Origin: a virus
Length of the DNA: 38,942 nt
IMG/VR virus record: IMGVR_UViG_3300046002_006032
Coordinates: 1-38,942 of that record
Direction: 5' to 3' (one strand)
Part shown: positions 1-38,942 of the stretch, one piece after another
Layout of the letters: each line of letters starts with the position of its first letter
Numbering within the stretch: the stretch's first letter is position 1
Notes under the pieces: model-generated
The model's input: the letters and a program-made list of their open reading frames with translations, nothing else
Database searches by the model: none
Told to the model about the DNA's origin: nothing
Position numbers and translations under genes: made by a program

Positions 1-259
1 GACCATGGATAGGAGTTGAACTCGCTGTCTGTTCAAAGAACGGAATCCCAAAAAGATCTGTGAGATCTCTCTGACTCGTAATTTTAAATGCCTTGCCAGC
101 ATTTGCTTTGGTTGTTGCTGAAGCTGTGTTTGTTCCAGCTCCGTTTGTTTTATCTTGGGCTGTAGCTACGACGATAAGAGGAACCGTACCAGGTTCTGCT
201 GGTGTATAAAAACTCTCGTCGATTACCGTAACTTGTACGCCTGGTGATGTTAGTGCCAT
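1..259 (-). CDS. gp18: Tail sheath protein gp18, N-terminal part (truncated by window edge)
   Basis: Contractile tail sheath subunit of T4-like phages; it polymerises around the tail tube and contracts on infection. The minus strand reads an open frame from ATG at 259 to the window edge, giving the first 86 residues. It begins MALTSPGVQVTVIDES and continues through a TSQRDLTDLFGIPFF stretch, matching the N-terminus of cyanophage-type gp18 (SPGV start, then a xxRDLxxxFGxP motif; T4 gp18 has a similar SPGI start). An AGGAG Shine-Dalgarno at 270-274 lies 10 nt from the ATG, and a late-promoter motif lies at 293-300. The rest of the gene is outside the window. Identification is firm from the family pattern, although only about a tenth to a seventh of the protein is visible. 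Confidence 0.93.
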   Translation of the reverse strand, partial: MALTSPGVQVTVIDESFYTPAEPGTVPLIVVATAQDKTNGAGTNTASATTKANAGKAFKITSQRDLTDLFGIPFFEQTASSTPIHG

Positions 260-292
260 ATCGCCTATTCTCCTGGTAATAGTTGCTCATAA

Positions 293-300
293 TATTTAGC
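293..300 (-). promoter_or_regulatory. Putative late promoter of gp18 (GCTAAATA)
   Basis: Minus-strand GCTAAATA resembles the T4-type late -10 element TATAAATA (recognised by the gp55 sigma factor). Using the T4 spacing, transcription would start near 287, leaving a 28-nt leader with an AGGAG ribosome site before gp18. Confidence 0.6.
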
Positions 301-351
301 ATACTATTCCAAAAACAGCAAGTTAGGCACCGAACAAAAGGGGTCTAAAAG

Positions 352-359
352 GGTAAATA
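352..359 (+). promoter_or_regulatory. Putative late promoter of the HNH-like gene (GGTAAATA)
   Basis: Plus-strand GGTAAATA ends only 4 nt before the ATG at 364. With T4 late-promoter spacing the first transcribed base falls at about 364-365, so the mRNA would be essentially leaderless. No Shine-Dalgarno could be transcribed from this promoter. The same GGTAAATAT string precedes gp14. Confidence 0.45.
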
Positions 360-363
360 TCAA

Positions 364-702
364 ATGCGACCACTATGCAAGGCCTGCGCACAGCGACCTA
401 GAGCCATTAATTACTACAAAGACACTCGTGCCTATTACAGAACACTGTGTGAAATCTGTCTAGCACACGGTGCAAGTGCTCATGTTCCACGTTGGCAACG
501 AGCAGGATACAAACCCAAACCCGTGTGTGAAAAATGCGGGTTTCGATCTCAACACGCCGAAGTATTTCGAGTGTTTCATGTAGATGAAAATCTCAACAAC
601 TGCAGACCCTCAAATCTCAAAACCGTGTGCTTGAACTGCGCTGCTATCTTAGGCAAAGAGGGTATAACTTGGAGGCAAGGCGATCTTATTGCTGACTACT
701 AG
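364..702 (+). CDS. Small double zinc-finger protein with HNH-like C-terminal half
   Basis: A 112-residue protein with four CxxC knuckles: C5/C8, C29/C32, C55/C58 and C89/C92. The second half (KCGF...VFHVDENLNN...NLKTVCLNC) follows the HNH nuclease pattern: Zn CxxC, a central His, Asn, then a second CxxC. The usual DH pair is FH (F71-H72) and the third His after the last CxxC is missing, so nuclease activity is doubtful; a nucleic-acid-binding or structural role is as likely. Similar short proteins of unknown role occur in cyanophage-type T4-like genomes (recollection of the family, not searched). It runs convergently with gp1 and its last 54 nt overlap the end of that gene. A late motif lies directly upstream. 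Confidence 0.8.
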   Translation: MRPLCKACAQRPRAINYYKDTRAYYRTLCEICLAHGASAHVPRWQRAGYKPKPVCEKCGFRSQHAEVFRVFHVDENLNNCRPSNLKTVCLNCAAILGKEGITWRQGDLIADY

Positions 703-1305
703 GTTTGCACTCTGCTCGTAAAGTTCATCGATGCTGCCATTGTTGTCGATGATCTTGTCAAAATCACTGCCCAGCCATGCCCATTCCGATGCATGTATTT
801 TACGCATCTTCATGGCGTTTAGCCCTACATTATTGCCTTGATTGGCGCTGATAGCATCCTCATACCAGTCAGGCAACTCACCACGCTGCACCCAAACAAT
901 TTGGCCGCCTGCATCTTTAATTGATTTAATTTCATTGGGGAAACGGCAGTCTGAAATTACAATATGATCTTTGCTGAGACGCAGTTTGTTTTCTAATGAA
1001 GCAATCCATATGTCGTCGTGGAACGACCTACGACAGACTTCTGTTCCCCAGTATTGTAGAACCCATCTAGGAGTTAATGTGGGCATGTCTAAACGTGCTG
1101 CCCACCAAGGATCTACTTGTTCACGCCATTCTCGAGCCTGTGCTGTGCGCCCTTCCAGCATGGTTCGATCCCAGCCAAACACGCTGGCCACGGCATCTTT
1201 GAGTGTTGAAGCAAAACTTTCTCTGCGAAATTCGTGAAAATTAACTAGATAGTCGGCTACAGTGTCTTTGCCCGAGCCTATGAAACCGCATACACCTATA
1301 ATCAT
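649..1305 (-). CDS. gp1: Deoxynucleoside monophosphate kinase (T4 gp1-like)
   Basis: Phosphorylates deoxynucleoside monophosphates to diphosphates in the cytoplasm for phage DNA synthesis. The 218-aa protein opens MIIGVCGFIGSGKDT, a Walker A P-loop (GFIGSGKDT, residues 7-15). A central WGTEVCRRSFHDDIWI region and an ISDCRFPNE motif follow, both typical of the T4 gp1/dNMP kinase family; T4 gp1 is of similar length. ATG at 1305 is preceded by AAAGGGGA, a good ribosome site. Upstream is a host-like promoter, TTGACC-17-TATAAT, unlike the late motifs around it, which fits early expression. The 3' end overlaps the convergent HNH-like gene by 54 nt. Specificity among dNMPs cannot be read from the sequence. 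Confidence 0.93.
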   Translation of the reverse strand: MIIGVCGFIGSGKDTVADYLVNFHEFRRESFASTLKDAVASVFGWDRTMLEGRTAQAREWREQVDPWWAARLDMPTLTPRWVLQYWGTEVCRRSFHDDIWIASLENKLRLSKDHIVISDCRFPNEIKSIKDAGGQIVWVQRGELPDWYEDAISANQGNNVGLNAMKMRKIHASEWAWLGSDFDKIIDNNGSIDELYEQSANLVVSNKIALPPSYTLFA

Positions 1306-1325
1306 AAATTGTCCCCTTTAGAACA

Positions 1326-1354
1326 ATTATAATATAGATTAGTTATAAGGTCAA
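1326..1354 (-). promoter_or_regulatory. Sigma70-like promoter of gp1
   Basis: On the minus strand, TTGACC (1349-1354) and TATAAT (1326-1331) are separated by exactly 17 nt: 5/6 and 6/6 matches to the bacterial consensus. The predicted start near 1319 leaves a 14-nt leader containing AAAGGGGA before the gp1 ATG. This is the best host-type promoter noticed in the window and implies transcription by unmodified host polymerase. Confidence 0.75.
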
Positions 1355-2109
1355 CCAGTTATCCAGGTATATCCGCTGCCGCCGGGAACCAATTTCATCA
1401 GATCGTCGGTGAGTTTTTCCATCTCAGTTTGACCTTCTGTGATCAGTGCTGTACCATTGAGTTGAGTACCACCCTGCGGACCTGCGATCTGTCCAAACTT
1501 GCTTCGAGCCTGTCCTAGCATCATTTTGCAGTTGGCTAACGCATAGTCTTTGATCCACTGTCCGGAATACACATCATCAATAATCACAAAGTCAGGTCGG
1601 CTATTGTATACCTGCAACATCACAGATTCTTCGCCGCGAGGACGTTGATGTATGATCAGCTTGTGACTCTGTGGATGCCATGTGTAGTTAATAAATGAAC
1701 CAAACATCTTGCCTACCAATTCTTGATACTGTGCAAACAGTTCATAGGTTAGCAAGCCGCCCATATTCGTTGAACTCAACAAATAGGTATTGGCATAGGC
1801 CAAGTTAAATGGCTCAAACACCGTTCCACCCGTTCCATTACCCGTTCTTGATCCCACCGATCTGCGGAATATCTGTCGAACCTGCTGTATTTCTTTGGGC
1901 AGGATATATTCGTTGGTGCTTTCTGTGAGGGTTAAAAACGCATAACTTTCTTCCACAGCGTTGTCGCTACGCTGACGGAAAACTGCTAGAGCACGATTAA
2001 GTGCTGTGTCGTAGTGGATGGGATCTAGTTCTACATCTACCATACCATCGCCTAGCATGGTTTTGCAGTAGTTGTATACGGAATTTTTGGCTTGATCTGA
2101 TGTGCTCAT
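1351..2109 (-). CDS. gp13: Neck protein gp13-like
   Basis: A head-completion/neck protein that, with gp14, forms the connector between portal and tail in T4-like phages. The 252-aa product starts with a helical segment (SVYNYCKTMLGDGMVDVELD) and then ALNRALAVFRQRS, an aromatic strand, and an ILPKEIQQVRQIFRR segment. This order (YCKxxLG, VxVELxxxxxxxALxxaL, LPxxIxxVxxIF) is what I recall for cyanophage-type gp13. T4 gp13 is somewhat longer (about 309 aa). The start codon is ATG at 2109 with no Shine-Dalgarno. A GATAAATA late motif places the predicted transcript start exactly on this ATG. It is divergent from gp14, with 27 nt between the starts. The call rests on pattern memory and context, not on a search. 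Confidence 0.8.
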   Translation of the reverse strand: MSTSDQAKNSVYNYCKTMLGDGMVDVELDPIHYDTALNRALAVFRQRSDNAVEESYAFLTLTESTNEYILPKEIQQVRQIFRRSVGSRTGNGTGGTVFEPFNLAYANTYLLSSTNMGGLLTYELFAQYQELVGKMFGSFINYTWHPQSHKLIIHQRPRGEESVMLQVYNSRPDFVIIDDVYSGQWIKDYALANCKMMLGQARSKFGQIAGPQGGTQLNGTALITEGQTEMEKLTDDLMKLVPGGSGYTWITG

Positions 2110-2114
2110 ACGAG

Positions 2115-2122
2115 TATTTATC
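2115..2122 (-). promoter_or_regulatory. Putative late promoter of gp13 (GATAAATA), predicted leaderless
   Basis: Minus-strand GATAAATA ends 5 nt before the gp13 ATG. With T4 spacing the +1 base is at 2109, the A of the ATG. It sits back to back with a plus-strand GGTAAATA at 2128-2135, making a compact divergent late promoter pair. Confidence 0.5.
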
Positions 2123-2127
2123 GTAGC

Positions 2128-2135
2128 GGTAAATA
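2128..2135 (+). promoter_or_regulatory. Putative late promoter of gp14 (GGTAAATA)
   Basis: Plus-strand GGTAAATA. Predicted transcription start about 2141, between the two candidate gp14 start codons (2137 and 2143). If the promoter is real, translation should begin at 2143 with a 2-nt leader. Confidence 0.4.
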
Positions 2136-2136
2136 T

Positions 2137-3534
2137 ATGACTATGCCAAGACTCAGTTTATACCGGCCCGAAAAGGGCAACGATTTCCGCTTTATTGATA
2201 AAACCGCCTGGGAAATGTTCCAAGTTGGCGGCACAGATGTGCTGGTGCACAGATATATAGGTCCTGGCACGGCCATACAAGGCGATAGTCCTAGCACTCC
2301 TACCTACGCCACTGATAACGTAGCAAACATACAGGATCTGTTATTTTTAGAAAATCGAGATCGCAAATATGATCCTGATGTTTATGTCATGCGCGGTGTA
2401 TACAATATATCTGATATCGATTTTAATCTCAGCCAGTTTGGCCTGTTCCTACAGAATGACACTATTTTTATCACATTCCATATCACCGATACTGTAGAAA
2501 AACTAGGTCGTAAAATTATAGCAGGGGATGTGATAGAACTGCCGCATCTCAAAGACGAATACGCTTTGAATGATTTAACTTTTGCCTTGAAACGTTTCTT
2601 TGTGATTGAAGAAGTTAGTAGAGCAGCGGAAGGATTTTCAGCCACATGGTATCCACATTTATATCGTGCCAAGTGCAAACCATTAGTAGACAGTCAAGAA
2701 TTCAAACAGATTCTAGACGACATTGCAGACCGAGAATTCTTCAAAGGCACTTATAATTCAACCATAACTTACTATCCCGGCGATGTTGTATTAGCCGACA
2801 ATGGCAAAAAATATCAAGTCATACAAGAAGTCACTGGTGTGGCTCCGCCTAATAATACCTATTATGCATTGGCAGATACATTGCGAGATGTGATCAGTAC
2901 CTATGAAAAAGAAATGCAGATCACTGCCGCGGTGTTAGATCAAGCAGAAGCAGACGCACCACGCAGCGGTTACGATACCAGCAAGTATTATACTCTACAG
3001 AGAACCAACGACGGTACCGCAGAATTAGCCAGTGTAGATGCATCGTTGGTGACTGTTGACGCAGCTACACAAGCCACTGATGAAAATGGAGTTCCCCAAT
3101 TTGACTCAGATGGTAATCCAATATTTGTTGGTCAGACTGCTAGCTCGGTGATATTACCGGCGGATGGTGATGGCTATGAAGGTTATCTAACCAAAGACGG
3201 TTTACCTCCTAACGGTGCTCCATTTACCGCAGGCATTTCTTTTCCAAACAATCCTGTTAATGGACAATTTGCACTGCGAACAGATTATCTTCCTAACAGA
3301 CTGTTTAGATTTGACGGAGTAAGATGGCGCAAGTTTGAAGACAATGTGCGCACGACTATGAGCAATCTTGGAGCCAGTGATGTAGCAGCCGGCGAACCTT
3401 TTGCAGACAAAGATGTGCGTCAGACACAAAAATCTACATTCATAAACAATCCCACTGTGAACACCATAGACGGTCACACAGTTAAAGAAAAGCAGAGTCT
3501 CAGCAAGGCTCTAAGACCTGAGGCAGACCTATAA
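2137..3534 (+). CDS. gp14: Neck protein gp14-like, with C-terminal extension
   Basis: The second neck protein of T4-like phages, a partner of gp13. Diagnostic stretches near the N-terminus are LSLYRPEKGNDF, GGTDVLVHRYIGPG, IQDLLFLENRDRKYDPDVY and LSQFGLFLQNDT; this is the cyanophage gp14 pattern. At 465 aa it is well over T4 gp14 (about 256 aa). The extra half holds a module around residues 205-245 (YNSTITYYPGDVVLADNGKK), which resembles the W/Y...GDVV...G..Y repeats of the giant fibres, and an FPNNPVNGQFALRTDYLPNR segment near residue 370. ATG at 2137 is given; ATG at 2143 is an alternative. Its stop overlaps the gp15 start (TAATG), indicating coupling. It is divergent from gp13. Confidence 0.88.
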   Translation: MTMPRLSLYRPEKGNDFRFIDKTAWEMFQVGGTDVLVHRYIGPGTAIQGDSPSTPTYATDNVANIQDLLFLENRDRKYDPDVYVMRGVYNISDIDFNLSQFGLFLQNDTIFITFHITDTVEKLGRKIIAGDVIELPHLKDEYALNDLTFALKRFFVIEEVSRAAEGFSATWYPHLYRAKCKPLVDSQEFKQILDDIADREFFKGTYNSTITYYPGDVVLADNGKKYQVIQEVTGVAPPNNTYYALADTLRDVISTYEKEMQITAAVLDQAEADAPRSGYDTSKYYTLQRTNDGTAELASVDASLVTVDAATQATDENGVPQFDSDGNPIFVGQTASSVILPADGDGYEGYLTKDGLPPNGAPFTAGISFPNNPVNGQFALRTDYLPNRLFRFDGVRWRKFEDNVRTTMSNLGASDVAAGEPFADKDVRQTQKSTFINNPTVNTIDGHTVKEKQSLSKALRPEADL

Positions 3535-5111
3535 TGGATTTTCACTACGACGGACAGATACGACGGTATGTCACGCAGTTCATGCGTGTGTTCATTGGAT
3601 TTAAATATCAAGCAGGCGATGGCGAACAACGACAGATTCCTGTAATGTATGGCGATTTGACCAGACAGGTAGCCAGCATTATCAAAGATAATTCTGAAAA
3701 CAAAATGCCTACGGTGCCGAGAATAGCTTGTTATATCACAGGCATTGAGATGGATACTAACAGGCTCAGTGATCCCACATTCGTGTCTAAGATACATGTG
3801 AGAGAACGCAGATTCACAGACGCCAGTGGCACAAGAGAATATTCGGGCGCACAGGGCGGCAATTACACTGTTGAAAGGCTCATGCCTACTCCATTCAAAC
3901 TGACCATGAAAGCTGATATATGGACATCCAACACCGATCAAAAATTACAGTTGTTGGAACAGATATTAGTGCTGTTTAATCCCAGTTTAGAACTACAGAC
4001 CACTGACAATTATATAGACTGGACCAGTCTCAGCGCCATGTATCTAACCGGCACTAATTTTTCCAGTAGGACAATACCTCAAGGCGCAGAATCAGATATA
4101 GACATCTGCAGTCTTGATTTTGAAATGCCTGTGTATATATCACCACCGGCCAAGGTCAAAAAACTAGGCATAGTTCAAAGCATAATAGCCAATGTGTTCA
4201 CAGAACAGGGCGATGTGATGGATCTTTCAGATCTAATATACAACACTTCTCAATCCAGTATGACCCTAGTTACTAAAACTTATGGTAATTATCGAGTGTT
4301 ACTGTTCAAATCTAACACAGGAACAGTCAATGATAATCAATATGATCTCACACTCGTGAATCCATTAGATGCTGTGCAGTCATTGGGGCTGAGTCAGAAA
4401 GAATTTAAAAATGGCGAACCGGTAGAGTGGTCAAAGATTCTAGAGATACAAGGCGGCTATGTGCCGGGCAGTGAGATATGGTTCAAAAAAGCCAGTGGCT
4501 ATGAGATTGTGGGCACGTTTGTGATCAATCCTCTAGACCAGACTGTTCTCACGGTGACTTTAGATGCAGACACATATCCTGCCAATGACGACATTGCCAG
4601 TAGTATCCCCGGCATAGCTGCTAGAGGCACGGTAGATGCTATCATAGATCCTTACAAGTATAATCCGTTAGAAGTCTATGGATCATACTCGCAGATACCA
4701 GTAGGTTTAAGATTCTTGATGTTAGACGATGTCAACAACAGTGAGAATCGTGGAGGTTACATTAACCTTCCTTCTAATCCTGCAGACAGCACAAACATAC
4801 CATATAGAGGTCCGCAGGCCTGGCGTGATCCTAGTAATAACGATTCATCATGGGAAAATCAAGACGGCACGGATCCTGTGATCACAGCCAACTCTATTGT
4901 AGAGTGGACTGGGCAAACCTGGGCCACAATTTGGAATCCTGAAGATCATACATTGGAAGATGCAGCTATTGCAGGTGAAGATTTCTCACCCACACATATT
5001 CAAAATATCCGCACAGGCATCAAATACAAATGGGATGGCACTCAATGGCTCAAAGCATTTGAAGGTGAATATCTGCCAGGAGAGTGGAACTTCAAGACAG
5101 TGGGCGGATAA
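3534..5111 (+). CDS. gp15: Tail sheath stabiliser and completion protein gp15-like
   Basis: Caps the head-proximal end of the T4-type tail and joins it to the neck. The N-terminal half carries the family signature: FHYDGQIRRYVTQFMRVFIGF at the start (T4 gp15 begins with a similar FYNSSFRRY), PVMYGDLTRQVASI, then MPTPFKLTMKADIWTSN and a LLEQILVLFNP helix. T4 gp15 has about 272 aa; this one has 525. The second half is a long extension with strands rich in W, Y and N (for example VEWTGQTWATIWNPEDH and YKWDGTQWLKAFEGEY). As I recall, such extensions are usual in cyanophage-type homologues. The start codon shares its A with the gp14 stop. Confidence 0.88.
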   Translation: MDFHYDGQIRRYVTQFMRVFIGFKYQAGDGEQRQIPVMYGDLTRQVASIIKDNSENKMPTVPRIACYITGIEMDTNRLSDPTFVSKIHVRERRFTDASGTREYSGAQGGNYTVERLMPTPFKLTMKADIWTSNTDQKLQLLEQILVLFNPSLELQTTDNYIDWTSLSAMYLTGTNFSSRTIPQGAESDIDICSLDFEMPVYISPPAKVKKLGIVQSIIANVFTEQGDVMDLSDLIYNTSQSSMTLVTKTYGNYRVLLFKSNTGTVNDNQYDLTLVNPLDAVQSLGLSQKEFKNGEPVEWSKILEIQGGYVPGSEIWFKKASGYEIVGTFVINPLDQTVLTVTLDADTYPANDDIASSIPGIAARGTVDAIIDPYKYNPLEVYGSYSQIPVGLRFLMLDDVNNSENRGGYINLPSNPADSTNIPYRGPQAWRDPSNNDSSWENQDGTDPVITANSIVEWTGQTWATIWNPEDHTLEDAAIAGEDFSPTHIQNIRTGIKYKWDGTQWLKAFEGEYLPGEWNFKTVGG

Positions 5112-5119
5112 GTATCTGC

Positions 5120-5515
5120 ATGCAACAGCGTGCCGGATTATTATTTTTAGCTAAAACCACAGGTCGCATATTTCTAATCTTAGATGATGAGCGATGGACT
5201 GTGCCTACCTTTCAACGCAATAACAGTCTTCTAGAGGATGCAGACGCATTGTTAACTCAATACGCACAGGGGCGTATAGTTCCTATCGAACTGTATCTAT
5301 CTGAAGATCGCGGGTTTGAGTATGGCACCTATGTGTGCGTGGTCGATCAAGAGTTTTTGACTATGGCGTCAAAGACTGTATGCTGGGCTGATTTAGATTG
5401 CCTTCCCAAACAACTACACTCGGGATTGAGAACTACATTAAATAATCAAGTAATACGTGTGAAAATAGAAACCATATTGGAGTTAGAAAATGTCAAGTCT
5501 GTTACAAAAATCTAG
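5120..5515 (+). CDS. Nudix-like protein lacking an intact Nudix box
   Basis: A 131-aa protein read from ATG at 5120; the open frame extends upstream, but into gp15. It opens AGLLFLAKTTGRIFLILDD..WTVP, the usual first strands of a Nudix hydrolase, and ends with CWADLDCLPKQLHSGLRTTL, like the C-terminal helix of phage Nudix proteins. The catalytic GX5EX7REUXEEXGU box is not there: the equivalent place reads NNSLLEDADALLTQYAQGR. It may be a non-catalytic relative or a structural accessory. It lies 8 nt after gp15 and overlaps the next gene by 26 nt, so it is translated with the neck/tail operon. The fold assignment is tentative. Confidence 0.6.
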   Translation: MQQRAGLLFLAKTTGRIFLILDDERWTVPTFQRNNSLLEDADALLTQYAQGRIVPIELYLSEDRGFEYGTYVCVVDQEFLTMASKTVCWADLDCLPKQLHSGLRTTLNNQVIRVKIETILELENVKSVTKI

Positions 5516-5768
5516 TAGATTCCAGGAAGATTATGAGCGATATCGCACAGCCATCGACACAATGCCTGATGGTGCAGCTAAACAAGAATCTCAACAACTA
5601 TTGAATAAACTTGTTGCAGAAATAAAAAAATTAGATAGCATGCATATGGAAATGATCTACAGTCGTCAGCTACCTACCATGGGCAGTGAAATGAAACAAG
5701 ATATCACAGCTATAAGAAAAAAATTAGAAACTAGAATCAGAGACTGGTCACAGGCACAAAAAAACTAA
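5490..5768 (+). CDS. Small helical/coiled-coil protein of unknown function
   Basis: A 92-aa, highly charged, almost wholly helical protein (DYERYRTAIDTM, ESQQLLNKLVAEIKKLDSMH, IRKKLETRIRDWSQ), with no Cys, no signal peptide and no membrane segment. ATG at 5490 has a GGAG site 8 nt upstream, inside the preceding gene. It is the last gene of the gp14-gp15-Nudix-like operon and converges with the oxygenase operon 7 nt away. A similar small helical protein lies beside gp23 at the right end of the window, but no real sequence similarity is visible. An assembly chaperone is conceivable by position only. Confidence 0.75.
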   Translation: MSSLLQKSSRFQEDYERYRTAIDTMPDGAAKQESQQLLNKLVAEIKKLDSMHMEMIYSRQLPTMGSEMKQDITAIRKKLETRIRDWSQAQKN

Positions 5769-5775
5769 ACAAAAT

Positions 5776-6303
5776 TTATTGAGCATTGTGCAAAATTGTT
5801 CCTTTTAGAACCCAACTTACACTTATACGTCTAGGTTTAGTTGACGCAATCGGTCTATGACTTAGATTAGAATCAAAAAATATGCCTGTGTTTTCTTTGT
5901 GGAAACATTTTTGATGTTCAAATTCAGTCCCGCCATTGCTATCATCTACATAATAAAGTAAACTATATGTTCCAGGTAATTTATAAGAGTTATCATTATG
6001 CCAGGCAGTGACCTGACCAGCAGTGTAAAAATTTATCATACAGTGATTTAAAAAATCAATTTTAAACCATTCTTTATTTTGATCTAACCATCGATCAAGA
6101 ACATAGGTCAATGATTCTACTCTGTTCCAATTATTGATGTTTTGTTGTTTATTAAATGTTAACTTACCAAATGCCGCCTTTTCTAAATCGATTTCACCGG
6201 TTGCATAACTTGGAAAATTCCAATCTAACATCGGATTTAATACTTGTTCTTTAACTATAGAATGCAACCATTCGTCTGTGAATTTGTTATACTGTTTAAT
6301 CAT
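5776..6303 (-). CDS. 2OG/Fe(II)-dependent oxygenase (HxD type)
   Basis: A 175-aa double-stranded beta-helix dioxygenase; the family couples 2-oxoglutarate decarboxylation to oxidation of a substrate. Iron ligands visible are H102 and D104 (AWHNDN) and H149 (LSHRPI), with R158/R159 as the likely 2OG carboxylate contact (KPRRISVSWVL). YSLLYYVDDSNGGTEF between them is the typical GG-turn core. It is close to small phage proteins annotated as prolyl-hydroxylase-like oxygenases. Its start overlaps the stop of the upstream gene (ATGA at 6300-6303) with no clear Shine-Dalgarno, so translation is probably coupled. It is the last gene of the minus-strand oxygenase operon. The substrate is unknown. Confidence 0.85.
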   Translation of the reverse strand: MIKQYNKFTDEWLHSIVKEQVLNPMLDWNFPSYATGEIDLEKAAFGKLTFNKQQNINNWNRVESLTYVLDRWLDQNKEWFKIDFLNHCMINFYTAGQVTAWHNDNSYKLPGTYSLLYYVDDSNGGTEFEHQKCFHKENTGIFFDSNLSHRPIASTKPRRISVSWVLKGTILHNAQ

Positions 6304-6986
6304 TTTTGCAATCGTTGTCGTTCTATCAACACATTCAAATTGTCTTTGGGCTCAAATTTTAATGTTGGAGCATCTAAATTTAAAAAACTGGTCTTATCTA
6401 ATAGGCCTATTGTTCCATTCACCCAAGTGTTAAAAGATAAACTTATCCTATCAGTGTCAGCTATTGATCTCATTACAGAATGTTCTAAGTAGGACGGAAA
6501 TATCAATAATGTTCCTTGTTTGATTTCAACTGTGGTGCTATGAGTGTTATATTGATTATATTTGATAGGAAACATCTTTAATGAGCCCCAAACACAATTT
6601 TTATCTACGTGAAATTCAATAGGTGCAGGATCCTCTGTGAAATATAGAACTCCGCTGACAATGCTATTCACATGATGATGTTGATAATGATATGCACCTG
6701 TTGTGGTACGATTCAACCAACTGATAGTAGGAAACAACTGATTAGATATAGACATTACCTCTCGAGCATATAGATTCAACTGTGTTTGCACAAAATCACA
6801 TACTCTTGACATTTCAGGTAAATGTATGATATCAAATCTATCCGATCCTACACATCTTCCTGGTTCATCTTTGTATCGAGAATACAAAGATGACTGTTTT
6901 ACAAATTCTAATTCTTCGTTGGTGAATCCTTGTATCTCTGCAACAAATAATGGAGTTGGAAATAACGGAATAACATCATGTGTCAT
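6300..6986 (-). CDS. 2OG/Fe(II) oxygenase, HxHxN subtype (2OG-FeII_Oxy_5-like)
   Basis: A 228-aa protein starting MTHDVIPLFPTPLF, the conserved 'xIxxLFPTPLF' entry strand of this oxygenase subfamily. Metal motif: H103-x-H105 followed by NSIVSGVLYF, and distal H169 in LLIFPSYLEHSV; R180 in DRISLSFNTWVNG is the expected 2OG contact. In this subfamily the HxD motif is often written HxH, so activity is plausible. A 50-residue insert (residues 120-155) separates the two halves. An AAGGCGG ribosome site precedes ATG 6986. It lies between two other oxygenases in the same operon. Paralogues here are 8290-8844, 9438-10037 and 15897-16496. Confidence 0.83.
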   Translation of the reverse strand: MTHDVIPLFPTPLFVAEIQGFTNEELEFVKQSSLYSRYKDEPGRCVGSDRFDIIHLPEMSRVCDFVQTQLNLYAREVMSISNQLFPTISWLNRTTTGAYHYQHHHVNSIVSGVLYFTEDPAPIEFHVDKNCVWGSLKMFPIKYNQYNTHSTTVEIKQGTLLIFPSYLEHSVMRSIADTDRISLSFNTWVNGTIGLLDKTSFLNLDAPTLKFEPKDNLNVLIERQRLQK

Positions 6987-6996
6987 AGAAACCGCC

Positions 6997-7518
6997 TTAT
7001 CTAAATTTTAAATCAAAGCCAATTATAGTTTTGATTGTGTGTGAATTATTAGGCAACGTGTAATGTAAAATATTACTCGGTACAATAATCATTAATCCTT
7101 CACTGGCTTCAATATTCTTTATCTCTGTTTGATCAGTTATGGGATTATTTACAGGATTAATAAAATAAGTTGGACTGTGTAAGGTTTCATCGTAATCTAA
7201 ATAGATGATTCCCGAATATCCCACCCCCGAGTGATTATGAGGGATATGAAATTCATCTTTTGCATAAGACACTGTCCATACGTCGCCTATATCTAATGAT
7301 TCTACTTTAATTTCATTAGAAAACAGAGCCAGTTCATTCTTAAAAATTTCAACAAACTCAGACTGATAGCTGTTATTACCTCGATCGCTTGCAAACAATT
7401 GACCGGGCTTTCTTACCAATGCCGCTGCATTAATTTTTTTTGAAATTTTTTCTTTCTTTGATTCCCAATCATTGATATAATAACTATAAAATTTTGTTTC
7501 AAACAATGTACTTTGCAC
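6997..7518 (-). CDS. Divergent 2OG/Fe(II) oxygenase-like protein
   Basis: A 173-aa protein with the double-stranded beta-helix pattern: PHNHSGVGYSGIIYLDYDE (H94, H96) and LMIIVPSNILHYTLPNN (H152). The arginine normally 10-11 residues after the distal His is replaced; the equivalent stretch is SHTIKTIIGFDL with K163, so 2OG binding may differ. The start is GTG at 7518, which shares its G with the TAG stop of the upstream gene; AGGGAA lies 8 nt before it. Predicted cytoplasmic, no membrane segments. Operon neighbours are oxygenases on one side and the DUF6065-like protein on the other. Confidence 0.72.
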   Translation of the reverse strand: MQSTLFETKFYSYYINDWESKKEKISKKINAAALVRKPGQLFASDRGNNSYQSEFVEIFKNELALFSNEIKVESLDIGDVWTVSYAKDEFHIPHNHSGVGYSGIIYLDYDETLHSPTYFINPVNNPITDQTEIKNIEASEGLMIIVPSNILHYTLPNNSHTIKTIIGFDLKFR

Positions 7519-8246
7519 TATTGATTTCCCTGAAAATATGATTTGATCTTAGCGTAATTTCTTACGAAAGTATTGTTCATCAATATATAATTTATCGTTA
7601 GTTCTTCTTTGCTAATATCAGTTCTGATTTCTAATTCCAAGGAATTCTTAGGAACTGCAATTAATTGTGCAAGGGGGGTGCCAGCTTTGATCACGGTTTC
7701 CTCATTGAGGTTGTGCCAAAATACCGGAACATTTATGTTATTGATTCCGTAGTCACTTGAATAAATCCCACTTAGAGCAGTGAATCGATTTTCATCGGCG
7801 TAGAATACAGAAGTTTGTATTAAAAGATAATCACTGGGAATTTTACAGCACCAGCCAGTGATAAATTTTATCACAGATCGGCTAGAATGATTCGGCCAGT
7901 TTTGAAATGTTTTAAACAAACTGTCTTGATGTTCCTCAATCGCCGGACTGCCGTTGATTTTTTCTTGATCAATAGGAGTTCTCCACTGTATTTTATCCTG
8001 TGACGAATCTGCTTTGACGTAGATATCTTGCCATGCTCGCACTACAAACCCTTGACTCTGTAAGATGTTGATTCCGGGACAATTAGAAATGCTGTGTATG
8101 GCATGCCCGAGATTATTTTTTTGATTTTTAAATTCTCTAGCTGCTTCCTGTTTCCAATTATGCACGATTTTATCTGCAGATAAAATCGGCATTGTCTTAT
8201 CGATGCCAGGTATAGTGGGATAAAATATAATCTTTTGTGCAGTCAT
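7518..8246 (-). CDS. Unknown protein, DUF6065-like; first gene of the oxygenase operon
   Basis: A 242-aa protein that I cannot assign a reaction. It contains an NCPGINILQSQGFVVRAWQD segment, a GWCCKIPSDYLLIQTSVFY segment, an INNINVPVFWHN strand and an AGTPLAQLIAVPK strand. The same order (K/N-C-x-x-I...G..I..W; PW.IKT; LPG..NY.Y...IN; PLTPLA) occurs in 14430-15233 of the other arm, so the two are distant paralogues. The layout resembles what I recall of the DUF6065 family, but that name is tentative. Both copies sit inside runs of 2OG oxygenases, suggesting a shared pathway. ATG at 8246 has no ribosome site, and a TATAAT box 7 nt away predicts a transcript that starts 1 nt before it. Confidence 0.7.
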   Translation of the reverse strand: MTAQKIIFYPTIPGIDKTMPILSADKIVHNWKQEAAREFKNQKNNLGHAIHSISNCPGINILQSQGFVVRAWQDIYVKADSSQDKIQWRTPIDQEKINGSPAIEEHQDSLFKTFQNWPNHSSRSVIKFITGWCCKIPSDYLLIQTSVFYADENRFTALSGIYSSDYGINNINVPVFWHNLNEETVIKAGTPLAQLIAVPKNSLELEIRTDISKEELTINYILMNNTFVRNYAKIKSYFQGNQ

Positions 8247-8253
8247 GTCTTTG

Positions 8254-8282
8254 ATTATAACACATCAACACAGATTTTACAA
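8254..8282 (-). promoter_or_regulatory. Sigma70-like promoter of the minus-strand oxygenase operon
   Basis: TTGTAA (8277-8282) and TATAAT (8254-8259) on the minus strand are 17 nt apart: 4/6 and 6/6 consensus matches. Predicted start about 8247, directly in front of the ATG at 8246. It lies in one of the few gaps of the island and would drive 8246 to 5776 independently of late transcription. Confidence 0.55.
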
Positions 8283-8289
8283 GCAATCA

Positions 8290-8844
8290 TTAACTCAAAA
8301 CAGAGTTGTTGTCAACACCCCAGACATTTTGACAAATAATTTCCATGTTAATAGAAACTCTATAATCTAAACTAAATGATTGATGAGGCTGATGGTTAAG
8401 ATATCCTGGAAAAATAATCAAATCACCAACGTTGGGTCTTATATTATAGATTTCATGAAAGTTATTATCATAAAAACTTAGAGACCCTTGATGTCTATCT
8501 GCAGTCTCGGGTATATTCAAATAGTAAACAGCATTAATTACACAGGTATTTAGGTGATTATGGATGCCACCTTTGTAAAAAAATTTGTTCGTTACATAAC
8601 CCCAACAGCTGGCAAGATTTCTTTGATCTAATTCTAGTGGACCAAAATGCTGGTTGGCAATATGAAAAAAATCTTTGTATAAGGTGTGAAACACTCCCGA
8701 AGAATCGTTGATTTGAAAATTATTTCCGGTGTTGTAGTCTGCCTTGTGATGTGCGGCTAACACCTGTGTCTTCATCCAATCAATTGGATAAGATTTTAAC
8801 CCTTGGTGTAAAAATATTGGTAGAGTTGAGTCTACTCGATTCAT
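8290..8844 (-). CDS. 2OG/Fe(II) oxygenase, HxHxN subtype
   Basis: A 184-aa protein. The metal motif is GGIHNHLNTCVINAVYYLN with H95 and H97; distal H151 is in LIIFPGYLNHQPH, and R162 (DYRVSINMEI) is the expected 2OG contact. A spacer with SLSFYDNN lies between the two halves. It matches the small marine-phage 'putative 2OG-Fe(II) oxygenase' type. It is separated from the DUF6065-like gene by a 43-nt gap with a promoter and follows the ferritin-like gene with an 18-nt gap. No clear Shine-Dalgarno is seen; a TATAAT-like string at 8853-8858 lies upstream but has no -35 partner. Confidence 0.83.
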   Translation of the reverse strand: MNRVDSTLPIFLHQGLKSYPIDWMKTQVLAAHHKADYNTGNNFQINDSSGVFHTLYKDFFHIANQHFGPLELDQRNLASCWGYVTNKFFYKGGIHNHLNTCVINAVYYLNIPETADRHQGSLSFYDNNFHEIYNIRPNVGDLIIFPGYLNHQPHQSFSLDYRVSINMEIICQNVWGVDNNSVLS

Positions 8845-8862
8845 GCGAACAGATTATATAAC

Positions 8863-9393
8863 TTATTCGTTGTCGGGTGGGGCAGGATCGTAGTATTTCA
8901 GCAGGTCTTCGAATGATTTTTTATGAGCAGATGCTCTTCTTGATAATTCAATAAACCACTCTGCTAAATGCGGCAACTTGTCTTCTCGAGCATCATCTGC
9001 ATATTTTGTATACAGCTCAACCGATGCTTGCATTTCAGAAGCAATTGCAGTTTCCAATACCTGGGTAATATGCATTGATGGCTTTCCAGTATCTGGATCA
9101 CCTAATCCACCTAAAATAGCTTCTTTTAAATGGCCTTGAGCAAACATATGTTTTTCTTCGGCAATCTGTTTAAAATAAGCTGTAGCATTTGCATCTTCAT
9201 ATTTTTCAGCCACAGTAGCAAAATAGTGATATCTATCATTAGATCGTGCCTCGGCAGCAAACGCCAGTTTAAGATTGGCTGCAGTCTTGCTATTCAATGC
9301 CACTGGAATAGCCAACGGTGTATTTGGATCAAGATCAGGGGGCGGAATTAATGGTTCTTGATATCCCTCTGGGACTGGTAATTCTGTGTTCAT
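8863..9393 (-). CDS. Rubrerythrin-like (ferritin-like) protein with degenerate diiron ligands
   Basis: A 176-aa four-helix ferritin-like protein. A proline-rich 30-residue N-terminus precedes helices beginning ANLKLAFAAEARSNDRYHYF and, after a GDPDTGKP linker, VLETAIASEMQASVELYTKY and LAEWFIELSRRASAHKKSF. This aligns by eye with alphaproteobacterial-type rubrerythrins that share the GDPxTGxP linker; there is no rubredoxin domain. Of seven usual metal-site residues, E48, E120 and H157 remain, but K81, F84, A123 and A154 occupy the places of Glu, His, Glu and Glu. Peroxidase function is therefore doubtful; an oxygen- or peroxide-protection role near iron oxygenases would otherwise be attractive. 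GGAG precedes ATG 9393, and a late motif lies at 9430-9437. Confidence 0.82.
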   Translation of the reverse strand: MNTELPVPEGYQEPLIPPPDLDPNTPLAIPVALNSKTAANLKLAFAAEARSNDRYHYFATVAEKYEDANATAYFKQIAEEKHMFAQGHLKEAILGGLGDPDTGKPSMHITQVLETAIASEMQASVELYTKYADDAREDKLPHLAEWFIELSRRASAHKKSFEDLLKYYDPAPPDNE

Positions 9394-9429
9394 GTAAATG
9401 ATCTCCGGAATGAGTAAAATTATATAGTG

Positions 9430-9437
9430 TATTTATG
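9430..9437 (-). promoter_or_regulatory. Putative late promoter of the ferritin-like gene (CATAAATA)
   Basis: Minus-strand CATAAATA directly after the stop of the upstream oxygenase gene. Predicted start near 9424 gives a 31-nt leader that includes CGGAG, an ordinary leader in contrast to the leaderless cases. Confidence 0.6.
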
Positions 9438-10037
9438 CTATGCGTTGATCACAAGAGTGTTATTATTGAAATTACCTTTGATGAAAGTATTAAAAGAAAT
9501 ACTCAATCGTTCGTTGTTTGTGGTATTTACAGGCACACTGTGAAAGAGAGTGGAAGGAAAAAGTATTAACATTGCATCTTCAACAGGAATCTGCCATTCT
9601 ATGCTGTTAAATGGTGTACGTTCGCTGCACTCAAACTCCATAAAAAACGGTGATGTTAGCCTGTTGAAACAGATAGAATTTTCACTGTCTGCAACATTCA
9701 CATAGTATACTCCTGAAATCACGCTATTTCTGTGATTGTGCAGATCGTGTGGTTGTCCTTTTTTATTTTGATTTTTCCAGGAATTTGTCATATAAAATTG
9801 GCAGTTTGTTTTAATCACTTCTCGAGCATAATTATGTACATGCTCCATGAATATGTTTTTCAAATCTGAGAATACATCGCTATCAAGCAGGGTTGAATTA
9901 ACAGATGTCTGATTGCCTTGTCTACTTATAGAGGTTACGGTATTAGTGTCATATGCAATTCGTTCAGCCGCTGATAACTTTCTAAGATTGATTCTATAGA
10001 TAGCTGCAGGAAAAATTGGAATAATTTGTGGATTCAT
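9438..10037 (-). CDS. 2OG/Fe(II) oxygenase, HxHxN subtype
   Basis: A 199-aa protein opening with MNPQIIPIFPAAIY, the subfamily's entry strand. Iron motif H100-x-H102 in DLHNHRNSVISGVYYV; distal H166 in LILFPSTLFHSVPV; R177 in ERLSISFNTFIKG. It is the closest relative in the window to 6300-6986 (shared NSxxSGVxY and the ISFNTxxxG end). It lies between the fibre-like gene upstream and the ferritin-like gene downstream, with a 106-nt upstream gap holding an ATTAAATA motif and little else. The substrate is unknown; position next to a fibre gene allows virion-protein modification as a guess. Confidence 0.85.
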   Translation of the reverse strand: MNPQIIPIFPAAIYRINLRKLSAAERIAYDTNTVTSISRQGNQTSVNSTLLDSDVFSDLKNIFMEHVHNYAREVIKTNCQFYMTNSWKNQNKKGQPHDLHNHRNSVISGVYYVNVADSENSICFNRLTSPFFMEFECSERTPFNSIEWQIPVEDAMLILFPSTLFHSVPVNTTNNERLSISFNTFIKGNFNNNTLVINA

Positions 10038-10061
10038 GATCTCATATACTTTGCAAACGAG

Positions 10062-10069
10062 TATTTAAT
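10062..10069 (-). promoter_or_regulatory. Weak late-promoter match (ATTAAATA) before oxygenase 10037
   Basis: Minus-strand ATTAAATA in an AT-rich 106-nt intergenic stretch; the predicted start near 10056 would give a 19-nt leader with only GAGATC as ribosome site. The rest of this gap shows no gene or strong hairpin. Confidence 0.35.
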
Positions 10070-10143
10070 TCAATAATTTCAGATTCAAAAATAAATTAGC
10101 TATTATCAACTATTTGATTTATAATGTCAGAATTGAAAGAAAA

Positions 10144-12426
10144 TTAAATACTGGCAAAGTTTTTAATCTGAATAGTTCCAATCATAGCAGCATGAACACT
10201 ACACTGATATCTGTAGCTACCAGTAATTGAATCTGGAATCTTCCAATATAGTGTGCCCGATGTTTGACCTTGAGCCGACGCTCCTGTAGTTACGGTGCCC
10301 CCTGTGGTCACGTGTACCAATCCTGTGTTATAATTTGCGCCAGCGCCGTCTTGTATCAAGAATGGATGTCCAGTCACATTGAGATTGAAAGCTATGGTGG
10401 TGCCATTGATGGCATAGACTGTAGGATCGTCAGTGGTGCCATATTGGTCAAATCTGTAAGCACTAGCTCCGTTGTTTGTGACATTAAGTCTTGTTATTGC
10501 CTGTAGATAAAATTGGTCTATGGTGAGATCTGCACGATCACTTAGTCCGGTGAATGATGTGGCGCCTGCGCTGACTGTGCTGGTAATTGTCACTGTGTCT
10601 GTGCCGGCATCCGTGGTTATTGAGATCCCTGTGCCTGCAGCTATAGTAAGAGTGTCAGTGGCCGAATCTGCTACCACAGAACTCTGCCCAGCTACTGCTA
10701 TTGTTTCAAAAGTGTTTTGGCCAGTACCTGAGTTGGTAATGGTCACAGTGTCTGTACCTGCATCTGTGGTAATAGTAATGCCTGTACCTGCCACCAGTGT
10801 TAGTGTGTCTGTGGCTGAATCTGCTACAACATTCGATTGGCCTGCCACAGATATAGTGGCAAAACTGTCAGATGCTAATCCTCCGCCCGAAACAGTAGCC
10901 CATGTATTGTCGCCTCTAAGGTAGGTGCTGGCACTAGGTGTTCCTGACGACCCGAGTCTTCCGATGGGTACTGTGCCGCTGGTGAGTTGTGTAGCATTTA
11001 ATGCTGTGAGATTAGCCCCGCTGGCCGCTGGTAATGTTGCAGGAAGTGCTGTGAGATTTGCGCCACTCACTGCAGGCAACGTAGCCGGAAATCTGGCGTC
11101 CGGTATGGTGCCTGAAGTCAACTGCGTAGCATTTAACGAAGTAAGTGCTGAACCTCCACCACTGAAGTTAGTGGCCGTAAGTAGTCCAGCATCTGATATG
11201 GTTGCAGAGCTGGTTTGTATGATAGTACCGGTAGTACCGTCATAGCGTACAATAGCATTATCGACATATCCGCCACCACTGCTAAGAACATCTCCTGTAC
11301 CTGCTCCCGAAGCTCCTGCTGGCCCTTGCGGTCCTACTGGCCCAGGTACACCTACAGCAGAAGTATTCTGTCTTGTGCCGTCTGCAAATACGATTTCATT
11401 GCCTACTACCACATCTGATTCAAAATTTACAGCAGGAGTTACAGTGATAGCTGTGCTGTCTGTGCTGTCTATGGTGTTAGCAACAAATGTTATGTTGCCT
11501 GTGCTGGCTGTGCTGGTAATTGTAATGGCATCTGTGCCAGCATTAGTTGTGAGGGTTATACCTGCGCCTGCCACTAGTGTCAGCGTATCTGTGGGGGTGC
11601 CCGCAGCCACTGAGCTTTGCCCTGCTACTGCTATTGTGGCAAAACTATTAGACTCTAAGTCTGTATCATTAATCCAATTTGTGCCGTTATACTTCAACAC
11701 CTGGTTAATTGTTGGAGTTGTTAACACAACATCACTCAAGTCATTTAGTGCGCCTCCGCTACCGGTTCCTGATCCAGGATCTGCTACTGCTATTGACTGA
11801 CCCATGGCCAAGTGATTCCAACACCAATAGTAGAGCAAAGCTGGCGTAGAATTAGTGACTGTGATACGCACCTGCCGTGCAGTGGCTGTGGCAAACATAT
11901 TACTGTTATACACTGCCTGTGTAACATTAACATTATCTAGGTAATATTGCACATCTACAAGATAACTTGTGCCGCCGCCATTGTTTCCACTGAGATTATC
12001 TGCGGAAAAATTCAAAGGATGCTGATTTACTGTAGTTCCATTGACGTTAGGAAAGTAGACGTTGGTAGGATCGTCCTGAACAAACACATAGGTATAGCCC
12101 ACTACAAAATTCAGTATAGGACGATAAACACCGTTAAGATTGTATTTGTTGCCTGTATCGCCGCCTTGAGGACCTGTGATTGTTACCTGATATGTGACTG
12201 TAGCCAGTTTAGAAACCACAGACTTAGATCTAAAATCACTGGTTGACACATTGGCAAGATCTCCTCTAGCTAAATTTAATCCGCCAGTGGATGATCCGTT
12301 GTAAATTCTAAGGGTATTAGCTGTTTGATCGTAAAAAACTTCACCTCTTAGCCCTGACTTTCTGTTCAGAAATTCAGCGTCTCTTGGAATTATTCTTACT
12401 GCATCGGATACGGATATTTTGGCCAT
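10144..12426 (-). CDS. Fibre-like virion protein with two cupredoxin-like domains, a collagen-like tract and beta repeats
   Basis: A 760-aa, Thr/Ser/Gly/Ala-rich, Lys-poor protein typical of phage fibres. Order: an N-terminal fibre segment (EVFYDQTANTLRIYNG) to about residue 60; a cupredoxin-like domain at about 75-215 with H136 and C202-x2-H205-x2-M208; an LNDLSDVVL/YNGTNW motif near 235-255; a 45-residue repeat (SFATIAVAGQSS...TDTLTLVAG) present three times; a short collagen-like tract of six GXY triplets (GVP GPV GPQ GPA GAS GAG) near residue 360; two ATQLTSGT repeats; and a C-terminal cupredoxin-like domain with H687 and C742-x2-H745-x2-M748. Role in the virion is inferred. Its minus-strand late motif is at 12451-12458. 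Confidence 0.85.
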   Translation of the reverse strand: MAKISVSDAVRIIPRDAEFLNRKSGLRGEVFYDQTANTLRIYNGSSTGGLNLARGDLANVSTSDFRSKSVVSKLATVTYQVTITGPQGGDTGNKYNLNGVYRPILNFVVGYTYVFVQDDPTNVYFPNVNGTTVNQHPLNFSADNLSGNNGGGTSYLVDVQYYLDNVNVTQAVYNSNMFATATARQVRITVTNSTPALLYYWCWNHLAMGQSIAVADPGSGTGSGGALNDLSDVVLTTPTINQVLKYNGTNWINDTDLESNSFATIAVAGQSSVAAGTPTDTLTLVAGAGITLTTNAGTDAITITSTASTGNITFVANTIDSTDSTAITVTPAVNFESDVVVGNEIVFADGTRQNTSAVGVPGPVGPQGPAGASGAGTGDVLSSGGGYVDNAIVRYDGTTGTIIQTSSATISDAGLLTATNFSGGGSALTSLNATQLTSGTIPDARFPATLPAVSGANLTALPATLPAASGANLTALNATQLTSGTVPIGRLGSSGTPSASTYLRGDNTWATVSGGGLASDSFATISVAGQSNVVADSATDTLTLVAGTGITITTDAGTDTVTITNSGTGQNTFETIAVAGQSSVVADSATDTLTIAAGTGISITTDAGTDTVTITSTVSAGATSFTGLSDRADLTIDQFYLQAITRLNVTNNGASAYRFDQYGTTDDPTVYAINGTTIAFNLNVTGHPFLIQDGAGANYNTGLVHVTTGGTVTTGASAQGQTSGTLYWKIPDSITGSYRYQCSVHAAMIGTIQIKNFASI
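10571..11655 (-). repeat. Three copies of a 45-residue fibre repeat
   Basis: Within the 760-aa fibre, a module reading SFATIAVAGQSS, then TDTLTLVAGxGITxTT and NAGTDxxTIT, occurs at about 11500-11655, 10732-10872 and 10571-10713. The latter two are nearly identical in protein and close in DNA, suggesting recent duplication or gene conversion. Confidence 0.8.
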
Positions 12427-12450
12427 TGATATTCTTTGTTATTAGTCTAT

Positions 12451-12458
12451 TATTTATT
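12451..12458 (-). promoter_or_regulatory. Putative late promoter of the 760-aa fibre gene (AATAAATA)
   Basis: Minus-strand AATAAATA; predicted start about 12445 and a 19-nt leader. It is back to back with the perfect plus-strand TATAAATA at 12481-12488. Confidence 0.5.
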
Positions 12459-12480
12459 CTAAAAATGCAGACTGGATACC

Positions 12481-12488
12481 TATAAATA
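12481..12488 (+). promoter_or_regulatory. Perfect late-promoter motif TATAAATA
   Basis: An exact match to the T4 late consensus, followed 4 nt later by the GTG that opens the 78-aa frame at 12493. T4 spacing puts +1 at 12494, so this would be a leaderless GTG-initiated mRNA. Confidence 0.6.
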
Positions 12489-12492
12489 AACA

Positions 12493-12729
12493 GTGACTTT
12501 GACTATCAAAATACTACAAGATGACTGCGCTGTGAGTCCTGTTTTTCTCAAAGCCGTGGAATATCTTATAGAAAAACAAAATAATACAGATCAGTTGTCT
12601 TTAGATCTACAGTCTGTGATTAGACATCACTGGCAAACAGAATTTAAATCATCAATTTCTGAAGATTGGAGTTGCATTGAGTTTTCAAATAGTTTAGATC
12701 TGATGACTTTTTCATTGAAATTCAGTTGA
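12493..12729 (+). CDS. Small protein of unknown function (GTG start)
   Basis: A 78-aa acidic protein, no Cys cluster, no membrane segment, with a helical middle (FLKAVEYLIEKQNN, DLQSVIRHHWQTEF) and a short aromatic C-terminus. I do not recognise it. The only upstream in-frame start is GTG at 12493 (TTG at 12499 is the alternative), and a perfect late promoter lies 4 nt before it, which is the main reason to believe the gene. Its last 8 nt overlap the convergent gene 12722-13066. Confidence 0.6.
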   Translation: MTLTIKILQDDCAVSPVFLKAVEYLIEKQNNTDQLSLDLQSVIRHHWQTEFKSSISEDWSCIEFSNSLDLMTFSLKFS

Positions 12730-13066
12730 TTTCATCTACCCATACATTGTTGGTAGCAAGATCTATATCATATGTTGCAAGAAATTCCTGAACCCTATTC
12801 GAAGCATCTTTTCCAAAAAATGTCAACGAATGGAACTTTGTTTCCGCTAACACAGGATAATAAACCAAATAGAATTCACAATAAGGATCCCAGGCAGCGT
12901 ATACACCTATTACACCTGGTTTAAAATAAATTTCTTCCCAAACTGTTATATCTGCAACACAAGGAGTAGCAGTAGTTTGCAAATTGTTAGACGAGATGTT
13001 TTGACAATAATTTTTATAAAACTTGTGACTGAATATCTCGTCGCTGGAAATAAAACGGGTGGCCAT
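12722..13066 (-). CDS. Unknown conserved phage protein, paralogue of 16505-16933
   Basis: A 114-aa protein with a core VWEEIYFKPGVIGVYAAWDP, then EFYLVYYP, LTFFGKDASNRVQEFL and a WVDE end. The paralogue at 16505 has VEIWEQICYKTGGIGLYAAY, AEFYIV, CFYGPGSMQAAYRRA and WVDD, so the order and spacing are kept. As I recall, proteins with this W-E-x-I-x-x-K-x-G-x-I-G-x-Y-A-A pattern occur in cyanophage-type genomes without a function. ATG at 13066 has no ribosome site and the CATAAATA motif predicts a start 1 nt before the ATG. It is divergent from the plus-strand oxygenase operon. Confidence 0.75.
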   Translation of the reverse strand: MATRFISSDEIFSHKFYKNYCQNISSNNLQTTATPCVADITVWEEIYFKPGVIGVYAAWDPYCEFYLVYYPVLAETKFHSLTFFGKDASNRVQEFLATYDIDLATNNVWVDEIN

Positions 13067-13072
13067 AATCAG

Positions 13073-13080
13073 TATTTATG
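13073..13080 (-). promoter_or_regulatory. Putative late promoter of 12722-13066 (CATAAATA), predicted leaderless
   Basis: Minus-strand CATAAATA ends 6 nt before the ATG at 13066; predicted +1 about 13067. Another of the near-leaderless arrangements. Confidence 0.5.
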
Positions 13081-13098
13081 AAATAATTCCGTTGCTCT

Positions 13099-13106
13099 CT
13101 TAAATA
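13099..13106 (+). promoter_or_regulatory. Possible late promoter of the plus-strand oxygenase operon (CTTAAATA)
   Basis: Plus-strand CTTAAATA; predicted start about 13112 and a 22-nt leader with AAAAGGAC as ribosome site before ATG 13134. A weaker match than TATAAATA. Confidence 0.4.
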
Positions 13107-13133
13107 GCATAGCTCGTATAAAAGGACAACAAT

Positions 13134-13763
13134 ATGACCGTGGTAATAAACAATTTTTTTCCTGGGGAACTACAGCCAAGCACTGTGATAGCAGGTTGTA
13201 TTGCCATTTATGAAAATGCCTGGCCGAACCCAGAGAACACTATCAAGATGGTGGAAAACGCAGCTTCTAATTCAGATTCCGGAGTGCATTGGCAACGAGC
13301 CGAAACCACTCAGGAAGGACCACATCAAACACACAGAACAAACAAAATGATGGGAGTTACTCATCTAGCAGGAATTACCAATAATGCTGTATTACAAAAT
13401 GTTCATAATCAGTTCTATATGTTATTATTAGCAGCATCAATTCCCTATGCTAAAAGATTTAATATCAAGGAAGGTCTTTGGCACGAACATTATCAAATGT
13501 TAAAATACGATCAAGGCGAAGAATACAAAGGACATTATGATGGCGGAACTCCTATAGGAAGAGCAATATCTTGCTTGTGTTATTTAAATGACAATTTTGA
13601 AGGAGGTGAGTTGGAATTTCCTAATTTTCACGTAAAAATTAAACCTGAACCCGGAATGTTAATTTTGTTCCCATCCAACTATGCGTATCTACACATTGCA
13701 CACCCAATAACATCTGGCACAAAATACAGCATGGTAACGTGGATCAAGGATAGAGAAATATAA
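13134..13763 (+). CDS. Prolyl-4-hydroxylase-like 2OG/Fe(II) oxygenase
   Basis: A 209-aa protein of the P4H/PHD-like group. Motifs: YDQGEEYKGHYDGG with iron ligands H134 and D136; the ISCLCYLNDNFEGGELEF strand with the GG turn; GMLILFPSNYAYLHIAHPITSGTKYSMVTW with distal H187 and K197 as the 2OG contact (Lys, as in prolyl-4-hydroxylases). This is the clearest oxygenase of the window; family members hydroxylate proline or other side chains in proteins. First gene of the plus-strand operon, with AAGGAC in its leader. One base separates its stop from the next start. The fibre 0.7 kb away carries a collagen-like tract with a proline in the Y position (GVP), a possible substrate. Confidence 0.9.
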   Translation: MTVVINNFFPGELQPSTVIAGCIAIYENAWPNPENTIKMVENAASNSDSGVHWQRAETTQEGPHQTHRTNKMMGVTHLAGITNNAVLQNVHNQFYMLLLAASIPYAKRFNIKEGLWHEHYQMLKYDQGEEYKGHYDGGTPIGRAISCLCYLNDNFEGGELEFPNFHVKIKPEPGMLILFPSNYAYLHIAHPITSGTKYSMVTWIKDREI

Positions 13764-13764
13764 T

Positions 13765-14433
13765 ATGTATTTTCCTTCTCTGTGTGTAGATAATTTTTAT
13801 AACGATCCGAATGTGATCAGAGAGTTTGCGTTATCTTTAGAATTCAAAACAACTTCTAATGTGCCATGGCCTGGCAAAAGATCACCTTCCCTAGATTCTG
13901 TAAATCCTGTATTTTTTAAAAATTTCTGCGATAAGCTATTTTCCCTGACCTTTGATTTTAAAAAAACCAACAGTGTTAAATGGGCTGTGGAAACCTACTT
14001 CCAAATTGCAGAACCAGATCAATACTCATCAATCAATCAAGGATGGATTCATGCAGACTATAAGCCATATGCTGGGGTGATATATCTCACTCCCGGTATA
14101 GATACGGGCTGCGGCACTTCGTTGTTTAGACCAAAAAAACCATTTGATATACCGATCAATCTAGAAGAAAAACAAGATATGTTTTTGAACTTTGATAGAA
14201 CTAAAACTGATTTCTATAATGAAAAGCTACAGGAAAACAACAGTCTATTTGAAGAAACTGTGAATTTTAAAAATATCTATAATAGAATTGTTGCCTATGA
14301 CGGATTCCAGTATCATGGTGTAAATAAATTTACAGGGCATGATAACAGGCCCAGACTTACACAGGTATTTTTTATTCAAGAAGTAAGTTCTGATTATTTT
14401 CCTATTCCTGCATCGAGACAAATATTATTATGA
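13765..14433 (+). CDS. DUF6445-like protein with 2OG-oxygenase-type motif
   Basis: A 222-aa protein. WIHADYKPYAGVIYLTPG (H96, D98), CGTSLFRPKK, and NRIVAYDGFQYHGVNKFTG (H184) followed by PRLTQVFFI (R197) reproduce the HxD...H...R spacing of double-stranded beta-helix oxygenases. The flow 'HxD, YLTP, GT.LFR, NR.V.YDG...H' is what I remember of DUF6445; that name is tentative. Strictly it is an oxygenase-like protein of unproven activity. The start is ATG 13765, one base after the preceding stop. Its stop overlaps the next start (ATGA at 14430-14433), so the operon is tightly coupled. Confidence 0.75.
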   Translation: MYFPSLCVDNFYNDPNVIREFALSLEFKTTSNVPWPGKRSPSLDSVNPVFFKNFCDKLFSLTFDFKKTNSVKWAVETYFQIAEPDQYSSINQGWIHADYKPYAGVIYLTPGIDTGCGTSLFRPKKPFDIPINLEEKQDMFLNFDRTKTDFYNEKLQENNSLFEETVNFKNIYNRIVAYDGFQYHGVNKFTGHDNRPRLTQVFFIQEVSSDYFPIPASRQILL

Positions 14434-15233
14434 AATTTCCGTATTTTTTTACTAGACAAGAAGAAGTGGTAGTAGACTGCTTTACTCATCTTGCACATGC
14501 CTACGACTACGCTAAAATTGACTGGGCTATGAAGTATGCTCCGGATTGGTGGAGACAGTTGCCATCAAAAGTGCCAGACTCTGATCCCCCTTTGGTAACC
14601 ATAAAACATTGTAACGCAATTATAGAATACTATAAAAAAGGCATAGCTATTCCTTCATGGTTTGAAATGAATATGATGGTAAATCCCATAGGATCTGAAA
14701 AAGAGTGGGAATGGGTGAGTTCTAACGGGGACGTTTCTACTCCTACTAATCATCCAGGTGTGCAATTTCCTGGCTTTGCTGGCCAGCATGGTCATAATAT
14801 AAAACTTATTTCTCCCTGGGCAATTAAAACTAAAAAAGACATGAATTTTACTTGGACTGAACCGTTATGGAATATGCAAGACACCCATGGAGTTATATCA
14901 GTATTGCCTGGCTTAGTGAACTACAAATATACCCATGCCACTGAAATTAACCTATTTGTAAAACAGACCAAAGAATTGCAAACTTGCACCATACTGCCGT
15001 TGACTCCACTGGCTATTATGCACCCTATGACTGAAAAGAAGATCAAACTTGTGCATCATTTGGTCACTCAGTCCGAATATCAACGAGTATTTGGCATTGA
15101 TAAATTTGTGATGAAAAGAGATGAATATCGTGATTCTACTCAACTTTATAATAACAAAAAAAGACTGCATGAAAAAATAGAACAACAAGCACTTGGTTGT
15201 CCTTTTCATCAAGGAGCTTCAAATGGAAAATAA
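14430..15233 (+). CDS. Unknown protein, DUF6065-like, paralogue of 7518-8246
   Basis: A 267-aa soluble protein of unknown activity. Characteristic stretches: IKHCNAIIEYYKKGIAIPSWFE near residue 55, ISPWAIKTKKDMNFTW near 130, SVLPGLVNYKYTHATEINLF near 155, and ILPLTPLAIMHPM near 190. The C-terminus carries LGCPFHQGAS. The same skeleton in 7518-8246 shows that each arm of the island has one copy. Repeated pairing with 2OG oxygenases argues for a common pathway, perhaps a substrate carrier, partner or another enzyme. Start ATG overlaps the preceding stop; the following gene begins 11 nt before its end. Confidence 0.7.
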   Translation: MKFPYFFTRQEEVVVDCFTHLAHAYDYAKIDWAMKYAPDWWRQLPSKVPDSDPPLVTIKHCNAIIEYYKKGIAIPSWFEMNMMVNPIGSEKEWEWVSSNGDVSTPTNHPGVQFPGFAGQHGHNIKLISPWAIKTKKDMNFTWTEPLWNMQDTHGVISVLPGLVNYKYTHATEINLFVKQTKELQTCTILPLTPLAIMHPMTEKKIKLVHHLVTQSEYQRVFGIDKFVMKRDEYRDSTQLYNNKKRLHEKIEQQALGCPFHQGASNGK

Positions 15234-15900
15234 AGACTTTTTTGAAAAAAACAAATACTTAGTATTAAGATCCGCAATCTCCACGGAACTAAGAGATTTT
15301 GTCACTCAATATGCTCTGTTTGATGAAATGCAAGATTTCACTCCGGAAAAAGCCTTAATGGGCGACGGAGCTCAGTGTGCTGAAGCTCATTCAAAATACT
15401 GTGATCCTGCAATGGAAAGCATGTTGTTGCATCTGCAACCTGTGCTAGAACAAGCAGTGGGTTTTTCTCTGTTTCCAACTTATTGCTATTATAGAGTTTA
15501 TAGAAACGGTGACACACTTACTCCCCATGTAGATAGGCCTAGTTGTGAAATTTCTGCAACTCTGTGTTTCAATTTCAATTACGATGCTGACAAAGTTTGG
15601 TCAATATATATGGATGGTAATCGAGTGGATCTACTACCCGGTGACCTAGCAATTTATCGAGGATGTGATGTGCCTCATTGGCGCGAACCTTTCGACAAAG
15701 GTCAAGATGCTTGGCAAGTGCAGGCTTTCTTTCATTATGTAGATGCTCATGGACCAAATGCAGAATGGAAATGGGACAAACGTGATTCTTTGGGCATGCT
15801 AGGCACCGTCCCTAGTCTAGAACTTCTAAAAGAATATAAAACATCTACTAAACCCGGTGATGCTGTGGCTGAGAAATCCTATATCCAATACACCAAATGA
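15223..15900 (+). CDS. 2OG/Fe(II) oxygenase-like protein (HxD type)
   Basis: A 225-aa protein. ATG at 15223 is chosen over an upstream start at 15193 because AAGGAGC lies 6 nt before it and the upstream start would extend further into the previous gene. YRVYRNGDTLTPHVDRPSCE supplies H102 and D104; LLPGDLAIYRGCDVPHWREP supplies distal H152. The usual basic 2OG contact about 10 residues later is not obvious (DAWQVQAFF), so cosubstrate binding is less certain. FNFNYDADKVWSIYMDG is the central strand. Similar proteins are common in marine phages. It overlaps the next gene by ATGA. Confidence 0.82.
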   Translation: MENKDFFEKNKYLVLRSAISTELRDFVTQYALFDEMQDFTPEKALMGDGAQCAEAHSKYCDPAMESMLLHLQPVLEQAVGFSLFPTYCYYRVYRNGDTLTPHVDRPSCEISATLCFNFNYDADKVWSIYMDGNRVDLLPGDLAIYRGCDVPHWREPFDKGQDAWQVQAFFHYVDAHGPNAEWKWDKRDSLGMLGTVPSLELLKEYKTSTKPGDAVAEKSYIQYTK

Positions 15901-16496
15901 TAGACGGTTGGTTCCCCACACTGATCTACAATGATACATTAAATTTTCAACATAGACAGTATCTTGTAAACAAGGCCAAGACCATATATTTTCAGACTCA
16001 AGGTCATACTGTTACCAAGTGGGCCTGTGATACCTACAATACTGTGGGATTTTATGATTATAGATCTGATCAAGACACTATAGTTATATCCTTGATTGAG
16101 CTGCTTCGAAACAAGGTACACGAATTTGGTAAAAACTACGGTATTAATCTTCCCATCGAAACTCTTTACTGCAAAGACTTTTGGTTTAATCTTGCAGAAC
16201 CGGGAGCCTATCAAGAATATCATCAACACACACGATCTCATTTCAGTGTTAGTTACTATCTGTCTGTGTTAGAAAATTGTGGAAAAATTCGGTTTAGAAG
16301 CATAGAAGCCATGACTGACATGTATACTCTTCCGGTAGAAGGCAATCTTGAAAATTTTGCTAGCAGGAAAACCTGTACGTATGAACCAGTAGACGATTTG
16401 CTTTTGATATTTAGATCTAATGTTCCACACATGGTGGAAAAAAATTACAGTAAAGAGCTTAGGATTAGCATTAGCGCAAACTTTGAATATGCCTAG
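15897..16496 (+). CDS. 2OG/Fe(II) oxygenase, HxH subtype
   Basis: A 199-aa protein starting MIDGWFPTLIYND, the entry strand of the 2OG-FeII_Oxy_5-like group. Metal motif EYHQHTRSHFSVSYYLS with H109 and H111; distal H178 in LLIFRSNVPHMVEKN; R189 in ELRISISANFEYA. The FWFNLAEPGAYQEYHQH lead-in is typical. Last gene of the plus-strand operon; its start overlaps the preceding stop (ATGA), and it converges with 16505-16933 across 8 nt without a visible terminator hairpin. Confidence 0.83.
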   Translation: MIDGWFPTLIYNDTLNFQHRQYLVNKAKTIYFQTQGHTVTKWACDTYNTVGFYDYRSDQDTIVISLIELLRNKVHEFGKNYGINLPIETLYCKDFWFNLAEPGAYQEYHQHTRSHFSVSYYLSVLENCGKIRFRSIEAMTDMYTLPVEGNLENFASRKTCTYEPVDDLLLIFRSNVPHMVEKNYSKELRISISANFEYA

Positions 16497-16504
16497 TTCC
16501 GGAA

Positions 16505-16933
16505 TTAATCAGACAATGTGACATTGCCTTGCTGTTTGGCTCCACCAGGTTGATGCAACCACAGATCTTTATCGTCTACCCAGGTTTCTTTTACAGCAAC
16601 TATCATTCCTACTTCTTTGGCTCTGCGATATGCAGCCTGCATGGAACCTGGGCCGTAAAAACATTCAATATTGCCAGGTTTTGCCTGTATCCATTTTCCT
16701 GTGACAATATAAAATTCAGCATAGGGCAGATATGCAGCATATAACCCTATGCCTCCGGTTTTGTAGCAAATCTGTTCCCAGATTTCCACATCCTCGATCC
16801 TCATTTCTCTATCATATTTCCAATCCACAGTTGGTGGCGCATAAGGAACATCATGATCCATCCAATTCTCATTGAACAATTCATCTTCCCAAGGCGCTGT
16901 GAATATGTCTCGATTGGTTTTAAAAATTGCCAT
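16505..16933 (-). CDS. Unknown conserved phage protein, paralogue of 12722-13066
   Basis: A 142-aa protein; the C-terminal two-thirds (VEIWEQICYKTGGIGLYAAY, AEFYIVTGKW, CFYGPGSMQAAYRRAKEVG, KETWVDDKD) match the 114-aa protein at 12722. An N-terminal acidic/aromatic segment of about 45 residues is specific to this copy. No catalytic motif, signal peptide or membrane segment is seen. Its ATG overlaps the stop of the glycine-rich adhesin gene (TAATG), so it is the last cistron of the fibre operon. With its paralogue it brackets the plus-strand oxygenase arm in the same orientation. Confidence 0.75.
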   Translation of the reverse strand: MAIFKTNRDIFTAPWEDELFNENWMDHDVPYAPPTVDWKYDREMRIEDVEIWEQICYKTGGIGLYAAYLPYAEFYIVTGKWIQAKPGNIECFYGPGSMQAAYRRAKEVGMIVAVKETWVDDKDLWLHQPGGAKQQGNVTLSD

Positions 16934-17877
16934 TAGTTAGGATACCTTACTACCACTAGGCCGCTGGCACCGTATCCCGAACCTGCACCCCAGCCAATGT
17001 TTGGAGCCCAGTATGAGCCTGCGCCGCCGCCTGATCCGGAATTAGCTGTATAGGCATGAGTTACTCCCCATCCTCCGCGAGGATCTTGACTGTATGAATA
17101 GTAGCTGTAGCCCCAATTTGGAGTAGATCCGTGACCTCTACCGCCACCGCTGGCTCCATCTCCACCTGGTTCTGAGCTGTTACCACCACCACCACCACCA
17201 CCTGCTCGAGCTAATGCAGAGCCAGTGATTGAGCTGCTGGTACCAAGTCCACCTTGATGATTCTGACCGGCTTGACTGGACCCACCACCGCCACCGCCCG
17301 ACCAAGTATATGTGTATGGACTACCTGGAAACCCTTGACCCGGTTGGCTCGAACCGGCGCCGTAGCCGTAGGCTGCTCCGCCACCACTTCCACCGTATTG
17401 GCCGGCTGAGCCATGATAATAGCCGCCGTAACCTCCATAGATGCCCTGTATAGGTCCAAGATTACTAGAAGCGCCATTTGCACCGCCATTGTAAGGTTGA
17501 GGTCCACCACCTGTGCCAACTGTAACTGGCGTCGTGCCTGTTGTCAGGGGTGTGGTGCCTGATAGGTATCCTCCGGCACCGCCGCCACCATTGCCGTTGG
17601 TGCTGTATCCCTGGCCGCCGCTGCCGCCACCGCCAATAACTAGATACTCCACAGTTATACCAGCGGCGGTATTCACCAAATTCATTGCTGAATTTTTGTA
17701 TTGGTCTTTGACTTTGACATTTAGCTGATGATCTCCCACGGTGGTAAACATGTGAATGGTATAGCCGCCAGCAGTGTATACTTTATCACCGCCAGTGATT
17801 TCATAGATAGATTCCGAAATTGCTTTTTCGGGCTGTTGAATATTTGATTGACTTCTTATTGTGCTGATAAAAGGCAT
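16933..17877 (-). CDS. Glycine-rich tail-fibre tip/adhesin-like protein
   Basis: A 314-aa protein. It starts with a short segment, then AGGYTIHMFTTVGDHQLNV, a strand-rich cap, VEYLVIGGGGSGGQ, and then about 200 residues dominated by Gly with Ser, Tyr and Asn (runs such as GGGGGGSS and GGGGGGGN), ending GASGLVVVRYPN. This cap/glycine-run/LVVVRYP layout is the glycine-rich domain common in aquatic phages. T-even gp38 adhesins also use polyglycine-II-type glycine-rich motifs to bind receptors, so receptor binding is a reasonable inference. An AGGAG site precedes ATG 17877. Gly-rich repeats of this sort change quickly by recombination. Confidence 0.8.
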   Translation of the reverse strand: MPFISTIRSQSNIQQPEKAISESIYEITGGDKVYTAGGYTIHMFTTVGDHQLNVKVKDQYKNSAMNLVNTAAGITVEYLVIGGGGSGGQGYSTNGNGGGGAGGYLSGTTPLTTGTTPVTVGTGGGPQPYNGGANGASSNLGPIQGIYGGYGGYYHGSAGQYGGSGGGAAYGYGAGSSQPGQGFPGSPYTYTWSGGGGGGSSQAGQNHQGGLGTSSSITGSALARAGGGGGGGNSSEPGGDGASGGGRGHGSTPNWGYSYYSYSQDPRGGWGVTHAYTANSGSGGGAGSYWAPNIGWGAGSGYGASGLVVVRYPN

Positions 17878-17892
17878 ATATTTCTCCTATGC

Positions 17893-18795
17893 TTACGATA
17901 TAATAAAACTTTGGGCACCAGTTGATGTAAACTGATGAAGTTTATATCCGGCGGGTGTTGTGACTGTACCACCAGTGGCGCTAACGGAACCAGTGACCAA
18001 GGTGTGAACTACCAACCAGGTGTCTGTGCTGCGTTTTCTACAAAATAATTGTTCGTTAGCATTCATAGCCCCAGTACCAGTATTTCCTGTGAGTGTGACT
18101 CCAGCACCTGCTGTGAGAGCTACACTACCCGTGTTGATTCTAGCTATGCTGATCACTGTGCCTATGGGATACGCCACACTGCTATTGGGAGGTATGGTTA
18201 TAGTTGCTGAGCTGGTGTTGTTCATGGTAACAACTTTTCCAGCGTCTTCTAATACACAGGTATAACTGCTTGTCTGCACATTTTCTACTTGGAGACTTGT
18301 AGCCAGTCCTGCTACTCTTAACTCAGTGACACTTAATGTTCCTGTGCTGGGCTGGAAAGTCAATTTTGAAGAACTACGTCTCACTGAGGTGATAGTAGTA
18401 TCTGTAGTAGATGTAGTCAACGTCACAAAGTGAGATGCAGCATCAGAGGTATTATCCGTTAAAGATAATCCGGCAGTGGCCCAACTTAACACACCTGATC
18501 CATTAGTTGATAACAACTGTGTGTTTGTGCCGTCTGTACCGGGCAGTGTCCAGGTTACATTTGATGAGACTGTAGCTGGGCCTTGAAACGCCACCCAGTT
18601 TGAACTATCTGAATCTGCAAATCGAAGATCCCCCTGAGCCTGTAGCTGTGCATCACCAGCTATTTTAAATATGCCAGTGCCGGCAGGATCTATGGTAATG
18701 TCCAGATCGTCAGCAGCAGTTAGGGTGGTGTTATCTATATTAAAACCACCAACTCCTGAGCCGCCTGCTGTTCCTGCTGTATGTTTTCTACCCAT
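17893..18795 (-). CDS. Fibre-like virion protein ending in a partial glycine-rich-domain cap
   Basis: A 300-aa, Thr/Ser/Gly-rich protein with fibre-type repeats: FNIDNTTLTAADDLDITIDP, TGIFKIAGDAQLQAQGDLRF and the strand VQTSSYTCVLEDAGKVVTMNN typical of phage structural proteins. Its last residues, PAGYKLHQFTSTGAQSFIIS, correspond to the start of the glycine-rich domain (compare AGGYTIHMFTTVG in the next gene), but the gene stops there. It starts MGRKHTAGTAGG with AGGAG upstream. It lies between the 106-aa protein and the glycine-rich protein in a close operon (13 and 15 nt gaps). Confidence 0.8.
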   Translation of the reverse strand: MGRKHTAGTAGGSGVGGFNIDNTTLTAADDLDITIDPAGTGIFKIAGDAQLQAQGDLRFADSDSSNWVAFQGPATVSSNVTWTLPGTDGTNTQLLSTNGSGVLSWATAGLSLTDNTSDAASHFVTLTTSTTDTTITSVRRSSSKLTFQPSTGTLSVTELRVAGLATSLQVENVQTSSYTCVLEDAGKVVTMNNTSSATITIPPNSSVAYPIGTVISIARINTGSVALTAGAGVTLTGNTGTGAMNANEQLFCRKRSTDTWLVVHTLVTGSVSATGGTVTTPAGYKLHQFTSTGAQSFIIS

Positions 18796-18808
18796 GGTAT
18801 TCTCCTAG

Positions 18809-19129
18809 TTAGGCCGTTGCAGTTTCAATGCCATAGACCACTGCATTGACACCAGTAGCACTGGAACGAACTACCAGTAATTTTGCTGCATCCATAACAA
18901 TACCGGTGCGTTCTAACACACCTTTAGGAGATAGACTCACGTCATATTCCAGCCATTCAGCGTCAGTGGGTGACGCAGAACTTGCTAGTGCTATTCGTAT
19001 CAGTGCTGCACTTGCACCACGATTTACCACACTGACTGTTGCCACTGTGAATGTTGTAGCAGGCACTGTATACAGTGTTGTCAGCGTGACTGCTGATAAA
19101 TCTGCGGTTCCTAATCTTCCTGTTGCCAT
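18809..19129 (-). CDS. Small beta-rich virion-associated protein
   Basis: A 106-aa protein (MATGRLGTADLSAVTLTTLY, TFTVATVSVVNRGASAALIRIALA, LEYDVSLSPKGVLERTGIVM, LLVVRSSATGVNAVVYGIE). It is a single compact beta-sandwich with no catalytic motif. The sequence of strands resembles 33035-33367 and 36377-36778, so these are probably three variants of one small fibre-associated domain. The transcript predicted from the late motif at 19150-19157 starts with AUGGAGAAAUAA, a three-codon frame whose GGAG is the ribosome site for this gene. Confidence 0.72.
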   Translation of the reverse strand: MATGRLGTADLSAVTLTTLYTVPATTFTVATVSVVNRGASAALIRIALASSASPTDAEWLEYDVSLSPKGVLERTGIVMDAAKLLVVRSSATGVNAVVYGIETATA

Positions 19130-19149
19130 AATTTATTTCTCCATGTATA

Positions 19150-19157
19150 TATTTAGT
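19150..19157 (-). promoter_or_regulatory. Putative late promoter (ACTAAATA) overlapping the stop of the giant fibre gene
   Basis: The TAA stop of the 2614-aa gene is part of this ACTAAATA motif. Predicted start 19144 gives a 15-nt leader for 18809-19129. Confidence 0.55.
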
Positions 19158-22100
19158 TCAAAAAGTAGTTGAATGCCAGGGGAACTCCGGTAACTCCGCC
19201 TCTGAATTCAAAATTAGCATTTATTTTAATTGGGCCGCCAGTAGTAGTAGTTATAATGTTAGAACTAATAAACACACTACCTGCTGTGATAGAGTTCACG
19301 TTCAAACTTGCACCACCACCTCCAATTTGGCCCGCAATATAAGCTTTGATTGCTCGCTGTGTGGGCACAATATTATCCGAATCTGCTGTAAAGAATGGAT
19401 CTGTTGAAAATTCAGTGATTGTAGCTGAACCGCCGCCTAGTGTTACGTTGCCCAAGTTAAGTTCTTGCAGTCCGCTAATGTTAAATGCATCTGCATTCAG
19501 TGTAGCAATACCAGTGCTTTGCTCGATAGCAAACAGATCACCAACACGGAAGTTACCGTCTTGGTCTGTGGAGGTAAAGAACACTCGACCTCCTCCGTTG
19601 TCCACAGCTTCGTTGGCAGGAATAGCAGGTTGATTAGGCGCACCGGGATAATTAGTGTCAATGAAACTGCCTGTGCCTATGTCCAAGAAATCGTGTCCAG
19701 TTAATCTAACCTGACTGTATCTAATCCTAGTTTCAACACTAACTCCGTCTGCCGGAGCTTCTGATCTTGTCAGTTGTGGGCTAATTTGGAAGAATGCTGT
19801 GTAAGCACCCTCGTTTTCACCCAAGAATGTGATCACGTTGACCAACTTAAAAGTTCTGTCAGGTAGATGACTGAACACCACGTTGGCTCCGGGCACTGGT
19901 TGAATGCTGATTCTTCTCAGCGCCACAAACGAACCAGGTTGGAATAGGTTGGAATAACCATCACCTATGTCTACTTCACCGCTACCTGTGACATAACCCG
20001 ATCCTCTGTTAACAAAACTAGGATTAGCTAACACACCGCTGCCGGTTCTCACGGTCACGGGGGATTCAAATGTGTTATTAGGATCAGTGAATGTAATTGT
20101 TGGCGCCGAGGCATATCCCGATCCAGGCTCTGTGATATTAACCTGGAACAGTTTGTCAGCAGCCACTTTAGCACGACCTCTAGCAGTGGCTCCGGTTCTA
20201 ATATAAGTGGCCACTGTGCCTGTGCTGCCACCTACACCTACAAACAGGCCGTAGCGATTTCTATTACCAAAAGTGATTGCTGAGAAACCGCTAGCTGCCG
20301 TAGAAGTAGTTCTAGTGGTCCATGTTACTCCGTCTGGCGATGTTGCTGCTGCTGTAGTTGTGCTCACGGCAAGGAATACTCCCTGACCGTATGTAACTTT
20401 GGTCCACGATGCTGTAGCTGGTAATGTGCTAGATGACCAAGTTATACCGTCTAAACTATAGGCAGCAACAGTGCCGCTGGTGCTCGAAATAGCAACAAAT
20501 CTGTTGTTACCATAGGCGATACTGTTCCAGTTTGACGAACTCGGCAATGTGCCTGCAGTCCATGTTCCTGTAACTGTGGTTGATGTGGCATGATTGGTAA
20601 CATTAGTGCCGCTCTTAATTGCAACAAATCTATTTTTACCGTAGGCTATGGCTGTGAATCCAGTCGTGGTCAATGTGCCTGTCTGATCCCATGTTTCGCC
20701 GTCATTGCTGATTCTCACTGTGGTTACATCGCTGCTGACTGCCACAAATTTCTGTGCACCGAAGGCCACATCGACCCATACCGCAGAAGTCTGCATGCTG
20801 GTTGCTGACCAGGTAATACCGTCACTACTGTATGCTCCGGTAGTATTTGCACTTGTGCCTGCTACTGCTACGAATTTGCTGACCTTGCCCACTGTGGAAT
20901 TGTCGTCAAACAGACCGGCGGCCATTGCAGACCAGTTCGCTCCGCTTGGCATCAAGCTAGTTTGTGAAGTCCAATTAACGCCATCTTCTGATGTTGCACC
21001 AGCGGTAACTCCATTGCGTAGAGCTACATATCTGCCACCTATGCCGTAACCTGAGTGATCAAAATCTAAGATAGCACCTGTGGTAGAATTCACTGCGGTA
21101 ATAGTAATTATTAAATCGTTGGCAGGAGTTGTGCCGCCTAGACTATTACCTAAAATTGTTATGGTTTCTAGTCTGGTATATCCTGTGCCTGCGCTCTGTG
21201 TTGATGGTGTATATTTCCATCCATTGCGTATCACGGTGAATGTGGCTCCTACTCCTGTGCCTGTATATGTGCCTGTGACTGTAGTATACACCGCAGCAGT
21301 TTCGCCATATTTCACTGCTGTCCAGGCTCCGCTGGTTGGCAGAGTGGCAGCTGTGCTGGTGTATCCAGGCGCTGAGAACGTTACTCTAGGTTCAATGATA
21401 TATGTCGAAGAAGCATCTGGAGATATAATTGCTGTGCCTGCTACTAAATGATCAAAACCTGCTGTACCGTCGGATTCTTTGATCAGCCCAGCTACTTTTG
21501 TACCTGAATTATATGTGGTGATAATACCAAACTGACCAACACCTGCGCCACCTGTGAGCACTATCTTCATGCCTATGTAAGCAGAACTAGATTCGCCGTC
21601 TGTGGCAGCTATGGTTACAGAAGTCAATGTTCCACCTTGGGCAGTGTTGGAGTTTGTGATATAACCAAATCCGCCAAGATTTCCCTCAGCCTCAGGAGCA
21701 TTAGTGCTGTCGTCAATTAGGTCTAACATTCGAACTTCAAACACAGCGTCATCACGGAATTCATCTGCTTCGACTATAGCTCCGGAGCCGCCGCCGGTGA
21801 GTGTATAAGTGACTTCTGTATAGTCAATACCTGCATTTGTGAATTCTAATTGCACCAATGCTGATCCGTCAGTGATAACACGATCGATCTCTGCGTCAAA
21901 TTGCAGTCTATTATCAACTATGGCTGTGCCGGCAGTTTCAGAGTTGTCAACCCCTTCTGCTACAGAACCAAAATCTCCGTATGAATTGTTGCCGTTTGTT
22001 CCGCGGATACGTCCGCCATTTTCAGCCAAATATCCAATGTGAGCATAGTAAGTAAACACTGAAACAAGTTCAGCACGACCGTTGTTAGTAATCCAAGCAC

Positions 22101-25100
22101 CGATACCATCTGATATTACCTGGGTGAAGTCGTTGCTAACTATAGAATCATTACCACCGTTGTGCAGTGAGCCATCAATCTTTTGACCTACAGCCGCTGT
22201 GCCCAATGTGGTCAACCCCTGCACATATGGTGAACGTGTTATAATCCATGTACGATAATCCTCTGGCCCCCATCCTGGATCCAACGAAGCATATGCTCCT
22301 GCACTTACTCTAGAAGTACCGAATTCATTTTCTGCTAACAGATCACCAGTAAGTCCTTCGAGTGTTTGATCTCTTAGACCTGTGGCATCCCTGAGATAAT
22401 ACATGTCTTCTTCTAAACTGCCTGTTACACTATTTGCATAGTATCTAGCTGCGTATCTAGATTTGTAGTTGCCTGGATATTTCAAATCATATTTTAGCGC
22501 ATCGATATAAGTGCCAACATCTCGCAGGCACGATGCACTATTGTAATACAATGCTACTGTCATAGATCCGGTGGCATTTGATGCAATATTAAATGCTGTG
22601 TTTGAATCTCTAGTTGTAGCAATTTTAAAAGTTGTTGAACTTACAACGTTTTGTATATAGTAGGTAGTGTCTGTGCTAATTCCGCCAAATGCAGTTCCTG
22701 TAAATCTTACTGCTGTATTACGTTTCATCCAGGAAGTGCTAGTGCAGGTAAACACATCTGTGGCTGCTGTGGCATTAGTTACTGTAGTTGTATATGTTGA
22801 ATCGATGTAAGCATCAATCTCTGCAACTATATAATCTCTATTTCTCTCTAATTGCAGCACAGCATAGTCAATCATTCTGTTGCCTGTGGCACAACGACTG
22901 CCTTCATTAGTGGCACCGTAAAGGATATCATCTACTAAGGTCATTAGTGTTTCAATACGAGCCTGTGCAGTTGCGTTACCGCCCACATTGGCCAGTGCTT
23001 CTGTTTTGGCATTAGTTAATGCGTCTCTAGTAATGGTTTTTTGATTACCTACAAATACCTCTGCTGCTGAAGCTCTTAGATATGAGTATGCTGCTTCTCT
23101 AGATTTGAAGTTGCTGTTGAACATAAAGTCAAACATCACAGCTTCTAGAATCAATCGAGTATCTCTAATACACTTGGTTTGTAGATATCGAATCTTAGGA
23201 GTAACACCATCAGTTTTGTATGCACTTGGGAATATCGCAGTAAAGGAAGTACCACCTGACGATAGGCAAGATACAGTAATACTTGTTATGTTAACAATGT
23301 CGCCTGCTGCTAATCCGTGTGTTGCAGTAGTCACTACCGCATATCCTGTAGAGTTATTATAGACAAAGTTACTAACTGCTAACTCTGTTCCATTGGATTT
23401 CGTTACTATTCCACCACTGACATAGGTGTGTGCGAGAGTATGCTTACCAACGTAGATTCTAAAATCTGTCGAGGTCAACGAAGTTTCGTCTACTACAAAG
23501 TCAGTGTGCCATGCTACTGCATTTAGATCATCTACAACATTTTGGACAATGGTTTCTTGTGCAGCGTCTAATGTCACCGCAGCAGCAATCAAAGCAGTTG
23601 TTGATGTCACGGCATTGGTAGCAGTAGGATAGTCTATAACTTCTACAGGTATGCTAATACCAGCACCGTTGGTAAATGTAGTTAACACTGCGCCGCCATA
23701 TGTAGCTGCCAGTTGGAATGTGTTAGTGTTTACTGTGCCTACTACCCAATATTTGACACCGTTGGTTAACCCGTTGCCAGTTTCTCTTGGAACAACTGCA
23801 TCTCCTACACTTAATCCATGACTGTTGCTGGTAAGTGTGTCTGTACCAGATATTGTAGTAACTGTGATCTGTGGTGTTGTGGCTTCTGTGCTATCACCTT
23901 GTATGATGTTAGTGATGATGTCTACCAATGCACCTACTGTAGCGTTAGCTGCTGCTCCACCCGTTAAATTAGTGCTGTCGGTCCATTGAGTAGCAGTGTT
24001 GCCTGTGGATTTTGTTACTGTGGTATTGGCAATGATCTGTTGCACAATAGTTTTTAGTCTACCGTAGGCAGCTGCCGTTGCGGCGATTTCTGTGCTGTCA
24101 ATTTGCAGTGCCGAGCTGTTATCTCCGTCAAAGTAGGCTGTGCCGGCTACTAGTGTAGCCCAGGTTCCGCCATAGGTCAAATCATAGCTCATAGCATCAA
24201 CAATAAATGCTACATCACGCTTGCATTTGGTTCTACTAAATTTTAATGTGCTATAATTTTCATTTAAGAACGCTGTGATTTCGTCTTTGATAAATTCTTT
24301 GTTTTCAATCAGCAGCGTTCTTGCATCACCAAATCCTGATAAGAATGAACTATTATATCCTGTAGGATCTGCGGAACTCACCATGAATGTGGAACTGATC
24401 TTGAAATCAATTTGATGCTGCATGACTCTGACCAATTGTGCTGCATCTGCTGCTTCTTCGGTGCTGGCATATGGAAATGACGCACTTTGAATTGCAGTGT
24501 TACCTGAGCTTTCTGTAACGTTGGCTCCTCGAACAATTTGGTCAACCACTGTTTGCAGTCTAGTCAATGCTCCTATGCTGTAGCCTGCATCGGATCTGTT
24601 GGTCAGGCTACCTGCAGGACCTGCGTTGGTTGAGCGTAATTCGTCACCTTGTATACAGGTCTGTTCTGGCACAATAATAGGTAATGTTTCTCTATACTGT
24701 CCGGTAGCCACTTGGATCAAATTACTAGGACTACGTCTTGCCGGCACACTAGCTATGGCGGCTGCTATCTGAGGTGCTGTAACCGCTGCTGCTCTAGCTG
24801 TGATAGCATTTGTGATCAGTGTAACACTTGCTGTCACATTAGCCAATGCTCCAGATTCTGCTGTGAGATCGCTGTTGAAATATTGAGCTACTGTGGCAGT
24901 AGAGTTGTCGCCGTTCAGTGTCTGATAATTTATTGTTGGAGCTGTCTGTGCTAAAACATTTCCAACAACTGTGAGCATGTAGTTGTAGGCAGCAACGGAT
25001 TCGTCTGATTCAATTGCTAAGCCTGGATATGCTTCTGTTTCGCCTTCGCTGAGTCCGCCGATTAGAGAATTAGCAACTCCGCGTGATTTAATATTACCAC

Positions 25101-26997
25101 CATGGCATAGATCATAGGTTACCGCATCTAGTGTAAATCCTACATCTCGTTCGCATTTGAAATCATCGTAGACAAATCCGGAAGTAAATGGTGCAATGTT
25201 GTTAGTAATTTGATTCTGAATAAATTCTGTGACTTCGCGTTGAATGAACACACGATTTAATTCCAACAAATATCGTGCATCGGGATTGCGAGGACCACGT
25301 TCTACCTGTTCGCAAGCATAGCGAATAGTTTTCCAAGGTTTGTCCCAGGTTCTACCGTGTATTGGTGATGGTAGATCAGTGCCTGTAGTTGCTACAAAAT
25401 AGGTGTGATCTATTTCGCCTAGAGTGACCCATGCTGGATCGATGCCTGTGGAGGTTAATACCTGGCCTTCACGGCCGATTGGTAGTCTCTGAGGCCCGTT
25501 ACCGCCATAAAAGACTAGATCGCCGCGCACTGATAACACACTGGTTTCTGTGCCGACGTTTAGAATATTCCAATATGTTCCTGTGTTGTCTTGATCAGGT
25601 CTGCTGTTAGCTTGTCCACCACCTGCTGCACCTACAGTAGAACCGTCATCACCTTCTGATCTATGTGCCAATACGCAGATAAAGGCGTTAGCACCAAATC
25701 TTACGGCATCACCTAACACATATTCTCTGTCATCTGACCACTCTCCCTGCCAGCTGATACCAGCGTTGAGTCTTGACCAGTATGTAGCATTAGGTGGTTC
25801 TGCTGATACAGTGGCAGACATTGTGCCTGCAGCATCTGCAGTGATGTCGAAGGTTGTGCCACCTGGTGTTGTACTCACTGTGATATTGCCTGCTGCTACA
25901 GTTTTTACATAGTATCTAGCTGTGGTAAACACATTACCAAATGTTGTTCCAGTAAATCTTACTGCCATGCCTACTGCCATACCTACTGTCGAAGCTATAG
26001 TAAATGTATCTGTAGCCGCTGTGACTGCTGTAACAGTGTAAGTGTTTGAAGGAGAATCCTGTAAGGCCAAATAGGTATAGCCACCCATACTAACTACTTC
26101 ACCAATTTTATAAGAAGTGCCGGCTGCCCACACAGATTGAAATTTAAATCCTTCTGTATAGAGGTCCCATCTTGATGACTGTGTTGGTGGTGTTTCAGAA
26201 GCAACTGCGGCAGTATGAATCGTTTTTGCTATGTATTGATTACCGCCATATCTAACAATGTCGCCGTGCTGATACAGAGTTGCATTGTTCCATGTATCTT
26301 CATACTCTGTGCCTTCTACAAATTGACTCCAACGCCCTGCTGTAGAATCTGTTAAAAATGCAGCGTCTGCGGTATGCTGTGTGACACAGATCCACAGGCC
26401 GGCACCATATTTTACCACATCATTGACTTTGTATCTGGTTACAGAAGCTACCCAATCACCTTTATATTCTATGCCAGGATTAAATGAATCCCATTTAGCC
26501 TGGTCTTGTTCTAATCCGGATGCAGCGGTAGCTGCAGAAGTATGGTGAAGATTACACACATAGGTATAACCTCCATACTGCACTAGATCATTTACTTTGT
26601 AGCGAGTGGATACTGTCCAATCGTTTTTCCAATCTAATCCTTCTGCATACAAAGTCCACTTGGATTGATCATTTTCTAAGCCTGACGCTGTGGTAGCTGC
26701 TGAAGTGTGACTGTCATTACAAATATAAAGCAACCCGCCGTATTTGACCACGTCGTTGAGTTTGTAGAAAGTGCTAACATTCCAGTCCCCGGTCCAGCTT
26801 TGACCGTCGCTCATCTGATTCCATTTGGTTGGACTGTATTCTAAATCTGTGTTGAAATCTGAAGCAGAAGTATGTCCCACTGCACAGATATAGGTGCGAG
26901 CACCATACCTTACCACATCATCAATATAATAAGTGGTAGATGGGGTCCATGTGTTTTTCCAAACAAATCTAATTCTACCTAGTTTAAATTCTGCCAT
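19153..26997 (-). CDS. Giant fibre-like virion protein (2614 aa)
   Basis: The largest gene of the window. Order: MAEFKLGRIRFVWKN start; seven W/Y-rich repeats to about residue 480 (tYxxxDVVrYGgxxYxCxxxHTsa), resembling carbohydrate-binding modules of the CBM5/12 type; a beta-helix entry (VATTGTDLPS..GRTWDKPWKTIRYACEQ) near 530-565; four copies of an RDVxxxxDAxxYDL motif (about residues 612, 921, 1272 and 1486); a conserved beta-helix segment (ASLDPGWGPEDYRTW, GQKIDGSLHNGG, QVISDGIGAWI) at 1566-1656; propeller-like YSxDGxxW repeats at about 2010-2240; and a C-terminal STDPFFTADSDNIVPTQRAI segment. A paralogue is immediately upstream. Probably a tail-fibre or baseplate-attached glycan-binding protein. 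GGAG precedes ATG 26997. Confidence 0.88.
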   Translation of the reverse strand: MAEFKLGRIRFVWKNTWTPSTTYYIDDVVRYGARTYICAVGHTSASDFNTDLEYSPTKWNQMSDGQSWTGDWNVSTFYKLNDVVKYGGLLYICNDSHTSAATTASGLENDQSKWTLYAEGLDWKNDWTVSTRYKVNDLVQYGGYTYVCNLHHTSAATAASGLEQDQAKWDSFNPGIEYKGDWVASVTRYKVNDVVKYGAGLWICVTQHTADAAFLTDSTAGRWSQFVEGTEYEDTWNNATLYQHGDIVRYGGNQYIAKTIHTAAVASETPPTQSSRWDLYTEGFKFQSVWAAGTSYKIGEVVSMGGYTYLALQDSPSNTYTVTAVTAATDTFTIASTVGMAVGMAVRFTGTTFGNVFTTARYYVKTVAAGNITVSTTPGGTTFDITADAAGTMSATVSAEPPNATYWSRLNAGISWQGEWSDDREYVLGDAVRFGANAFICVLAHRSEGDDGSTVGAAGGGQANSRPDQDNTGTYWNILNVGTETSVLSVRGDLVFYGGNGPQRLPIGREGQVLTSTGIDPAWVTLGEIDHTYFVATTGTDLPSPIHGRTWDKPWKTIRYACEQVERGPRNPDARYLLELNRVFIQREVTEFIQNQITNNIAPFTSGFVYDDFKCERDVGFTLDAVTYDLCHGGNIKSRGVANSLIGGLSEGETEAYPGLAIESDESVAAYNYMLTVVGNVLAQTAPTINYQTLNGDNSTATVAQYFNSDLTAESGALANVTASVTLITNAITARAAAVTAPQIAAAIASVPARRSPSNLIQVATGQYRETLPIIVPEQTCIQGDELRSTNAGPAGSLTNRSDAGYSIGALTRLQTVVDQIVRGANVTESSGNTAIQSASFPYASTEEAADAAQLVRVMQHQIDFKISSTFMVSSADPTGYNSSFLSGFGDARTLLIENKEFIKDEITAFLNENYSTLKFSRTKCKRDVAFIVDAMSYDLTYGGTWATLVAGTAYFDGDNSSALQIDSTEIAATAAAYGRLKTIVQQIIANTTVTKSTGNTATQWTDSTNLTGGAAANATVGALVDIITNIIQGDSTEATTPQITVTTISGTDTLTSNSHGLSVGDAVVPRETGNGLTNGVKYWVVGTVNTNTFQLAATYGGAVLTTFTNGAGISIPVEVIDYPTATNAVTSTTALIAAAVTLDAAQETIVQNVVDDLNAVAWHTDFVVDETSLTSTDFRIYVGKHTLAHTYVSGGIVTKSNGTELAVSNFVYNNSTGYAVVTTATHGLAAGDIVNITSITVSCLSSGGTSFTAIFPSAYKTDGVTPKIRYLQTKCIRDTRLILEAVMFDFMFNSNFKSREAAYSYLRASAAEVFVGNQKTITRDALTNAKTEALANVGGNATAQARIETLMTLVDDILYGATNEGSRCATGNRMIDYAVLQLERNRDYIVAEIDAYIDSTYTTTVTNATAATDVFTCTSTSWMKRNTAVRFTGTAFGGISTDTTYYIQNVVSSTTFKIATTRDSNTAFNIASNATGSMTVALYYNSASCLRDVGTYIDALKYDLKYPGNYKSRYAARYYANSVTGSLEEDMYYLRDATGLRDQTLEGLTGDLLAENEFGTSRVSAGAYASLDPGWGPEDYRTWIITRSPYVQGLTTLGTAAVGQKIDGSLHNGGNDSIVSNDFTQVISDGIGAWITNNGRAELVSVFTYYAHIGYLAENGGRIRGTNGNNSYGDFGSVAEGVDNSETAGTAIVDNRLQFDAEIDRVITDGSALVQLEFTNAGIDYTEVTYTLTGGGSGAIVEADEFRDDAVFEVRMLDLIDDSTNAPEAEGNLGGFGYITNSNTAQGGTLTSVTIAATDGESSSAYIGMKIVLTGGAGVGQFGIITTYNSGTKVAGLIKESDGTAGFDHLVAGTAIISPDASSTYIIEPRVTFSAPGYTSTAATLPTSGAWTAVKYGETAAVYTTVTGTYTGTGVGATFTVIRNGWKYTPSTQSAGTGYTRLETITILGNSLGGTTPANDLIITITAVNSTTGAILDFDHSGYGIGGRYVALRNGVTAGATSEDGVNWTSQTSLMPSGANWSAMAAGLFDDNSTVGKVSKFVAVAGTSANTTGAYSSDGITWSATSMQTSAVWVDVAFGAQKFVAVSSDVTTVRISNDGETWDQTGTLTTTGFTAIAYGKNRFVAIKSGTNVTNHATSTTVTGTWTAGTLPSSSNWNSIAYGNNRFVAISSTSGTVAAYSLDGITWSSSTLPATASWTKVTYGQGVFLAVSTTTAAATSPDGVTWTTRTTSTAASGFSAITFGNRNRYGLFVGVGGSTGTVATYIRTGATARGRAKVAADKLFQVNITEPGSGYASAPTITFTDPNNTFESPVTVRTGSGVLANPSFVNRGSGYVTGSGEVDIGDGYSNLFQPGSFVALRRISIQPVPGANVVFSHLPDRTFKLVNVITFLGENEGAYTAFFQISPQLTRSEAPADGVSVETRIRYSQVRLTGHDFLDIGTGSFIDTNYPGAPNQPAIPANEAVDNGGGRVFFTSTDQDGNFRVGDLFAIEQSTGIATLNADAFNISGLQELNLGNVTLGGGSATITEFSTDPFFTADSDNIVPTQRAIKAYIAGQIGGGGASLNVNSITAGSVFISSNIITTTTGGPIKINANFEFRGGVTGVPLAFNYFLN
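25557..26997 (-). repeat. Seven W/Y-rich modules at the N-terminus of the 2614-aa protein
   Basis: Each module is about 55 aa: W, then YxxxD(V/L)VxYGG, YxC, HT, and a W-containing end (xxWxxxxEG). The sixth copy is split by an extra domain (see the finding on inserted modules). Confidence 0.75.
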
Positions 26998-27015
26998 TTT
27001 CTACTCCGTATTCTA

Positions 27016-27023
27016 TATTTAGT
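27016..27023 (-). promoter_or_regulatory. Putative late promoter of the 2614-aa gene (ACTAAATA)
   Basis: Minus-strand ACTAAATA in the 33-nt gap between the two giant genes; predicted start about 27010, 13-nt leader with CGGAG. Confidence 0.6.
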
Positions 27024-27030
27024 TTGTTCA

Positions 27031-30000
27031 TTACTTGAACGATCTGTAAAACATTGTCTGGGCCAACATGCTGCCACTTATTCCTGAATTTGCCATGTTA
27101 AATTCCGCTAATACCGGCACAATAACACGTAGTCCTGCAGTGTTATTGATTCTATCAGGTCCTACTAACACAGTTCCTGCTATAAAACTGCCTACTGCAA
27201 TTTCCGACCCCCCTACGCTGAGTCTATTTGCTAGATAAGCAGCTATGGCTCTTTGGGTTGGGACAATGTTATTAGAATCTGCTATGAACAACGGATCAGT
27301 AGAAAATTCTCTAACTACTGCGCCAGTTCCACCAATTCTAATTCCACCGAGTCGCAGTTCAGTGAGTCCAGAAAGATCAAAGAAATCAGAACTAATTGTC
27401 ACAGTTCCTGTGGATTGTTCAACTGCAAACAACTCGCCTGCTCTAAAGTTACCACTTTGATCTGTTGAGGTATAAAACACTCTACCTCGATCTTCTTCTA
27501 CTATTTCATTAAAAGGCTGTGGTTCATAAAATCCACTGTATAATTCTGGATAATTAGTTTCTTCAAAATTGCCTGTGCCTATGTCTAAGAAATCATGACC
27601 TGTAATTCTGCACTGGCTGAATCGTGTTCTAATAGTTATTTCTGTGAGATGTTGTAAATTATCACGAGCTTTAATTTCTGGTGTTACACGTATTCTTGCT
27701 GCCAGCCCTCTGTCTGTGAGACCTAGTTCTTCGATGGTCACAAGAGTGTATGATCCGCTGAGTCCTGAAATTACTAAATTTGCTCCAGGTCCTGGATATG
27801 CATCTAAATCGTTGATAACAATAAATTTTCCAGTGGGAATCACATCTGCAAATCCGTCACCAGATACGGTTACTCTAGTAGATAGTGTTCTATATCCTAG
27901 TCCCCGATTCAGCCAACTTGGCTGTGCTAATACTCCGTCTCCAGTGCGGCATTCAATTTTTGCATCTCTATTGTTGTTGGGATCGACAAATGTGCAGGTA
28001 GGCCCTTCGGTATATCCGGATCCTGGATCCCATAATTTCACACCGCTTATTACTCCACTAGCGATTGTCACACGCCCTAATGCTCTTGCACCAGTTTGTA
28101 TCTTGTTAAATTTATTTGAATTATCAATAGCGATCCATGTAGGTGTATTGTTTCCTACTGTGGAGTCTCTAAGATCTACGTACGGAGTGCCAAATGCCAC
28201 TGACTGCCATGACTGTATACTAGCTAGTGTTCTTGAGGTCCATACAACACCGTCAAAACTGGTTGCTGCAAAATTAGTGAGACCCGACGTTGGATCATTA
28301 CCGACTGTTCTAAATCCGGTGTCTCCCACTGCAAAGAACACACCTTGTGCATATCTAATTTTTTTCCAGTTGTGTGCGGTGCTGCCATCTTGTGACGGCA
28401 TAACAGCAGGCAACCAATCATTGCCATCGAAGCTGTAGGCAACATCGCCTGTGCTGGAAATTGCAACAAATCTACCGTTGCCGTAGGCAATGCTGACCCA
28501 ATCTTTGGCGCTGGAGTCTGCGACCACATCCATGATATGGCCTGTCCATGACCATGTGTTTAATGTGCTGTTATATGTGCCTACTGCCACGATGTTTCCA
28601 CTGTTGGCTAATGCCACATATCTCTGCTTGCCATAGGCCGCGTCCACCCATTCGTTTAGTGTAGAATCGCCGAATGAGGGTAACACCAGTGAACTCCAGG
28701 TAGTGCCATTGAGACTGTAGGCTGCTGAGTTAGAGTCTGTGGCCACAGCAATAAATAAACCGCCACCGTAGATACAGGAATTCCATTGGCGAGATGCTGG
28801 CATGCTTCTTGTGATCCAATTTATGCCATCTGTAGAACTTGCTGCTACTGCGCTGCCTTTTCGAATTGCTACAAATAAATGATTACCTAATGTTGGATAA
28901 GTTACTCTGCCTGCTGCTAGACATTTCCAATCACCTACAGTAGGCATATTGAATGTAGTCCAGTTGGTGCCATCTGAACTATACATAGCAGCACTACCGG
29001 CAGTAGATACCACCACAAATCTACCGCTGGCTGCTAGATTGTCTTCTCCTGTGCCGTAGGTCTTTTGTTGTGCGGACAGTATAGAATTTGTGCTGTCATC
29101 ACTAACATCAGTAACTAAAATTAATAAATCGTTGATCGGTGTAGCTCCACCTATAAGGTTACCGTCTATGGTTAGTAGCTGTCCAGCCTCATATCCTGCA
29201 CCTGCATTGTTGATAGTCAGTGTGTAATTTCTACCTTGTTTCACTATGTCAAACGTAGCTAACGCAGCAACAATATCTATAGTAGTGCCAGTGCCTGATT
29301 CATTAACCGCTATGTTTGTATAAGTTTCAGTAGTGTCACCAAACACAATTTCTGACCATGTTGTAGTAGCAGGAGTTGTAATTTCTTGGGCTGAGTACAC
29401 CGGAGCAGAAAATATTACTCTAGGTTCTATTCTATATGTGGTGTTGGTCAACAACGGAACTGTGACTGGTTTTCCAGGCACCACATGATCCCAGCCCGGT
29501 TGATCATCGGATTCTCTAGCCACACTCATCACTTTAGTGACGTTATCATATGCAGTAATATACCCATACTGTCCTGTGCCTGCACCGCTGGTAAGAATTA
29601 TCCGCATGCCAAGATATTCTGCGATAGAGTTGGCATCATTGGTGGCTATGGTAATTGTTGTTGCATCGCCACCTTGTGCATTGTTCTGTACTACTACATA
29701 ACCACTGCCGCCAATTTCTTGTGCTATTTGAGTGGTGCCGGCATTGACATCAAGTCGTCGTGCTTCAAACACAGCATCATCTCTGAACTCTTCAAAAACC
29801 ACACTGGCATTGACGCCAGCACCAGCAAACGTTGCAGTAGCCGAGGTATAATCCTGACCCATATTTGCCCATTCTAAAATCTGTATTTCGTCAACAAAAT
29901 CTCCAGCAAAAGCTGCTGCCACAATGGCCTGTTGAGCTCTGGTATAGTTCCTTGCTATGACTGGTGTTTCTGAGGCATCGATGCCGTCTGCGATGGCGCC

Positions 30001-32646
30001 ATACGTACCATAAGAACAGTTGCCGTTTGTGGCTCGTATAACACCACCGTCTTCGGCAAAATATCCAATATGACAATAATATGTGAACACCGAAACCAAT
30101 TCTGCTCGACCGTTATTACGCACCCAAGCTCCGATTCCGTCACTTAAGACCTGTGTGAAGTCGTTGCTAACAATAGATCTATTGCCTCCGTTGTGCAGAG
30201 CACCGTCGATCTTTTGTCCAACACAGCCTGTGCCTATGGTAGTAACACCTTGAATATAAGGAGATCGAGTAGTGATCCAGGTACTATTATCGTTTGGTCC
30301 CCATCCTGGATCCAGCGACACATAGGCACCTCCCAGCGGTATCTGATATAGATCAAAGGCCACAGGCGGATTCAGGGTTGATTCTAATCCCTTCAAAGTG
30401 CAGTTGCGTATTCCGGTAGCATTTCTCACATAGAACATGTCTTCGGTATTTGTGCATCCTAGTATTTGATTTCTATAATATCTTGCTGTTAACAAAGATT
30501 TGTAATTGCCTGTATATATGATATCATATTTCCAAGCATCTACATATCCACGAATACTGTGTCGCAGCATATCCGCATCAAAATCATATGTAGGATATGT
30601 GGCCTGCATGTAGGCCACAGCTTCTGCAATGATAAAATTCTTGTTGGCTTCTAACACCAACACAGTATTGGTGTATGCTGTAGAAGTCTGTGCAGTATTA
30701 GTGCCTACTACTGCAGGATTTGAACCAGAACTGTTTACATAAAAATTGATGTAGGAAATTATATCTGTGATTTTGTTTTGTATTGCCACAGCAGCAGCAC
30801 TGCTGGTAGTGATAGGCTGAATAACTGTGTTTAGTATCTCATTTAGCGGATTCTCAGGGTCAAATATTGGTGGGTTAAATGATACTTGAATCGATTCTGT
30901 CAAAATCACTTGATTCAAAGAATTACCCACAGATTTCGCTGGACTGATTGGAGTTCCTGCTATAATCGCTTGTATTATTCCGGAAATTCTATTTAACACA
31001 GCTATATGTCGTGTGCGATCTGTAGCCGATAGCACTGGGCTCGATGGCTTTATTGTTGTGCTACGAAGTTCAGCACCTAGTATCACTGTTTTAGGTGGCA
31101 CAATAATCGGAGTTAATTCCGTGTATTCACCTACAGCAACCTTGATGGTGGTATGTCCATTGTAGCCATCATTAACCTGTTCACAGGCAAATCTAATAGT
31201 TTTCCAAGGCAAGAATTGACTGGTGCCTCTTTCTGGATTGGTGTAATCATCGACACCTGTAGGATCCACGTATCTTACTCTAGCTAGATCTCCCCAGTAT
31301 GCGTAGTCAATACTGCTTTCTTGATTTGCTATAACAACTTGATTTTCTAATCCAACCGGAACACTAGTGAGACCAAACGTGCTGCCGTCACCTACGATTG
31401 ATCTTGAAAGGTCAAAGGTTAATAAATCCCCACGCTGCGACATTCCTATTTCTGAACCTGCCTGAAGCACGAGATCCCAATAATTTATACCCTCGCCGTT
31501 ATCTCCCGGAAAATTAGCATTGGCAGCAATGTGTTCAACTGTGGCCTTATAGGTATTGCCTTTAAATACCACAAGTTCATTAAGACTATACGATGCACCT
31601 ACAATCCAACTACCTCTAAATGTTTGAGCCACATTAACCAGTTCCCAATTACTGGAATCTAAATAATCCAAAGAACTGCCATCATTTACTGTATCAGCTA
31701 TCGCTGTGTATAGATTTCCTCCACGACGAACTACATCTCCAACTTTATAATCTGTATCTGCACTCCATGTGCCCATAAAATCAGTGGCTTTTGATAGTAC
31801 CTTCCAATTTACAGTGTCTTCGGTGATACTAGAACTGTTGGTATGATTGGTAACGGAGATATATAGATATCCTCCATATCTTACTATGTCGCCAATGGCG
31901 TAATAAACTGCATTGCTCCAGTTTTGATAAAAATTAAATCCAGAAAATTCTGTAACAAAATTTTCATTGGTGATATTAGATCCTGCAACATGTCCTGTAA
32001 CACAACGTAAAATACTACCACCATATTTTACAAGGTCGTTGCGTCTGTATCTAGTAGTAGCAGTCCATGTTCCTTTATATTCTATACCTTCGTAGTATAT
32101 TTGCCATAATTCCCCGGCACTGTCGTCTTCGGTATCATTGTTTCCTATTTCTAAACCCAAATTTGTAGTAGATGAAGTGTGACCTATAATACATCTGTAA
32201 ACAATACCGTTGTATCTAACAATGTCTCCAATACCGTATCTAGTAGCTGGCGTCCATGCTGATCTCCAATTGTCTGTTGATAGATATACAGCCCAATTTA
32301 TTAAACTAGTGTCGAATATTGCTACAGACGTGTGGCTGGTAATACAAATATAGATAACACCACCATACAGTGCTAGATCACCTGGATTGTATAGAGTTGT
32401 AGGATTCCAATTTCCGCGCCATGCATATCCGTCGGTCATCTTAATCCAGGCCGGAGTCGGTTGAGTGTCTCCAGGATTACTATAGTAATTTTGGTCACCC
32501 GCAAAAGTGGATGCTGTGTGTTGTCTTTGGCATATCCAAGTGCTGCCTCCATACCTCACCACATCATCTTTAAAATACGTAGTTGAATCAGCTGCCCATT
32601 CATTCTTCCACGTATATCTAATTCTACTGATCTTAAATTCTGCCAT
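27031..32646 (-). CDS. Giant fibre-like virion protein (1871 aa), paralogue of the 2614-aa protein
   Basis: Shares both ends and the middle with its neighbour: MAEFKISRIRYTWKNEW start, seven W/Y-rich modules to about residue 410, KTIRFACEQVNDG near 480, one RD/DAxxYD motif near 690 (RGYVDAWKYDIIYTGNYKS), the beta-helix core (VSLDPGWGPNDNSTW, GQKIDGALHNGG, QVLSDGIGAWV) near 770-870, propeller-like YSxDGxxW repeats at about 1220-1480, and the C-terminal STDPLFIADSNNIVPTQRAI near 1780. It lacks three RD-motif repeats and the inserted modules of the 2614-aa protein, which account for much of the 743-residue difference. Both are likely fibre components that bind surface glycans (inference). Start ATG 32646, GGAA upstream. 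Confidence 0.88.
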   Translation of the reverse strand: MAEFKISRIRYTWKNEWAADSTTYFKDDVVRYGGSTWICQRQHTASTFAGDQNYYSNPGDTQPTPAWIKMTDGYAWRGNWNPTTLYNPGDLALYGGVIYICITSHTSVAIFDTSLINWAVYLSTDNWRSAWTPATRYGIGDIVRYNGIVYRCIIGHTSSTTNLGLEIGNNDTEDDSAGELWQIYYEGIEYKGTWTATTRYRRNDLVKYGGSILRCVTGHVAGSNITNENFVTEFSGFNFYQNWSNAVYYAIGDIVRYGGYLYISVTNHTNSSSITEDTVNWKVLSKATDFMGTWSADTDYKVGDVVRRGGNLYTAIADTVNDGSSLDYLDSSNWELVNVAQTFRGSWIVGASYSLNELVVFKGNTYKATVEHIAANANFPGDNGEGINYWDLVLQAGSEIGMSQRGDLLTFDLSRSIVGDGSTFGLTSVPVGLENQVVIANQESSIDYAYWGDLARVRYVDPTGVDDYTNPERGTSQFLPWKTIRFACEQVNDGYNGHTTIKVAVGEYTELTPIIVPPKTVILGAELRSTTIKPSSPVLSATDRTRHIAVLNRISGIIQAIIAGTPISPAKSVGNSLNQVILTESIQVSFNPPIFDPENPLNEILNTVIQPITTSSAAAVAIQNKITDIISYINFYVNSSGSNPAVVGTNTAQTSTAYTNTVLVLEANKNFIIAEAVAYMQATYPTYDFDADMLRHSIRGYVDAWKYDIIYTGNYKSLLTARYYRNQILGCTNTEDMFYVRNATGIRNCTLKGLESTLNPPVAFDLYQIPLGGAYVSLDPGWGPNDNSTWITTRSPYIQGVTTIGTGCVGQKIDGALHNGGNRSIVSNDFTQVLSDGIGAWVRNNGRAELVSVFTYYCHIGYFAEDGGVIRATNGNCSYGTYGAIADGIDASETPVIARNYTRAQQAIVAAAFAGDFVDEIQILEWANMGQDYTSATATFAGAGVNASVVFEEFRDDAVFEARRLDVNAGTTQIAQEIGGSGYVVVQNNAQGGDATTITIATNDANSIAEYLGMRIILTSGAGTGQYGYITAYDNVTKVMSVARESDDQPGWDHVVPGKPVTVPLLTNTTYRIEPRVIFSAPVYSAQEITTPATTTWSEIVFGDTTETYTNIAVNESGTGTTIDIVAALATFDIVKQGRNYTLTINNAGAGYEAGQLLTIDGNLIGGATPINDLLILVTDVSDDSTNSILSAQQKTYGTGEDNLAASGRFVVVSTAGSAAMYSSDGTNWTTFNMPTVGDWKCLAAGRVTYPTLGNHLFVAIRKGSAVAASSTDGINWITRSMPASRQWNSCIYGGGLFIAVATDSNSAAYSLNGTTWSSLVLPSFGDSTLNEWVDAAYGKQRYVALANSGNIVAVGTYNSTLNTWSWTGHIMDVVADSSAKDWVSIAYGNGRFVAISSTGDVAYSFDGNDWLPAVMPSQDGSTAHNWKKIRYAQGVFFAVGDTGFRTVGNDPTSGLTNFAATSFDGVVWTSRTLASIQSWQSVAFGTPYVDLRDSTVGNNTPTWIAIDNSNKFNKIQTGARALGRVTIASGVISGVKLWDPGSGYTEGPTCTFVDPNNNRDAKIECRTGDGVLAQPSWLNRGLGYRTLSTRVTVSGDGFADVIPTGKFIVINDLDAYPGPGANLVISGLSGSYTLVTIEELGLTDRGLAARIRVTPEIKARDNLQHLTEITIRTRFSQCRITGHDFLDIGTGNFEETNYPELYSGFYEPQPFNEIVEEDRGRVFYTSTDQSGNFRAGELFAVEQSTGTVTISSDFFDLSGLTELRLGGIRIGGTGAVVREFSTDPLFIADSNNIVPTQRAIAAYLANRLSVGGSEIAVGSFIAGTVLVGPDRINNTAGLRVIVPVLAEFNMANSGISGSMLAQTMFYRSFK
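31475..32646 (-). repeat. Seven W/Y-rich modules at the N-terminus of the 1871-aa protein
   Basis: The same module as in the neighbouring giant (WxxxTxYxxGDIVRYGG, YxC, HT). The seventh copy ends at ..NYWDLVLQAG before a SQRGDLLTF linker. Confidence 0.75.
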
Positions 32647-32659
32647 GATTTATTCCACT

Positions 32660-33025
32660 TTAACTTGAATGACCTGTGGGATAGGTGTATCCCTGATTTA
32701 TTCTCTGGGTTAATCTTCCCTGATTATCTACATAATACAACATGTTTCTGTTGTCCCAACGATATTGTGTCCAGACTAAATTGTCATATTCTACTTCGTG
32801 ATCTTGCGTGATACCATCAAAATAATCTACGCCTGGTTCAAAATCTTCAAAATTTTCTTCAGGAGCGCCTGGTAAATTTAATTCAATGCTGTCTTTGTCT
32901 TTGAGTTGATCACTTCTATACAAAAATAATTCTCCGTCGCTGTTTCTACGCAGAGCATACCAATAGCGAGGACTATCTCCTAGTGCTTCATCTGGACTTT
33001 GACCTAAATAATAATTACTTGGCAT
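32660..33025 (-). CDS. Conserved T4-like marine phage virion protein (121 aa)
   Basis: A 121-aa acidic protein (YYLGQSPDEALGDSPRYWYALR, ELFLYRSDQLKDKDSIELN, FEDFEPGVDYFDGI, QYRWDNRNMLYYVDNQGRLT, INQGYTYPTG). The RYWYALRRNSDGELFLYR-to-YTYPTG pattern is familiar from cyanophage-type structural proteins of unknown position. It lies 13 nt upstream of the 1871-aa giant gene, with AAGGAAAAATC before ATG 33025. It may form the link or cap between the giants and the baseplate; that is inference from position. Confidence 0.75.
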   Translation of the reverse strand: MPSNYYLGQSPDEALGDSPRYWYALRRNSDGELFLYRSDQLKDKDSIELNLPGAPEENFEDFEPGVDYFDGITQDHEVEYDNLVWTQYRWDNRNMLYYVDNQGRLTQRINQGYTYPTGHSS

Positions 33026-33034
33026 GATTTTTCC

Positions 33035-33367
33035 TTAAGATATTTCTACATAACTAACAACAACATCAATGCTGTCTTCGGTATCGCTGACTATTCGTAT
33101 ACCTGCGGTTTCTGGTAATATCAGTTTTTCACCTTGTGTGATAATCTTAGCTGTGCTGTTAGGAGAAATTGATAATCCTCGTATATAGTGTGCTTGAGTA
33201 GAATTTTCATCTATAATATACACGTCAACTACGGCGGTGTCATAGTCTGTGATATTGGCCAAATTCAATCCAATCACCGTAGCTCTTACTCCCAGTGGTA
33301 TCTGTATTACATCAACAGGAGTAGTTCCTATATTAGTGTTAACCGCATGTCTAAATAAGGTTGGCAT
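33035..33367 (-). CDS. Small beta-sandwich virion-associated protein (110 aa)
   Basis: Starts MPTLFRHAVNTNIGTTPVDVIQ; strands RATVIGLNLANITDYDTAVVDVYII, LSISPNSTAKIIT, EKLILPETAGIRIVS, IDVVVSYVEIS. No enzyme motif. Similar strand order in 18809-19129 and 36377-36778 suggests one domain family repeated along the fibre operon. AGGATAAAAT precedes ATG 33367; it is 3 nt from the upstream gene. Confidence 0.72.
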   Translation of the reverse strand: MPTLFRHAVNTNIGTTPVDVIQIPLGVRATVIGLNLANITDYDTAVVDVYIIDENSTQAHYIRGLSISPNSTAKIITQGEKLILPETAGIRIVSDTEDSIDVVVSYVEIS

Positions 33368-33370
33368 ATT

Positions 33371-34423
33371 TTATCCTAGTGTGAGTGCTATCTGCACTGC
33401 AATGTCGTTGGCCTGGGTAATACTCACAGCTCCCGATGCTCCAGCCGGTGATGCCCAAGTTAACCCGTCCCATATTTCTAATGCTTTAGAATTGGTATTA
33501 AATCTAGTCATTCCTAAAACTGCATAAGCTGTAGGACGTTGTCCGTCATCTCCTCTAGGAGGAACAAACCCATTAGTACCTTGTATTTTAAAATAGCCTG
33601 TGCCAGACTGTGCTATTTGTGTGATTGCATTTGTAGACACATTTGTAATAACGTTGTCAACAATTCTAAAATTACCTAATCTAACACCGCCTGCACCGTT
33701 GCCATCAATGTATAGATCTTGTCCAGTAGTTGTGGTAATCTCATTGTCACGGAACATCAAGTTTCCAACATCCAATGCTGGAACGTTTATAGTATTGGTA
33801 TAAAAATCATTGACATAGATAGCTCTCCAACGGAATGTGGGAGATCCTAGATCATAAAGATTATCAGTTTCTGGCACAAGGTCGCTGCGAATGCTGGCAT
33901 TGATTACAATATTATCTGTAAGAGCATCACCAATAGTTATATTTCCGCCAATGACTATATTACCGGTAGCACTTACATTTCCTGTAACTGCTAGATTTCC
34001 TGTGATATTGGTGTTGGCTATGACATTAACTGTGCCGGTTCCATTAGGGTCTATTTCTATAGAACTGTTGCTGACAGTGGTTGATATAACATTGCCTTGC
34101 AGTTGTAAATCGTCTATCTGCAGTCTTGAGTGGTAAACAGTGGCTTCACCTGCTGCCGCTGCAAAATTTATAGTGTTGGAATCACTAGTTATGGTATTAC
34201 CAGTAAAGTGTAAGTTTCCAATATTTAATTGATTGTCTACTGTGACGTTTGTAGAACGGGTGTGTCCGTTGACATCGAGGTCAACCGTTGGGGTCGCTGT
34301 GCGTATCCCGATTCGAGAGTTCACAACATCTAGATAGAGTAAGTCCGTCTCGAATGCCAGATTTTCTCCTGCACGAAGAAGATTTGACTTCAAGAGCTGA
34401 CCGGAAATGCGACCGATAGCCAT
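33371..34423 (-). CDS. Fibre-like virion protein (350 aa), paralogue of 34555-35652
   Basis: Starts MAIGRISGQLLKSNLLRAGENLAFETDLLYLD, a head shared with the next gene upstream. It continues with repeated DPNGTGTVNVIANTNITGNL, TGNVSATGNIVIGG and LYDLGSPTFRWRAIYV segments typical of trimeric phage fibre shafts, and ends DGQRPTAYAVLGMTRFN, LEIWDGLTWASP. The RxxxxxxGxTRFNT...LExxDG.xW ending is a common tail-fibre C-terminal cap. It has a 131-nt upstream region with its own late motif and hairpins. No ribosome site better than GGAGAG. Confidence 0.8.
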   Translation of the reverse strand: MAIGRISGQLLKSNLLRAGENLAFETDLLYLDVVNSRIGIRTATPTVDLDVNGHTRSTNVTVDNQLNIGNLHFTGNTITSDSNTINFAAAAGEATVYHSRLQIDDLQLQGNVISTTVSNSSIEIDPNGTGTVNVIANTNITGNLAVTGNVSATGNIVIGGNITIGDALTDNIVINASIRSDLVPETDNLYDLGSPTFRWRAIYVNDFYTNTINVPALDVGNLMFRDNEITTTTGQDLYIDGNGAGGVRLGNFRIVDNVITNVSTNAITQIAQSGTGYFKIQGTNGFVPPRGDDGQRPTAYAVLGMTRFNTNSKALEIWDGLTWASPAGASGAVSITQANDIAVQIALTLG

Positions 34424-34504
34424 TAGCTCTCCAATTTACCCGGTGTTACACCGTTAACCAGATTTTCAGCTCACGCTCTTTGCCGGTTTACCGCAGTCGG
34501 ATCC

Positions 34505-34526
34505 TGCAAAAATGGTCGTTTTTGCA
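34505..34526 (-). promoter_or_regulatory. Perfect 8-bp hairpin at the start of a structured leader
   Basis: TGCAAAAA (34505-34512) and TTTTTGCA (34519-34526) flank a 6-nt loop. On the minus strand it begins 3 nt after the transcript start predicted from 34535-34542. It may stabilise the 5' end or act as a weak terminator. CGGT/ACCG and CGGTG/CACCG stems follow in the same leader. Confidence 0.5.
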
Positions 34527-34534
34527 ATTAAAAG

Positions 34535-34542
34535 TATTTATC
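34535..34542 (-). promoter_or_regulatory. Putative late promoter of 33371-34423 (GATAAATA)
   Basis: Minus-strand GATAAATA just after the stop of the upstream paralogue; predicted start 34529 and an unusually long leader of about 106 nt with hairpins. Confidence 0.55.
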
Positions 34543-34554
34543 GATTTTTGAAAA

Positions 34555-35652
34555 TTACCCTAACATCAGGTTATAAATATGGCTGAGGTCTTCCATAATC
34601 TCAACACTAACTTCGACACCGCCACCTGTGCCGATTGCCCACACAGTGCCGTCGTAACATTCTAAATATCCTTCTTCAGTGTTCCACCGTGTTTCACCAA
34701 CTTCTGGGCTGCCTCTTCTCTGGGAATTATCTCCTGAGGGTATGACAAATGCATTGGTATCCATGAATCTCAAATATCCAATGCCTGCTGTGCTGGCAAA
34801 AATCAATGGTGTATTTAAGAGGTTGGTTATGTCATTGTTCTGCCACTGTGTGGCCTCTATGCGAGTAATGCCTGTGTCTGGCAATAATACTACATCGTCG
34901 TTGCTCTGCGTGGCCGATATTTTATTAATTACTCCGTTAAGGATAAGTTGATCACTAACTGTTACTGATTGCGACCGTAGTCCGCTGCCGGGCCATGCTC
35001 CGTTGGTTATATTTGTCCAGTCCGGTGCATGTATTTGACTCCAACGCCTTGCACTGCTGTCACCTGCGTCTGCACCCATAGCATAGGTCAAATCATCTCC
35101 AGGTATGATGCTTTGAGTAAAATCTGTGTTTATAGTAATCGTATCTAAAGTTTGGTCACCAAATGTCAAGGTTCCTTGACCTGATAAATTTCCGCTGATA
35201 TTGATGTTTCCACTTACTGCAAGATTACCAGCGATGTCAGTGTTGGCTCTTAACTCTACTGTTCCTGATCCGTTGGGATCTAGAACTATGTCGCTGTTAG
35301 ACAAGCTAGATATAAGATTGCCATCTAATACAAGATTGTTTGTGATCAATCGATCATGAAATATTTCGCCGTCACCGTTGATATACACATCAATACCACC
35401 TACACTGGTGGTAAAATTATCAGGTGAATTTATTCTTAAATTGCCTGGAGCTATCTGTGTGACTACAGTGAGATCGTTGGTTGTAAAATTGCTGTTTACA
35501 TCTAACGTATATACTGGCGTTGAATCTCTAACGCCAATACGTTGATTGTTGACATCTATATATAGTAGATTAGTTTCAAACGCAAGGTCAACGCCTGCAC
35601 GTAACAGGTTGTCTGTTAATACCTGTCCACCTATGCGCCCCAATTGACTCAT
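34555..35652 (-). CDS. Fibre-like virion protein (365 aa), paralogue of 33371-34423
   Basis: MSQLGRIGGQVLTDNLLRAGVDLAFETNLLYIDVN parallels the neighbour's head (GRIxGQxLxxNLLRAGxxLAFET). The shaft shows DPNGSGTVELRANTDIAGNL and SGNINISGNLSGQG; RRWSQIHAPDWTNI is in the middle; the end is SQRRGSPEVGETRWNTEEGYLECYDGTVWAIG. Same head, shaft and cap order means a tandem duplication. It follows 35655-36380 closely, with no strong ribosome site, so coupling is likely. Confidence 0.8.
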   Translation of the reverse strand: MSQLGRIGGQVLTDNLLRAGVDLAFETNLLYIDVNNQRIGVRDSTPVYTLDVNSNFTTNDLTVVTQIAPGNLRINSPDNFTTSVGGIDVYINGDGEIFHDRLITNNLVLDGNLISSLSNSDIVLDPNGSGTVELRANTDIAGNLAVSGNINISGNLSGQGTLTFGDQTLDTITINTDFTQSIIPGDDLTYAMGADAGDSSARRWSQIHAPDWTNITNGAWPGSGLRSQSVTVSDQLILNGVINKISATQSNDDVVLLPDTGITRIEATQWQNNDITNLLNTPLIFASTAGIGYLRFMDTNAFVIPSGDNSQRRGSPEVGETRWNTEEGYLECYDGTVWAIGTGGGVEVSVEIMEDLSHIYNLMLG

Positions 35653-35654
35653 GG

Positions 35655-36380
35655 TTAGTTGGCGTATCCGTAGTATACAGTTACGTAAACTGGATTACCG
35701 CCTCCTCCCGATGCTGGTACTGCTGATGTAAATGTGAGATAGTATCCAGCGATACGTACCTTACCTGATCCTGTAGGAGTCCCGCCACTTTTTGTAAACA
35801 CTGTGCCTACTGTGTTTGCACCTGCACCGAATGATGTAAATGTTGTAGTTCCTACCGAAGTAATTATATAACTTGTGCCGTTGTTTCCGCTACTCAATGA
35901 TGTGGCATTAATTTCTGCGCCTGTTCCTGTGCTTGTGGGATTTTGAACCACTGTAAAATTGGTGGTAGAAATCTGCATGACGTTTTCTACTAATACCAAC
36001 ACATTATCTGCACTGGCAGCATACGATGGTGCATAGGTGCTGTTCAACGGTCCAAAAATAGTAGAAACACCGTCTCCTGGGCCTAGTGTTTGTTTGGTAA
36101 TAGCAGCAGCAAATGGACTTGCTACTGTGACCCAGGCGCCGCCTACATAAGCTTCTAGTGCTGGAATTGTTGTGTTATACCGAATAGTGCCGTTGGCATC
36201 TGTAGGTTGCCGAACACTGGTCAACTGTGGTCGTTGTGCAGTTGTGCCTTTGGGCAACATCATACCACCGTTGGCGTTGATCACTACTCTATTGCCAGGA
36301 CCGTTGCCAGCAGGATAATAAATCAACGCACGATCGTTGATGCTAAACTGAGAAATATTTTTAGTCTTTAAGAATTTCAT
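35655..36380 (-). CDS. Fibre-like virion protein (241 aa)
   Basis: The start is placed at ATG 36380 (MKFLKTKNISQFSINDRALI) because it overlaps the upstream stop as ATGA and the longer frame would run inside the upstream gene. Then a fibre-cap-like GTTAQRPQLTSVRQPTDANGTIRYNTTIPALEAYVGGAWV and a beta region (GPGDGVSTIFGPLNSTYAPS, VLVLVENVMQISTTNFTVV) that resembles a phage 'DG-x-TTF' tail domain, with a Gly/Thr-rich end. A virion role is inferred from operon position. Confidence 0.75.
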   Translation of the reverse strand: MKFLKTKNISQFSINDRALIYYPAGNGPGNRVVINANGGMMLPKGTTAQRPQLTSVRQPTDANGTIRYNTTIPALEAYVGGAWVTVASPFAAAITKQTLGPGDGVSTIFGPLNSTYAPSYAASADNVLVLVENVMQISTTNFTVVQNPTSTGTGAEINATSLSSGNNGTSYIITSVGTTTFTSFGAGANTVGTVFTKSGGTPTGSGKVRIAGYYLTFTSAVPASGGGGNPVYVTVYYGYAN

Positions 36381-36778
36381 ACAGCTAATACGCTCACAGT
36401 TACACTTAGTCCTGCGGCTTGTGAAGTGCCAACCCATATTTGGTCGCCGCTGGCCAACACTATGCGTTCTTCAGAAAAGAACACAGTTTCACCGGCAGGT
36501 ATTACAAGATTGCTGACCACAAGATTACCAGCTGCATAACTTAGTCCGCTTCGAACTATATAGATATTTACTGTAACACTGTTAGTAGTTTCGTCTGCAG
36601 GATCGGGTGCTAGTGTGTTGCACAATGCTATGGTGGTCACGGCATTTTCTCTACCCGTCACTCCACCTCCAATAGGCCCGCCTGTGGTTGAGCTGGTAAA
36701 CACTTTAACTGGAATAGTGACATTGGTAGAATCTACCAGTGATAGTGTGCCTTCGGGATTTTCATAGTTTCTTATCAT
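36377..36778 (-). CDS. Small beta-rich virion-associated protein (133 aa)
   Basis: MIRNYENPEGTLSLVDSTNV, a Gly-rich loop (STTGGPIGGGVTGRE), strands AVTTIALCNTLAPDP, SVTVNIYIVRSG, LVVSNLVIPAGETVFFSEERIVLASGDQIWV, LSVTVSVLAV. The strand order resembles 33035-33367 (VIGLNLANI..VDVYII..I.LPETA). No enzyme motif. Its stop overlaps the next ATG. Confidence 0.72.
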   Translation of the reverse strand: MIRNYENPEGTLSLVDSTNVTIPVKVFTSSTTGGPIGGGVTGRENAVTTIALCNTLAPDPADETTNSVTVNIYIVRSGLSYAAGNLVVSNLVIPAGETVFFSEERIVLASGDQIWVGTSQAAGLSVTVSVLAV

Positions 36779-36787
36779 ATGTGTCTC

Positions 36788-37840
36788 TTAAAATAGCATG
36801 CTGAATACCAGTGCTTTGTTTTTACTTATCAACTCACCATTTTGTTTTGCAGTTTCTGCGCTGTCGTTGACAAAATATACTCCTGTGGTGCCTGTGCCAG
36901 GCACAGCTGCATATAGCAATACATTATTTGATACATATCCGGGCACTGTGCCAATTTTTTCAAACTGCATGGCATAGTTGGTTTGAAGTTTACCGGTGCC
37001 TTGAGTTCTTACATAAATGTTTTCGTTGGTTATGCTGGCACGACTTGTAATTTCATTGCGATCCGGCCCGCCACCAATTTCTAGATCGCCTACTTCAAAT
37101 CTATTTGTATAGAACTGTCCGACTAGAGCATTGTCTACTATTATCGAAACTGCACTTTCACCAAAAGTATTATAACTAGTGGTTGCTGTAAAATATGCCA
37201 ACGATCCAGCTGTGCCAGCGAGATTAGGAGTAATATCTTTGTCTGCAATAACCACTCTGGTGTCTTGGCTTTGTGGTGCTACAATTTGAAATGTGGGATT
37301 ATTTTGAATTGCATCATCAACAAATTTCTTGTTTGGAATATCATCATCTTCTGTGACTTGATCTTCATAATTAATAGTACCCAACACTTTTACTACTCCG
37401 GTGCCGGTTCCTATCAGTGTGAGGTCACCTGAATCGGTGGTGCTGTTTGTTAGTATCTGTTTGAGGCGAAGACTACTGGCATCAAAATTAAACGGCCCTG
37501 GAGCAGAACCATGCGCGATTAACCACGAGTCAGTGCTTTCGTCGTAGAGCAAGCTGGCGTTGTTCTGCGGAGTTACTGCAGAAGTATTGCCACGATCGAT
37601 TTCAACACCAGAATATATCAGGGTAACACCTGGTCCTACTTCACCAGTGTTTAGCGATATAATGTTATCTTCAATGGTTAAGTTAGTAGTACTGATATTA
37701 AAGGTATCACCTTCGACCACGAGATTACCAGTGACTCGTACTGACCCACCACTCACAGCAGGTCCAGTGTCAAGTGTTATCTTGGCACCGTCGCCTGCTC
37801 GAATGTTGTAGTCGCCGTTGACTCTTAGAAACTGTCCCAT
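36788..37840 (-). CDS. Fibre-like virion protein (350 aa)
   Basis: MGQFLRVNGDYNIRAGDGAK, then shaft-like GSVRVTGNLVVEGDTFNIS, TNLTIEDNIISLNTGE, a DSWLIAHGSAPGPFNF turn, DSGDLTLIGTGTGVVKVLG, and a TEDDDIPNKKFVDDAIQ motif that recurs in cyanophage-type structural proteins. C-terminal strands include VGQFYTNRFEVGDLEIGG. AGGA lies before ATG 37840. Probably an early piece of the fibre series. No catalytic motif. Confidence 0.78.
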   Translation of the reverse strand: MGQFLRVNGDYNIRAGDGAKITLDTGPAVSGGSVRVTGNLVVEGDTFNISTTNLTIEDNIISLNTGEVGPGVTLIYSGVEIDRGNTSAVTPQNNASLLYDESTDSWLIAHGSAPGPFNFDASSLRLKQILTNSTTDSGDLTLIGTGTGVVKVLGTINYEDQVTEDDDIPNKKFVDDAIQNNPTFQIVAPQSQDTRVVIADKDITPNLAGTAGSLAYFTATTSYNTFGESAVSIIVDNALVGQFYTNRFEVGDLEIGGGPDRNEITSRASITNENIYVRTQGTGKLQTNYAMQFEKIGTVPGYVSNNVLLYAAVPGTGTTGVYFVNDSAETAKQNGELISKNKALVFSMLF

Positions 37841-37853
37841 TTACGGTCCTAAA

Positions 37854-38261
37854 TTACGGTGCTGTTAGAGAAAGTATGCTAGTTGTAGAGTCGTTAACTA
37901 TAGACCATTTGTATCTTGTGCCGTTAAAATCTACAGCTATTTTGTTGGTTAACTTGGCTATTCTTATACCCTGTCCGTTAAATTCACCCATAATGCTCAT
38001 TTCATTTGCATCTAAAGCACCGTCTGCTTTATCTACTAGTTGGCAAACTCCTACATTACCTTGGCTGTTTCCTGATTCAGTGTCACCTACTAGTTTGTTT
38101 GTACCAGTTTTTTTGTCGTTGACTATAAATCTTTTTGGTGAGCGTTGACGAACGATATAACCTACTGCAGATTCTGCATTTGATCCTACTTGACAGTTTA
38201 CCGTGATGTTAGTACCATCATCTAATAAACCAAAAAATTTCTTGTTTAGTGGGCGTCCCAT
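37854..38261 (-). CDS. Small conserved virion-associated protein (135 aa)
   Basis: MGRPLNKKFFGLLDDGTNIT, then VGSNAESAVGYIVRQRSPKRFIVNDKKTG, TNKLVGD, AKLTNKIAVDFNGTRYKWS, NDSTTSILSL. It is basic, with a single Cys pair (C24, C73) and no enzyme motif. Proteins with the MGRPLNKKxFG start are familiar in T4-like marine phage fibre clusters but have no known role. First gene of the fibre operon on the minus strand, with AAGGAGAAACAA as ribosome site and a 62-nt leader behind a late motif. Confidence 0.75.
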   Translation of the reverse strand: MGRPLNKKFFGLLDDGTNITVNCQVGSNAESAVGYIVRQRSPKRFIVNDKKTGTNKLVGDTESGNSQGNVGVCQLVDKADGALDANEMSIMGEFNGQGIRIAKLTNKIAVDFNGTRYKWSIVNDSTTSILSLTAP

Positions 38262-38328
38262 TTGTTTCTCCTTGTGTTTGACGTTCTAGGTCTACGCGGC
38301 GGGTACCGCATAATTCTTCTAGATACTT

Positions 38329-38336
38329 TATTTATC
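38329..38336 (-). promoter_or_regulatory. Putative late promoter of the fibre operon (GATAAATA)
   Basis: Minus-strand GATAAATA overlapping the TAA stop of 38332-38601. Predicted start 38323; the 62-nt leader contains a GCGG-GTA-CCGC stem and ends in AAGGAG. Confidence 0.55.
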
Positions 38337-38601
38337 CGCGACTTAGCAGACTCATCAGTTCCATTTTTTCTACAGTGTTTAATATTGTATTGATGGCATT
38401 GATTTCTTGTTGTGCTTTTTCTAAATATCCGCGATTTTTAGTTTGTCTATACAAGACCATTATTTTACTGTGCGCAGTAATGTGTTGGTTTATTATTTTT
38501 TCAATGCGTTGAACATCATGCGTAAACATTGGAAAGCGATTTCTCCATGCCGTAAACTGCTCACGTAGTTGTTTGAAGTCTTGTTCCGATTCCACTTTCA
38601 T
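38332..38601 (-). CDS. Small helical protein beside gp23, unknown function
   Basis: An 89-aa protein when read from ATG at 38601 (MKVESEQDFKQLREQF); ATG 38604 adds one Met. A TTG at 38622 would run the frame into the gp23 terminator hairpin, so it is not used. Strongly helical (FKQLREQFTAWRNRF, QRIEKIINQHITAHSKIMV, YLEKAQQEINAINTILNTVEKM), no membrane segment. The late motif at 38607-38614 predicts +1 exactly at 38601. Lying directly after gp23 it may assist head assembly, by position only. Confidence 0.72.
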   Translation of the reverse strand: MKVESEQDFKQLREQFTAWRNRFPMFTHDVQRIEKIINQHITAHSKIMVLYRQTKNRGYLEKAQQEINAINTILNTVEKMELMSLLSRG

Positions 38602-38606
38602 CATGA

Positions 38607-38614
38607 TATTTAAG
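38607..38614 (-). promoter_or_regulatory. Putative late promoter (CTTAAATA), predicted leaderless
   Basis: Minus-strand CTTAAATA between the gp23 terminator and ATG 38601/38604; T4 spacing puts +1 on 38601. Confidence 0.45.
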
Positions 38615-38620
38615 TCAAAC

Positions 38621-38644
38621 AAAAAGGCTCCGAAGAGCCTTTTT
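38621..38644 (-). terminator. Intrinsic terminator of gp23 with cUUCGg loop
   Basis: AAAAAGGCTC and GAGCCTTTTT form a 10-bp stem around a 4-nt loop. On the minus strand the loop is TTCG closed by C-G, the very stable cUUCGg tetraloop often seen in T4-type terminators, followed by the T tract. It lies 26 nt past the gp23 stop. Confidence 0.9.
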
Positions 38645-38669
38645 GAAGTTGCGTTATACGTGTTACAGA

Positions 38670-38942
38670 TTAAGCAAAACGTAGGTTAGCGGATGTTACA
38701 GCAACAGTCGCCAAGTAATCAGCTGCGTTACCTAGAGAAGAAGCTGTGTTTGTCAACTCAACATAACCATAACGTGTCATGAAGGACACGACTGGTTCAA
38801 AAGTTGCTGGGTCAAGAACAACACCACTGCTCATCAATGGAATGTATGGGCAATAGAATGCTGCTGCGTCAGATTCGCTAGAACCTTTGTAACCAACTAG
38901 AACGTTGTCGTTCTCTGCATATGTGTTAACATACACTTTCAT
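38670..38942 (-). CDS. gp23: Major capsid protein gp23, C-terminal part (truncated by window edge)
   Basis: The last 90 codons of the T4-type major head protein. MKVYVNTYAENDNVLVGYKG, then DAAAFYCPYIPLM and PVVSFMTRYGYVE, are the gp23 C-terminal signature (VLVGYKGxSxxDAxxFYxPYxPL ... FxTRYG). The tail after RYGYVEL (TNTASSLGNAADYLATVAVT) is somewhat extended relative to what I remember of T4 gp23. The frame is open at the right edge; the ATG at 38942 is probably internal. Capsid hexamers and shell are built from this protein; the gene is followed by a strong terminator. Confidence 0.93.
   Translation of the reverse strand: MKVYVNTYAENDNVLVGYKGSSESDAAAFYCPYIPLMSSGVVLDPATFEPVVSFMTRYGYVELTNTASSLGNAADYLATVAVTSANLRFA

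Follow-up and report, generated by a model that had tools for sequence, protein, structure and literature searches.

Within a 38,942-nt stretch of phage DNA (IMGVR_UViG_3300046002_006032, hereafter the window), nine genes for proteins of the 2-oxoglutarate (2OG)/Fe(II)-oxygenase types lie in two divergent arms around a tail-fibre gene, and we propose, at a probability of about 0.45, that this island is a tail-linked module for post-translational oxidation of the phage's own tail adhesins and fibres. Judging by its gene families, the set is a version of one that recurs beside glycine-rich tail-tip proteins in marine phages. All twelve island genes have dN/dS values of 0.05-0.27; the nine oxygenase genes are under purifying selection, and the data speak for a conserved set of genes kept by selection, not for noise.

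Nine oxygenase-type proteins in two arms

The sequence-only reading had listed nine 2OG/Fe(II)-oxygenase-type proteins, five on the minus and four on the plus strand, and all nine open reading frames (ORFs) were present at the coordinates and on the strands first given (Table 1). Profile searches of each protein bore out the assignment: seven exceeded the Pfam cutoff, A1 was recovered by a sub-cutoff Pfam match together with PHROG, and B4, which had zero Pfam matches, is assigned through its predicted fold. When the nine sequences were shuffled, the loose HxD/HxH...H...R/K pattern still matched at rates of 0.07 to 0.53, and it also matched four further ORFs of the window, so that the motif by itself is weak evidence; the sequence-based assignment rests on the profiles and on conservation of the motif residues.

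Table 1. Predicted features of the oxygenase island and its flanks
Feature	Coordinates	Strand	Assignment	Evidence or remark
A1	5776..6303	-	P4H-like 2OG/Fe(II) oxygenase	PF13640 E 4e-5, 24.9 bits vs cutoff 27; phrog_274 E 6e-16
A2	6300..6986	-	PF13759 (2OG-FeII_Oxy_5), HxH...H...R type	PF13759 73 bits, E 2e-20
A3	6997..7518	-	PF13759 oxygenase	34.5 bits, E 3e-8
A4	7518..8246	-	phrog_7084 protein, dUTPase-like predicted fold	phrog_7084 E 5e-40
A5	8290..8844	-	PF13759 oxygenase	35.6 bits, E 1e-8
A6	8863..9393	-	rubrerythrin / ferritin-like di-iron protein	PF02915 E 5e-11; sulerythrin E 3e-23
A7	9438..10037	-	PF13759 oxygenase	78 bits, E 8e-22
	10144..12426	-	tail fibre / baseplate connector, directly upstream of minus arm	phrog_677 E 1e-49
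	12722..13066	-	small family-less protein	resembles 16505..16933
B1	13134..13763	+	prolyl-4-hydroxylase-like oxygenase	PF13640 58.5 bits, E 1e-15
B2	13765..14433	+	DUF6445 oxygenase, phrog_1644	PF20043 51 bits, E 2e-13
B3	14430..15233	+	second phrog_7084 protein	phrog_7084 E 1e-13
B4	15223..15900	+	phrog_2954 oxygenase, PHD2/P4H-like predicted fold	phrog_2954 E 6e-46
B5	15897..16496	+	PF13759 oxygenase	59 bits, E 5e-16
	16505..16933	-	small family-less protein	opposite side of plus arm from 12722..13066
	16933..17877	-	glycine-rich tail-adhesin-like protein, 28% Gly, 8% Tyr	phrog_2295 E 3e-28

Among the PF13759 proteins, the HxH histidines and the distal His of A2, A7 and B5 are at least 96% conserved; the full sets are invariant in 42 homologues of A2 (H103, H105, H169, R180) and at least 95% conserved at each position in 62 homologues of A7 (H100, H102, H166, R177). 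In A3 the Arg that normally lies close to the final His is missing, and H94, H96 and H152 are invariant in ten homologues. HxD...H is conserved in B2 (H96-D98-H184-R197, at least 96% in 24 homologues) and in B4 (H102-D104-H152-R154, invariant in 67). In B1 both His are at least 98% and D136 less than 85% conserved. Just two to three sequences were available for A1 and A5; H102-D104-H149-R159 of A1 is retained in the single divergent relative aligned.

A1, B1 and B4 are P4H/PHD-like by sequence or predicted fold, with peptidyl-proline hydroxylation as a putative activity. The nearest solved proteins to B1 in a PDB sequence search were the bacterial P4Hs 3itq and 5hv0 (E 3e-8), and A1 is linked solely via PF13640 and phrog_274. 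B4, whose start is an internal ATG inside a TTG-started ORF at 15193, is predicted to fold as a double-stranded beta-helix (DSBH; pLDDT 88), with the Pseudomonas putida prolyl 4-hydroxylase 4j25 as its best Foldseek match in the PDB (E 5e-11) and PHD2 next. PDB sequence searches with DUF6445, phrog_2954 and phrog_7084 gave nothing useful.

The proposal of distinct sub-types, as opposed to simple duplicates, agrees with the data: the best pairwise identity between PF13759 copies is 22-36%, and the five copies are spread over different parts of a FastTree tree (deep supports low) without tandem-duplicate grouping. Three widely copied database names are corrected here, with 2OG-type enzymes hidden beneath them: 'ferrochelatase' for B4, rejected on the DSBH fold matching P4H/PHD2, and the misnomers 'DNA endonuclease V' on phrog_274 (A1) and 'minor coat protein' on phrog_1644 (B2).

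Partner proteins of the oxygenases

Two partners previously described as DUF6065-like (A4 and B3) had no PF19541 match at E of 1 or below by hmmscan and six-frame search, and belong instead to phrog_7084. The AlphaFold model of A4 (pLDDT 90) gave a local Foldseek match to dUTPases (E 4e-4; query TM ~0.3, target TM ~0.5), and the Pfam dUTPase match of the phrog_7084 protein (E 0.024) fell below the cutoff. At the position of the catalytic Asp of dUTPase motif 3, the window proteins and many of their relatives have S/N/E or another residue; the predicted dUTPase-like fold thus comes without a conserved catalytic Asp. In one genome scan for bacterial relatives of phrog_7084, the matches were confined to a phage-like contig, a Prochlorococcus fragment and a haloarchaeon. 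The ferritin-like protein of the sequence-only reading was recovered as a rubrerythrin type (A6).

The tail-linked gene context

The island's neighbours are tail-fibre and tail genes. The fibre carries a six-repeat collagen-like run (GVPGPVGPQGPAGASGAG, residues 359-376), which recurs with different residues in the fibre of the 88-91% relatives and is missing from the orthologous fibre of L027 and L028, where the minus arm is also missing. The glycine-rich adhesin-like protein, a candidate oxygenase substrate, lies ~0.4 kb from B5 on the strand opposite to the plus arm. Two small family-less proteins bracket the plus arm, and separate orthologues of both adjoin it in L027 and L028; in L028 the arm is flanked by two glycine-rich tail ORFs.

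In cyanophages, and in over 20 contigs of IMG/VR, we found a recurrent order of glycine-rich tail proteins, a phrog_1787 protein, halogenase(s), phrog_7084 and PF13759/DUF6445/JmjC/P4H/phrog_2954 genes, in which the halogenase - phrog_7084 - PF13759 succession is stable over many divergent contigs. In several cassette genomes neck and tail genes follow directly after the oxygenases, and the same families adjoin tail genes in the pelagiphage podovirus HTVC023P. An oxygenase lies within 3 kb of 30 of the 33 non-redundant phrog_7084 genes, usually with a flavin halogenase and with glycine-rich tail adhesins upstream. The VirX1 gene of Syn10 and a near-identical gene of Syn9 both lie inside the cassette.

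A whole-genome rotation test of oxygenase proximity to glycine-rich genes in nine genomes was weak (pooled p 0.014, none individually below 0.05), and control-anchored loci were used instead; gp25 was set aside as an anchor, its alignment being too poorly conserved for scanning. Glycine-rich ORFs occurred within 6 kb of 22 of 48 phrog_2954 loci, versus 1/36 UvsW-helicase loci (Fisher 5e-6) and 1/56 gp6-baseplate loci (Fisher 2e-8) of the same collection. However, oxygenases are also dense near the UvsW helicase (2.0 per 10 kb) and thus not specific to tails, and oxygenase clusters found away from tails leave room for both accretion and host-metabolism explanations. Only 0/23 oxygenases of S-SCSM1 and 1/24 of P-SSM2 are near glycine-rich genes.

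The suggestion of an assembled pathway is not supported as far as a unit travelling together is concerned. A 73% relative has the plus arm, with A1-A7 missing from the ~5 kb beyond its fibre gene; the two-arm unit was rejected on L027 and L028; and related phages carry differing subsets of the genes, usually with the halogenase that the window phage lacks. What the neighbourhood survey did recover, in place of a fixed set, is the recurrent tail-side context. 'T4-like marine phage' likewise proved imprecise: TerL (54%) and the neck protein (43%) place the window phage nearest PA5oct-type jumbo phages (Arenbergviridae), and megablast of the window against phages gave no match.

Discussion

We propose that the P4H/PHD2-like and PF13759-type oxygenases would act late in infection on the phage's own tail fibres and glycine-rich adhesins, hydroxylating their side chains or oxidising them in some other way with Fe(II), O2 and 2-oxoglutarate, each enzyme perhaps at a separate site. 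The phrog_7084 proteins may be adaptors or partners without catalysis of their own, and the rubrerythrin may manage iron or peroxide; where cyanophages have the flavin halogenase (VirX1 in Syn10), it might halogenate aromatic residues of the same tail proteins. Observed here are the enzyme families, one fold, motif-residue conservation, selection and the recurrent gene context, to which catalysis, protein substrates with the adhesin among them, the parts played by phrog_7084 and rubrerythrin, and late expression are added as conjecture. In favour of tail modification, besides the recurrent gene context, the solved structures closest to B1 and B4 are those of prolyl hydroxylases acting on proteins or peptides, and the collagen-like run is present in the window lineage and its 88-91% relatives and missing in L027 and L028. 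Against it stand the S-SCSM1 and P-SSM2 counts, the rotation test, the density of oxygenases near UvsW, the lack of halogenase and phrog_1787 genes in the window phage and the opposite strand of its glycine-rich gene. Proline hydroxylation of collagen-like repeats was rejected as a general role, since the cyanophage versions of the cassette contain no such runs. A broader and more doubtful picture is that marine and related jumbo phages finish their own receptor-binding tail tips with co-inherited hydroxylases, joined in cyanophages by the iodinating/brominating VirX1, with glycine-rich adhesins as targets and phrog_7084 as recruiter.

Host takeover, proposed as 2OG/NtcA modulation or host reprogramming by Sullivan et al. 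2010 (PMC3037559) and in the S-SCSM1 paper (PMC9602691), would mean that nitrogen and energy metabolism are tuned by oxygenases that use up or sense 2-oxoglutarate or that modify proteins or metabolites of the host. In its solved structure PPHD, whose fold is nearest to that of B4, is bound to EF-Tu, a housekeeping protein. We nevertheless regard host takeover as unlikely: the NtcA logic is cyanobacterial, whereas the window phage is PA5oct-like and lacks psbA; draining 2OG needs no set of nine divergent, low-identity enzymes; and the link of phrog_7084 and phrog_2954 to tail adhesins is left unexplained. There may equally be no joint function, if a hyperplastic, recombination-prone stretch by tail-fibre genes accretes oxygenases with separate roles. 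Oxygenases almost as dense near UvsW, separable arms with variable subsets and different lineages behind the PF13759 copies fit such accretion, which we likewise consider improbable given the stable halogenase - phrog_7084 - PF13759 order and the near-constant company of phrog_7084 and oxygenases.

Earlier authors' pyrrolnitrin-like chemistry for the halogenase and speculation on antibiotic protection (PMC2984593, PMC9964418) would suit tailoring of a small-molecule or peptide product during infection, for which flavin halogenases and 2OG oxygenases are both typical enzymes. This is very unlikely, as neither the window nor the cassettes retrieved showed a synthase, precursor peptide or transporter, and the neighbours are virion genes. 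Elsewhere, TET/JBP-type 2OG enzymes modify phage DNA, and the dUTPase-like predicted fold of phrog_7084 could point to nucleotide handling beside base oxidation by the oxygenases. We judge DNA or nucleotide modification the least probable reading: the families are P4H/PHD2 and PF13759, with a trace Tet_JBP match in B1 only (E 0.065), phrog_7084 does not conserve the catalytic Asp of dUTPases, and the island lacks base-modification partners.

Few unexplained genes of marine T4-like phages are as common as those for 2OG oxygenases. VirX1 has been described as the first characterised viral halogenase. Its active site is large and open, and no native substrate is known for it (PMC8407142). For both the oxygenases and VirX1, the adhesin-linked cassette offers a candidate substrate. 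If the tail-tip reading is true, phages would encode a system of their own for post-translationally modifying host-recognition proteins.

Comparison with known systems

PA5oct, the nearest cultured relative by terminase and neck protein, shares with the window lineage a dNMP kinase gene adjoining the neck gene, but its genome lacks PF13759 genes. The P. putida PPHD, Bacillus P4H, PBCV-1 P4H and PHD2 resemble B4 in fold and B1 in sequence; B4 differs from its fold matches in sequence (10-19% identity) and in its own invariant R105, R154 and D185. Nine oxygenases are neither unusual nor a record, given 24 genes in S-SCSM1 (PMC9602691), 10 in S-CREM1 (PMC9964418) and eleven (the JmjC protein counted) within ~8 kb in Syn9. 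The T4-like cyanophages S-SCSM1 and S-CREM1 resemble the window in having many low-identity PF13759 and PF13640 proteins per genome, although the oxygenase genes of S-SCSM1 are scattered and have no glycine-rich ORF within 8 kb.

The closest parallel in gene content is a tail-fibre-linked cluster of halogenase, phrog_7084 and oxygenase genes in Kyanoviridae cyanophages (Syn9 gp40-gp54, Syn10 with VirX1, S-CREM1, P-TIM40 and S-RIM44), for which the papers found give no cassette name. Unlike that cluster, the window belongs to a PA5oct-like jumbo phage and combines two divergent arms flanking the fibre gene with two phrog_7084 copies and a rubrerythrin, and it carries no halogenase, JmjC or phrog_1787 gene; flavin halogenase (PF04820) was likewise absent from the 281 kb relative G001 and four other near relatives, and the phrog_1787 (gp40) gene had no match in the window or G001. 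Common to both is the packing of phrog_7084, PF13759, DUF6445, P4H-like and phrog_2954 genes beside glycine-rich tail proteins and tail genes.

Oxygenases and partner proteins of the island

The sequence-only reading had recognised nine 2OG/Fe(II)-oxygenase-type proteins from motif patterns, and a loose motif search by itself is not significant for nine enzymes. Profile searches and one structure model upheld the assignment, with seven of the nine passing the Pfam cutoff (five PF13759, one PF13640 and one DUF6445). The protein at 5776 matched PF13640 below the cutoff and phrog_274 with E 6e-16, and that at 15223 (phrog_2954) found no match in the Pfam search. A structure model of 15223 built with 24 viral relatives (pLDDT 88) had P. 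putida prolyl 4-hydroxylase (5e-11) and PHD2 (3e-8) as its top PDB matches. An alignment of 67 homologues showed no variation at H102, D104, H152 or R154. The PF13759 members carry HxH with two invariant histidines in place of HxD; the five share 22-36% identity over aligned parts and are dispersed in a FastTree tree with low deep supports. All 12 island genes are under purifying selection (dN/dS 0.05-0.27 against 81-95% relatives). The PHROG labels 'DNA endonuclease V' (phrog_274), 'minor coat protein' (phrog_1644) and 'ferrochelatase' (phrog_2954) are borne by 2OG/Fe(II)-type proteins, namely window 5776, 13765 and 15223 and gp46 and gp51-gp54 of surveyed locus L042.

The two supposedly DUF6065-like partners (7518 and 14430) both proved to be phrog_7084 instead. 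The model of 7518 (pLDDT 90) matched dUTPases locally (E 4e-4), and the dUTPase catalytic Asp position is not conserved in phrog_7084. Homologues with 23-27% identity occur in Halorubrum/Haloarcula tailed viruses (e.g. HF2, HRTV-5). The ferritin-like protein, 8863, is indeed a rubrerythrin-like di-iron protein; within the phage collection it matched nothing but one protein of a pelagiphage.

The two arms are divergent, and fibre 10144-12426 and the small ORF 12722 stand where the minus arm starts.

Layout of the window, a part of virus record G000
Feature	Position	Strand	Remark
Major-head fragment	38670	-	within fibre/tail gene run
Fibre-like genes	27031-32646, 19153-26997, 18809, 17893, 16933, 10144-12426	-	
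Arm A7-A1	10037 to 5776	-	after minus-strand fibre/tail run
Arm B1-B5	13134 to 16496	+	flanked by fibre genes
Neck protein, dNMP kinase, sheath stabiliser	649-5111		beyond arm A7-A1
Look-alike small proteins without family	12722-13066, 16505-16933		one each side of plus arm
Possible HNH endonuclease (phrog_2255, E 8e-6)	364-702		adjoins dNMP kinase gene

Neighbourhood survey

Custom-built profiles were run across 190 loci. Kyanoviridae and many IMG/VR contigs revealed a recurrent gene order: a long fibre, 2-3 glycine-rich tail proteins (20-35% Gly), a phrog_1787 protein, 1-2 flavin halogenases, phrog_7084, then PF13759, DUF6445, JmjC, P4H and phrog_2954 genes, directly followed in several genomes by neck and tail genes. 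Syn9 gp42 matched the halogenase VirX1 (6QGM) over its full length (1271 bits); VirX1 comes from cyanophage Syn10 (PMC8407142), where the gp42 counterpart occupies the same position in the cluster. An oxygenase lies within 3 kb of 30 of 33 non-redundant phrog_7084 genes, and contig L031/L032 exceeds the window in density, having four copies of phrog_7084 and ten matches to PF13759. A relative, L027/L028, retained the plus arm (59-73% identity) with a glycine-rich ORF on either side, and the minus arm was absent beside its fibre. Orthologues of both small proteins lie close to this plus arm.

Variant layouts were also observed. L139-L141, adjoining fibres related to the window's, have fibres, three tandem phrog_7084 genes, P4H and phrog_2954, then 2-3 halogenases on the other strand; L148, L156-L158 and L184 carry 1-2 additional opposite-strand halogenases after phrog_2954. 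L023 (11454-12193), like L024, has ~740 bases more than the window in the plus-arm phrog_7084-phrog_2954 gap. A complete cyanophage-type cassette lies on NZ_RMVE01000006.1, titled Nonlabens xiamenensis, whose 188,235 bases come close to the 188,632 of cyanophage P-TIM40; this record is probably a cyanophage genome that was sequenced along with the bacterium and given a bacterial title.

Possible substrates

Since tail regions could be rich in oxygenases and glycine-rich ORFs alike, anchors were compared within one collection, using the best 80 loci per scan from incomplete contigs after k-mer-based redundancy filtering, the loci being phylogenetically non-independent. Oxygenases per 10 kb numbered 2.78 at phrog_2954, 2.00 at UvsW and 0.12 at gp6 baseplate loci, indicating that oxygenase density is not tail-specific. 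Glycine-rich ORFs within 6 kb were found at 22/48, 1/36 and 1/56 loci, respectively, and this link is thus specific to phrog_2954 among the three anchors. When nine whole genomes were put through a rotation test, the signal was weak (p 0.014 for the pooled set), with S-SCSM1 and P-SSM2 as exceptions to the proximity. The UvsW helicase loci (L289-L368), oxygenase-dense and devoid of glycine-rich tail proteins, perhaps represent a second type of oxygenase cluster.

Our best reading, at a probability of about 0.45, is that the island enzymes oxidise tail adhesins and fibres; they would then be active oxygenases, with phrog_7084 and rubrerythrin as putative partners. The analysis itself establishes the protein families, one fold, the conservation of motif residues, purifying selection and the recurring gene context, whereas activity, substrate and the partners' roles are inferred. 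The published reading assigns such oxygenases to host metabolism (PMC3037559, PMC9602691, PMC9964418), and an equally serious rival is that oxygenase genes accreted without joint function.

Comparison with known phages

Record G001 (281,658 bases, 28 tRNA genes) encodes A4 (7518) and B2 (13765) proteins 100% identical to the window's, and its terminase is nearest to those of PA5oct-type Pseudomonas jumbo phages (54%). The window's neck protein shares 43-44% identity with these phages and Sinorhizobium phage Phosso. Neither psbA nor a halogenase was found in G001. Oxygenase-rich phages are already known; the open-access main texts searched gave no description of the adhesin-linked cassette as a unit. 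PA5oct, unlike the window phage, lacks a PF13759 gene, and what is new here is a PA5oct-like phage with two arms and a rubrerythrin, without halogenase.
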